A stretch of 64,000 nucleotides of DNA from Hemerocallis citrina (taxonomy: Eukaryota; Streptophyta; Magnoliopsida; Asparagales; Asphodelaceae): NCBI GenBank assembly GCA_017893485.1, contig CM030366.1, positions 53,462,568 through 53,526,567 of the forward strand. Reading direction: 5' to 3'. Positions 1 through 64,000 of this stretch are shown here, in pieces; position 1 is the first letter of the stretch, and every line of letters starts with the position of its first letter. The position numbers and the translations under genes are program-made. The notes under the pieces are model-generated. The model did not search any database. It was given only the letters and a program-made list of their open reading frames with translations, and was not told where the DNA came from.

Positions 1-876
1 ATCTATAGTCTAATAGCATTATCTAGTAGTATTTGTGAGTTAATAAGATTGAGTTGTGAGAGGGATTGTGCTTGCATTTTTCCAATGAGGAGAAGGCCGG
101 CTATTCAAGGAGGGAAGCTCTCGGTTTTGGTGGCTTGGAGGCGTGTGCGCGCTTGTGCAAGGAGGAGAGGCATCTCGTTGCAAAGGACTTTCGTTACTAA
201 TTGAGTTTTTTCTCTCCATACAAGGTGGGCTAATTTTCCTTATTTCTAATTAGGAATTATGCTAGTATTATATTGGGTAATGATGAATGAAAAATGACTA
301 ATAAGAATATACATTTAATTGAAAAGATGATCTCTATGTGATTGATTGGTTGATATGCAAAATTATGTGTGATGCTATTAGTAAAATTCAAGATTTGTGT
401 GCAATATGGTTATAAATTGTGTGAAGAAATCTTTGTTGGTAGCATGATAAATTATGTGCAAAAGATTAGTTTATTGATTATGTCGCTTTATATGCTAAAT
501 TGGACATTTTGTTAAGACGTAGTAATGAATAAACTAACATGAAATTTTTATGGTTGGAAAATGAATAAGAGTAGAGAATTGTTATAGAGATTGATGAAAT
601 TATAATGTCAAAAAAAAAAAAAAAAACATTAGCAATATGTCACATTAACCAAATTGTATGGTAGAAATGTGTTATTTATGGAGAAAATTATGTTTAATTA
701 TTTAAGAATTTATTTTCATCTACTGGAATAAAATTCATGATGGAAAAATATTTAATTCGGATTTTACAGTATATTAGTAAGAACTTGTGATATGCAATTT
801 TGATGAACGTCGAAATATTCTAAATAACAGAGACTGTGGATTAAATAAAGTTAAAATCATACTAGTGACAACCTGA

Positions 877-1090
877 GCACATAGCTCAAGTGGTCATGTT
901 GTGCGGTTGGGCTTCCCGGGTTGACTGGTTCGAACCCCTGTGGCATACATTTGTTTACATTATGTTAAAAAACATAAGAATCAACGACAGAGAGTAATAA
1001 ATACTCTCTGCCTTCTCTTCATATCGCCAGCGGCAACCGGTCTAGTGGTTGTGGCTTTCGGTTGTTTCCCTGTGGTGCTGGGTTCGATTC
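877..1090 (+). promoter_or_regulatory. Paired tRNA-like (Pol III type 2 promoter-like) modules in D-type LTR
   Basis: Module 1 has an A-box-like TAGCTCAAGTGG at 882-893 and a perfect B-box-like GGTTCGAACCC at 927-937. A 5-bp stem (GCACA 877-881 with TGTGC 900-904) encloses the A box. Module 2 has CCGGTCTAGTGG near 1037-1049 and GGTTCGATTC at 1081-1090. The spacing within each module fits tRNA promoters. A full cloverleaf with an acceptor stem is not evident, so this is not called a tRNA gene. The same pair recurs at matching places in other LTRs of the window. Pol III activity is inference. Confidence 0.5.
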
Positions 1091-2102
1091 TTGCTGTCGG
1101 CAAGAATGAAAAAAATTATTTTTTTGGGGGTTTTAAGTGTCCAAAAATTATGAAAAAAATATGGTTATTCTCCTAAAAATGTAAGGGACTTTATAAAAAT
1201 GATTTGGGGATTATTTGAATGAAATTAACTATGATTTGGAGATAAAATGCATAAATAGAACTATGGTTCTATATGTTTATTGATGTGAAATTATAACTTA
1301 CAAGAATAAGTTGAAGTGAAGGATTAGAAGATGATTTGGCAAAAAGGAAACTTTGTGTGTGACATAATGCAATTTATTCTCATTTGAGAATAATGTGGAA
1401 CAATATGAAGTGTGTATATTTGTTAGTGATGTGAAATTTGATATGATGTGATAATTGATAAAGTATATGAAATTCATGTACAGTTATGGACTATTTGAAC
1501 AAATTAGAAATCATGAATTGAAAAGAGAATATACATGTGAGTATGAGAACTCAACATGGGAAATTTATGAGTTGGAAATTGTGAAATGAAAATTAAAATA
1601 AAAGAGTAGCTAAGTCTCCCCCGGCATTTGGAAATGAAATGAAATGAAATGAAATTAGACCAAGGTTGGTCATGTTGAAATGAACGAATAAGTCCGGTTT
1701 AGTGGAGAGGCTAACTCTAGAGATTTGATTTTTGTTCATGGTTTTTGATATAAAACTAAGGATTAGTACATAGTGGAGACGCGATGAAAGTAGAAGAAAA
1801 ACACGAGTATGGGGCCATCGGATTAGCGGTGTGAGAGTGATCCACAGGCTGCCTGCTTGATGTGTCAAGACATGGCGTGGGCACTACTCCAGAATTATCA
1901 TCCCGGTGGCGACGCTTGTGGGATTTCGAGTGGCTATGGGTGGTGCCATTGTTCCATGGCGGAGGCTGAATTGTCCATAGTTTGCCTGCTCGATGCGTCG
2001 TGTCAGTGCGTGCGATTCCCCTCCAGGTTGCCTGGACATGGGCTCGTAGATCATAGGATATCTAAGACACTACCGTAGTTACAGTAGTAGATTAAGTCAT
2101 AA

Positions 2103-2210
2103 CGAGGGATTGAACCCTACAAAGATGAAGAACGATTAAGGGCTTGCCCTCGGACCTATGTAGTATGGGATGCATAGAATCCGAACAAGTACGCATTAGT
2201 GTCATGTAAC
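2103..2210 (+). repeat. Conserved LTR module (copy 1 of 7)
   Basis: A block of about 105 bp contains a GATTGAACCCTAC stretch, GAACGATTAAG, GGCTTGCCCTCGGACC, TATGTAG-ATGGGATGCATAG and ATCCGAACAAG. It recurs at 5662-5752, 26287-26390, 35727-35835, 42917-43025 (inverted), 53159-53262 and 60139-60240, far better conserved than the sequence around it. A role as promoter, leader or packaging sequence is possible but not shown. Confidence 0.7.
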
Positions 2211-2644
2211 ATAAATAACTGCATTAAGGACTAAGTGCACAATCACAACACGACATCAATAGGGTAGTCCCTTTAGTTTGAAATGTGACAAGTTTGTGTT
2301 TGATAAATATGAAAAATTAAGTTATACTATTTCCGGCATAGAGAGGATGGCCGTGTATAATGATCGTCGGTTGAATAAACTGACGTACCCACAGTCTTAT
2401 ATGCAGGTAAATGGCTTGATAAAGATTAAAGAGGAATCAATGCTAAAAGATTACTTCATGATTGTTGTATATTTATTTTATTGTTGTAAATTTTACTTCC
2501 GTTGTGCAATGCAAAATGTAATATTGATGTAAACTCTGATGTAAAGTGAAAAGTTTAAATTTTCTTGTAAAATTGTACTAAAGGAAGCGAAAAGATCCTG
2601 TAGAACATCTCGAATTCAGTGTATTTGGGATTCGGGGCGTTACA

Positions 2645-2900
2645 GTGGGTCTCTTGGGTGTTTGATGCATTGTGGAATAAGAGATCCCGGTTTGTGTTTG
2701 GTGTTGTGAAGAGGATTTTGAGTTTGGGTTCTTTCGGTTTTGGTGTTTTGCACGTGGCTCGCACGTCTTTGCATGTGTTTGTGTTCGTTGAGTTCGTGCC
2801 CGAGAATCCGTTCCTGTTATTCTCGTTCTTATTTCGTTTTCGTCATCAATCTCCAGGCAAATAACTTGTATAATTTATGTTTGCATATACAAGTACTAAA
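2645..2900 (+). mobile_element. Family-B 5' LTR, fragment 1
   Basis: This fragment is homologous to 10850-11105 in the downstream B LTR: shared GTTGTGAAGAGGATTTTGAG, a TTTTGCAC-TGGCTCGCACG block and a TTCGTGCCCG-GAATCC block. It continues at 6297 after the nested solo LTR. The final five bases, CTAAA (2896-2900), are the left target duplication of that insertion. The upstream part of this B LTR lies beyond the D-type LTR, outside the window. Confidence 0.8.
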
Positions 2901-4554
2901 TGTAATACCCCAGTTTTTTTTTAAATAGTGCTTTTAAGATTAATAATTGAATTAAAATAATTTTTTGTGATTTAATAAATATTTTTCTGAAATTTATCTT
3001 TTTACACGTGCAAATATTTTCTTGGAGAGTTCAAAGTAAAAAATTATTTTTGGGAAAACAAATTATTTATTATTAGATATTATTTGTGAATTTTCTGGAT
3101 TTTTCTGATAACTTTTTGTCCGATTTGCAAATATTACAAAAAGATGGACTTTTGTGCAAAATTACCGCTTAGAGTGAAAACTCCAGATTTTTGAATTTTT
3201 GGGCTGGGTATGATGCCTAGTCAACTAAGAGGTAAAGAGTTCACTTTTTGTTTTAATAATTTGGATTATTTTGCAAGTTTTGATAAAGAATGATCTTTTT
3301 GCAAAATTGCCACTTAGAGGGGCTAAAGTGCAAATTTTGTTTTTCTGGGTTTTCAAACCAGTTCCGGCTGATACTAGAGGGGTTATTCTTGTTTTTAAAT
3401 CTCAATTAAGATGGTTTTATTTAATTTCCAAGTATAAGGATCAATATATGTAAAGATATATTTAAAAGAGGTATTTTGCAAATCTATCCAAAAACCCTAG
3501 ATACCCTCAATTCCGACCTATATAGGGTCGAGTGCAGCCGTCTCTCTAATGCAAAACATAAAGGGATTTCTTATTATTATTTTCTTGGAGTTTTAAAGCG
3601 AGGATCTTGGTTTTCTGGTGAAGGAGGAATTTTTCTTATTTCTTTATTATCTTCAGTTGATTCTTCAATAAGGTGAGTGACTTAGGTTTGTTTTCTTATT
3701 ATTCTAAACATGTTGTATGTGATGATTTGTCTATTAGAAAGTATGTTATATGATGGTATGAAGATATAATGAAAATTGATGAGTAGATGAATTAAAAATT
3801 GAATCTTTTCATGAAACTACACTATTGATGATTGAAACCCTAGTTTGATGACTTGAGAATTGTTAAGAACCAAATAGAAATCATGGGTATATTGTTGTCA
3901 TTCACATTGTTGCTGATTTGAATGTCTGAATGTATATGTTATGAAATTATAAGATGATATTGCATGAAAGCAAATAAAACTTCATCTTTACTAGGTATAT
4001 TAAGTAATTACTCTCTTTTAATGGTTTGATGAGAAAAAACTTGATTATATATATGTATTAATTGTAAATATTCATGGAAAACTAATGTTAGTGATTGTAT
4101 ATGTGTTTGATGAGTACAAGAGTGGTTTTTGAATTAAAAAGAATCAAGTTTTGAAAGGTGAAGTGGGGTTTTGCTCGGGTCTGATTGTATACAAACCGAA
4201 AGTTGGATTTTGTATGTTTTGTAAAGTTTTCGATTGAATCTTTCTTTGTTTCATAATGAGATTGTTTTAACATTATACTACTTCTTATTGATGAGATTTG
4301 ATGCCTTAACTGATGCAAAAACACACTCATATACACATATATGTATCTATATTCACTATTTTGAAGATTTTGATGAAATTTTTTCTTTTATGGATTTGAT
4401 ATGGTTTTGATTTGTTTTATAAACTCCTATATATTATACAAGTTATATCCAACTATCTCAGGAATTTAGTTTTTACAAATTTGTGTTTTTATAAAGTAAA
4501 TCAATGTATCAGTTTAAAACATGCACAGATTTTTCAAAACTGCAACCTGCCATA

Positions 4555-4731
4555 GTTGACAGTCGACCGAACTAAAGTCGACAGTCGACTGGCCAGTTAC
4601 TGAATTTCAAATTTTGTTTACAATAACAGTTGACTGCTTTGTCTTTGAACTGAGTCGACAGTCGGCTGATGGTTTTCTTGAGTTTTGGATTTTCGCAGGG
4701 CAGTCGACTGGCCATTTGTGACAGTCGACTG
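4555..4731. repeat. CAGTCGACTG palindrome cluster in solo LTR E
   Basis: Six GTCGAC hexamers lie within about 180 bp. Three are the full 10-bp palindrome CAGTCGACTG (4582-4591, 4701-4710, 4722-4731). Near-matches such as CAGTTGACTG lie between them. The same motif with the same following bases (GGCCA) occurs in the copia LTRs at 13.7 kb and 20.5 kb. No function is known to me. Confidence 0.8.
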
Positions 4732-5334
4732 TCATTGCTCTGGCTGATGAATTTCTTGAGTTTTCTTTAAACGGTTATTTCTTCGATATTATGAATTATT
4801 AATCTACTGTTATAGATGATGTTTTGTTAAAGATTACAGTATTTTACAAAGAGTTGTATTTTGTTTATAATAGACTTCTAACTTGTACTTCTATAACTTC
4901 ATATAGTAAAATATATATATTTTCTTTAAAGTAATTGATGTTTTGTGGTATTCTACGACTTCAAAATATAGTTTTATGTTATTTAATGGATTTAATATTT
5001 AATTTGAATTCTGGAGTTTGATGAGCCCATTAAATGAATTTGAATTTTGTAGATTTAAGAGGTCTTCTTTATATAAACGTTTCGATGATGGATTTGTTAG
5101 TTTTATTGGAAGTTTTGGTGTTGATGGTTGAATTGTGAGTCTCTAGAGGGTGAGTGGGCCCTAGTACACCGGCAGTTGAGGTTTTGTGGTTTGGCCAGTT
5201 GTAGCCTTGTTGTTAATCAGTTGAGTTAAGTCTGGTAGGGTACACCAACTCTAAGAGATTCATAAGTAATTAATTAACTTAACATGATAAGGATAGTCAC
5301 TAGATGGTGATATGATGAAATAAGTGTAAACGTG

Positions 5335-5600
5335 AGTAATGGACTCCAGGATGATCCAAGGAGTGAGATTTTCCCAAGTATTCCAGGACGATGGACGTAT
5401 GGGCCACAGAGTGATCTGCAGAGTGGGATTGATTTCCAGTATTCCGATGACAAGAGCGACGCTCATGGGATGTTTGTGCAATGAGGGTTCCAGGATGTCC
5501 TGTGGAGTGAGGAAATCTCCAGTTTTCGGGACGATGGACATAAAGGCCACAGAATTATCTGCGAAGTGGGATTGGCCTCCAGTATTCCCAGGGCGAGAAA
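5335..5600 (+). repeat. Degenerate minisatellite in LTR E
   Basis: Imperfect units of roughly 60 bp are built on CCAG(T/G)ATTCC or TTCCAGGA, GACGATGGAC and GCCACAGA-T-ATCTGC. They recur about four times, directly before the conserved LTR module at 5662. The open frames on both strands here are by-products of the repeat. Confidence 0.55.
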
Positions 5601-5661
5601 CCAATACTTGCAGAATGTCTAAATCTCGTAGTAATCATCATAGTAGGATTAGTTTCATAGC

Positions 5662-5752
5662 GGGGGATTAAACCCTATCAAGTGAAGAACGATAACGGCT
5701 TGCACCGGACCTATGTAGAGTGGGATGCATAGAATCCGACAAGTATGCATTA
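5662..5752 (+). repeat. Conserved LTR module (copy 2 of 7)
   Basis: This is the same module as at 2103-2210, with CGGGGGATTAAACCCTATC, GAACGATAACGGCTTGC, CGGACCTATGTAGAGTGGG and ATGCATAGAATCCGACAAG. It is slightly shorter than the other copies. Confidence 0.7.
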
Positions 5753-6296
5753 GAGAGTCAGCATATAGCATTGGTGTTTTCTTGACTTGGTTTTATGCAA
5801 ATTATTTCCCGTTTTTCTACACTTGACACTTAGTCGAGTTTTACTTGATGTTTTCATGTTTTATTTATTGTTATTCCTTATTTCATCTATTCTTGCTGTT
5901 GATACATATTGTTTATGACTCTATGCTTTATATTAATTTATGTTGCATTTATTTTATGTCGCGCACACCGTTATAGCTGACCCCTGTAGTTTGGGGGTTA
6001 GGGTTATCTCAAGCCTCATGTTTTACAGGCAGGTACCTATAGCTTGGGATTTGGATGCATGAGATAGAATTGATGATATGGCTTATGTAAATTGTAAAAG
6101 AATGTATTGTAAGGGAACTAATTTGTAATTCAAGGTGTTTGTTTTTCCGTTGTGCTTTATAAAGAATTAATGTAATAAAAGTTGAAAATTTTATCTGTGT
6201 TTTGGTTATGTTTGCTATTACAATTAAGGTTGATGCAGAGAATTGTGCTACGTATTTCTGAGATATCATATTGAAAATTCGGGGTGCTACACTAAA

Positions 6297-8827
6297 TACC
6301 GCTTGTAGTGTAGTTGCTTTAAGGTCTATTCTCATGAAAACCCTTGTCAGATCTTGCCTCTATATGTTGATCTGCCCTTGTTTTCTCATTACACACATGA
6401 CATAAAATAACTTAGAGATAATCAATTCTCGATGAATACATGCATGTTGATCGTGATTTATAAGGTGTCGTATGATTGATTGTGTTAGTCATAGTATAAC
6501 TCATTGTAGACTTGTAAAATACCATATACCATGTTGCTTCGACATCTAGTATACCATATTTTGTATTTTATTATGATTTGGATGTGTTTCATATAAACTA
6601 GTTGATTTTATGCATGAAGAAGAAGTTTGTTTTTGCTGTTACTCCGTTTTTGTTCAGTATTTTAGACCCTGTTGAGGTTAGTAAATGAAAATTATTTGTG
6701 AATATGAATTATAGAGAATTCTATCAACTTTCCAGAATTTTTGACAGATCCAAGTTTGAATTTGTGTGTTGCAAGTTATGGCTATTTTACTACAGTGGTG
6801 TAGAAAAATTATAGATTTGGTTTTATGTGAATTCTGAAGAGTAATTTATTTTTATACTGATGTTAAAGATAATATTTTAATCCCATATTTTGCTGATTAC
6901 AATTAGGCTTGATTGAGATTAACTCCTATTTTTTTTGGATTTAATTGACGACTTTTATAAACTATTCTATACTTGCAAACAACTACTATACTTACATAAT
7001 TTTCATGGTGTTCTATAAAGAACCTTAATTTCAACCTGATTCTACTTGCTGTTGATAAAAGTTTTGTGAATACGAATTGTAGCCTGTTGTATCTATTTTA
7101 TCACCCTTTTGACGGATCTGGATTTCGATTTATATTTTGTAATCTATTGCTTTTTTAGAACTGCTGTGTTTATGACTTCAGATTTACAAACTTGCGGTAT
7201 CTTGCCATTTTCTGATTTTATTTTACTATACTATCTATGTTAGAAAATTATGAAATTATATTTGCTGATACTAGACATATTGGGGAATACCTCAGATTTT
7301 TCTTGGATTTAATCAGTAAGTTTTTATGCCGTTTTCCTATTTATGAATACAAACTTGTGATTTCTGGTTGAACATATTTTATGGATACAATTCTGTTTTG
7401 AGTCCTGTTTTTGTGAAATACCATGACTTATATATATTTTCTGGATTCGCCCAGAGTCTATTTTTAGATTTTCTGACGGATCCAGGTTTGCATATTTGTG
7501 GCAATGGGAATCCCAGATTTGGTGCAGTACTGTCTTGCTGTCCTGAACTAGAATTTTCGTTGTCCTCATCTTTTATGAGTTGTCTTTCACCTGTACATGT
7601 TTATCTTCCAACCTGAATCTTTTACTTGTTCATACCATATTATTCTTGCCCTATTTTTGATACGTATATTCCTGTTTAATAATAATATCAAATAACCAAG
7701 GCGGGGTTATAGGAAAGATCTAGTAGTGGAAAATATAGAAATGTGTACTTAGAAGGGGGCCCGTGTTTCCCACCTGATTATCTGTTATCTGTTACCTATG
7801 ATAGGATTACTTGACATGTGATTCTGATTGTCTGTTTACCTGATTCCTGATTACATACTTTATTATGAGAAGGTGTACTCAGAAGGAGGCTCGTGTTTAC
7901 CACCTGTTATCCAACTACATACTTCCTTATGAGAGAGTGTACTTGGAGGGGAACGTAGGTCCTACCTAATGCATGATTACCTGTTACATGATACCTGTAC
8001 CTGTACCTGTTTATCTGATACCTGAGTACACGGCTCTATAGATACCACTACGAAATCTAAATGCAAACTTGTTTGAATGTAGCAACCATATGGTAAATAG
8101 ATGAGGCGCATGAAGTTCTACCTAGATAGAAATAAATACAAGACTTGATATAACATGACGTCTGTTACATGCTTACCTATACATGTTACCTGTTTACCAA
8201 TTTACCTACTTGAATGATACTTGACATTTGTTACATGTTACCTGTACCCTGTTAGCATATCATGTTACTTGATACTGTTTCCTGATTTATGTTAGTCCTT
8301 CTATTTTGTTGTCATGTCTATTTCATGTATATTTGCTTCCGCTGTTACTCTATATATTTGTTTATATTTTCCTGTATTTGTGCCTGCACTACAAGTGGCC
8401 GTAACTTGTATTGACGGACGTTTTGTTTTCTTTTTCCTCTTCCTGCGGTTTGTTAAATTGCAGAGTTTGGTGATCATTTGCCACTATAGTAGATGATCAA
8501 AGATTCTAGTTGTTGGAGTTATTGCTATATTTATTTTCCTATTATTCTTGAATAAATGTAATTGCTACATGAATTTTGTATTGGGCAGTTTGACCCAGAA
8601 TTTACGACTTATTCCAGATCGGATTTATTTGAGATTATTAAATTTTGTTTCAAGTAAATCCTGTTGGTATATTGATTCATTTATGCATGCGTGGTTGATT
8701 TCTCTTTGTTTATTTCTTGTTATTCGTGTGAAATGTTATAAAGATCCTGACAGCTTATGAATGGTGAAAGCCATTCGCAGGACTTAGTCACATATCTGTA
8801 TTCCTTTTTTGGAAGCGGGGCATGACA
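6297..8827 (+). mobile_element. Family-B 5' LTR, fragment 2
   Basis: This continues the B LTR after the solo E insertion and ends GGAAGCGGGGCATGACA at 8827. It aligns with the 3' LTR of the same element (11110-12750 and 20953-21836) and with the inverted solo copy at 36596-40306. It includes an array of CCTGTTAC/ACCTGATACC units and three GTGTACTTAGAAGG-like repeats. The open frames at 7324-7616 and 8314-8760 have no recognisable protein similarity and overlap matching frames in the other B LTR copies, as expected for repeat DNA. Confidence 0.85.
7742..8290 (+). repeat. Simple and tandem repeat block of B LTR
   Basis: Three degenerate units begin GTGTACT(T/C)(A/G)GA near 7745, 7873 and 7937. 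They are followed by scattered ACCTGTT and CCTGATACC oligomers up to about 8290. The matching block in the inverted B LTR (37180-37740) shows a variant array of about 60-bp units with CAGGCATGAATCATGTAATC. The block therefore varies in copy number and unit between B copies. Confidence 0.6.
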
Positions 8828-8837
8828 AGACTTGTAG

Positions 8838-8849
8838 TGGTATCAGATC
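8838..8849 (+). other. Primer-binding site of family-B element
   Basis: TGGTATCAGATC starts ten bases after the LTR end. It matches the 3' end of plant initiator tRNA-Met (TGGTATCAGAGC as PBS) with one difference. Confidence 0.8.
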
Positions 8850-8859
8850 CCAGGTTTGG

Positions 8860-8888
8860 CTAATGTATTAGTTTGACTAATACGTTAG
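8860..8888 (+). other. 12-bp stem-loop just downstream of PBS
   Basis: CTAATGTATTAG (8860-8871) and CTAATACGTTAG (8877-8888) form an inverted repeat with one mismatched position and a 5-base loop. Each arm is itself nearly palindromic. Its place in the leader suggests a dimerisation or packaging role, but this is inference. Confidence 0.5.
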
Positions 8889-9808
8889 ACAAGTTTGGCT
8901 CGATCAAGGATTGGCTCAACAGTACACAAACCACGCAGTAACATGAACAAATTGATAATCAACTTGATCTGGATGCTAGTCTTGTTCGATTTATTTTGGT
9001 CCCTTCTTATTTCTTTGATTCCTTATTTCCTTCCGTCCTTTGTAGTCTTCCCCATTTGTTGATTCCTTATTGGGTATGAATTCGTTTCTTTTTGTACCCA
9101 TATTCCTTTGACTCTGGTGGCATCAATTCTTTTCTTCTTCCTTGGTTCGTTGATTGGCATCGCTGGATCTACTTCGACTTGTCAGCGGCTTGGATCATCA
9201 CCAGAAGAGAAAGTGTCATCTTTTGCTCCGAGACATGCATGCATAGTCTCAGGATCTCATGAAGTGTTCAGAGTCTGAAGTTGCTAGGAGTTCGGACTTC
9301 ATACTAGTGAGAGGCCATTTGGATGTGTCAAGGATATGATGAGCCACGAGTTAGATTGATGGAGCTAATGGATGCTATTATCAGAGTCTTCCCGATCAGA
9401 GTTGCGCAGCGGAAGCGTGTGGGCCAATATCCCACAGGTCCCAGGATCCTCTTGTTGTTTCTCCTTCCCTGCATTGTTTGCTTCTCTCTATTCCTTGTAT
9501 TCATCCTCATCTGTTGACTCATCATTTAATTCAATTCTTCCATATCCATTCTTTCTTCGCTTCAAGCTCTATCTATTTCTTCATCTCTTTGCTTCGCTAT
9601 CTTGCAAGTCTTGTCCTTCGTTTTTTATAACATTTTCTTCTTTCCTTGCTTTCCATTTGACATCATTTTATCCACTTCCTTCTTATTCTGGTATTGCCAC
9701 TACTTTGTTCCTTTCCCTTTAATTTTCTATTTTGTTACCCTCCATAAGTTTTTTTTTGCCTTGTCCTATGTACCGCCTAAGCAAATTTCGAGGACAAAAT
9801 TTTTTTGT

Positions 9809-9822
9809 AAGGTGGGTAGGAC
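9809..9822 (+). other. Polypurine tract of family-B element
   Basis: AAGGTGGGTAGGA lies just before TGCAATCC, taken as the start of the 3' LTR. It follows TTTCGAGGACAAAAT at 9786-9800. Confidence 0.7.
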
Positions 9823-12750
9823 TGCAATCCCTATTTTCGCAAATACATATTTTCTGTGTATTTTCGTATTTTTATAATTTTTTTCCTCTTTCAAATTATT
9901 TTGTTAAAATGTATTGTAGGATCTCCTATTAAAGTCTATCAATAATTTTATTTGTAAATATTTTCCAATGATTTTTATATTATAATACAAATCTTATTAT
10001 TGTTATTGTTATTATTAATTTTGACTGTTTATTAAAAATCCATTTCTATGTACTAATTGTATTTGTAGCTATTTCAAATAAATTCTACATGGTAATACAA
10101 AATATATTTTGTTATAAATCCTATTTTATTTGATTATCCTGTCCCCTATTGGATCTAAAACCCCAAACCCCAATCCTATCTCTCATTGGATCCACTTCAA
10201 CCCTTTAACCTATATCCTATTGTCTAGTGGATCTTATTAATACCCGAAACCCAATAATACCTAACCCGTTACCCTCCTAAAACCCTAACTCATCCGATTA
10301 TATTAACCCCCTACTGTTTATTTATCCTAATCCCCTTCAAAACCTTAGCCGCTATAATACCCATCCCTGACTCCCGACCTTATCTCCCCCTTTTCCCCTG
10401 TGTGCACCCCCGTGCTCTCTCCTGACCTCCTTTCCGTCCGCTCAGCCCGATGCCAACGAAGCCCAACAGCAGCACCATTATCCACCAGCCGCCCTCCGAC
10501 TGCTTGCCTCCACGACCCAACAACCCCCCGACCCTACAACCCTGTGCTGTCTCACCCCGACGCCACTCAACAAGAACCACGCAGCAACAGCCAGACGATA
10601 GCAGCGAGCAGCAACACTCACCGCTATGCTCCCCCTCTTGGTCTCTGACCTCACTGCTGACGCTTCCTTTGCTGCCCTCCTCCCGAGCGCCGCACAACAG
10701 TGACGATAGACAGCAACGACCGCAGCCCCAGTGATAGCGTGACCCCATCTCGGCTGTTCCCCGCCGACGTCACGCCACCGTTGTGCCATTCCGCTGCCGT
10801 GCCCCTTGACCACCGTCTCTCTCTCTCTCTGACGCGTTTGAGTAGAAGAAGCCGGGTGGGTGTCTTGGGTGTTTGTTGTGTTGTGGAGTAGGAGATCCCG
10901 GTTGGTGTTTGGTGTTGTGAAGAGGATTTTGAGTTTGGGTTTTTGCATTGTTGGTATTTTGCACATGGCTCGCACGTGTTTGCATGTTTTCGTGTTTGCT
11001 GAGTTCGTGCCCGGGAATCCATTGCCGTTATTCTCGTTCTTGCTTCGTTTTCGTCGTCAATCTCTAAGCAAGTAACTTGTATAATTTCTGTTTGCATACA
11101 CAAGTACTAAACACTGCCTGTAGTGTAGTTGCTTCAAGATATATTCTCATGAAAACCCTTGTTAGATCTTGATCTATGTGTTGACCCACCCGTAGTTGTC
11201 TCATTACACACACGACATGAAATAACTTAGAGATAATCAATTCTTGATGTATACATGCATGTTGATAGTGATTTATGAGGTGTCGTATGCTTGATTGTGT
11301 AAGTCATAGTATAACTCGTTGTAGACTTGTAAAATGCCCTATATCATGTTGCTTAGACATCTAGTTTACCATATTTCGTATTTTATTATGATTTGGATGT
11401 GTTTCATATAAACTAGTCGATTTTATGCATGAAGAAGAATTCTATTTTTGCTGTTACACCGTTTTTGTTCAGTATTTTAGACCCTGTTGAGGTCAGTAAA
11501 TGAAAATTATTTGTGAATATGAATTATAGAGAATTTTGTTGACTTTCCAAAATTTCTGACAGATCTCAGTTTCTATTTGTGACTTGCAAGTTATGGCTAT
11601 TTTACTACAGAGGTGTAGAAAAATTACAGATTTGGTTTTATGTGAATTCTGGAGAATAATTTATTTTTATACTGATGTTAAATATAATATTTTGATCCAA
11701 TATTTTTCTGAATACAACTAGGCTTGATTGGGATTAACCCCTAATTTTTATGGATTTAATTGATGACTTTTATAAACTATTCTATACTTGCAAACAACTA
11801 CTATACTTGCAGAATTTTCATACTATTCTGTAAAGGACCTTAATTTCAACCTGGTTCTACTTGCTGTTGATAAAAACTTTGTGAAAACGAATTGTAGCGT
11901 GTTGTATCTATTTTATCAGCCTTTTGACGAATTTGGATTTCGACATATATTTTGTAATCTATTGCTGTTTTAATACTGTTGTGTTAATGATTTCAGATTC
12001 ACAAACTTGTTGTATCATGCCGTTTTCTGATTTTATTTGACTATACTATCTATGTTGGAAAATTATGAAATTGTATTTACTTATACTAGCCACACTAGGG
12101 AATACCCCATATTTTTTTTGGATTTAATCAGTAAGTTCTTATGCCGTTTTTCTGTTTATGAATACAGACTTGTGATTTCTGGCTGAACATGTTTTCTGGA
12201 TACAATTCTGTTTTGAGTCCTGTTTTTGTGAAATACCTATATGACTTATATATATTTTCTGGATTCGGCCGAGAGTCTATTTTCCATATTTTCTAACAGA
12301 TCCAGGTTTGCATATTTGTGGCAACGGAAATCCCAGATTTGGTGCAGTAATGTCTTGCTGTGCTGAATTAGAATTTTCGTTGTCCTAATATTTTATAAGT
12401 TGTCTTTCACCTGTACATGTTTATCTTCCAACCTGAATCTGTTACTTGTTCATACCATGTTATTCTTGCCCTGTTTGTGACACGTACATGCCGGTTTAAT
12501 AATAATAACAAATAACCAAGCCGGGGTTATGGGAAACATCTAGTAGTGGACAATATAGAAATGTGTACTTAGAAGGGGGCCCGTGTTTCCCACCTGATTA
12601 TCTGTTATCTGTTACCTATGATATGATTACCTGACATCTGATTCTAATTATCTTTTTACCTGATTCCTGACTACAAACTTTCGTATGAGAAGGTATACTT
12701 AGAAGGGGGCTCGTGTTTCCCACCTATTACCCAACTACATACTTCCTTAT

Positions 12751-14146
12751 TGTTGGATCCTATAGGTAAGGAAAATAACACTAGAGGGGGGGGGGGGGGT
12801 GAATAGTGTTGTATAAAAAATAATTAAGAACTTGAACTTTTCGTACTATTAAGTCGACTGCAAATAGAAATACAGTCGACTGTTGCGTCAGATAAGAAGA
12901 GTATTTTACTGAAGGTTACAAGTCTGATCGGTCGACTTATAGCAGAAACTAGTCGACTTACCAGATAAGTTTTTGAAATAAAAAACAGAGAAATTGAAAT
13001 TGCAAGTTTAGAAAATACAACCCCAGAGAGTCAATCACAGCCAAACACAACGATAAATCCTGGTTCGGTCCTCCCGACCTACATCCAGTCCCCAAGCAAC
13101 TCACTTAAGATTTTTCACTATTCTTGAAAAAATACAAGAATACTCTACGGCCTTTGACAATAAAAATGTCAAATCCGTAGACCTCTCTGACCACTAGAGA
13201 GAGCAAACCCACTCTACACCCTAGAGTGAAACCGACTCTACAACCAAGAGTCCTACTCTCCAACCGAGAGGACCACTCTCACAACCTGATAGTGAAAACA
13301 ACAACAAAAATTGAGTTTACAACAACTTATAGCCTTCTATGTGATAGTACTTTTGTATAGTGGCTATTAGGTCAACTTCTGAATGTAGTCTAAAACGAAA
13401 TCAATGTTATGCTAGACTGAAATTTAGAGAACCAAGACTTAGAGTTTGTATGCTTTTGAAAGACTTGTTCTTGTTGAAAACAAAAGACTTGAGAGTTTAA
13501 AGAATACTTGGAAAATGTTGGGAACCTTTGCCAAATGACTTCTATACTCCTTTTATAGAGTTAGAAATGTTTGGATGTTGAGAGAAAGAATCCTAACTGC
13601 CATACAACGGCAGTAAAAAGGATTTGAATTTGAAAAACACGTTTTAAAAAACGAAAAACTGTCGAAACGACTTGAACAGTCGACTGGGTTGCCAAAATGA
13701 GTCGACTGGCCAGAGTTTGTATGAGGTCAGGCAGTTTCGTACTATGACAGTCGACTGGTTGCAAGGAGTGGTCGACTGGTACTCATACAGCTCAACTTAT
13801 TCAAGTTTGTTTTGACATTTTGATTTTGTAAAACACTCAGATTATTTAAAGTATGTGTGAGTGTGAGTGTGACAAGGCTAATACACGATTCTAAGACTCA
13901 AAGAAATTACAATATTACAAGGCACTTTGTTTAAACATTTGAAGCACTTTGAATCTTGTCTTGAAATTGAGTCTTTATCTTGAGCTTGAGCCTTTGTCTT
14001 GAGTTTGAACCTTTGTCTAGAAAGCTTCATCAGATTGTGTTGCCTTTGTATATTTCATCATGGTATTGACTTTGATACACTCTACAAGAGATATGTGGTA
14101 GACAAACTTTGTATTGTGTTGTAGTCATCAAAACCAAGAATCAACA
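12751..14146 (-). repeat. Copia 3' LTR (element orientation)
   Basis: This LTR is 1396 bp, beginning TGTTGGATCC and ending GAATCAACA on the plus strand. It holds eight GTCGAC hexamers, including CAGTCGACTG at 12873-12882, 13677-13686 and 13748-13757, and a run of 14 G at 12786-12799. Visible substitutions and indels against 19601-20947 show the insertion is not recent. Confidence 0.92.
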
Positions 14147-14165
14147 TTCTTCCCATTTTTGATGA
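14147..14165 (-). other. Copia polypurine tract
   Basis: On the minus strand AAAATGGGAAGAA lies directly before the 3' LTR, after a GATGAC context. A second purine run, CAAAGGGGGAGAAAA, lies about 190 bp upstream (14330-14345), inside a similar GATGAC context. Confidence 0.7.
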
Positions 14166-14777
14166 TGACAACACAATAACTTATAATAATGACAATATAC
14201 ATAGCAAGATGTTATACATAGTTTAATGATATACAATTGGGCAATAAGCTCCCCCTAAATAATGTACAATATGCACAAATATGCACAAAAGTGTGAAATA
14301 ATAACAATATATAAAACATGCACACATTTTCTCCCCCTTTGTCATCAACAAAAAAACATAAGGAGGAAGGATACATCATAAAGAACAAAATCAACAGTGC
14401 ATAAACATAACATAGTTATACATAAGAAAGCAAGTTCATTGTTGCAGATTACAAATAGAAGATAGAAAAATAACAAACATAAAACATAGATGAAAATAGT
14501 AAAAGAAATACATCAAGTAAAAACTTCTGTCATTCGACTGGTTACTTATACAGTCCACTGTCCAGAATACATGATTCAGCAATAATAAGAACAACGAAAA
14601 TCCTTTATAAGTCGGCTGAAAAAAACTATTATATCGACTTAAACAAAATAAATTTTCAAGAAATGTCATGAAAATAGCAAATTCCTAGTTCTCTTCTAAA
14701 GTTGATGAAAGTGTCTTCCTTACGTGGTTTGGTAAATATATCTGATACTTGTTTATCAGTAGAAATAAAATCCAAAG
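14147..14777 (-). other. Copia 3' non-coding region
   Basis: About 630 bp of AT-rich sequence lie between RNase H and the 3' LTR. It contains purine-rich tracts and degenerate GTCGACT-like motifs near 14530-14640. I see no env-like frame. The open frames at 14212-14394 and 14436-14669 are low-complexity and have no recognisable domain. Confidence 0.6.
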
Positions 14778-16525
14778 TTATATATCTCCCTTTAAAACAT
14801 GATCACGTAGAAAATGATGTCGAATATCAATATGTTTTGTACTTGAATGTTGAACCGAATTTTTAGATAGATTAATAGCACTGGTATTATCACACATTAT
14901 AGTAGGGTTTGAAAATGAAATACCATAATCCAATAATGTTTGTTTCATCCACAAAATTTGGGCACAAGCCAAACTTGCAGCAATATATTCAGCTTCTGTA
15001 GTTTATAGGAATACCGAATTTTGCTTTTACTGCACCAAGATACTATTGAATGTCCCAAAAAGTGACAAATTCCACTAGTACTTTACAATCAGTTTTACTA
15101 CCTGCAAAATCAGCATCACTATACGACAAAAGTTGAAAATTATCGGTGCGTGGATAAAACAAACCATATTCAGACGTGCCTTTAATGTATCTTAAAATAC
15201 GTTTCACAAATTTTAAGTGAGATTCTTTAGGATTCGGCTGATATCCAGTACACAAACATACACTAAACATAATATCTGGTCTACTAGCAGTTATATATAA
15301 GAGTGAGCCAATCATACCTCGATTGAGTTTTTGATCGACACTCTTACCTAAATCACTGTGTCAAGTGTAGTAGTAGTAGCCATAGGTGTGGTCTTACTAC
15401 TAGTGCTATCCATGCCAAACCGTTTGAGTAATTCCGTAGCATATTTTTCTTGATTAATAAATATGCCACTTTGCGACTGCTTTATTTGTAGTCCAAGGAA
15501 ATAATTGAGTTCACCCAATTGACTCATCTCAAACTCATTTTTCATGGTATTAGCAAACTCTTGACAGAGATTACTATTAGTAGTTCCAAAAAATTATGTC
15601 ATCTAAATATATTTGTATGATTAGAATATCTGTCTCTATTTTCCTAATAAACAAGATAGTATCTACTTTACCTATCTCAAAACCAGTTTCTAAGAGAAAA
15701 ATTTTTAACCGGTCATACCAAGCACGAGGTGCTTGTTTAAGACCATATAAAGCCTTTTTCAATTTAAAAACGTGGTTTGGGAATTGTTCATGTTCGAAAA
15801 CGGGTGGTTGCTTAACATAAATATCTTCCTTAATAAATCCATTTAAGAAAGCACTTTTAACATCCATTTGGAAAAGTGTAAAATTCATAAAACACGCAAA
15901 AGATAATAAGATCCTAATTGATTCTAGTCTAGCAACAGAAGCATATGTTTCATCAAAATCGATTCCTTCTTCTTGATTATATCCTTGAGCAACTAATCTA
16001 GCCTTGTTCCTAACGACTTGTCCTGATTCATCTAACTTATTCTTAAATACCCATTTGGTACCAATTATAGTATGATCAGGAAGTCGTGGAACTAGATCCC
16101 ATACATCATTTCTTATAATTGGTTAAGTTCATCTTGCGTTCATTCTCACAAGCTTCTTGTATATTCTTTGGTTCAAAATCTGACAAGAAAGCCGTATGAG
16201 AAATCATGTTAACATGAGATCTTGTTTGAATACCACATGAAATGTCACCAATTATTAAGTCATGAGGATGATCTAGAACTTCAACAAATGCTTTTGGTAA
16301 AGTTTGAGTCATTACAACAGGATCAGTCGACTTAACAAGTCGTTCCGCCAACTGATTCACATCAGTCGACTTGAGATCCTTATTAGTCGACTTGTCTAGG
16401 GTATTTTGCTCTAGTGATTTAATAACATTATTTAAAGGTGATGATTCAATTTTATCATCTTTAATAACAGTAGATGAAGGTAAGGATTCATCAAATGAAA
16501 CATGCATAGATTCTTCAATAGTCAA
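14778..16525 (-). pseudogene. Copia pol: reverse transcriptase and RNase H (broken)
   Basis: Reading leftward on the minus strand, the linker before RT contains the conserved IGD-S-GIQTRS and EPKNIQEAC motifs (16270-16130). RT follows with MDVKSAFLNG near 15860, LYGLKQAPRAWYDRL near 15740 and YLDD near 15600, where copia RTs usually have YVDD. After a break come LNYFLGLQIKQS (about 15500) and SLLYITASRPDIMFSV (about 15300). RNase H retains YSDADFAGSKTDCK (about 15110) and CDNTSAINLS (about 14890). Several stops and frameshifts separate these pieces. The linker carries repeated KST(D/N) peptides, encoded by GTCGACT repeats at 16326-16395. Confidence 0.9.
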
Positions 16526-16689
16526 AGTTGACTTATTAAAAATTCTATATGCCTTACTCCTATTTGTGTATCCAATAAAAATACCTTCATTAGATCTAGC
16601 ATCAAATTTATCTAAATTATCTTTAGTGTTTAATATGAAACACTTACATCCAAATACTTTAAATATGATACTTTAGAATTCTTTCATAA

Positions 16690-17408
16690 AAAAGTTCATA
16701 ACAAGTTTTCTTAAGATTAGGCCTAATCAATACTCTATTTAAAATATAACATGCTGTAGAAACAGCTTCAGCCTAGAAGTACTTAGGCAAATTGCTTTCA
16801 ACAAGCATAGTAAGTGCACACTCATGCAATGCCCTATTCTTTCTTTCGACCACTCCATTTTGTGGTGAAGCTCTAGGAAATGAAAATGAATGTGTTATAC
16901 CATTCTTGTTGCAATACTCTGAAAATGTTTCATTCTCAAATTCTCCACCATGATCACTTCTAATAGTGACTATGGTTAGAGATTTTTAATTTTAAATTCG
17001 TTTGCAGAAATTTGCAAATTCTTCAAAGGCATCATATTTATGTTTTAAAAAGAAAACACATGTAAATCTTGAAAAATCATCTACTAAAACAAATACATAT
17101 ATACTTTTATTTAAAGAAGCGACTTTAGTAGGACCAAATAAATCCATATGGATTAATTCGAGAGGCCTACTAGTAGAAATCATTTCTTTTGTCTTAAAAT
17201 TAGATTTGACTTGTTTTCCTAGTTAACATGCACCACATAACTTATCTTTTTTAAAAGATAGTCTTGGCAGTCTTTTAACTAGGTTGTATTTAGACAATTT
17301 AGCAATACTTTTCATATTTACATGGCCAAATCTCTTATGCCAAAGCCAAGAATCATTGTTAGAAGCTACTAAGCAAAAATCATTAGAAAATCCATTTGTT
17401 TTAAGCAT
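16690..17408 (-). pseudogene. Copia pol: integrase (broken)
   Basis: The zinc-binding part reads LWHKRFGHVN (about 17340) and later CGAC. The core has HMDLFGP (first Asp, about 17150), VLVDDFSRFT, then RSDHGGEFEN (second Asp, about 16955) and SPQNGVVERKNR (the Glu, about 16850). The DDE triad is therefore still readable. A stop directly follows CGAC near 17223, and others fall near 16991 and 16776, where the expected Trp codon is TAG. It would integrate element cDNA if intact. Confidence 0.88.
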
Positions 17409-17521
17409 AACTCATAAATGTTGTTTTTCCTAAAACCTTGAAAGATAACATCTTGCATAGATGAATCATATATTAAACATGCATCTTTTTCAAAAATAAT
17501 TTTATATCCCTTATCACAAAG

Positions 17522-17890
17522 TTAGCTAATACTTAACAGATTATGCTTTAATCCACTAACTAGAAATACTTCTTCCATAGTAGGGTTAGAGATCTTACCG
17601 ACCATACCTATTCCAATAACCTTCCTTTTGTTGTCACCGAATGTGACTGTTCCTCCATCTATCTCTTGTATGGAAGAAAAAAGGTTAGCATGACCAGTCA
17701 TATGCTTAGAGCATCCGCTGTCAAGTATCCAACGTTCTCTTTTAGGTACCCATAAAATAAGCATTGGGAATATGGTACCCTTTTTTATTGGGTCCGAAAG
17801 AGTAGTTTTTGGGAAACCAAACTCAAAGTGAGTTTGATTTATCACCAAAAGCAGGATTATAATTAACAGAATTATGTACATTAAGAACAT
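17522..17890 (-). pseudogene. Copia pol: aspartic protease and pre-integrase region
   Basis: The retropepsin motif WILDSGCSKHMTG (Asp at about 17722) is the copia-type active site. VTFGDN and SGLKHNLLSIS further on mark the end of the protease and the start of the gag-pre-integrase segment. The upstream hydrophobic residues are frame-read spacer and probably not a membrane anchor. The frame stops at 17522, where the reading frame of the downstream pre-integrase part is lost. Confidence 0.88.
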
Positions 17891-17944
17891 ATGAATTTAT
17901 ATACGTGATTCTATCTTTTAGACTCAGGATGACTGGAACCCAAA

Positions 17945-18110
17945 TGTTTTTAGTCTGTCCAGTCGACTTTATTGTACCTTTCAGTCGACTGTTATGAGAA
18001 GTCAGTCGACTGGGAGGTGAAATAGGTCGACTTATCTGAGCTTTTCACCTCTTTGAATAAGACTCCAAACCTCTAGACAGACGACTGGCATTAGGGTTCA
18101 GTCGACTGGT
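17945..18110 (-). repeat. GTCGAC palindrome cluster in copia gag-pol spacer
   Basis: CAGTCGACTG or close variants occur at about 17959, 17979, 18002, 18027 and 18098. They lie between the coiled-coil part of gag and the protease, so the motif also exists in nominally coding DNA. Its translation is a low-complexity SRL/STG-like peptide. Confidence 0.7.
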
Positions 18111-18129
18111 CTGAACTATAGAATTACGA

Positions 18130-19573
18130 TTTTCATGGAAAACAATAGTTTTTGGTTTCTAAAAAAACTCATATAATTTTTTCTTCATACTGGAAATAGA
18201 ATCAGTCTTATTTCTACTATTATTCTTAGACGAATGATGTTTTTCAAGAGTGTTTTTAAAACCAAGTCCAAATCTTTTATTAGATTGAACTTGATTTTAG
18301 ATAACTTTATTTAAATTCTCCATTCCTTTGTTAAATTTAGATACATTCTTGGATATCTCTTCATAATTTTTCTTAAGAGATACAAGAACTATATCCAAAT
18401 TTGAAAGTCGAGAATTTAAAGATTTGACTTCAACATTTAAGTCAAGATTTTCTTGAGAAAGTGTTTGATTGACTTTTTCTAAATTTTTAACTTTAATTTT
18501 CTCCTTCTTAAGTTCTTGAAAAACTTCATTGAAAGCATCTAATAAGTCATTTGAATCAAAGTTCTCACTTACATTGTTTTGTGTAGTCATGAAGCATACG
18601 TTCGCTACTTTGTTTGACTCCTCATTCTCTTCTTCCGTTGAAGAGTCACTATCATCCCAGGTTTCTTGATATGCCTTCTAGTTCTTCATATACTTGTTCT
18701 TTGTGTACTTGTCCTTCTTGAAGTTGGGAGCCTTCCCTTTTGATTTCGCATTTTCTAATGGGCAATCCTTCTTCATATGAACTGTCTTGTTACACTTGAA
18801 ACAAGTGGGAAGTTCATTAGTATCTTTAAACTTGGAATTAAATTTACCTTTTCCTAAAAATTTCTTGAACTATCTAGTGAACATGACTATTTCTTCTTCA
18901 TCTTCTTCTTCATCTTCAGAATCCGACATGGCCTTGAATGCGAGTGTCTTCTTCTTTGCTTGTTGAGGTTCTAGATCCTTCTTGCGTTCTTCAAGTTATA
19001 CTTCGTTTGCCATAAGATTTTCCACAAGATTCTCAAGAGAGAGTTGTGTTAAATCGTTGGCTTCTTCTATGGCGGTGGTCTTCTTCTCCCATTCGGGGGT
19101 TAGCACAAAAAGAACTTTCCTCACCATTTCTGCTTGCGAGTACTTCTTTCCAAGGGCCACAAGAGAGTTTGTAATGTACGTGAACCGTGTTATCATGTCC
19201 GACACATTCTCGTTATTCTTCATACGGAACATCTCAAACCTGTGAACAAGTATAGATATCTTAGATTCTTTAACCTTATTAGTACCTTCATGATTTGACA
19301 TACGATTGAACTCCTCTTTGGTAAGAGCACAGAATAAAGCATTCATCACCTTTCCATTGTTCATTGTGTTGTTCTTCATTTCATCGTTCCATTGTGCATA
19401 GGAAATTGTAGGAGTGGTGAATTCTGTCTCAGTTATGTTTCAAATCACATAGTTGATGGAAGGTGGATATTCATTCTACACTTCCAATAGTTATAGTTTG
19501 TTCCATCGAATTGGGGTGACCTTTGTGTGGATTGGCCTTCTTGGTATTGGCTTGCATTAGAAGTAGATGCCAT
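18130..19573 (-). pseudogene. Copia gag (broken)
   Basis: The start is taken at the ATG on the minus strand at 19573, about 28 bases inside the 5' LTR. The N-terminal part reads SPQFDGTNYNYWKCRM, the typical start of SIRE-type gag. Two stops follow near 19445. The core at 19379-18996 reads HEGTNKVKESKISILVH, ITRFTYITNSLVALGKKYS and VLTPEWEKKTTAIEEA, a UBN2-like capsid region. A CCHC zinc knuckle, CFKCNKTVHMKKDC, lies near 18800. A heptad-rich coiled coil occupies 18590-18297. Gag would form the virus-like particle and bind RNA. The stops make this copy inactive. Confidence 0.88.
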
Positions 19574-19576
19574 TGC

Positions 19577-19600
19577 ACTCAACCAGACTTTGATACTAAG
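19577..19600 (-). other. Copia primer-binding site
   Basis: On the minus strand CTTAGTATCAAAGTCTGG follows the LTR end AACA. It is a mutated form of TGGTATCAGAGCCTGG, complementary to initiator tRNA-Met. Confidence 0.75.
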
Positions 19601-20947
19601 TGTTGGATCTTGTAGGCAAGGCAAATAACACTAGAGGGGGGTGAATAGTGTTGTATAAAAAATAATTAAGAACCTGAACTTTTTGTACTGTTAAGTCGAC
19701 TACAAATAGAAATACAGTTGACTGTTGCGTCAGATAAAGAAGAGTATTTTACTAAAAGTTACAAGTCTGATCAGTCAACTTATAGCGAAAACCAGTCGAC
19801 TTACCATACAAGTTTTTGAAATAAAAAACAGAGAAATTGAAATTGCAAGTTGAGAAAATACAACCACAGAGAGTCAATCACAACCAAACACAATGATATA
19901 TCCTGGTTTTGTCCTCCTGACCTACATCCAGTCCCCAAGCAACCCACCTAAGGTTTTCCACTATTCTTGAAAAAAATACAAGAATACTCTACGAACTTTG
20001 ACAACAATAATGTCAAATTCGTAGACCTCTCTCACCACTAGAGAGAGCAAACCCACTCTAAACCCTAGAGTGAAACCGACTCTACAACCAAGAGTCCTAC
20101 TCTCCAACCAAGAGGACCTCTCTCACAACCCGAGAGTGAAAACAACAACAAAAATTGAGTTTAGAACAACCTATAGCTTTCTATGTGATAATGCTTTTGT
20201 ATAGTGGCTATTAGTTCTGAATTTAGTCTAAAACGAAATCAATGTTATGCTAGACTGAAATTCAGAGAACCAAGACTTAGAGTTTGTATGCTTTTGAATG
20301 ACTTGTTCTTATTGAAAACAAAAGACTTGAGAGTTTAAAGAATTCTTGGAAAATGTTGGGAAACGTTGCCAAATGACTTCTATACTCTTTTTATAGAGTT
20401 AGAAACGTTTGGACGTTGAGAGAAAAAATCTTAACTGCCAAACAACAGCAGTAAAAAGGATTTAGGAAACAAAAAACTGTCGAAACGACTTGAACAGTCG
20501 ACTGGCCAGAGCTTGTATGAGTTCGGCTAGTTTCGTACTATGAAAGTCGACTGGTTCCAAGGAGTGGTCGACTGGTACTCATACAACTGAACTTATTCAA
20601 GCATGTTTTGACATTTTGATTTTCTAAAACACTCAGATTATTTAAAGTATGTGTGAGTGTGAGTGTGACAAGGCTATTACACGATTCTAAGACTCGAAGA
20701 ATTAAAATTACAATATTACAAGAGACTTTGTTTAAACATTTGAAGCACTTTGAATCTTGTCTTGAAATTGAGTCTTTGTCTTGAGCTTGAGCCTTTTTCT
20801 TGAGCTTGAGCATTTGTCTAGAAAGCTTCATCAGATTGTGTTGCCTTTGTGTATTTCACCTTGGTATTGACTTTGATACATTCTGCAAGAGAAATGTGGT
20901 AGACAAACTTTGTATTGTGTTGTAGTCATCAAACCCAAGAATCAACA
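19601..20947 (-). repeat. Copia 5' LTR (element orientation)
   Basis: This 1347-bp partner of 12751-14146 has matching ends TGTTGGATC and GAATCAACA. It has only 6 G where the other LTR has 14, several small deletions (for example in the 20210 and 20470 regions), and five GTCGAC hexamers against eight. Confidence 0.92.
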
Positions 20948-22049
20948 CTTCTGAAAGGGTGTACTTAGAGGGGACCGTAGATCCTACCTAATGCATGATT
21001 ACCTGTTACCTGATACCTGTACCAGTTTGCCTGATACCTGAGTACACGGCCCTATAGAATCCACTACGAAATCTAAACACAAACTTGTTTGAATGTAGCA
21101 ACCATGTGGTAAATAGATGGGACGCATGAAGTGCTACCTAGATAGAAATAAATACAAGACTTGACATAACATAACTTCTGTTACAAGCTTTCCTGTACAT
21201 GTTACCTGTTTACCTACTTGCTTGATACTTGATATCTGTTACATGTTAGCTGTACCATGTTAGCATATCATGTTACTTGATTCTGTATCCTGATTTATGT
21301 TAGTCATTCTATTTTTTTGTCATGTCTATTTCATGCTATGTTTGCTTCCGCTGTTACTCTATATATTTCTTTATCTTTTCCTGTACTTGTGCCTGCACTA
21401 CAAGTGGCTGTAACTTGCATTGACGGGCATTTTGTTTTCTTTTTCCTCTTCTTGCAATTTAACAGACTTTGGTGGTTAGCTACCGCTGGAGTAGGTGACC
21501 AAAGATTCTAGTTGCTAAAGTTCTTGCTATATTTATTTTCCTGATATTCTTGAATAAATGTAATTGCTACATAAATTTTGTATTGGGCAGTTTGACCCAA
21601 AATTTATGACTTGTTCCAGATCTGATTTATTTGAGATTATTAAATTTTGTTTCAAGTGAATCCTGTTGGTATATTGATTTATTCATGCATGCGTGGTTAA
21701 TTTCTCCTTGTCTATTTTTTGTTATTCCTATGAAATGTTGTAAAGATCCTGACAGCTTAAGAATGGTGAAAGCCATTCGCTGGACTTAGTCACGTATCCG
21801 TATTCCGTATTCCTTTTTGGGAAGCGGGGCATGACATTTAGTTTGTCTTTGGTTGGTGGAGAGTCACATGCCTCGTATGGCGGCCAACAATCTCAATCAG
21901 TGGGACGATGTTTTCTGTCAAAGGTGCTGGCATTCAAGAAAAAGCGGTGGCCGACAAACGACCCATAAGGAGGCTCGTATCTCTCAGGAACAACGTCCCT
22001 CGTCCATGGAGTCGCAAGGATGGCTTGTAGATTTAATTGTATGATTCAT

Positions 22050-22743
22050 GATTTTGTACTTGTAAATATCTATAGTACTACTGGATCTGAACATATGGGT
22101 TTGTGATAATTCTCTGATTTGAAGAACTCTTTGCGTGCTTGACTCTTGAGATCACCTTGTTGTCAATGTTGATGAACCATCGATCGAATTCATTGTGGCT
22201 AGATAATAAGGCTTCAAGTTCACTATGTATGGTTAACAAACTGTCGACGGTGTGTAATACATTTAAACATAGACCTTGCCGTTAGATTCGGCATGTTTAA
22301 GGAGCCAGCCCTGGGTCTGAATTGATTATAGAACCTACCGTTTGTACCCGGCAAGTTTCGAGTGTGCCTCAGAGATTAAACCTTCCGCACAAAGTTATGA
22401 GGTTGTTGGGAAGATTTCCCTGAGGTAAGAGGGGTGAGCGAGACGTTGAAGCTGTTGTTCTTAGTCAACAGGTCGCCGATGGAGCTTGAGTGGTGACCAG
22501 AGCATCGAACCCGTTGTTTGGAGACGACAAAGTGTTTGACCAGGCTTGTAAATATTTGTGGTGACACTGGATCTAAATGCATAGATTTGCAATAGTTCTA
22601 TGGTTTGAAGGATTCTTGTCATATGGTTGATCCTTGATGTTAAAGTTGATGTGCCATCGACTGGGTTCTTTGTAGTTAAATAAGAGGGCCACAAGTCTGT
22701 TGCGTATAGCTAACAAACCGTCGATGGTGTGTGACGGAGTTTA
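22050..22743 (+). repeat. Diverged direct duplication, period about 490 bp
   Basis: Two copies share CTTGTAAATAT, ACTGGATCT-AA, GATTTG, TTGATG-ACCATCGA or TTGATGTGCCATCGA, and TAACAAACTGTCGACGGTGTGT or TAACAAACCGTCGATGGTGTGT. They differ at roughly a quarter of positions by eye. Confidence 0.65.
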
Positions 22744-22915
22744 GAACTTCTTCGTCTTGAACTCAGCTAGCTGTATAAACAACTCTGAGGGAGAGTTGTT
22801 TTCCAAACTTGCTGTATGGGCCCTCTGACAAATTGTGATAGTCACATCGAGTGGAGAGTTGAACTTTAATTATTTGTCGTTAGACTGAACTGAGAAGCGT
22901 AAGTGATTCTTTTTA

Positions 22916-23330
22916 CAAGTTTTGCTAGAGTAACTCCGATCCATAATTTTGGACCTCTTAATCTATCTTCAAGAAATTTTAACTAGTTTTAGGAACAGAT
23001 CGAATAGCGAGTTGAACTCTGAATATGTGTAATTGCAGGTTGCTAGAGTAACTCCGAGCCATCGGTATGAATTCCAAACTTGTTAGTTTGAGTATTAACA
23101 GGTTGCAGGAGCAGATCGAATGGCGAAGCGCACTCTGAACTTGCTTCTTTGCAAGTTGCTAAAGTCTCTTCGAGCCATGGGTATGGACTTCGAACCGATC
23201 GTGGAGGCGCTAACGGATTGCAAGAGAATATCGAATGACGAAGCACACTCTGAACTTGCTTCATTACAAATTTCTAGAGTATCTTCGAGCAATGGGTATG
23301 AACTCCAAACCCGTCTTGTAGGAAGCTTTT
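22916..23330 (+). repeat. Tandem repeat of about 117 bp, about 3.5 units
   Basis: Units restart near 22916, 23034, 23151 and 23266. Shared landmarks are CAGGTTGCTAGAGTAACTCC, CGAGCCATGGGTATG, CAGATCGAATGGCGAAGC and CTCTGAACTTGCTTC. Spacing of 115-118 bp is regular. The frames inside have the same period and are not convincing genes. Confidence 0.75.
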
Positions 23331-24937
23331 AACGAGTTGTTAGCGCCGTTCTAGGTGTAAGTTGGGCGTTTAGCTCGTTATTTAGTTTAATGAAATTGAA
23401 CAAGATGTTTAAAACATAAACTAGCTAATTTCATTAAAAAATAAACTAAGGAGGTGCTCTAATGGTTGGCCTTTATTGAAAGAAAAAATAAATGGCTACT
23501 CTAGTGGCTGGCCTTTATTACAAAAAATTCGACTGTTAGAAGTGGGTGCTTCAGACGCTCTCATTGTAAATCTTGAGATGTTGCTCATTCCGAGCCCCTG
23601 CTATCATATCCTTGCCCCCCGAGTCTTCAAGTTGGTGAGCCGAAGGGTGAACAACTTGATAGACCTTGCCTGGTGTAACATCCCAGAAAAAACAAAATAA
23701 CTTTTTATATTTTTGCACATGCATTTCATGTAAAATTTTATACACTTTGTCGCTAAATTTTCCAAAAGTAATGCACATTTTTATTCTCATTTTATTTGCC
23801 ACATTTGAATTAATTATTTTCCTTTAAAACCCATAGGCCTAAAGTCTTTTTCAAAGCCCACTAGAAAAGTAATTAAATAAAAGCTCATACTACTTGTCAT
23901 GTGTAATACCCCACACACATTTAAATTCAATAAAAATAAATAATTAAATTATGTGAAGTGTACACATAGCACGTGCACACGTGCAGTGTGCACACTACAA
24001 AAGATGACAAGCTGCTCATGGAGAGGTGGAGAGAGAAAGTAGTGGGGTAGTGGGATTATTAGTGGATAATTAGTTATTCTAACTACCTATAATTAACCCT
24101 ATAAATACCCATCATCTAAGCTATTCAACACACAAAAAAATTAATCAAAACTAAAAGATTTAGGCTGGCTTTCGAAATTGGCTTGGTATGGATTTCGGTG
24201 GTGACTTGCTTGGCTTTTGTGGGATTCTGGAGTTCTTTTTAAAGGGGCTTGCTACTAGGATATTCTTCTAATAGGTGGGTATCCTTTCTTACATTCTAAT
24301 TGTGTATAGGTATGCTTAGGAAATTCATGTTAGAGTTGTAGATGTAGCAAGAGTTATTTAACTTCTATTACCTTTGTGTGATGTATATTGTATTAACATC
24401 TAGAAATTTAGTAGCTGATAAACGTGAAAAAAATGCATGTTAATGGAAACTTACAATGTAGAATTTTTGTGTAGTCAAACTATAATTTAAATTAGATGGC
24501 TTTCATGCAAATTGTAGTATACTATGATTGGGTTTTGTAGATAAATTGTAAGTGTATATGAAGGGGATTTAAGTTGTGCTTTGATTGGGGTAAATTATAA
24601 TTTTATGGGAGAGAATTTCCCCATCATTTCAAATAATGTTAAAAAGAAAAATATATTCATGCTAGTAGAGTAGTAGTGGTAATTTATAAAGGCATATGTG
24701 TATGAAAGTTCCTAAAAATGGCTATCTACGTTTGTTGTGTATAGAATCAAACTACTGTAAATAAAATCAATATGAAATCGTTGCTCGAATTTTAGAGATG
24801 TATTTTATGAACACATAAATTTGAGACAAATGATAGAAATCAATTTTAATGAAGAAGTTAAAATATAAGGGAAAACAAAGAGCGGGGTTATAAAGAATGT
24901 AACCCCTATATGATCAGGAATGGTGTTGGGCTCTTGT

Positions 24938-25160
24938 GGCTAGCGCGTGCACCTTTGTGCTAAGCGCTGCCACGTGGCTTTGGGGGTTTTTGTGGTCGGG
25001 TGTTCGACCCTGGGTTGGCTCTGTTTCTTATTAATTTTTTTAAAATAATGATGAAAGGAGCAGTTGAGTGTTTAAACAACTCAGAAAACTCTATACATGA
25101 TGGGAGTTAGCTTACTGGTTTGGCATTGGCTTGGGTGCTATTTGGCTCTGGTTTGAGCCT
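24938..25160 (+). promoter_or_regulatory. Paired tRNA-like modules in C LTR
   Basis: Module 1 has TGTGGCTAGCGCGTGCAC near 24936, enclosed by an AGCGC/GCGCT stem, and a B-box-like GTTCGACCC ending at 25010. Module 2 has TTAGCTTACTGG (about 25107-25118) and GGTTTGAGCCT (25150-25160). Both are more degenerate than those in the D LTRs. T-runs follow within 30-40 bp of each. Confidence 0.45.
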
Positions 25161-25944
25161 GGGGGTGCACTTTTGGATATTTTACATTTATTTTTATAAT
25201 TCAAGTTTTAAAAAGGGGGGGAAAACTTCATGGAAAGTTATTATAATATTATTAGAACAATTTGGGATTTACTTCAGTCTATTCTAAAAATATTTTGAGA
25301 AATTTAAAGGGCATATTTATATGTTAGTTGAGTCTGAGTTCAGGTTTAAAACAAAGAAGATGTATATGGTTAAAGATTTGAAGAGTTGGACTATAATAAA
25401 AATCAAAATTATGAGTTGGGAATAAAGAGTCTCAAGTGATCAATCTTTTAAAAAGTTTTTGTATTAAAAAGAAAATAGTGATCTATTCTAAAAAGAGGTT
25501 TTTGTATTAATATACTTGAAGTACAAAAGAATGTGAAAAGGGTTTATTAATCAAGGGAACTTTGTGAATTATTAAAACGAATGGTTGTGTGATTAACCAA
25601 GAAGAGCTTACTTCATGATTGATAAATAAGAGAATAAATGAAAGAATTGAATATACGAATGGAATTGAGAATATGAATATTGAGGTATGAGTACCCCCAT
25701 AATGTCGAACATGAAAAGATGTTGATTCTAGAGGCTAAGTGAGACCCAAGTACCGGAAAGTGATGATAATGATTATGATTTTTGAGAAAGGGCCAATATG
25801 GGCTATCGTTCTCACTATATTGTTTAAGACCAGTAGGTGGGTAAGCTAGCTCTAGGTGGTACTATTTATTCATGCTTCAATCTTAAGGATAGACACTAAG
25901 AGTCGATGAAATAAAACCTAGAAAAACGTAAGTAAGGCGTGTCT

Positions 25945-26250
25945 ATATAGTCGGGCAGTGTACTCTGGGACTATAGATTCAGTCGGACGGTGTACTCTGG
26001 GACTGTAATTGCCCTGCATCCAGTCGGGTGGTGTACTCCGGGACTGTGATGTGGAACGGGATGAGCCTCAACTAAATTCGGGACTATGAATTATCATGTG
26101 TTGTACTCCGGGATCACGAATAGTCGGGCGGATGGGAGGCGGATCTTTGATATTCCGGGGCTGGAACGACACTTTCGGGATGTCCGCATGAGGTGGATTA
26201 TGTATAGTCGAGCGGTGTGCTCCGGGGCTAGGATCCGTACTTGTGGGATG
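25945..26250 (+). repeat. Minisatellite in C LTR
   Basis: Degenerate units of about 35-45 bp are built on AGTCGGGCGGTGTACTCCGG and GACTGT-AT. At least six partial units are visible, then the repeat fades before the conserved module at 26287. The related copy is at 59805-60110. Confidence 0.65.
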
Positions 26251-26286
26251 TCTGAAACCTATTTCATTACCGAGTAGGTTTTCATG

Positions 26287-26390
26287 ACGGGGGTTTGAAC
26301 CCTATAATATGGAGTACTTAGGTGCTTTCCCTCGGACCTATGTAGAATGGTATGCATAGAATCCGAACAAGTATGCATTAGTGTCATCAT
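26287..26390 (+). repeat. Conserved LTR module (copy 3 of 7)
   Basis: It carries GGGGGTTTGAACCCTATAA, CTCGGACCTATGTAGAATGG and ATGCATAGAATCCGAACAAG, then TATGCATTAGTGTCAT. Confidence 0.7.
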
Positions 26391-26806
26391 AGTATAATAA
26401 CTGCATTAGGCATTAAGTCATATCATACACTGACATGTCTAGGATAGTCACTTTCTACACTTTATTGTGCATTCAAGTTTGTGTTTGCTAAAGTAAGAGA
26501 ATCATTGTTTTAAAACATTCTGTCAGTTGTAAGCAACTAACGTGCCCACAATTTTCCAGTGCATTGCTTGGATTGGCAAAAGACATAAAGATGAATTGAT
26601 GCTAAAGATTATTTTTCAGGTTTAAGTTGTTGATGTTAAAGTTGTGTATATCATGTTGTATTCATTTAAATTCCGCTGCGTTGATGTAATGGACAATATT
26701 GTAAGAAAAAAAGTTTTAAATTTCTTATAAAATTGTACGAATTTGAAGTAAAAGATCCTGTTGTGCTACGAATTACATGTAAATTAGAATTTGAGGCTTT
26801 ACAGAG

Positions 26807-26818
26807 TGGTATCAGAGC
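26807..26818 (+). other. Element 2 primer-binding site
   Basis: TGGTATCAGAGC starts three bases after the LTR end and is a perfect match to the usual plant tRNA-Met(i) PBS. Confidence 0.92.
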
Positions 26819-26966
26819 TAACTTCAATAAGTAGTATGAAATTACAAGGACGACATATTAGGGTGGACATTATAAATGTGAGTTCAGTTTATAGAGATTT
26901 AAATTTAAGTTATTTACATTTGTATTGCTCTATAAACTGATGTCTTCTCCTTCCTCTCCCTATAAT

Positions 26967-27497
26967 ATGGCTGATAACCAAGACCCAGTGGATGAACTAG
27001 AATGGTTCTTTGAAGAAGATCCGGAAGAAGAAGAGCCCCAAGAAGAAGAAGACACCGAGGAAGATGGCGAATTGCCTGAATCTCTGGAGATCACTCCACC
27101 TTCACTTGATTCCCCAGATGAATCCTCAGATGATGAGCCAGTTCAAGACGAGAAGGACCACGTTATGGCTTCTCTCCAGGAGTAATTGACCATCCATAAG
27201 TGGAGAGTAAACCATTTGGAAGCTCATCTTGCGGAGGACAAGCAGAATATTATAGCTCTGAGTCACCGAGTGTGGAGCTAGAGATGATTCGACCCAGGAA
27301 TGCTCAGTATTTTACCCAGCTAGAAAACAAAAGGTACTCTGCTCGGTGAACTCGATACCACTTCGTGGGCCAGGGATCGGGGATGGTGAAACTCATTGGG
27401 AAAGCAGGAATGCTGTCGAAGAAGCGAGGAAATGAAGAAGGAAATAGATGAACTACGGGAAGAGCTCAGGGAAGCCAAGAGGAACCGTAGGATCTAG
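26967..27497 (+). pseudogene. Element 2 accessory acidic/coiled-coil ORF (broken)
   Basis: This frame precedes gag and matches the intact ORF at 53857-54267. The start is set at MADNQDP by homology; an upstream ATG at 26940 is also in frame. The first 70 codons are very acidic (EEDPEEEEPQEEED and so on) and contain LPESLEIT. After an in-frame TAA (27183) the similarity continues as LAEDKQNIIALSHRVWS, then stops at 27279 and 27285. About 130 bp of unmatched sequence follow, and the original register returns for the end, EELREAKRNRR, before TAG at 27495. I do not recognise it as a named family. It is neither capsid nor nucleocapsid. Confidence 0.7.
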
Positions 27498-27664
27498 ACT
27501 GTTTTATGTTGGATTTTTCTGGTATTTCATGTAATGGATGTATGGACAAGTTTTATTTCTGAATGTATAAAGTTAAATTTTGGAAATGAATGAAAAAATT
27601 ATGTTGGAAGCAAAGTCTATATTGTTGCTATTTTGGTGATTAATGAAGTTTTATGAACCAGAAA

Positions 27665-28650
27665 TGGCCGGACGAAGGACCCAAAATGGTGAATGACCTA
27701 GAGGTGAGGGCAACAGGATTGGTCTGGATATAGAACTTGCTCAGGTCTACCAAACTCTCAACACCTTTGCCACAAATGTGACCCAAAACACTAGGGTGGG
27801 ACAGGCAGTGCAGGTCCCGGAGGCAATTAAATTGGTGGAATCATTCAAGCCGATGAAGCCACCCGTGTTCGAGGGCAAGGCGGATCCAGATGCAGATGAT
27901 TGGATCAGACAGATAGAAACAGTGTTCGAGGTCCTGGAGACTCCAGAGGCTAGCAAGGTGAAGCTGGCCACTATTCAGCTAGAGAAGGATGCGGGGGTCT
28001 GGTGGCAATCCTTGAAGAGAACCCTTGGGAATGGACTTATCACTGGGGAGGAATTTTTGGAGGAGTTCCGCAACCACTATTTCCCAATTGTTGTACAGGA
28101 GAAAAAGGCTATGGAGTTTTTCAGTCCGGGAGTATGAGACAAAGTTCTCTTAGCTGTCGAGGTATGGCCAGAGTTGGTAATTGATGAAGCCAAGAAGGTG
28201 TGGAAGTTTGAACAGGGACTGAGGCTGGGTCTGAGGTCTCGGATGATACCCCTCAGTATCAGGAGGTTTGATAAGCTAGTCAGAAGGGCTTCAGCCACAA
28301 AAGCCGACATCGAATAGTTATAGTTAGCACAGAATAAGAAGAACACCTGCAGTACTGGCAAGAGGCCTGCAGCACCAAGCAACTTCAGGGGACAACCCCC
28401 AACACAGAGGTTCAGGCCGACCGGAGCAAATGCTATTGCAGTAACTGGGAAGCCAAGCACTCGTTTCAACTGCGGGGAGTTGGGTCATCGCATAGAAGAG
28501 TGTCCTAAACAGCAGAGGACCAAGTCTTGCTACAACTGTGGCAAGGAAGGACACATTCAGCCGTTTTGCCCGCAATTGAACCTGGGTAGTGCTAGCAGGG
28601 ACCCATAAGGAAAGAATAGGAAGCTATACCGGTAGGGATGAGTGTTCGCC
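27665..28650 (+). pseudogene. Element 2 gag (broken)
   Basis: The start by homology is the ATG of MAGRRTQNGE, which hits a stop within 11 codons. The capsid (Retrotrans_gag) region at 27778-28137 reads LVESFKPMKPPVFEGKADPD, WIRQIETVFEVLETPE and DAGVWWQSLKRTLG. It loses frame near 28130. Two zinc knuckles follow near 28460-28575. The first has lost its first Cys (RFNCGELGHRIEEC). The second, CYNCGKEGHIQPFC, is complete. Element 3 shows only one knuckle at this place. Confidence 0.88.
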
Positions 28651-28732
28651 CTGACTGAAGCTGATGCAGATGATGCCGACAATGTCATCCCTGGTATGGG
28701 AGCAATTGAATAAAGTTTTTTCTGTTGTTATT

Positions 28733-29163
28733 TCCTATTTTGTATTAGAAGAAGTGTTATGTATTGAGAGTATTCATTATGTAACAGGAGAAGTTCTAAT
28801 AAATGGAATAAAGGCAGCTGTTTTGTTTGATACTGGATCGTCCCATACTTTTGTGTCACCTACTTTTGCAAAACGATTGAGAGTTGAGCTGAAGATTTTT
28901 CCTAACAAGGCTCTAGCAGTAGCTACTCCTTTCGGAGAGACATTGACTACCGATCGGTACTATGCTAGGTGTGACCTCGAGATCGAAGGAAGGATCCTTG
29001 GAATCGACCTCATCGAGTTGGCAGTCTTAGGGGTTGATGTAATCATTGGCATAGACTGGATGTTGATCTACAATGCCAATATCGAATGCAAAAGCAAGGA
29101 GGTTATGGTAAAAGCACCAGGTGGACCAGCAGTTACATTCCAAGGGAAGAGGAAGTGTAAGTA
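28733..29163 (+). pseudogene. Element 2 pol: protease
   Basis: The domain reads YVTGEVLINGIKAAVLFDTG, with active-site DTGSS at 28829, then VATPFGETLTTDRYY and [12 protein letters not shown]. It is an RVP_2-type retropepsin typical of plant gypsy elements. The frame ends at TAG (29162), where element 3 reads on into RT, so this copy is broken at the protease-RT junction. Confidence 0.88.
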
Positions 29164-29164
29164 G

Positions 29165-30849
29165 TTGGTGTCAGTTTTGACTAAGAAGATGGTTCCTGAA
29201 GAAGTTAAGCAGATTCTCGTAGTCCGAAACTTTCCGGTAGTGTTCATAGAAGATCTACCCGGACAACCACTTCATCGTGATGTGGAATTCAGCATTTCCA
29301 TTCAGCCAGGAAGTGCACCAATTTCCAAGGCACTGTACAGAATGGCACCAATGGAACAGGATGAGGTGAAGAAGTAGATTGAAGAACTGTTGGGCAAGGG
29401 TTTTATCAGACCAAGTGCATTTTCTTGGGGAGCGCCAGTTCTATTGGTGAAAAAAAAGGATGGGTTGATGAGAGTGTGCATCGATTATAGGGAGCTGAAC
29501 AAGGTGACCGTCCAGAATAAGTATCTGATTCCACGAATCGATGATCTGTTCGACCGACTACAAGGAGCAATAATTTTCTCCAAGATAGATCTTCAGTCGG
29601 GTTATCATCAGGTTCGTGTAAAGGAAGAGAATGTGCACAAGACTACATTCAGAACTCGATATGGGCATTACGAGTTCTTGGTATTGCCGTTTGGAGTAAC
29701 GAATGCACCTGCTATATTCATGGACATGATGAACAGGGTCCTGCGACCATTCATCGACTCCTTCATCGTGGTATTCATCGACGACATTTTGGTCTACTCC
29801 AAGTCAGAGGAAGAGCATGTTCGGCATTTAACTGAGGTACTAAAGAAGCTACTGGAATAGAAGCTGTATGCCAAACTATCTAAGTATGACTTCTGTAAAT
29901 CCGAAGTCACTTTCCTAGGACATATCCTTGCTAAAGAGGGAGTGGCCACTGATCTGTAAAAGATAGAGGCAGTGAAGGATTGACCAAGGCCAACAACAAT
30001 GAAGGAGATCAGAAGTTTTTTATGTTTGACGGGCTACTACCGGAGATTCATTTAGGGCTATGCTCAGATAGTCGTGCCACTCATTGGGCTTACAAGGAAG
30101 AATGTGAGTTTTAAGTGGACGGAGCAGTGTGAGGCAAGCTTCCAGGAGTTAAAGGAGAGGTTGACTACCGCTCCAATACTGGCCTTGCCGAGAGCAGGGA
30201 TCGATTATGATGTCTACAGCGATGCTGCACATCACGGACTGGCTATGTGTTGATGTAAGAGGGGAAGCTGATAGCTTATGAGTCTAGGCAACTAAGACCG
30301 CATGAGAAGAATTACCCAACCCATGATATGGAGTTGGTAGCAATTATATTGGTTTGAAGCAATAGAGGCACTATGTGTAAGGAGAGAAGACCAATATGTA
30401 CACGGATCACAAAAGCCTGAAGTATATCTACCAGCAAAGGGATCTGAATTTGAGGCAGAGGAGGTGGTTGGAAGTACTGGAAGATACCCGTCCTAAGTTA
30501 AAGTATCATCCAGGCAAAGCAAATGTGGTAGTAGATGCGCTCAGTCGGAAGAGCAGCTTGTCTTGTTTGATCACGACTCAGGAGAAACTAGTAGAGGAGC
30601 TCGATCAAGCTGGTATAGATGTGTTGGTGCAACGACTGGGAGTGTCTTTAGCACTGTTGAAACTTCAGCCCACACTGAGGGAGAAGATTATCGACATTCA
30701 GAAGTCTGATGCAGAGATCCAGAAGATGAAAGAACAGGTCGGCGCAAACAACTTGGCAGAATTCCAAGTGACAGATGAAGTACTATTACTTGGGGAGAGG
30801 TTATGTGTACCTGATCAAACAAAATTGACGGAAAGCATTCTACAAAAGG
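29165..30849 (+). pseudogene. Element 2 pol: reverse transcriptase and RNase H (broken)
   Basis: The RT fingers begin [19 protein letters not shown] and, after a stop at 29375, continue as [36 protein letters not shown] and [10 protein letters not shown]. The catalytic box is FIDD (about 29770-29790). A stop at 29858 replaces a Lys/Gln position in LLEQKLYAK. The connection and RNase H (TGYYRRFI, ALPRAGIDYDVYSDA, YTDHKSLKYI, HPGKANVVVDALSRK) run to the insertion at 30850, with several stops between 29950 and 30390. Confidence 0.9.
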
Positions 30850-32203
30850 TGTTGGATCCTGTATGCACGGCAGATAACACTAGAGAGGGTGTGAATAGTA
30901 TTATTAAAAATTATTAAAAATTATTCAACTTGAAATACCTGTTAAGTCGACTGGGACAAAAAAACAGTCGACTGAATCGACAGATAAAAAAGAGACTTGA
31001 TCAACTTGAAGAACAAAGAGTCTGTAAGTCAACTTAATAGGACTACCAGTCGACCGATCAGACACAGACAAAAATAAAATGCAGCGAAGTTAAATTTATA
31101 AGTTAGAAAGATCAAACCACAGAGAATCTGCAATGCTAAAATAGCGATATATCTTGGTTCGGTCATCCCGACCTACGTCCAGTCCCCAAGCAACCCATTT
31201 GAAAATTTTCACTATTCTTGAAAAAGATTTACAAGAATACCCTACGACCTTTGGCAACAACTATGCCAAATCCGTAGATCTCTCTCACCACTAGAGAGAG
31301 CAAAACCCCACTCTACAACCTAGAGTGAACACTGACTCTACACCAAGAGCCCTTCTCTCTAACTGAGAGGACCACTCTCACAACTCGAGAGTGAACAAGA
31401 AAGAAATCGAAAATTACAACACCTAGAGCCTTGATTTTTGAATGTGCCTTTTGTATTGAGGCTATATGTCAACTTCTAATCGCAGGCTTGAACTTAATCG
31501 TTGTTATACAAGACTGAGATTAGAGAACCAAGTCTAAGAGAGTGAGAGTTCTTTGAAAACTTTGAGTTCTTTTTCACAAACACTTGAACAAAAGCAAAGA
31601 ATTGTTTAATGCAATAGGTAACCTTTTCCAAGTGAAATCTGGACTCTATTTAAAGAGTAGACACTCCAGAGTCGTTGGAAAATAGTTAACCAACTGCCAT
31701 CAAATGGCAGAAAATTTTTTGAATTCAAAAATCAAATTTAAATACTCAAAAAACTATCAAAGCTGCTCGAACAGTCGACTGGGTTGCCAAAGGAATCGAC
31801 TGGTCAGAGCTTGAGTAAGTTCAGATTGTTTCGTACTGGAACAGTCGACTGCTTAGAAGCGTAAGTCAATTGGTACTTGACAGCTGAACTCATATAAGCT
31901 TGAATTTGACATTTTTGATTTTTAATAAACTTTATTTTAGTCTTAGGGATTGTGTGTGTGTATGCATCAAGGCTATCATAAGATTTATAAGCAAACATAT
32001 CAAAGATTACAATTTTGTACATCAATTTACATAGACACTCTTTTGTTCTTAAGCTGATCACTTTGAAAACTGTTTTGAAGCTTTGGGTGACACTTGTGTT
32101 GTAGCTTGATCTTGCACCTTGAAAGCTTTGGGTAGACACTACAAGAGACATGTTAAATAGAACATATGTATCGTGTTGTAGTCATCAAAATCAAAAATCT
32201 ACA
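30850..32203 (-). mobile_element. Solo copia LTR nested in element 2 pol
   Basis: This 1354-bp unit starts TGTTGGATCC and aligns with the LTRs of the copia element at 12751-20947, including the GTCGAC motifs (CAGTCGACTG at about 30966 and 31840), the ACTAGAGAG-GTGAATAG block and the TTGTGTTGTAG-TCATCAAAA end. Flanks are AAAGG (30845-30849) and GGAGG (32204-32208), each one change from AGAGG. AGAGG is the sequence expected at this codon from the intact frame of element 3. The right end reads CTACA instead of CAACA. Strand is given by analogy with the full element. Confidence 0.88.
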
Positions 32204-32880
32204 GGAGGCACACACCACTCTTTTATCAGTGCATCCCGGGAGTACCAAGATTTACAAGGATATCAAGAAATATTTCTTGTGGTCAGGGATGAAGCGGGAT
32301 GTAGCAGAGTTTGTTGCAAGGTGTGCAACCTGTCAGCAAATCAAGAGAGAGAATTAGAAGCCCGAAGGATTATTGCAGCTGTTACCTCTTCCAGAGTGGA
32401 AATGGGATAACATCAGCATGGACTTCATCACTAGAAGTCCTAAGGGGAATGATGCGATTTGGGTGATAGTGGACCGACTCACCAAATCTGCTCAATTTTT
32501 GGCAATGAAGATCACTTGGCCAATGGAGAAGCTGGCAGAACTGTACAATGGGGAGATTGTAAGGCTACATGGAGATCCTGTGTCAATTGTATTAGATCGA
32601 GATGCGTGTTTCACATTGCACTTTTGGAGAAGTCTTCAGGCAACCTTGGGGACCATGACTGACTTCAGTATTGCCTTTCATCCTCAAACTGATGGGCAGA
32701 CTGAGAGAGTCAATCGGGTGTTGGAAGATATGTTGAGGTGTTGTGTAATAGACTTCGGAGGCAGCTAGGAGAGGCACATAGCTCTGGTGGAATTTGCCTA
32801 CAACAACAGCTTCCAGACTAGCATCGGTATGGCTCCGTATGAGGCCTTATATGGGAGGAAGTGCAGAACACCGTTCTATC
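32204..32880 (+). pseudogene. Element 2 pol: integrase (truncated)
   Basis: Directly after the copia LTR, the frame resumes at the H2C2 zinc domain: HTTLLSVHPG, then CATCQQIKREN, ending at TAG (32355). The core follows as [16 protein letters not shown] (first Asp), VLDRDACFTLHFW (second Asp) and HPQTDGQTERVNRV (Glu). It stops at 32766. Similarity to element 3 ends at about 32877 within the KCRTP motif. The C-terminal domain, chromodomain and polypurine tract are missing. Confidence 0.88.
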
Positions 32881-32992
32881 ACCCTGTAAAATTGAGTTAT
32901 GACAATTTTTCCCCTTGGGTGTTATGCAGATGTATTTTGTACTGTTATGAGTAATATTCGTAATGTATTTTATATAAATGTCATACGCATCT
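32881..32992. other. AT-rich unclassified segment, left of solo D LTR
   Basis: This short segment follows the point where element 2 stops matching element 3. It contains GTAATATTCGTAATGTATTTTA. It joins, across the solo LTR, to 36289-36489. The last five bases, CATCT, are the left target duplication. Confidence 0.5.
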
Positions 32993-34467
32993 TGTAATGC
33001 CCCGATTTTCATTTATGAAAATTATTTATTTTGCACGTAGTGTGCACGTGCAATATTTTTGGTAGAATTGAATCTATAATTATTTTCATTATGATGAGTA
33101 TAGATATTTATATATGTGCTCTTTAATCATTTTTATATAAAGCATTTTTCAAATAGACAAAAGCCTTTCTTTTTAAAGCCCAAATTGAATTTATTTATTT
33201 TCTTTTTATAAATTATTATTTTGGCCCATAAACTAAAGTCCATGAGCTATTCTTATTTTAAATACAACTTGTAATGTAGAATACATTTTAAAGATTATTT
33301 TATAATGTACAACTTTTGTTAAATGATGACAAATGCATGCACGTGCATTGCACGTACACGTGCAAATGCACCATACTTGTGCATGGCCGGTTTTGATCTT
33401 TGGAGGGAAAAGAAAATTTTCAAGTGGAGTCATGGGTGGTGGTTACTTGATCATGGTTGGTTATTGTAACTCCTCCTTGAATCCTAGCCCACTGTTTTCT
33501 AACTCCTAAGTTAATCCTAGCCTTCCATTTTCCTAAATTTTTAGTATAAATACCCCCCCTAGCCTAGTTATTCTTGTGCTAATTATTCCTCCAAACCTAT
33601 AGTTTAAAATACATTATTAGTAGTTTAGTAAGTGAGTTAAAAGATTGAGAGTTGAGTGGAGAATTTGTGCTTGCATCAACAAAGAGGAGAGGCCGGCATC
33701 AACAAGGGAGGCTCGGGTTTGACATTCTTGGAGCTCGTGTGCGCGTCGACGAGGAGGAGGATCGCTCTTTTGCCAAGGACATTTGTTTAGGAGGTGTTGC
33801 TAATTGTGTTTCTCTCCAATTAAGGTGGGTAATTTTCCGTATTTCTAATTAGGAAGCATGCTAGATTTGAATTAAAATGGTGATGCATGAAAAAGATTAA
33901 TAAGAGTACATTTTAATTGAAAAAAAAAATAGCTTATTGATTGATCGAAATGTTGGTATGCAACTTGTACGTGGTTCTATCATTAAATTTAAGTTGTGTG
34001 TAAATTGATTATAGCCATGGATTGTTTGAAGAAAACTTCATTATTAACATCAAGGACTATGTGCAAAAGTTAGTAAATTGACAATGTTGCTTTATGTGAT
34101 TGAATGGACTCGTGTGATAATGTTGTAATAGATGACTAAAAAGATATAATTTGTGTGTTGTGAAATGAATAAAAACAGAAAATTGATGTAGAGATTATTG
34201 AAATCAAAATTGGATAAGAAAGTCGAAAAAGAAAATGTGGTAGTAGTAACTTGCAATTTAACCAAATTGTATGAGGAATATATGTTTAATTATTAGAAAA
34301 ATTATTTTTGTATACTGGAGTATAATTTATGATGGGAATAGTCAAACTGGAAATTTACAGTAAGTTTAATAAGAGTAAAATCAAATCAGAGCTTCTTGAA
34401 CATCGAAATGTTCTATTAAACAGAGGAAATTAATTTAATTAAAGTTCGAGTTGTACTATGACAACTT

Positions 34468-34704
34468 GAGCATATAGCTCAAGCGGTCGGGATGCTCTTA
34501 TTTGCTACAGTGCTGTGCGGGTTTCCTCAGGGATCGATGGTTCGATTCCCAGTAGTACCACATATTTTGTTTCGTGTTTTTAAAAGATTAAATGAACTGC
34601 AGCCAATAGCACTTAATGCTCTCAGCGCTCTTGTATACCGCTGGCGCAAGTGACCTAGTGGTCTGTGCCTGTGGCTTGTTTCCCTGTGGTTGCTAGTTCG
34701 ATCC
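34468..34704 (+). promoter_or_regulatory. Paired tRNA-like modules in D LTR (best example)
   Basis: Module 1 has TAGCTCAAGCGG (34475-34486, A box) enclosed by a perfect 6-bp stem, GAGCAT (34468-34473) with ATGCTC (34492-34497). Its B box is GGTTCGATTCC at 34539-34549. Module 2 has GTGACCTAGTGG near 34650 and AGTTCGATCC at 34695-34704. Against 877-1090 the stem bases change but pairing survives in part. No acceptor stem is evident. Confidence 0.55.
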
Positions 34705-35469
34705 TTGGTCTCGGCCTGTGTTTAAGTTGTTGGAAAAAAAATATTTTTGGGTGTTTTGATGATTGAAAAATTATGAAAAAATTATGTTTATTATTCTAAA
34801 AATATGTGGGACTTATGAAAAATAATTTGGGAGTTATCAAAATAAAATAGAGTATATTTGTGAGAACAAATGTATAAATAGAACTATGGTTCTACATCTA
34901 TATTTCGTGGAGTTTATAATTCGCAAAGGAACTTGAAATAAAGTGCTAGAATGGAAGTATAATAAAGAAAGAAATTATATGTAGTGATGTGATGTGAATT
35001 ATTCTCATTGGAGAATAGTGTGAAAATTATGAAATGTGAATATTCATTTAGTGATGTAATTTTAATGTGGAAATGATATTTGATGAAATACATAAGGAAT
35101 AATTGAATTCCATGTATGGCTATGGACTCATGAATAAATTAGAAATCATGTTATTCGAAAAGAGAATGTTATTGAGCATGAAAACTCAAACATATGGATT
35201 ATGAATTGAAATTGAAAATTAGAGTGTAGTCAAACTCACACCGGCAAGTGAAAGTGATGAATAATTATGATTATTGATATTGAAAAGACCAGTTTGGGTC
35301 ATTGTGAAATGAAAGAAATAAGACCGGTAGTAGTGAGAGGGCTAACTCTAAGAGATTGATTTTTGTTCATGATTTCATTAAATTTAAGGATTTAGTACAT
35401 AGTGAAGAGGTGATGAAGTGAGAGAAAAACACAAGTATGAGAGCCTCGAGTCTGCGAAGTGGGTGTGAT

Positions 35470-35650
35470 TCACAGAATGCATGCTTGATGCGTCAAGACA
35501 TGGTGTGGGCACTACTCACAGAAGATCGGGATCTTGGCGACGCTTGTGGGATGTTTGGTGACTGCAAGAGGATCGTGTGCCATGAAGGAGGCTGAATTGC
35601 CACAGAATGCATGCTTGATGCGTCAAGACATGGTGTGGGATTCCCCTCCA
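35470..35650 (+). repeat. Direct duplication in D LTR minisatellite position
   Basis: CACAGAATGCATGCTTGATG followed by CGTCAAGACATGGTGTGGG occurs at about 35471 and again at about 35601, a period near 130 bp. The corresponding place in the LTR at 1-2644 (1845-2040) shows a more diverged form. Confidence 0.75.
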
Positions 35651-35726
35651 GGTTTTCTGTACACGAGCTTGTACTCATAGATCATCTAAGATACTTACCG
35701 TAGTTACAGTAGTAGATTAAGTCATG

Positions 35727-35835
35727 ACGAGGGATTGAACCCTACAAAGATGAAGAACGATTAAGAGGCTTGCCCTCGGACCTATGTAGTATGGGATGCA
35801 TAGAATCCGAACAAATGTCCATTAGTGTCATGTAA
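35727..35835 (+). repeat. Conserved LTR module (copy 4 of 7)
   Basis: Nearly identical to 2103-2210: GAGGGATTGAACCCTACAA, GAACGATTAAGAGGCTTGCC and CGGACCTATGTAGTATGGG. Confidence 0.7.
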
Positions 35836-36288
35836 TATAAATAATTTTATTAAGGACTAAGTGCACAATCACAACACGACATCATTAGGGTATTCCCTTT
35901 AGTTTGATATATGAAAAGTTTGTGTTTGTTAAATATGGAAAATGAGTTATACTATTTCCGGCATAGAGAGGATGACCGTGTATAATATTCGTCGGTTGAA
36001 TAAACTGACGTACCCACAGTTTTGTATGCAGGGTAATGACATGATAAAGATTAAAGAAGCACAGATGCTTAGAGATTATTCAAATGTTGATTATTCAAAT
36101 GTTGATGTACATTTATTTAAATGTTATAAATTTGCTTCCGCTGTACTATGTAAAGTGTAAAGTTCTCCTGTAACTCTGGTGTAAAGTGAAAAGTTCAAAT
36201 TTCCTTGTAAAATTGTACTAAATGAAGTGTAAAGATCCTGTGGAATTTCGAATTCAGTGCATTTTGGAATTCGGGGAGTTACACATCT

Positions 36289-36489
36289 TATATTTCGATT
36301 ATTTATATGTTTTTCGTTTTCTCAAAATGTGTTTTCATCATATTTTGAGCCAACTCAAATATTTATTTTAACCTCTGTGTTTTACGTATATTGCATGTGC
36401 TTTCAATACACATGTCGATTACGTATATTTTTTGTTACGTGAAATATCCGTAACATTATTGTTCTACGTATTTTGTATTTTTACTGTTT
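36289..36489. other. AT-rich unclassified segment, right of solo D LTR
   Basis: This segment contains several TTACGTATATT or TACGTATTTT repeats and a CACATGTCGATTACG stretch. With 32881-32992 it forms about 310 bp that separate truncated element 2 from the next LTR. I cannot classify it. Confidence 0.4.
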
Positions 36490-36595
36490 TCGTTATCCCA
36501 AATTAATTTTTAATATTTTTGCACGTGCATTGCACATAAAATTTTGTATGCATTGTTGTCCCTAAAATTTTCAAAGAAGTATTGCACATTTTTCT

Positions 36596-39500
36596 TGTCA
36601 CACCCCGCTTCCCAAAAAGGAATATGGAATATGGATACGTGACTAAGCCTAGCGAATGATTTTCATCATCCATAAGCTGTCAGGATCTTTACAATATTTC
36701 ACAAGAACAATCAGAGTAGGAAGCAAGAGAAGTCAACCACGTATGCATAAATGAGTCAATATACCAACAGGAATTTACTTAAAACAAAATTTAATAATCT
36801 CAAATAAACCAGATCTGAACAAGTCAATAATTTTGGGTCACATTGCCCAATACAAAATAATCCAAGTAACATATCTATTATTCAAATAAGCAACAGAAAA
36901 TAATAATAATAATAATAATAATAATAGCAAAACTCCAGCATCTAGAATCTCATATCACCTACTCCATTTGGCAGCTGATCTATAAAATCTACAATTTAGC
37001 AAAATTACTGGAAAAGGAAAAGAAAACAAAATGCCCGTCAATGCAAGTTATGGGCTGCTTGTAGTGCAGGCACAAGTACATGGGAAAGAATAAACTACAT
37101 AGCATGGAATAGATATGGCAACAAAATAGAACAACTAGCATGAATCATGAACAAAATCAAGTAATGAGATAACAGGTATATATATCATGCAACAGGTAAC
37201 AGGTATCATGCTAGAAAGTGAATATGTAACAAGTGTCAAGTAGAATGTACAGATAATCATGTAACAGGTATTATGTAACAGGTATCATGTAATAGGTAAC
37301 AGGTATCATGTCAGGTCAAGTCTTGTATTATTACTATTTAGGTAGCACTTCATGCGTCCCAAACTTTTACCACTTGGTTGGTACTTACATGCAAATTATG
37401 TTTAGACCTAGTGGTGGGTTTCTATAGGGCCGTGTACTCAGGCGTCAGGTAACCAGGTAACAGGCACGAATCACATAGTTGTAAAATCGTGGCAACAGGA
37501 ACAGGCATGAATCATGTAGTCATGAAACATGGCAACATGTAGTAATAACAGGCATGAATCATGTAATCATGAAATATGGCAACATATAATAATAACAGGC
37601 ATGAATCATCACGAATCATAGCAACATATATCACATAGTAATAACAGGCATGAATCATGTAATCATGAAGCATGGCAACATATAATAACAGGCATGAATC
37701 ATGTAATCATGAAACATGGTAACAGTTAATAGGAAATACGGCCCCCCTTCTGAGTACACATACCTATATTGTCCACTACTACGGTCTTACCCTTAACCCC
37801 AGCTTAATTATTTGTTATTATTATCAACAGGCATATACGTGTCATAAAACAGAGCAAGAATAACATGGCATAAACAGGTAACAGGTACAGGATGAAGGAT
37901 AAACATGTACAGGTGAAAGACAACTCATAAAAGGATAGAACAACAAAAATTCTAGTCCAGGACAGCAAGACAGTGCTGCACCAAATATGAAATTTCCGTT
38001 GCCAAAAACATGCAAATCTGGATCCATCAGAAAATCTGGAAAATAGACTCCCGGCCGAATCTAGTAGATATATATAAGTCATATGGTAATTCACAAAAAC
38101 ATAACTCAAAACAGATTTGTATCCTGAAAATGTGTTTAGCCAGAAATCAGAAGTTTGTATTCATACACAGGAAAACAACATAAAAATGTATTGCTTAAAT
38201 CCAAGAAAAATCTAATTCCCTAGTATGTTAAGTATTAGAATATAAAGTTCCAAAATTTTCCAACATAAATAGAATAGTGAAGTAAAATAAGAAAACAGCA
38301 AGATACGGTAGTTTTGTAAATCTGGAATCACAAATACTGCAATACTAAAACAGCAATATCTCACAAAATATAAATCGAAATCCAGATCCGTCAAAAGGGT
38401 GATAAAATAGATATATTAGTCTACAATTCATATTCACAAAGTTTTTATAGACAACAATTAGAATCAGGTCGAATTATGTATCTTTACTGAACAGCAAGAA
38501 AATTCTGCAAGTATAGTAGTTGTTTGCAAGTACAGAATAGTTTGTAAAGTTCGTTAATTAAATACACAAAAATTAGGGGTTAATCCCAATCAAGTCTAAT
38601 TGTAATCAGCAAAATATTTGATCAAAATATTATATTTAACATCAGTAGAAAAATAAATTACCATACAAAATGCATATAAAACTGGATCTGGGATTTTAGA
38701 CACATCTGTAGTAAAATAGTCATAACTCGCAACTTATAAATCGAAACTGAGATCTGTCAGAAAATCTGAAAAGTAGACAGAATTCTCAAAAATTCATATT
38801 CAAAAATAATTTTCATATACTGACCTTAATAGGGTCTATATTACTGAAAAAAATGGTGTAACAAAAAGACAGAAATCCTCCTCATGCATAAAATCAACAT
38901 AAATCATATGAAACACATTCAAATCATCAACAAACATAAAATAGGGTATACTAGGTATCCAAGCAACATGGTATAGTGTATTTAGCAAGTCTACAACAAG
39001 TATACTACAAGTAACACAACCAACCATATGATATCATATGAACAACATGCATTTATACAACAAGAAGTGGCCATCTCTAAGTTATTTCATGTCATATGTG
39101 TAATGAGGCAACTACGGGCGGGTCAACACAATGGAGACAAGATATAACAGGAGTTTTGCACAAGAATTGTCTCTAGAACACAACTACACTACAGGCGGTA
39201 TTTAGTACTTGTATTTGCAACAGAAATTAATACAAGTTACTTACCTTATATCCGATGCCGAAAGAGGAGCAAGAACAAGAATAACAGAAACGGATTCTCG
39301 GGAAACGAACTAAACGAACGTATCGAACATGAACCGCAAACACCAACCCAAACAATGAACCAAAACTCGAGATCACACACAACCATAAGAAAGCAAGGGA
39401 GGGACGGCGATGGGGATGACAGCTGTCGATGCTGCTATTTCTGATGCTCTCTGCGTCGGGCATCGGGGGAGAACAGCACCGCAGGGAGCACCGGGGGCTG

Positions 39501-40306
39501 GTGGTCGCTGCAATCAAAGGTCAAGGACACAAGAGGCCGAGGCCAATGTAGGAGGCACTGAGGTGACTGTTGGGGCTGCTGGCGTTTGCTGCGAGGTTGC
39601 GACAGGAAGGTGCGAGAGAGGCGGAGGAGCACAGGGTGGCTATGTCGAGGGCTTGCTGGGTCGGGATAAGATGGAGGCCGGGAGTAATACAGGGTGAAGA
39701 GGCAGTTGGGATGGGTTTAGAAGAGGTAGGGTTTCGGGAGGTATAGGGTTGAAGATGAATAGGTGGCTAGAGTTGAGAAGTAAGGGATATGAACAGGTGA
39801 ATATATATAGGTATAGGGTATTAGGGTTATAAGATGGCTGATGGTTAAAATGGGTGTAAACGGGTTTGGGTATAGGTAAATGTGTATAGTTTTTAATAGG
39901 GTTATTGGTTATTGGGTTTGGGTGTGAAGTAGGATAGTTGTTGGGTTAATATGATTATGAATAGGATTAGGGTATAATTAAATAGAATATCGTGTTTTGG
40001 GTACAAAAAATAAAAAGAAGTATAGTGATCCAAAAATAATGAGATGGGTATAAAATGGATAAATAAAATAGGACATGAACAATATAAAATAAAGAGGATA
40101 AAAAATACAAGCTCGATCAAACAGAGACGAACAATGGAGGACAATAGAATCAATAAGATCAAATAAAAGATGAGAAAAAATTTAAATAGATGAATATATT
40201 GAAAAAGAAGATCCAATACATGGTCCAAAAAGAGATACAATGAGAAAAATACACAAAAAGAAAAAATACACCAAAAAATACAGAAAAATGAAAAACTGGT
40301 GTTACA
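36596..40306 (-). mobile_element. Solo LTR, family B, inverted
   Basis: This 3711-bp unit reads TGTCACACCCCGCTTCCC at its left end (the reverse of GCGGGGC-TGACA) and GGTGTTACA at its right end. Flanks TTTCT (36591-36595) and TTTAT (40307-40311) fit a 5-bp duplication with one change. The empty site in the C LTR at 23790 reads CACATTTTTATTCTC. It carries an AAT microsatellite at 36899-36926 and the variant tandem block at 37180-37740. The frames at 37804-38109, 39227-39517 and 39410-39697 are chance. Confidence 0.88.
37180..37740 (-). repeat. Tandem repeats in inverted B LTR
   Basis: Oligomers GTAACAGGTATCATG fill 37190-37310. Units of roughly 50-65 bp with AACAGGCATGAATCATGTAA and TCATGAAACATGGCAACAT repeat about five times between 37500 and 37735. 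Confidence 0.7.
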
Positions 40307-41460
40307 TTTATTCTCACTTTATTTATTACTTTTTGTATTATTTTTATAAAAACCCATGGGCCTAACAAATTTTTCAAAGCCAACAAAATTTTAATTAAAT
40401 AAAAACCTGTACTACTTGTCGTGTAAAATACCCATTTTTTATTCAATAAAAAAATAAATAATTAAATTATTTGAGTGTACACATAGCACGTGCACGTGCA
40501 CACGTGCAATGTGCACACTCCAAGGGGAATGGCCGGCTGTTCTTGGAAGGTGGAGAGAGAGTAGTGGGGTAGTGGATTAGTGAGTGGGCAATTAGTTATA
40601 GAACTACTCTAATTATCTCTACTAATACCCTACACCTAGACCATTTCTAAACACTACAAAATTAATCAAAAACCAAGAGGATTAGACTAAGGTGTTTGCG
40701 GGTTGATGACTATTGGGATATTCAGTGGGATTTTGCTTGGCCTTTTGTAGATTTTGGAGCTCTTTTGAAGGGGGACTGCTACTAGGATACTCTTTTAATA
40801 GGTGGGTGTCTCTACTTACTTTCTAATTGTATATAATTCAATCTTAGAAAATTCATGTTAGAATTATAGATGTAATTTGAATTATTTAACCTCTAATGTT
40901 TTGTTTGATGCATATTGAACTGATATCTAGAAATTTATTAGTTGATGAATGTGGAAAAATGCATGTTAATGAAAAAATTGTAATGTAGAATTATGGTGTA
41001 GTTGAACTACAATTTATGTTAAAATATATCATATGATTGTCATGCAAAATTGTAGTATAATATGAGTAGATTTTGTAGATGAATTGCAAGTAAATTTAAG
41101 TTGAGTTTGATTTGAGTAGATTATAATTTTGGAGATAAATTTTCCCATCATTTTAAATAAAGTTAGAAATAAAAATATATACATGTTTTAGTAGAAGTGT
41201 TGGCAATTTATAAAAGGCATATTGTGTATGAAAGTTCTAAAAACCGCTATTTACAATTGTTGCGTATAGAATTACTTTATTATAAAAAAAATCAACATGA
41301 ATTCGTTGCTGGAATTTTAGAAATGTGTTATATGAACAAATAGATTTGATACAAATGATAAAAAACAATTTGAAGGAGTAAATTAAAATATAGGAATAAA
41401 CCGAGAGTTGAAATATAAAGTTTTTAACTCATATATGTTCAGGATTGATGCTTGGTCTTT

Positions 41461-41685
41461 GTGGCTAGCACGTGTGCCTTGCGCTAGGCACTGCCACGTG
41501 GCGTTGGGCGTCTCTGTGGTCTTGGGTTCGAGCCTGGGTGTGCTCTGTATTTTATAAAAAAAATTAAATAAGATCCAAAGAGGAATTTTCGACATTTAAA
41601 TGTTTCAGAACACTTTATACCTGAGGTGTGAGTTAGCTCATTGGTTTGGCATTGGTTTGGGTGCTGTTTGGCGCTGGATCGAGCC
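41461..41685 (+). promoter_or_regulatory. Paired tRNA-like modules in C-like LTR
   Basis: Module 1 has GTGGCTAGCACG (41461-41472), a GTGCC/GGCAC stem and B-box-like GGTTCGAGCC (41525-41534). Module 2 has TAGCTCATTGG (41634-41644) and GGATCGAGCC (41676-41685). The order and spacing match 24938-25160. Confidence 0.5.
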
Positions 41686-42916
41686 TGGGGGCTCGCTGTT
41701 GGGTTTTTAAAATTTTTTAATGATTCAAGCTTTGAAAAAGGGAAAAAACTTCTTGAAAATTTATTATAAAATTATTAGAACGATTTGGGAATTACTTCGT
41801 GCTATTCAAAAATTACTTAAAGAAATTTAAAGGGCATTATTTTATATGTTAGTTGAGTTGGAGTTTAATTTTAAAATAAAGAAGAAATTTATAAGATTGA
41901 GAATATCAAGAGTTGGTTTATAATGAAATTAAAGCAAAGTTTGAATTGAAAATAAAGAAATTCTAGTGATGATTTATAAAGAAGTTGGTACTAAAAATAA
42001 TAATTTAATTAAAGAAACGAGTTTTGTTTGAAGTATATATTAGTGTGAAAAGAGCTATAAATGTTCGAAAGTGATTAATTTTGAAGAAATGTGTTTCGAG
42101 AAAACTTTGGTAAGTGATTGGTTTGATTGGTTAACTAAAAAGTTGTCTATGAGAAATTCAATTTGAAAATTGTTATTGAATGAGTTATAATAGTTGAATA
42201 CTTTACGGATAAAGAGAATTGTTGAATAAAAGTTAAAATATTTATGTTGAGGTTGGATATAACCTATTTGATCTCAAGAGTGAGATGGTTGTTGGAATCT
42301 AGAGACTAGGCGAGACCCTAGAAACCGGCATTGTGAATAATTGAAATTTGAGGAGTAACCTGTGTGGGTTGACTCTCTCTTTGAGAAGTAGCCAGTGTGG
42401 GCTAACTTTCTCCTGTGTTGATTTAAGTCCGGTAGGGTAAGCTAGCTCTAGGTTGTGATGATTATAACTGTAACCCCCCGAATTCCAAATAACACTGAAT
42501 TCGAAGTTCCACAGGATCTTTACACTTCACTTCGTACAATTTTACAAGGAATTTAAAAACTTTATTTTAATAAAAATTACATCAGAGTCTTTTACATCAA
42601 CACGCAGCGGAATAAATAAAATACAACAATGATAAATGTACAACTGTAATAAATTTAGCATTTAAGTAATCATCATCAATAAATTCATCTTTATATCTTC
42701 TTGTAAACTCCAAGTCCTGCATATAAAAATGTGGGCACATCAATTGCTCACAACCGATGAAATATTATACATGGCCATCCTTGCTATGCCGAACAGTATA
42801 ATGATTCTTAAATACTTTAGCAAACACAAACTTGATCACAAACAAATCTCCAAAGGGACTATCCTATTGAGGTCGTGGGTGCTGTGCACTTAGTCCTTAA
42901 TACTGTTATTTAAATT

Positions 42917-43025
42917 ACATGACACTAATACGCACTTGTTCGGATTCTATGCATCCCATACTACATAAGTCCGAGGGCAAGCCCTTAATCGTTCATCATC
43001 TTGTAGGGTTTAATCCCTTACCATG
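42917..43025 (-). repeat. Conserved LTR module (copy 5 of 7, inverted)
   Basis: Read on the minus strand it gives AAGGGATTAAACCCTACAAG, TTAAGGGCTTGCCCTCGGAC and ATGCATAGAATCCGAACAAG. Confidence 0.7.
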
Positions 43026-43910
43026 ATTTAAACTACTACGGTAACTACGGTAAGTATCCTGGGTGTTCTATGAGTTACGAGCCCATGTCCAGGCACCCTG
43101 GAGACATTCCCATGCAATGACACATGACTCATCATGCAGGCATCCTGTGGTCAATTCACCTCCTACCATAGACGATGGCACCACCCGTAGTCACTAGACC
43201 ACCCCACAAGCGTCGCCACCGGGATGGTATCCTGGAGTAGTATCCACGCCCTATTCATGACGCATCATGAAGACAATCCTGTGAACACTCTCACACCGCC
43301 AATCTAATAGCCCTCATACTCATGTTTTTCTCTTACTTTCGTCATATCTCCACTATGTGTCTAGTCCTTAATTTTTGTTATTTTTAAAAGAAAATCATCA
43401 CAAAGAGCTAGCTTATCCTACCGAACTTAAACCAAAAGAAAAGAGACAGTCAGCCTACCTGGCTACTTCTCAAGAGATGCTCAACCCACACTAGTTAGCT
43501 CTCAAATTCATTAATAAAAACTTCTGGTTACTAGGGTCTCGCCTAGCCTCTAGATTCCAACAACTATTTCTTTCTAGAGATCAACAATATTTTATATTCA
43601 ATCTCAAAATAACATTTCCATTTCTTTTATTCGCAAACTCTTTCTCAAAACATTTCTTTTATAATCTCATAACACGACATAAGTCAATTTATCCTCTTTA
43701 TCAATTTAATCACTTATAACGTTGTATGTAACATCAAATAGTCTCAATCGTGTATTAAAACCATAAAAACTCATTAAGAAGAAAATCTAATTGCAATCCA
43801 ACTATTCATCTCTCTTTAATTATACAAGAGTCACAATTTTCATTATAAAAAATTACTTCTAATTCTTTTAATCGATAAACTCGAGTTCTTTAATGTAAAA
43901 TCCACTTTCA

Positions 43911-43926
43911 ATACTCCCAGAATATT
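43911..43926. repeat. LINE target-site duplication, left
   Basis: ATACTCCCAGAATATT is identical to 48686-48701. The 16-bp length fits target-primed reverse transcription. Confidence 0.95.
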
Positions 43927-44539
43927 CGAGGTCTGCACTGTCCTTCTAAGCAAAGGGCGGTTTTTGACCTTATATCCTCATCCCGCTGCGATCTTATCTC
44001 CATCCAAGAATCTAAACTGGAATCCCCCTCCCCTGCGATCTTACGTACTTTAGGTGGTTCCACTATCTCTAAGTGGATCTCACTGGACGCGATTGGTACT
44101 AGAGGCAGAATTCTTTTTGGATTCAAAGAGGCGTTCTTCTCGCTTATTTCTGTTCGACGTTTGAATTTCTTTTTAATTGCCCAACTCCAATGGACTATTT
44201 TCAACTGCCCGCTTACTGTTATCTCGGTGTATAGGGCCCTCCACTTCGGATAGACGCCCTCTATTCTGGAACGAATTCCTTTCGTTGCAACAGTATTCAT
44301 CTCATTTCGGTTTCTTTTGCGTGGATTTTAATGTCACTCGTTTTGCTTCTGAAAGGTCGTATTCAGGCTCTTCTTTTTCTCAATCTTGTCTTTTCAATGA
44401 CTGTATCCGTGACCTGCAATTATTGGACTTACCAATTTCCGGTAGGTCCTTTACCTGGTCCAACCAACGTGATTTCCCGGCATTTGCCAAACTCGACCGA
44501 TTCTTAGTGTCACAAGATTGGATGTCGCGTTTTCATTAG
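43927..44539 (+). pseudogene. LINE endonuclease domain (frameshifted)
   Basis: The N-terminal half is read from 43927 as RGLHCPSKQRAVFDLISSSR and CDLISIQESKL, typical of apurinic-like LINE endonucleases. A stop in this frame occurs near 44250. The C-terminal half is in the next frame as STSDRRPLFWNEF, FFCVDFNVTRFASERS and LPISGRSFTWSNQ, then FAKLDRFLVSQDW before the stop at 44537. This domain would nick target DNA. The frameshift lies near 44235. Confidence 0.85.
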
Positions 44540-47500
44540 TCTTTCGTTCAGGCTCTTCCCAACCCATCTTCTGATCATGTTCCGATTGTGCTCCATTCCA
44601 ACTTCCACTTTACCTATCATCACATATTTCGTTTTGAAAAGCTCTGGTTGCGAGACCAGCTTTTTGTCAATCTAGTGTCGGAATGTCTTGCAGCTGTCAC
44701 TGGATCTTCCGGGTTAGGCAACATCCTCCTTAAGCTGCATGCCATCAAACACGGTTGCAAAATCTGGTGGGCTGAGAGACAAAACAACACCAATTTCCTC
44801 AAAATTTTCCTTTTACAATCCATTGCGTCCATCGATAGGATGGAAGAGTTGGGCCCTCTTCCCGAATCTTATCGATCGGAACATCGATCTTGCAAAATTG
44901 AGTACGCGGACATCCTCCATCAAGACCATTTAAAATGGGCTCAAAGAGCCCGTATTAACTTGATGAAGGAAGGTGATGCCAATATGGCAATTTTTCATAA
45001 TTTTGCATCCCATAGACAACGGTGCAACCGTATCTCTTCCATCTCTGCTCAGGGAGTGGATCTTACTTCGGATGAGGCCATTCACCGTGAGTTCCTAACT
45101 TTCTATAAAAATCTTATTGGCTTGCAGAAACATCGTTCGATTGAGCTCGATTGGGCTCATCTTTATGGCATCCAATCGCACGTTCTTTCCACTCTTGAGG
45201 CCCCCTTCACCCTCGAAGAGATTAAAGCGGCAGTGTTCGCTTTAAAAAGCGACTTGGCCCCTGGGCCCGACGGTTTTCTTGCTTTTTTCTTTCAAAAATT
45301 TTGGGCATCTGCTTAAGGCAGATCTCGTCCAAATGTTTCAAGATCTTCACCAAGGGCTCTTTACCTTTGACCGGATTAATTATGCTCACATTGTGCTCAT
45401 CCCCAAGATAGTGGGAGCGCACCTGGTCTCTGAGTTCAGACCTATCAGCCTCATAAACACCTCTTTCAAAATCATTATGAAAGTCCTGTCTTCTAGATTG
45501 AGTGCTATCATATCTCCATTAATCGACTCGGCTCAATCGGGTTTCATCAGAGACCGCTTCATTCTCGACAGTGTAGCATCGGCCCAGGAAATCATATCTT
45601 ACTGTCATAGAAATCATTCTGAGGGCATTCTCCTTAAACTGGATTTTCAAAAAGCCTACGATAATGTCAATTGGGATTTCCTTATGGACATTCTTATTTA
45701 TCGTGGCTTTGGCCCCAAATGGATAGCCTGGATTAAATCCAGCTTATTCTCGGGGACCTCATCCATTTTTATCAACGGGACGGAAGGCCACAAGTTCAAA
45801 ATCAGATGTGGCCTCCGTCAAGGTGATCCCCTGTCATCGCTGCTTTTTTCTCTTGTAGCTGATGTTTTTAGCAAGCTCCTTAGGAATGCTTGGCATTTGA
45901 ATATGATCGAGGGTATCGGTAGTTTCCCCCTCGTTCGAGGGAGTGCTCAACCTTCAATATGCAGATGATACTATAATTTTCACCAAACCGAATACCCACT
46001 CTCTTCGTAATCTCAAACTTCTTCTTTATTGCTTCGAAATGGCTTCCGGCCTTTCGATCAATTTCCAAAAATCCTCTGTTCTTTGGTTGGGTGGATCTCC
46101 CAACCGCCAAGTGGAGGTTTCCAATTTCTTCAATTGTCCCATCGCCTCCTTCCCGATTTCGTACTTAGGCATTCCCCTTCAGTGGGGTAAGCTGCACAAA
46201 TCGGATTGGGTCCCTCTGATAGATAAAGTTGAAGCCAGACTCAATGTATGGTCGGGCAAACTCATGTCTAGAGGGGGTAGACTGACTCTTATTAACTCGG
46301 TGATTTCAGCCATGTCTCTCTACCTTATGTCCTTCTATTTTATACCTTCCTGGGTGATCAAAAGGATTGATCAAATCAGGAGTAATTTTTTCTGGAATGG
46401 GTCGTCTCTATTTAAACCTGGGTCCCACTTGTGTCAGTGGAAGCAGATTTGTTTGTCCAAAGATGAGGGGGGTCTTGGTGTTTTGGACCTTCGTAATCAT
46501 AACATTGCCCTGTTGGGGAAATGGTTGTGGAAACTCCATTATTTTGATCACTTACCTTGGATTCGGTGTATCAAAAATTATCGTATCACCTCCCCCAATT
46601 GGTGGGATTTTCCGGAATCTGCTTACTACCACGCTTCCCCTTTTTGGAAAGGAGTCTGGAAAGCATCAGCTGCTTTTCAGTGTGGTATTTATCGCTCTTG
46701 GCATGACGGATCTAGAGCCAAGTTCTGGACTGATGTGTGGATTGGCAACACCACTCTTGCCACGGCTTTCCCTTCTCTCTTTCGATTGGCAGCCTTGCCG
46801 TTGGCGTCCGTAGCAGACTCTTTCACCTTGATTGACGATTATCGATACTGGTTTATACCGTTCACGATCGATCTTCCTTTATCTTTGGCTGAGGCCTTTA
46901 ATGATCTCATTTCGTCCCTCAATAACTACGAATGGAGCCAGTCTGAGGGCATTGGATGGCGTTGGTCCTCGGCCGGTACCTTTTCCGTCAAATCTTTTTA
47001 TAGTTTCCTTAACTCGAGGGGAGTTCAATCATCGGTAGCAAAATACTTCTGGGATTCTTGGGCTCCTCTTAAGGTTAAGATCAATTTGTGGCTTGCTTTT
47101 AATAACAAGCTACTCACTGTTGAAGTGCTGAACAAAAGGAATTTAGCCTGGGGGCAGCTCTGTTCTCTTTGTGTCCAGCACTCTGAAGATATCAGTCATC
47201 TTTTTGTTCAATGTCCCATAATCATCCCGTTGTGGAAGATTTGCTCGCTTGCGTGGGGCACTGGTTTTATCCCCCCAGCATTAGCCGATTACTGGTCCTT
47301 TAGACCCACGGACGATTCGTATAGTAGTGCTTGGATTTTGTCTATCCATACCATTATTTGGATTATTTGGAAGGAGAGGAACTTTAGACTGTTCCAGCAT
47401 CGCAGTTCGTCCATTACTGCGATGATTGATGAGTTCTTATATTTATTCAAACTATGGGCTTCAAATTTGAAACCCATAGACAATGCTACTTCCGCCTACC

Positions 47501-47550
47501 TTAAAGTAGAAGAAGCTGTTCACTGTCTTCGCACTCTTCATGCTCTATAA
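44540..47550 (+). pseudogene. LINE reverse transcriptase and C-terminal region (frameshifted)
   Basis: The first part (44588-45316) carries the linker between endonuclease and RT and ends in the motif LKSDLAPGPDGF. The second frame (45279-45968) has FRPISLINTSFKIIMK, SAQSGFIRDR, LKLDFQKAYDNVNW and CGLRQGDPLSSLLFS. The third (45943-47550, 535 codons) opens with LQYADDTIIF, the catalytic YADD, followed by LSINFQKS and ISYLGIPLQWGK. Residues about 340-430 resemble the zf-RVT region (CSLCVQHSEDISHLFVQC). Overlaps of about 25-40 bases mark two frameshifts. I see no RNase H domain. Confidence 0.93.
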
Positions 47551-48685
47551 TTTTTATTGTTTCTGTTTCTACTCTCTCCTTTTTTCCATTGTAGGCCTTT
47601 TAAGTATTACTAACCATTTCTCTTCCTTTCTTTTCTTCTCTACTTTAATCTGCAGGTTTGATTCCTCCTTTATGGGGAGCTTTCTTTTGATTTTTGATCT
47701 CGCTCTCTACTGATGCCTTGCCCTGAGCTCAGCCCCTACTGTTGATGTTTGTATGGTTTATTGGTATGCCCCTCTAAATGGGATCTTTTGGTGTTTTGTA
47801 CCTGCGTTTGGCTTCGATCATCAGCATCTTTTCCATGGTTCCTTTACCCTGGAACTGTTGACGTCTCTCTCTCTTGGCTGTATATCTTCTTTTGTTGTTT
47901 TAATTTCATGGATTGGAGATTCTGATGTTTGTGAATATCTTTATGTCTGATGCTTGATGTATCGTTATGGCTAGACGGTATCTGTTTAATTGTTAGTTGA
48001 TGGCTCTCTGTTAAGGATGTCTAGTTGCTGTGTTCTTTCAGGCAGTTTCTTAGGTGTTTCTTATCTATGGTTGCTCATTCCGTTGGTTTATCAGTGAGCC
48101 TGAGTTATGTCAGTGCGTTTAACTCTCCTTTTGATATTGGTTTTGGTTGATGAGTATCACCCTGTTTTTCAGGTGTCCTGATTGCGATGTGTAGGCAGTC
48201 GATCTGCTCTATCTTTTCTCTGTGTTCTATTTCCTTTGCTTTCATGCGGTTTAGGTTTATATCAGGGGATTTTGTTCTCTGTTGGTGAACTCCGATATTA
48301 TTGTTTGGTGGTTTGATCTGTTTGCTCAGATCCCTTCTTTCTCTGGTTGCATGGTCTTGTTGGGTTACTCCATTGATCCTGGTTTCTTTGAGGCTGGCTG
48401 CTGCGAATGGGCTTGTCGTGTTCACTCGGAGGTTCCTTATTCTGTGGAGGCTCCCGTTTGCCTTATGTGTGCCTGTCTCTGTGGGAGCACCGGTTTCGGG
48501 AGTGAGCTGCTGCTGTTTCGGAGAGCCTCTTTTTGCTGCGTCTTTCTGTTTCATAATGTTCTTTTTGATGTAATTTTGTATTAGCTTTCCATTTTATGGC
48601 TTGTAAAATTGGATAATTATTGATTTATTATATGATTTATCTGATGGCTGGGGTCGTAAGACCCTATCCGGTTCATCAAAAAAAA
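47551..48685 (+). other. LINE 3' untranslated region and A tail
   Basis: About 1.1 kb of T/G-rich sequence follows the stop and ends GTTCATCAAAAAAAAA. Frames here (47753-47950, 48282-48584 and the minus frame 48105-48554) have no recognisable protein motif and I treat them as chance. Confidence 0.75.
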
Positions 48686-48701
48686 ATACTCCCAGAATAT
48701 T
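48686..48701. repeat. LINE target-site duplication, right
   Basis: ATACTCCCAGAATATT matches 43911-43926 exactly, directly after the A run. Confidence 0.95.
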
Positions 48702-48841
48702 TCCAATATTGTAGAAATAATTATTTTCATGAAGTCTAAATATTTTTTTAGAAGAATAATAGAATTTTTTCAGAATTTTTATCTCAAGAAAAACCTCAAA
48801 AAATTAAAAAAAACCAAATGGAAAAGAAAAGGCCAACACCA

Positions 48842-49058
48842 GGTTTCGAACCCAGAATCTGAGCCCAAACCCGCGCGTGAACAATATTAGCCTTAACGTG
48901 CACCCGCTAGCCAAATAGGCCAGAGCAGCTAATTGTTATAGGAGGAAATTAAATTATACTAATGTTTTGGCTCTCAGCATTGAGTAAAAAATCATATTTC
49001 AGAAAAATAAAGTTTCTGGAGAGACTCGAACCCAAGACCAGTAGCTCCACCGAGCTAC
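48842..49058 (-). promoter_or_regulatory. Paired tRNA-like modules in inverted A-type LTR
   Basis: On the minus strand, the pair nearer 49058 has A box TAGCTCGGTGG (49058-49048) and B-box-like GGGTTCGAGT (49033-49024). The second has ATTTGGCTAGCGG (48916-48904) and GGGTTCGAAACC (48853-48842). T-rich sequence follows within about 20 bp. Confidence 0.55.
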
Positions 49059-50496
49059 AGTAAAGGTCTTAAAACACACTCAAAGACCAACTTGTCTGTC
49101 ACAAAATGAGTTGAGTTCCTCAAACTCCAAATCCCTGTTTGTTACTAATATTTCATAATTCAAAACTCTTAAAACTCCTTATCTCTTCAAATTTATTTCA
49201 TGAAAAATTCTAGATTACTGATATTAAAAATTTGCAACATAACAGTAACTAAAAACTATTATTTTGACATATGCACATGAACTTTCCTTCCTAAAATGTG
49301 TTTTATATCTACATTTCGACATTTGTAAACAACCATGATTTCCATCAAGGTTTAGCACCAAAACTTTCACATATGTTTGTTTACTTGTTTTCTTTTATTT
49401 TTTACAACATTTCTAGGACATAATCTCTTTTATCATACTAGTGTCACATTAATTAATATAACATATAACCAATGCTTCAATTAACCACTAGCCATCTACA
49501 AACATACATTCTATATCTAGCATGGTTAAAATTTCACATTTTCATAACAACATAATAATCACATTTCATAACAGTATGCATGATAATCTAAATTTAACCA
49601 CTAATACTACATCTTCAAAAAATTACTCAAGCATCATACTCCTAATTAGAAAGGATTTAAGAAACACCCACTCAAGGAAATTTAATTCCTAGAAATTTCA
49701 CTCCTAGAATGAGAGCTCCTAAAAATCCACGCACAAGAAAGACCCCATTTCGGCCAAGGCAAAACAGCAAGTACAGCTCATCATCACTTTCGACCAGAGA
49801 CATCCCCAAACTTCACTTCATTATGTATATATGTGTGTATATATATATATAATGATAGAAAAAAATATAAATGTATGTATGTATTAGGTGGAGTAGCACA
49901 GGGCTATGCTGGACTTGGTGATGGCTCCGGATTTGATAGAGGAAGAAAGAAGGGAAGGACAATGTGAGGGGAGTGAAGGGTATGAGTATATATACATTTA
50001 TATATATATGTATACACATTTAGTATAGTGGATTTTTAAGTAGAGAAGCAAAGGCATGCTGGATATGGGGATTTGGTCAGTGGCTTTCGGCAATGAGCAG
50101 AGGAAGAAGTTAAGAGGATGATGAGAAGGTGGAGGAGTTAGGGGGTGATTATAAAGAGATTAATTGAGTAGTTATTATAACTACCCATTAATCAACCCAT
50201 TATCCTACTAATTCCACTCTCAAACAATTCAAAAACCTGTCTTTCCCTCCTCTCCAAAACAGTTCGGTTTGCCCCCCATTTCAAGTCCAAAAACACGTGC
50301 ACGTGCTTTGCACTTGCACACACTACACAAAAATCGATTATTTGTATTTTTAAATCAAAACTTAGGTTATATATGTATGTAAGAAATTAGTTTAATAAAA
50401 ATGTATAGATTTTCATGCACAATTAAAATAAACATATACATACTCCGAAATTTATTTTGAAAACAAATACGCTTAAATACGCGCACCGAAAAACAC

Positions 50497-50541
50497 GTAC
50501 TTCGAGGAAATGTTGATTCTAAATCCTAAATTGAGGGAGGG
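50497..50541 (+). other. Polypurine-tract-like sequence before a 5' LTR
   Basis: TTCGAGGAAATG followed by TTGAGGGAGGG lies directly before TGTAATATC. It resembles the true 3' internal end of element 3 (58877-58908: GGGGACGAAAC and AAGGAGGGAATG). A polypurine tract is not expected on this side of a 5' LTR. Confidence 0.4.
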
Positions 50542-52054
50542 TTGTAATATCATAAATTTTTATTTATAATTAATTAAGAAATTGTTGATTTTACGTATTG
50601 TGCACGTACAAATTCTTGTACATTTTTCCTCATAAATTATCTCTTTTATTACATGAACAAACAATCGTTTTTTTAAATCTTTCTCCTTATTTACTAAAAG
50701 CCTATTTTAAAAGCCTAGGCCTATTTTTCTAATTTAGCCAATCCTAATTAATTAAGTGTTTTATTAATAACCCATGGGTCTAAAAGCCAATTAATTTGAA
50801 GCCTACTAATTAATTTACCTTTTAATTGTTATAACATGTAGTGTAGACACATTTAATAGACAATAAATTAACTAATCATGTACAACTTATTAATAGGGGT
50901 ACTAGATGAGACACGTGCATTGCACTAGCACGTGTGTAGTTGTGCATGGGGGCATGGCCGGATGGAGCAAGGAGAGATGGAGAGAGTGGAGTTGTGGATT
51001 GAGGTGGTTATGTGATCATGGGTAGTTGCTACAACTCCCTAACTCATCCTAGCCTTTGATCTCTACCCATTTGATTTAATCCTAGCCATCTATTCTCACC
51101 CTAAAAATGAATAAATACCCCCTATTTCTTCTCATTTAGTACACTAGAAAATTTATTAAGAAAGAAAAGATTAGAGTGAGAAAAAGATTGAGAACTTTAG
51201 TGAGTAAAAGATTGAGTGTTTTTGTGTGTGTGTTCACCCCAAGGAGAGGCCGGCCTACATCAAAGCACAAGGAGAGAGAGAGCTCGGGTTCCATACAAGC
51301 AAGGAGGAGGAGACGCGTTGGTGGCACAATCTAGGAGGAGAAGGCTACATTCGTGCATTCTAGGAGATTTCTAGGAGCTTTTTTATTTGTTTTTCTCCTA
51401 TAGGTGGGTGATTTCTCATACTTCTACTTTAGACATCATGCAAGGGTATGGATTGGTAGAATTGCTAAGGAAAAACTAAGTAATTTAGCCTCATGTTTGC
51501 TTATTTAGAGAAAATTTGTAGCTAAGAGAATGCTTGACAAATTGATTGCTAGTTGATAAAATTGTGATTTAATGTGCTAGAATCTATCATGTTGCCATGA
51601 CATATATTTTTGAAATATGCTTTATTGATAAATTTGTGCTTATGAAACGAATGATTGATTAAATGCATCATGGAAATTTGATTGTCTAAATTAAAGCAAC
51701 ACCAATGTAGAAAGATGAAAACTTGTGTTCTAAAAATATTGTAGGATAATAACAAGTAAAAAAATGAAGAAATAAAGTAGTTTTTGTGGAAATCTAGATT
51801 ATAAATTGTGTGAAAATGTGATTTGTTCTCAATGTCAAAATTATGGACATAGAACATAAAATAGGACCAAGAACGCATGTTTTATAAGTCAAATAATGAT
51901 TATAAAAATACTGTTTTACTGTAAATTTATATAGTTTATAATCTGGAAAGTTTTGATACAAAAAGAGAAGAAAAAGAACTAAAAATGTTTTGGAATTATG
52001 AAAAATTAGTAATAAACAGAAAACTGGATCAAAAACAACCCAACTCATTTTTAA

Positions 52055-52181
52055 GATGGGTGAGTCACTTGGACCTACTGGTCATCGGGTGCACTTTAGA
52101 GCGCTCACTTTAGCGTGGGGGTTGGCCTTTGGTCGTGGATTCGAAACTGGGTAGAGCCCTTTTAGTTTCTTTTTTTTTTTA
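52055..52181 (+). promoter_or_regulatory. tRNA-like module with T-run in A LTR
   Basis: An A-box-like GGTGAGTCACTTGG near 52060 is followed by B-box-like GGATTCGAAACTGG (52137-52150) and a run of T at 52170-52180. The T run is the kind of signal that ends Pol III transcripts. Only one clear module is seen here. Confidence 0.4.
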
Positions 52182-53158
52182 ATCCTAATATTTCTCTAAA
52201 ATGATTTAGAGTTTATTAAAAATAGTTTCATAATATTTCATGTATTTTTGAGAGATAAAAAGTGGATTTTACTTTAAAGAACTCAAGTTTATCAATTAAA
52301 AGAATTAGAAAGGACTTTTATAAATTGTGACTCTTGTATAATTAAAGAGAGATGGATATTTGGATTGCAATTAGATTTTTCTTCTTAATGAGATCTTATG
52401 ATTTTCTATACTTGATTGAGATTATTTGAAATACATACAACGTTATAAGTGATTAATTGATAAAAGATGTTGAATTAAATTATTTCATGTGATTGAGATA
52501 CTTTATGTTATAAGTTTATAAAGGAAATATTCTCTTTAAAAAAGAGATATGAATAAAGAAAATGAAAGATTAATTTGAGATTGATTATGACTTATTGTTG
52601 ATCTCTAGAAAGTGATAGTTGTTGGAATCTATAGGCTAAGCAAGACTCTAGTAACCGGCAGTTTTATTAATGATTTTGAGAGCTAACCAGTGTGGGTTGA
52701 GCATCTCTTGAGAAGTAGCCAGGTAGGCTGACTGTCTTTGTTGTTTTGGTTTAAGTCCGGTAGGGTAAGCTAGCTCTAGGTTGTGATGATTTTCTTTTAA
52801 AACAAACAAAATTGTAAGGATTAGATACGTAGTGAAGATGTGATGAAAGTAAGAGAAAAATATGAGTATGAGGGCCTTGGAGCTACGGCGTGAGAGTATT
52901 CACAGGCTGTCTACACGATGCGTCGTGTCATAACGTGGATATGTCTCCAGGAGTTCGTACCGCAGGCGGTGCTTGTGGGGTGTTTGGAGACTGTGGGTGG
53001 TGTCATGTCCCATGACGGAGGCTGGTTTGTCCATAGGTTTTACACGATGCATCGTGTCAAGATGTGAGATTCCCCTCCAAGCTGTCTGGACATGAGCTCG
53101 TAACTCAATAGATTATCTCGGATATTTACCGTAGTTACCATAGTAGTTTAGATTATGG

Positions 53159-53262
53159 CAATGGATTGAACCCTATAAGATGAAAAACGATTAAGGGCTT
53201 GCCCTCGGACCTATGTAGTATGGGTTGCATAGAATCCGAACAAGTGCGCAATAGTGTCATGT
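53159..53262 (+). repeat. Conserved LTR module (copy 6 of 7)
   Basis: It carries AATGGATTGAACCCTATAAG, ATTAAGGGCTTGCCCTCGGA, CCTATGTAGTATGGGTTGC and ATAGAATCCGAACAAGTGCG. Confidence 0.7.
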
Positions 53263-53706
53263 AATATGAATAACTACATTAAGGATTAAGTGCACAGCAC
53301 AACACGACATCAATAGGATAGTCCATCTTTAGCTTGTTTTGTGATCAAGTTTGTGGTTTGTTAAAGTATTTAAGAATTGTTATACTATTCAGCATAGCGA
53401 GGATGGCCGTATATAATATTTCATCGGTTGTAAGCAACTAACGTGCCCACAGTTTTATATGCAGGACTTGGAGTTTACAAGAAGATATAAAGATGAATTT
53501 GTTGCTGATGATTACTTAAATGTTAAAGTTGTTACAATTGTACAGTTATCATTGTTGTATTTTATTTATTCTGCTGCGTGTTGATGTAAAAGACTCTGAT
53601 GTAATTATTGTTGAAATAAAGTTTTAAATTAATTGTACGAAATGAAGTGTAAAGATCCTGTGGAAATTCGAATTCAGTGTTATTTGGAATTCGGGGTGTT
53701 ACAGAG

Positions 53707-53718
53707 AGGTATCAGAGC
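53707..53718 (+). other. Element 3 primer-binding site
   Basis: AGGTATCAGAGC matches the plant tRNA-Met(i) PBS with one change, three bases after the LTR. Confidence 0.88.
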
Positions 53719-53856
53719 CCCACTTCTAAGTAGTACAAATTTATAAGGAACGACACCCTAGAGTGGACATTAGTGTGTTGAGTATAGAGATTTAAATGTA
53801 AGTCACTTACATTTGTGTTGCTCTATGATTGATGTTTCTTGTCTCCCCTTTTTAAG

Positions 53857-54267
53857 ATGGCGGACCACTTCGACCCAGCTGGCGGTGATAACTGGCACAT
53901 AGCTGAGGAGGACTACTACCCCGGACAAGCAGACTCCGACGAAGAAGATCTCGTGGAATTTGAGGAGGAATGGCCTGAGTCCCGAGAGATCACTCTGCCT
54001 CTGGATTTATCTGATGATTCTTCCGAAAAGGAAGAACCAGTTCCGAGCAGTCTTATTGTGTCTCTTCAGAGGCAAGTAGAGACTCAGAGGGAGAGAGCAG
54101 AGCTACTGCAGGCCCAGTGTGCGAAGTTCAAGGAGGATATTGCAATTCTTAGTCATCGTATTTGGGATCTCGATAAGAGAAAGAACATGTACGATGTACT
54201 GAAGAAAGAAGTGGAGGAACTACAGGAAGAGCTTCGAGAAGCCAAGAGGAACCGTAGGAAACTATAA
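53857..54267 (+). CDS. Element 3 accessory acidic/coiled-coil ORF
   Basis: This is an intact frame of 136 codons between the PBS and gag. The start is the ATG of MADHFDPAGG, which aligns with MADNQDP of element 2. Residues about 10-60 are strongly acidic with EDYYPGQADSDEEDLVEFEE and WPESREIT. Residues about 65-130 form a predicted-by-eye coiled coil (LQRQVETQRERAELLQAQ, VLKKEVEELQEELREAK) and end in the basic tail KRNRRKL. A 119-base gap and a stop separate it from gag. I do not recognise a family. It is the only complete retroelement reading frame in the window that also has a diverged homologue in it. A role in RNA or particle assembly is conceivable, but there is no direct evidence. Confidence 0.7.
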   Translation: MADHFDPAGGDNWHIAEEDYYPGQADSDEEDLVEFEEEWPESREITLPLDLSDDSSEKEEPVPSSLIVSLQRQVETQRERAELLQAQCAKFKEDIAILSHRIWDLDKRKNMYDVLKKEVEELQEELREAKRNRRKL

Positions 54268-54386
54268 TGTTGTATCTTCTTACTGCTTTCATTTGATGTC
54301 AGAAATATTTTAAATTTGAATGTACAAAGTTTGAATTTAATAAAATGAAGAGTTGATTTAAATTCATATTTTCTACTTCGAATTTA

Positions 54387-55418
54387 ATGGATCTTTTGGA
54401 TCAGAATATGGTTGGAAGAAGAGCTAGAAGCGGAGAAGGGCTGGACTTGGAAACGGAGTTAGCGAGAGTCTATCAGACACTCAATGTCGTTGCCATGAAT
54501 CAGAACCATAAGAGGATGCTTGCAAATCTAGTTCATGAGGCAATCAAACTCGTGGAATCATTCAAAAGGATGAAACCACACATGTTTGAGGGGAAGTCAG
54601 ACCCAGATGTGGCTGACAATTGGATCAAGCAGGTCGAGACTATTTTTGAAGTCTTGGAAACCCCAGAGGGCAGCAAGGTGAAGTTGGCTGCACTGCAGTT
54701 CGAGAAAGACGCAGCTGTTTGGTGGCAGTCCATGAAGCAGACGATGGGCGATGTTGTTCTTGGCTGGGAGGAATTCTTGGAGGAATTTCATAGTCACTAT
54801 TTCCCATTGGATGTCCAGGAGAAGAAGGCTATGGAATTCCTAGCACTGCTGCAGGGTGATATGTCAGTTAGAGAGTATGAGACAAGGTTTAATCAGCTCC
54901 CGAGGCATGCGCCCAAACTTGTGATGGACGAGGCAAAGAAATCTCGAAAGTTCGAGCATGGTTTGAGGCCAAGTCTGAGATCCATGATGATACCCCTCGG
55001 TATCAGGAGGTTTAACAAGTTGGTCAAATGAGCTGCCGCTACAGAGGAAGACATGGAGCAGTTTCATGCTGCTTAGAACCGGAGGAGCAATTAGCATGTT
55101 GGGAAGAGGCCCGCAGTTTCTGGCAATTTCAGGGGACAGCCGTCAGCTCAAAGGTTCAAACTGATAGGAGCGAATGCTGTCAACATAGCTGGAAGACCCG
55201 AAAATGTTTGGGCGAGACCTCCTATGGTGACTTGTTTCAACTGTGGTGAGACGGGACACTACAAATATCAATGCCCCAAGCTACAGAATGTCACCCGTGG
55301 TGGACCAACGCAACAAGTTGGGAAGAAGTCGTACCAGCAGGGGCGAGTATTTGCCTTGATTGAAGCTGATGCTGATGAGGTGGATCACGTCATCACTGGT
55401 ACAAGGGGGGATGTTTAG
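54387..55418 (+). pseudogene. Element 3 gag (one stop/frameshift region)
   Basis: The start is ATG 54387 (MDLLDQN) or 54408 (MVGRRARSGE, which aligns with element 2). The capsid region reads LVESFKRMKPHMFEGKSDPD, WIKQVETIFEVLETPEGSK, AAVWWQSMKQTMG and FHSHYFPLDVQEKKAMEFL, a Retrotrans_gag domain. It continues through YETRFNQLP and LRPSLRSMMIPLGIRRFNKL to a TGA at 55029. After a garbled stretch the nucleocapsid resumes in another register with one CCHC knuckle, CFNCGETGHYKYQC (about 55233), and stops at 55416. Confidence 0.9.
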
Positions 55419-55479
55419 AAGTGTTTTCTTTCTGTTGTTTTCTTTTTCCCTGTTTATTTAGTGAACTGTTATGTAACAA

Positions 55480-55895
55480 GTGTGTTATGTAACAGGAGAA
55501 CTTTATTTGAATGAAAAGAAAGCTATTGTTTTGTTCGATACTGGATCCTCTTATACTTTTATATCACCTAAATTTGCTAAAGTCTTGGGAGTCGAACCGA
55601 ATGTCTTTCCAGGCAAGGTCTTAGCAGTAGCTACTCCATCAGGGGAGACTTTAACCACTGATCAGTACTATGGGGGACTGCAAGATCGAGATTGGAGCCA
55701 GAATTTTTGGGATTGATCTTATCGAGCTAAATATCCTGGGTGTCGATGTTATCATTGGCATTGATTGGATGTCGGTGTGCAGTGCAAACATTGAGTGCAA
55801 GACCAAGGAAGTAACAGTGAAGGCTTCAGGTGGTCCTGAAGTCACTTTCCAGGGGAAGAAGAGATGTTCAGATTTGGTGGTAGCTATCTGCAAGA
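55480..55895 (+). pseudogene. Element 3 pol: protease (frameshifted)
   Basis: YVTGELYLNEKKAIVLFDTG leads to the active-site DTGSS (about 55540), then [16 protein letters not shown]. The frame shifts near 55672, where the second frame takes over with [19 protein letters not shown] and [12 protein letters not shown]. The shift lies inside the protease domain. Apart from it, the domain lines up with element 2 without gaps. Confidence 0.9.
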
Positions 55896-57150
55896 GGGAG
55901 GTTCCTGTAGAGGTGCAGCTGATCCCTGTGGTTCGGGATTATCCGACTATGTTCTTGGAAGATTTTTCTGGGTTACCCCTGCATCGTGATGTGGAGTTCA
56001 ACATCACTATCCAGCCAGGGAGTGCACCCATTTTCAAGGCACCGTATAGGATGGCACCTGTGGAGCAGGATGAGATCAAACAGCAGATTGAGAAACTGTT
56101 GGAGAAAGGCTTTATTCAACCGAGTGCGTCGCCCTGGGGAGCACCGGTGCTGTTGGTAAAGAAGAAGGATGGATCGATGAGGATGTGCATCGATTACCGA
56201 GAGATGAATAGAGTCACTGTTCAGAATAAGTATCCTATTCCACGAATTGATGACTTGTTCGATCGTCTTCAAGGAGCAGCTATTTTCTCTAAAATAGATC
56301 TTCGATCCGGATATCATCAAGTTCAAGTGAAGGCAAAAGATGTGCATGAGAATGTGTTCAGAACTCGACATGGGCATTACGAATTCTTAGTTATGCCATT
56401 TGGAGTAACGAATGCACCTGCAATCATTATGGATATGATGAACAGAGTTCTGAGGCCGTTTATTGATTCTTTCATCGTGGTGTTTATCGACGATATCCTT
56501 GTGTACTCCAAGTCGGAGAAGGAGCACACGGATCATCTGGCTACAGTTTTGAAGAAGTTGAAAGAGCAGGAGTTGTATGCCAAGTTGTCCAAGTGCGATT
56601 TCTGAAAATCTGAAGTGGCATTCCTAGGTCACATCCTTTCTAAGGAGGGAGTGGCAACTGATCCTCAGAAGATAGAGACAATGAGAGATTGGGCAAGGCC
56701 TACTACAGTAAAGAAAGTCAGGAGTTTCCTTGGGCTAACTGGATACTACAGAAGGTTCATTCAGGGCTATGCTCAGATAGTTGTGCCGCTTACTGGTCTG
56801 ACCAAGAAGAATGTGAACTTCAAGTGGACCGAGCAGTGTGAGGCAAGCTTTCAGGAGTTGAAACAGAAGCTGACTAATACTCCCATTTTGGCTTTGCCTA
56901 GAGCAGGTGTTGAGTATGATGTCTACAGCGATGTGTCACATCGTCGGCTTAGGTTGTGTCTTAATGCAAGAAGGGAAAGTGATCGCATATGGGTCTAGGC
57001 AACTAAGACCGCATGAGATAAATTATCCGACTCATGATCTGAAGTTTGGCTGCGATTATCTTTACCTTGAAGTAGTGGAGACATTACGTGTATGGTGAGA
57101 AATTGAACATGTACATGGACCATAAGAGCTTGAAGTACATCTATCAATAG
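55896..57150 (+). pseudogene. Element 3 pol: reverse transcriptase and RNase H (broken)
   Basis: RT is well preserved: [59 protein letters not shown] and the catalytic FIDD in [13 protein letters not shown] single TGA at 56603 replaces the Trp of KCDFWKSE. The frame then continues as VAFLGHILSKEG, LGLTGYYRRFIQGYAQ and [16 protein letters not shown], start of RNase H. A frameshift near 56945 and a TAG at 57148 break RNase H. Its end reads HPGKANVVVDALSRK in the following segment. Confidence 0.92.
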
Positions 57151-58324
57151 ATGGACCTGAATCTGAGGCAACGGAGATGGCTGGAAGTACTTGAGGACAT
57201 TCGTCCTGAAATTAAGTACCATCCTGGGAAGGCCAATGTTGTTGTTGATGCACTTAGCCGTAAGAGCAGTCTGGCTAGTTTGATTACAACTCAGAAGCAT
57301 CTTGCAGAGGAATTGGATCGAGTTGGTATTAAAGTTGTTCTACAAGGCTTGGGATCATCCTTAGCTCAATTAAGGCTTCAGCCCACACTGAATGAAAGGA
57401 TTATAGCAATTCAGAGAGAAGATGCAGAGATTCTGAAGATGAAGGAGCAGGTTGGTGCCGGCAGGTTGTCCGAATTTCAGATCATGGATGGAGTGCTGTG
57501 GTTTGGAGAGAGGCTGTGTGTTCCGGATCAGTTGGATTTGAAGGAGAGTATTCTTCAAGAGGCGCATGCTACTCTTTTGTTTGTGCATCCTGGGAGCACT
57601 AAAATGTACAAGGACATTAAGAAGCATTTCTGGTGGTCAGGTCTGAAGTGGGATGTGGCTGAATTTGTGGCGAAGTGTGAGATCTGTCAGCAAGTCAAAA
57701 CTGAGAATAAAAACCCAGAGGTTTACTGCAACCGTTACCTATTCTAGAGTGGAAGTGGGATAACATTAGTATGGATTTCATCATGGGCTTGCCCAAAAGT
57801 TCAAAGGGCAATGATGCAATTTGGGTCATAGTCGATCGACAAACCAAGTCTGCTCACTTATTGGCAATGAAACTTACTTCTTCTATGAACAAGTTGGTCG
57901 AGTTGTATGTTGGATAGATCGTCAGGCTTCATGGTGTTCCGTTAACCATTGTGTCTGATCGAGATGCACGGTTTACTTTGCATTTCTGGAGGTGTCTTCA
58001 GGCAGCTTTGGGTACCAAGACAGATTTCAGCACTGCTTTCCATCCTCAGACATATGGGCAAACTGAGAGAGTCAATGTATTCTTGAGGATATGCTTCGGT
58101 GTTGTGTGCTAGATTTTGGAGGCAGTTGGGAAAGGCATCTAGCTCTGGTAGAGTTTGCCTACAACAATAGTTTTCAGACTAGTATCGGGATGGCACCGTA
58201 CTAAGCTCTGTATGGCAGGAAGTGCAGAACACCTGTTTGTTGGTTTGAAGTGGGGGAGCGGCAGATGTTTGGACCTGAGATTGTGTAGCAGACCTCTGAA
58301 AAGATCGATCTGATCAGGAAGAGG
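57151..58324 (+). pseudogene. Element 3 pol: RNase H end and integrase (broken)
   Basis: After LNLRQRRWLEVLEDIRPEIK, the linker leads to the H2C2 zinc finger, HATLLFVHPGSTKMYKDIKK and [13 protein letters not shown]. The frame is lost near 57720. The core then reads [20 protein letters not shown] (first Asp, 57771), a stop near 57917, [11 protein letters not shown] (second Asp, about 57958) and [12 protein letters not shown] (Glu, about 58060). A small deletion or frameshift after RVN and a stop in MAPY-ALYGRKC follow. The DDE residues are still readable, but the protein cannot be made in one piece. Confidence 0.9.
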
Positions 58325-58810
58325 ATGGTGGATGCTCAGAGTAGGCAGAAGAGCTATGCAGACAACCGGAGGAGGAACCTTGAGTTCGAGGTTGGTGACT
58401 TTGTCTTCCTGAAAGTATCACCTAGTAAAGGTGTGATTCGCTTTGACAGGGGTAGGAAGTTAGCCCCAAGGTTCATAGGTCCGTACAAGATATTGAAGTG
58501 GATTGGAAAAACTGCTTACCGATTGGAGTTGCCGGAGGAGTTATCTCAGGTGCACAATGTCTTCCATGTGTCTATGCTGAGAGGTTACATTCCAGACCCG
58601 AGTCATTATTTGCCCGAAGTGCCGAAAGGTTTGCAGTTGGATCTAGGTTGCATTGAGCTCCCGGTAGAGATCGTGGATAGTCAGGAGAAAGTCTTGAGGA
58701 ACAAGACGATACCGATGGTCAAAGTAGTCTGGAGAAACCAGTTGGTTGAAGAGGCTACTTGGGAATCCGAGGAGAGGATGTTGAAGGATCATCCTGAGCT
58801 CTTTGCTTGA
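58325..58810 (+). pseudogene. Element 3 integrase C-terminus with chromodomain-like end
   Basis: A 161-codon frame covers the integrase C-terminal part: QKSYADNRRRNLEFEVGDFV, FLKVSPSKGVIRF, GPYKILKWIGKTAYRLELP and VHNVFHVSMLRGYIPDPSH. The last 60 residues read ELPVEIVDSQEKVLRNKTI and VKVVWRNQLVEEATWESEE, the chromodomain-type end of Tekay-like chromoviruses, which is thought to guide integration to heterochromatin. The frame ends in PELFA and a stop at 58808. About 100 bases then lead to the polypurine tract. Confidence 0.88.
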
Positions 58811-58895
58811 TTTATATCTTCTTTTCTTTTCTTTTCTTCTTGTTGTGTTCTATTTTCTTACTCTTTAAGCGTAGTTCCGGGGACGAAACTATTCT

Positions 58896-58908
58896 AAGGA
58901 GGGAATGT
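58896..58908 (+). other. Element 3 polypurine tract
   Basis: AAGGAGGGAATGT lies directly before TGTAATATCC and follows CCGGGGACGAAAC. Confidence 0.85.
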
Positions 58909-59542
58909 TGTAATATCCTAAATTTTTATTTATAATTAATTGATTGTTGATTTTACGTGTTGTGCACGTAGAAATTCTTGTACATTTTCCCTTATAAATT
59001 ATCTCTCTTATAACATGAACAAACAATCTTTTTTTTAAATCTTTCTCCTTATTTACTAAAAGCCTATTTTAAAAGCCTAGGCCTATTTTTCTAATTTAGC
59101 CCATTCTAATTAATTAAGTGTTTTATTAATATCCCATGGGACTAAAAACCAATTAATTTGAAGCCCACTAATTAATTAAGTTTGTCGTTTGTTAAAGTAT
59201 TTAAGAATCGTTATACTGTTTGGCATAGCGAGGATGGCTGTGTATAATATTTCGTCGGTTGTAAGCAACTGACGTGCCTACAGTTTTATATGCAGGACTT
59301 GGAGTTTACAAGAAGATATAAAGATGGATTTTTTGCTAATGATTACTTAAATGTTAAAGTTGTTACAATTGTACATTTATCATTGTTGTATTTTATTTAT
59401 TCCGCTGTGTGTTGATGTAAAAGACTCTGATGTAATTATTGTTGAAATAAAGTTTTAAATTCCTTGTAAAATTGTACGAAATGAAGTGTAAAGATCCTGT
59501 GGAACTTCGAATTCAGTGTTATTTGGAATTCGGGGTGTTACA
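58909..59542 (+). mobile_element. Element 3 3' LTR with internal deletion
   Basis: The first 272 bases match 50543-50830. The rest (from 59181) matches 53350-53703 and ends TTCGGGGTGTTACA. About 2.5 kb are missing in between, including all tRNA-like modules, the minisatellite and the conserved module. AAG is present at both breakpoints in the 5' LTR or nearby, consistent with microhomology-mediated loss. Confidence 0.88.
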
Positions 59543-60655
59543 ATGAGTACCCCATAATGTTGAACATGAAAATATATTGATTCTAGAGGCTAAGTGAGAT
59601 CCGGGTACCGGAAAGTTGATGATAATGATTATGGTTTTTGAGAAAGGGCCAATATGGGCTATCGTTCTCGATAAATTATTTAAGACCGGTAAGGGGGGTA
59701 AGCTAGCTCTATGTGGTATTATTTACTCATGCTTCAATCTTAAGGATATGCACTAAGTGAAGATCTAATAAAACCTGGGCAAACGTAAGTGGGGCATGTC
59801 TATATAGTCGGGCAGTGTACTCTGGGATTATAGTTTCAGTCGGTGTACTCCGGGACTGTAATTGTCCTGCATCCAGTCGGGCGGTGTACTCCGGGACTGT
59901 GATGTGGAACGGGACGAGCCTCAACTAAATCCAGGACTATGAATGATCGAACGGTGTACTCCGGGAACAAAAATAGTCGGGCGGATGGGAGGCAGATCTT
60001 TAATTTTTCGGGGCTGGAACGGCACTTGCAGGACATCTGCATGAGGTGGATTATGTATAGTCGGGCGGTGTACTTCGGGGTTGGGATCCATACCTGTGGG
60101 ATGTCTAAAACTTGTTTCGTTACCGTGTAGGTTTTCATGCCGGGGGATTGAACCCTATAATGTGGAGTACGTAGGTGCTTGCCCTCGGACCTATGTAGAA
60201 TGGGATGCAAAGAATCCGAACAAGTAAGCATTAGTGTTATCATAGCATAATATTTTCATTAGGTATTAAGTCATATCATACACTGACATGTCTAGGATGG
60301 TGACTTTCTACACTTTATTGTGCATTCAAGTTTGTATTTTCTAAAGTAAGAGATTCGCTGTTTTATAGCATTGCGTCAGTTGTATGCAACTGACATGTCC
60401 ACAGTTTTCCAGTGCAGATCTTGGATTGGCAAAAGACATTAAGATGAATTGATGCTAAAGATTATTTTTCAGATTTAAGTTGGTGATGTTAAAGTTGTGT
60501 ACATCATGTTGTATTCATTTAAATTTCGCTGCGTTGGTGTAAAGAACAATGTTGTATGAAAAAAAGTTTTAAATTACTTGTAAAATTATATGAATTTGAA
60601 GTAAAAGATCTTGTTGTGCTACGAATTACATGTAAATGGAATTCGGGGCGCTACA
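59543..60655 (+). mobile_element. 3' end of a family-C LTR
   Basis: It begins ATGAGTACCCCATAATGTTG directly after element 3 and matches 25687-26803 closely, ending TTCGGGGCGCTACA. It includes the AGTCGGGCGGTGTACTCCGG minisatellite (59805-60110) and copy 7 of the conserved module (60139-60240). The left part of this LTR is not next to it. The frames at 59727-60243 come from the repeat. Confidence 0.85.
60139..60240 (+). repeat. Conserved LTR module (copy 7 of 7)
   Basis: It carries CGGGGGATTGAACCCTATAA, TGCTTGCCCTCGGACC, TATGTAGAATGGGATGCA and AATCCGAACAAGTAAGCATT. Confidence 0.7.
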
Positions 60656-61557
60656 CCTGGAGTCGTTTGTTTTGAAGTGAGACTCCCCTAAATGTGTAGG
60701 TAGAAGAGGAGGCCTTCTGATGCAGTGATGTGCGTTGGCAAGACAGTTTCTTCTTGTAGGCTTGGAGGAGTGGTTGTGGGTGGTGGATTTAGGTTCATTG
60801 TTGCGTTTTGATGAGGACGCACTTGGAGCTAAGAGGAGATAACTTGAAAATTTTGAAAATTCTCGATTTGACTAACTAGTGCAGTAGCTTTGACCCTATC
60901 TACAGACTCGGTGTTACAGTGATTGTTTTCTGGTAGTAGTTCTGTGGCATTAAAGGGGAGAACCGACCACCCATGGTGGCAGTGTAGCATGCCCGTGCTG
61001 CTTGTTGGCATCCCACAACTTGGCATATGCCTGCTAGAGTTGGGAGTTTCATTTTCATGTGAAACGCGGAAGCAACCGCGTGAAAAGCTGTCAGGCCCGG
61101 GTGGCCAAATATGGCATATACGCAGTTTTGACGTTGACTACGATGAAGTCTAATGCTTCCGTCCAAGTTGCTAAGGCTTTTCCTGCCGTGACGTCGAGTG
61201 TGACAATTCCCTCGACTTGGACAGGTGCACCTGAGAAGCCGTGAAGTGTATAACTGACGGGCTTGAGTCGGTCTCGAGAGAGCTTTAGAGCATTAAATGC
61301 GACCATGAAGAGGATCAGCTACCGTTGTCTACGAAGATATGTCGCACCTCATGGTTTTCCATGCCTAGATTGATAACCAGTGGATCGCAATGAGGCGTTT
61401 TGACGCCCTCAAGAACTTTATCGGAGAAGGACACCGAGAGGCCCGAACCCTTTGGTGGTGTAGTGTTATGTACCAAATTAACTTCCCTTTCAAAGTCTTT
61501 GCGAAAGGAGTAAGAATCTCCCCTCATAGATCCTCCATGAATAGGTAGGATGGCCAT
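60656..61557 (-). pseudogene. Tat-lineage gypsy protease region (broken, truncated)
   Basis: On the minus strand, the frame from 61557 reads FSDKVLEGVKTPHCDPLVI and then HIFVDNGS, the Tat-type protease active site (DNGS rather than DTGS). A shifted frame from 61306 continues as LKLSRDRLKPVSYTLHGFSG, IVTLDVTAGKALATW and VVNVKTAYMP. Another, overlapping 61166, carries GHPGLTAFHAVASAFHMKMK. Similarity fades before 60656, where the C LTR fragment abuts it. RT, RNase H and integrase are absent from the window. Confidence 0.85.
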
Positions 61558-61667
61558 GTGTTCGGAGTCTCGTGATTCAGAAGCCTTTCTGGACGCTTAT
61601 TAGCTCCCCGTGCTGGAGGGTTTTCGACGTTATTATTTAGTTGGACAAGCTGTGAGAGACAACCCCG

Positions 61668-63225
61668 TCAAATCAGGACTTCAATTTCTTCTTTGAGGGC
61701 CTTGCAATTGTCAGTAGTGTGTCCATGGCCTCTGTGAAATGTGCACCACAGGCCCTTATCTCTTCTCTTGCTGGCCATTGTCATTTTGGGAGGAGGATGA
61801 AATATCCCATCTTTTTCAACTGCCATAAGGATAGCAGACAAACTCGTGTTCAAGAGAGTAAACTTGTCGAAGCGAGGTATTGGAGAAGGACGACGTCGAC
61901 TTGCACCGTTTTTCAGGAACTTCTTGGGCGTTTCCTTGCTTGAGTTATTCCGTTTGTTCCCAGAGGATGACTCCTTCTTGACTTGTGGAATGAGTGCTTC
62001 CTTGACTCCGAAGTATTTTTCACTCATTTTCAGGAGCTCAGTGAAATCTCGAGGTGGCCTTTTGGCAAGGGATGCTTTTAGTTCTTTATGCATGACGTTG
62101 TGACGGAAAACTGCAGCCGCCACTGAAGAGTCCAAGGAGGAAATTGACCTTGCTTCTGCTGTAAAGCATTTGATAAAGTCTTTTAGCAGTTCTCCATCTC
62201 TTTGCTTTAGTTCTAATAAGGAGACACTTGTTTTTTCACTCGCGCGGCTAGTAACGAAGTGCGCAATGAAAAGTTCCTCGAGTTGATCGAAAGAGAATAT
62301 TGATTATAGAGTCAGGCGCGTACCATTCCCTTACTGATCCTTTCAGTGTAGTGGGGAATGTTCGACACATGAGTGCTTCAGTGGCATTGTAGACCATCAT
62401 GAGTGTTTTGAAGCTCTCTATATGGTCCGTCGGGTCTGATTCTCCATTGTAGGATTCAAATTGAGGAGCCTTGAAGCCCTTTGGGATGGGTGCATCGAGG
62501 ATGGCTTTGCTGAAAGGAGGTTGACTGGGGCAGTAGGCCCTGCTGGAGCGGTTTTTCTCATTCTTCATATGTTCTAGACGATTCTCTACCTCTTGGATAT
62601 GGCGAAGGACTTGGTCGTTCTTCCTCTGGATCTAGTTGAGTCAGCAGATCATTCGTTAGGGGCTGGCCCAGATCTTTATTTCCTTATAGCTTGGAGGATG
62701 TCGAGCTTGAACTTATCCAATTCGGCCCTAGTGATTGGGGCATTTTTTTCCATTGTTCTGCACAAGAAGCTTTCGACTCTCATGAGTCGGGCTCCTTATG
62801 GTGGTGCACCCCCTGTGAGAGGAGGATTGCCTTGATCTCTGTCTAGGAAAGTTGGTTCTCTGGTTTGCTTGTTGTCCCGGGCGGGAGGCCTTATATTGAG
62901 CATGCCTCTCATCCAACCGGATTTGCAGATCAGTTCCTTGTTGCCTGGCACTGATGATCTGGTGGAGATCTCTAGACCTCCGAGAGCCTCACGAGACCAT
63001 TGAATCAGTTGAAGCATTATGGACTGATATACGATCATGCTGAGGATGTTGTTCATGATGGTTTTGTCGGGAGCCCCCCGGTGCCTCTCTGTTGGAAGGA
63101 GCTTGATTAGGCTGTCGGGGTGACTGTTGAGGAGGAAACCGATCTTCCATAGGAGGAGTTGGTTGACGAAGAGAATTGGTGTGACGGCATGAGGCCGCCC
63201 CTCTGTCTTTTAGTCTTGGTGGCAT
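61668..63225 (-). pseudogene. Tat-lineage gypsy gag (broken)
   Basis: The start is the minus-strand ATG at 63225 (MPPRLKDRGA), about 46 bases inside the LTR. The N-terminal region is Pro/Gln/Arg-rich. The capsid part (62568-62248) reads LDAPIPKGFKAPQFESYNGE, SDPTDHIESFKTLMMVYNAT and CRTFPTTLKGSVREWY. The last segment (62135-61668) includes FTLLNTSLSAILMAVEKDG and the knuckle variant CTFHRGHGHTTDNC (CX2HX4HX4C) of Tat gag. At least two stops or frameshifts separate these parts. Confidence 0.88.
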
Positions 63226-63250
63226 GGCGGCAAGTCTGACTTGTGTAGCT

Positions 63251-63270
63251 TCCCACAGACGGCGTCAATC
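63251..63270 (-). other. Tat-type primer-binding site
   Basis: On the minus strand TTGACGCCGTCTGTGGGA follows the LTR end. It resembles the TTGGCGCCGTCTGTGGGA leader of Tat-lineage elements, with one change, and starts like the complement of a tRNA-Asp 3' end. Confidence 0.75.
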
Positions 63271-64000
63271 TGTTGCTACTTATTTTGATGTGGGAGCAAA
63301 CAGATAGTGAGTTAATAATTGATGGAAACTACTAAAAATCTGACCTTGGACCATGGTCATGAAATTCGGTTAAGGCTCCTGAGATTGGGTCTGGATCGTT
63401 GATTGACCACCGTGATCCGAATTCGACGGTTGCTGATGTGGCAGATGGACCTGCAAAAAGCCTGAAACACCGGGGGTGGCTCCGGCGACAGACCCTCCGA
63501 CGCTCAAGTCAGAACTAGAAAAAGAAAGAGAGTTTGACAGAGAAACTGTTGAATTGTTGCTTACCTTCTGATTGTGGAGGGGGGAGGGTATTTATAGGCC
63601 TGGTAAAGATATCAATAGATTAATTTAGATCCGTTGGATCGATATGAATCCTTATCTCCGTTATGTTTCTCCCCCTCAAAAGATAAGTTGTCGTGTTAGG
63701 GGATAAGAGATTTGACGCCTAGTCTGCATGGGCTGGGTGTCTCTTCTAGTGGGCCTAGTCTGTCAATTTTTATGGGCTTGCAGAAATTCATGTCATGTAG
63801 AGGAGCCTGGAGAAGGCCCTGACCTGTTAAAGAGACCTGTTATGATTAATCTGGCTGTAAAAACTTTGAGATCTGTGCTGGAATCGTACGGCCCTGATTT
63901 GCCGCGATTTTTACCATCATCACTCACAAATAATTCCATTACAACATTATCAAATTGCTTTAACCCTTAATTCCTAACACCATATATTTTTCACTAAATA
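63271..64000 (-). mobile_element. Tat-lineage 5' LTR, cut by window edge
   Basis: On the minus strand this LTR ends in AGTAGCAACA at 63271. It contains TGACTTGAGCGTCGGAGGGT and GGAGCCACCCCCGG (63460-63512), typical of Tat LTRs near the transcript start, and a TATA box. The other end is beyond the window. The frame at 63728-63970 is chance. Confidence 0.8.
63589..63597 (-). promoter_or_regulatory. TATA box of Tat-lineage LTR
   Basis: CTATAAATA on the minus strand, followed by CCCTCCCCCC, lies about 80-130 bases upstream of the GAGCGTCGGAGGGTC region. This is a plausible Pol II promoter position. Confidence 0.65.

Follow-up and report, generated by a model that had tools for sequence, protein, structure and literature searches.

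Do the giant LTRs of plant gypsy elements carry tRNA-like Pol III promoter modules, and were such modules inherited, captured repeatedly, or formed by chance? The question was raised by a stretch of 64,000 nucleotides of the Hemerocallis citrina genome (contig CM030366.1, positions 53,462,568 to 53,526,567; hereafter the window), for which an earlier note had described paired A-box/B-box modules in five long LTRs and a single one in a sixth. We analyzed 11 modules in six LTRs of four families (D, E, F, and G) within this one window. The modules are probably an old inherited capture, judging from their sequences, and Pol III may or may not still use them.

Results

Comparison of the window with itself (blastn, E 1e-10, among the matches listed) revealed a nest of LTR retrotransposons. 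The LTRs, about 3 kb in size, were D1 (1-2644, truncated by the window start), D2 (32993-36283, plus strand, ending TGTAA...TTACA), E1 (23674-26803), E2 (from 36490 to 42468, split by an insertion, with its main part at 40307-42468), the 5' LTR of the F element (50543-53703, plus strand), and G, which runs in inverted orientation (50542 down to 42469) and is interrupted by a LINE-like insertion at about 48700 to 43908. D1 and D2 were relatives with 73% identity, E1 and E2 were relatives with 76% identity, and F and G were related over their last 1.4 kb (83%). Likeness between D, E, and F/G was confined to the later part of the LTR among the matches listed. GC-rich short repeats were observed in the 3' half of E1 (25940-26260, TCGGGCGGTGTACTCCGGGACTG-like) and in D2 (35471-35639), the latter including an exact repeat of 39 bp whose copies are 130 bp apart.

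The F element encodes gag and RT, and its pol end (58289-58810) contains a chromodomain (PF00385, 25.9 bits against a cut-off of 25.1; F alone was examined) beside a Tf2-type SH3 domain (SH3_Tf2-1). The PBS GGTATCAGAGC, which we take to be complementary to the 3' end of the initiator Met tRNA, lies after both E1 and F, at 53708 in the latter. Gag, RT, chromodomain, Tf2-type SH3 domain, and PBS together identify the F element, as far as coding sequence can tell, as a chromodomain Ty3/gypsy chromovirus. Its clade is most likely Tekay/Del, in which long LTRs are a clade trait, and D, E, and G were assumed to be Tekay/Del-like chromoviruses as well. In the available parts of Neumann 2019 (PMC6317226), Tekay/Del elements are reported from seed plants only; tRNA-like LTR modules are not mentioned in those parts. 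F shares with the clade a chromodomain and a Met-type PBS.

The modules are given here with their A and B boxes. Both boxes were free of mismatches in D2 module 1 (34468..34562, plus strand; A box 34475-34486, TAGCTCAAGCGG; B box 34539-34549, GGTTCGATTCC; A-B gap 52; TTTT 15 nt past B), in D1 module 1 (872..950, plus strand; A box 882-893, TAGCTCAAGTGG; B box 927-937, GGTTCGAACCC; gap 33; no TTTT within the 64 nt examined past B), and in G module 2 (48825..48940, minus strand; A box 48922-48911, TGGCCTATTTGG; B box 48852-48842, GGTTCGAAACC; gap 58; TTTT 11 nt past B). Two or three mismatches over both boxes were counted in the following plus-strand modules: D2 module 2 (34640..34729; A-like 34651-34661, TGACCTAGTGG; B-like 34695-34705, AGTTCGATCCT; gap 33; TTTT 38 nt past B), D1 module 2 (1026..1106; A-like 1038-1048, CGGTCTAGTGG; B 1081-1091, GGTTCGATTCT; gap 32; TTTT 27 nt past B), E1 module 2 (25104..25175; A box 25108-25118, TAGCTTACTGG; B-like 25150-25160, GGTTTGAGCCT; gap 31), E2 module 1 (41450..41554; A-like 41453-41464, TGGTCTTTGTGG; B 41525-41535, GGTTCGAGCCT; gap 60), E2 module 2 (41630..41701; A box 41634-41644, TAGCTCATTGG; B-like 41676-41686, GGATCGAGCCT; gap 31), and the single module of F (52060..52170; A-like 52079-52089; B-like 52138-52148, GATTCGAAACT), which is followed by TTTT and a run of T11. 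The A box taken by itself was perfect in D1 module 1, D2 module 1, E1 module 2, E2 module 2, and G module 2.

The B boxes that had been placed at 927-937, 34539-34549, and 41525-41534 were confirmed. Pairs of modules were present in D1, D2, E1, E2, and G, with a B-to-B distance of about 149-180 bp, and the claim of two A/B modules per long LTR held to that extent; it was weaker for E1 module 1 and G module 1, which do not match the A+B box consensus of a type 2 Pol III promoter. E1 module 1 (24925..25030, plus strand; B-like 25001-25011, TGTTCGACCCT) lacks an A box of one mismatch or fewer at the usual distance. G module 1 (49010..49110, minus strand) has a good B box (49032-49022, GGTTCGAGTCT) and no A box at the usual distance, since the TAGCTCGGTGG sequence lies only 14 nt before B.

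The A-B gap was 31-33 nt in 5 of the 11 modules (D1 modules 1 and 2, D2 module 2, E1 module 2, and E2 module 2) and 48-60 nt in D2 module 1, E2 module 1, F, and G module 2, with no suitable gap in E1 module 1 and G module 1. The available part of PMC7279448 gives 30-40 bp as the A-B spacing of type 2 promoters, which these four wider modules exceed. In all modules except D1 module 1 and D2 module 2 (9 of 11), TTTT was present no more than 30 nt past the B box, the background being 0.25. The module lies about 1.25-1.62 kb from the LTR start in D2, E1, F, and G; this distance, claimed earlier to be similar, is measurable in those LTRs only, because D1 is cut and E2 is split by an insertion.

Box frequencies were compared with those in shuffled and resampled sequences. 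The window contains 14 copies of GGTTCRANNC where 2.84 would be expected, and none of 100 shuffles reached 14; 5 of the 14 belong to a separate antisense site in U5 (four LTRs and one LTR fragment). The six LTRs have 8 sense-strand occurrences of GTTCRANNC, all of them inside modules and none in F; the expectation summed over the six is 0.97 with order-1 resampling and 0.79 with order-2. Of the 5 antisense occurrences, four belong to the U5 site, and the fifth arises because the D1 B box is palindromic. A and B boxes with one mismatch or fewer each and a gap of 26-60 were found 5 times in sense, against 0.45 by order-1 resampling (sd 0.68, maximum 3 in 100) and 0.51 in shuffles within 80-bp blocks, which keep the local composition (maximum 2 in 100). 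The same search gave 1 match in the other 46,320 bases of the window on both strands, and 3 antisense matches within the LTRs, all at one homologous U5 site.

Other settings gave similar excesses. With up to one mismatch in A, two in B, and a gap of 29-34, there were 5 sense and 0 antisense matches against 0.68 (maximum 3 in 60), and when TTTT within 45 nt was added, 4 and 0 against 0.17 (maximum 1 in 60). A gap of 29-60 with TTTT within 30 nt gave 7 sense matches, two of which overlap in F, and 0 antisense (null 0.73, maximum 4 in 60); limiting this to one mismatch per box left 3 and 0 against 0.07 (maximum 1 in 60). The module counts are not independent, because D1/D2 and E1/E2 are homologous copies.

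On testing each LTR singly, the perfect A+B pairs of D1, D2, and G were each reached by 0 of 200 resamplings, whereas P was 0.035 for E2 and 0.11 for E1, where the antisense strand tied with the sense strand. F did not beat resampled sequence (P 0.51 and 0.53); here the better score belonged to the antisense strand rather than the sense strand (2 vs 3 mismatches). The single module claimed at 50543-53703 is indeed followed by T11 and is not significant alone. In D1 and D2 the antisense U5 site had 1 mismatch, below the null minimum of 2, so scores this good are not unique to the modules. The D and G modules are individually significant, E is borderline, and F counts only through homology. Chance origin was rejected for D and G by resampling and block shuffles, and was not rejected for F alone.

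We further examined if the modules correspond to a known RNA. ARAGORN found 0 tRNAs. The Rfam tRNA model gave no match up to E 10 in three module regions and up to E 5 in the window, where nothing reached the Rfam gathering score and no 5S rRNA match was obtained. The predicted folds were not cloverleaves. By these results an intact tRNA or known RNA family was ruled out. Folding was more stable than in shuffles for G module 2 (z -3.45), D1 module 2 (-2.62), and E1 module 1 (-2.10), the remaining 8 of 11 lying at z -1.07 or higher, and predicted folds differed between homologues. Degenerate A and B boxes without a cloverleaf are characteristic of tRNA-derived SINEs; the modules share this property and differ in sitting inside LTRs.

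A stem around the A box with compensatory bases had been proposed for the D copies. It can be drawn in each copy. In the D1/D2 alignment, TGTGC of D1 faces AGTGC of D2, and ATGCTC of D2 faces a gap whose placement is the aligner's; the 3' arms therefore lie at non-homologous positions and represent no compensatory change. In the predicted minimum-energy folds, GAGC pairs with GCTC rather than as proposed. On this alignment the compensatory stem finds no support.

To relate the LTRs to one another, local alignments were made over about 1.1 kb from a splice-donor-like motif, AGGTGGGT, which in D2 lies at 33823..33830 (plus strand), about 650 bp upstream of module 1, and has counterparts at 24273-24280, 40800-40807, and 51402-51409. 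The module region begins about 650-680 bp past the motif in D2, E1, E2, and F. For G the count starts at AGTGGGT and gives about 560 to module 1 and about 750 to module 2. The best local match between E1 and F consisted of the module and about 110 bp upstream of it, in collinear order (score 124 vs a null maximum of 115 in 60 nulls), and E2-F behaved likewise (126 vs 123). F and G matched at the module (153 vs 118), with a longer match of 446 outside it. The pure module match of E1-G (112) was just below the null maximum of 114, and E2-G gave no match above the null in these alignments. D and G matched best directly after module 2 (170 and 190 vs null maxima of 120 and 118) and, outside that stretch, barely align over about 1 kb. 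D-E and D-F gave nothing above the null except D2-E2 (129 vs 125), a match that was outside the modules and non-collinear.

Module-to-module comparison gave z of 4.9 for E1 module 1 and F, 7.5 for E1 module 1 and G module 2, and 9.4 for F and G module 2. E2 module 1 reached 5.6 to F and 2.5 to G module 2, and also resembled E1 module 2 (5.5) and G module 1 (5.4). Altogether 29 of 55 pairs had z above 2, where values of 2-3 mean little because the modules were picked by their B boxes. The sequences thus compared indicate that E1 module 1, F, and G module 2 are related beyond the boxes. The claim that tRNA-like modules are kept across diverged LTR families is supported by their matching position and these z values. 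On account of that position and relatedness, a single ancient acquisition, possibly with a later tandem duplication, would fit better than separate captures, and the repeated capture suggested earlier appears less likely than shared descent.

Identity within the modules was compared with that of their surroundings. In the E pair (76.8% over the aligned part), it was 78% in module 1, 85% in module 2, 53% in the spacer, and 73% and 82% in the 100 bp before and after. The D pair (73.4%) showed 72% in both modules, 58% in the spacer, and 63% before and 76% after. The 100 bp past module 2 (D 76%, E 82%) were kept as well or nearly as well as the modules. For F/G (55.1%), the module had 58%, with 62% before and 47% after, and 94% of GC-matched windows were conserved at least as well as the module. 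Elevated conservation of whole modules was not found, their identity being about that of the LTR in D, E, and F/G; ranks within the top 1.8% for E module 2 and the top 19% for E module 1 were discarded, the background having included an unaligned tail. Against the whole LTR the modules do not stand out; they are better kept than the spacer between them, which is unusually diverged. Selection, as proposed earlier, finds a mixed picture in these sequences: the modules stand above the spacer (53-58%) and are no better than the LTR in D, E, and F/G. The comparison is between single dead copies and has little power, since it also takes in the neutral decay that followed insertion.

The region between the PBS and gag of the F element contains a 136-aa ORF (53857-54264, plus strand), with a broken homologue in the E element (27075-27491, tblastn 1e-10). 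By our own reading its N half is acidic and its C half coiled-coil-like, and no Pfam family scored above its cut-off. A candidate leader intron in F may extend from the donor-like AGGTGGGT at 51402-51409 to 53856, with TTTCTTGTCTCCCCTTTTTAAG just upstream of the ATG at 53857 as candidate acceptor, and would contain the PBS and the tRNA-like module. AGGTGGGT is the sole match to AGGT[AG][ATG]G[TA] between the F LTR start and the ORF. The donor-like motif is also present in D2, E1, and E2, and the acceptor position in E reads TATAATATG.

The antisense B-box-like GGTTCAA site in U5 lies at 35732-35741 in D2, with homologues at 2107-2116, 26292-26301, 53163-53172, and 60145-60154 (minus). The surrounding U5 block is strongly conserved in an alignment of 7 copies; G and the copy at 5.6 kb in the window have the block with the core GGTTTAA instead of GGTTCAA.

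A scan of genome contigs yielded 29 loci, two of which (L007 and L015) had chromovirus-like coding sequence. L007 encodes a chromovirus RT and L015 gag- and pol-like chromovirus sequence, both with LTR-PBS junctions. They are filed as contigs of the bacterium Labilibacter sediminis CG51 and are probably eukaryotic contamination of that assembly. L015 is the only outside locus with a whole LTR (2.4 kb); no A/B module was found in it by the same scans, and the modules are therefore not universal. Scans of viral contigs gave no relative of the element, six loci matching a PBS-junction pattern only, and a protein search with gag gave no match. In the open literature, none of the matches listed describes A/B-box modules in autonomous plant gypsy LTRs, which is weak evidence of absence.

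Discussion

The closest known system is Helenus (TRIMp3), for which the available parts of Kojima 2024 (PMC10886601) describe an A box (TRGCY...YGG) and a GGTTC B box inside LTRs, as here. According to the same parts, Helenus is mostly without a functional tRNA, SINE insertion has been proposed as its origin, and in plants it is found in Selaginella only. Helenus elements are non-autonomous and 311-1263 bp long, whereas the LTRs of H. citrina are about 3 kb and one element has gag and pol; the modules are also mostly paired, unlike those of Helenus (PMC10886601, as far as available). The present LTRs thus share with Helenus/TRIMp3 the tRNA-like sequence, as A and B boxes only, and are not short non-autonomous TRIMs. 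Cassandra, a TRIM bearing 5S sequence, likewise has a Pol III promoter in a plant LTR; in the available parts of its descriptions (PMC10853983, PMC10886601, PMC12786077), that promoter is 5S-derived, the element is short and non-autonomous, and Pol III transcription is reported, whereas no 5S match was obtained here. Kojima 2024 noted, in the parts available, that "not a few LTRs" in Repbase resemble partial tRNAs, and followed TRIMs only (PMC10886601). For this reason, we regard the present modules as a variant, in giant-LTR elements, of the tRNA-like capture known from miniature elements.

In the reading that we prefer, and to which we give an even chance, tRNA-derived sequences entered an ancestral Tekay/Del-like LTR, were inherited, and work or formerly worked as type 2 Pol III promoters. 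A degenerate tRNA-derived sequence, from a tRNA gene or the head of a SINE, would have entered the LTR of a chromovirus ancestor, and descendant families would have inherited the module, in some cases as a tandem pair. TFIIIC would bind the B box, and Pol III would make short sense RNAs of about 80-110 nt that end at the T run. Such RNAs would arise inside the Pol II-transcribed leader of an otherwise normal autonomous element. Some copies, namely F and G module 1, would no longer have the full promoter. As far as sequence can show it, at least a past function is favored by the regularity of the boxes, their spacing, the T runs, and the sense orientation. A fossil is favored by conservation that is no more than average and by F and G module 1, whose promoters are incomplete.

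That the modules are such a passive fossil, a SINE or tRNA pseudogene carried neutrally since its insertion into the ancestral LTR and now with inert leftover boxes, is a real though lesser possibility. It agrees with module identities about equal to those of the LTRs in D, E, and F/G, with folds lacking a cloverleaf, with the decay of boxes between copies (GGTTTGAGCC in E1 module 2 vs GGATCGAGCC in E2 module 2), and with the missing full promoters in F and G module 1. Neutral carriage explains less well why A+B pairs without mismatch persist in D1, D2, and G though D and G LTRs barely align, why the spacer has fallen to 53-58% while the modules stand at 72-85%, and why T runs are placed as they are. 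Binding of TFIIIC to the B boxes alone, marking or bounding chromatin with no transcription unit, appears improbable: in several modules the B core is more regular than the A box, and a second, antisense B-like site lies within the strongly conserved U5 block, but T runs soon past B in 9 of 11 modules and the mismatch-free A boxes of D1 module 1, D2 module 1, E1 module 2, E2 module 2, and G module 2 would fit transcription units.

Two further readings seem very improbable. The boxes may be a by-product of RNA structure acting in the long 5' leader in processing, packaging, or translation; G module 2, D1 module 2, and E1 module 1 do fold better than shuffles (z -3.45, -2.62, and -2.10), but the other eight do not go below -1.07, homologues fold differently, and the proposed stem does not align in D1/D2. 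Chance resemblance within GC-rich islands of AT-rich LTRs is just as unlikely. A looser and cruder initial scan had found 5 matches over both strands, where 10 resampled windows had 0-4 each, and neither F nor E1 is significant singly; block shuffles, however, gave 0.51 with a maximum of 2 in 100 against the 5 found, and D1, D2, and G were each matched by 0 of 200 resamplings.

A bolder form of the promoter reading is doubtful. It would make these elements an autonomous chromovirus clade in whose LTR leader, perhaps within a leader intron, a tandem type 2 Pol III promoter is maintained. Every LTR would then be a unit for both Pol II and Pol III, and its short sense RNAs would serve the element, for instance as decoys in silencing or as chromatin marks.

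Should the modules be active, many giant LTRs of a plant genome would be latent Pol III/TFIIIC sites, with consequences for the production of small RNAs, for chromatin boundaries, and for the false annotation of tRNAs. Activity would also contradict the published expectation of Pol II-only autonomous elements, as the available parts of Kojima 2024 argue that autonomous partners must use Pol II (PMC10886601). If they are fossils, the modules would still suggest that tRNA-like capture extends beyond miniature elements.
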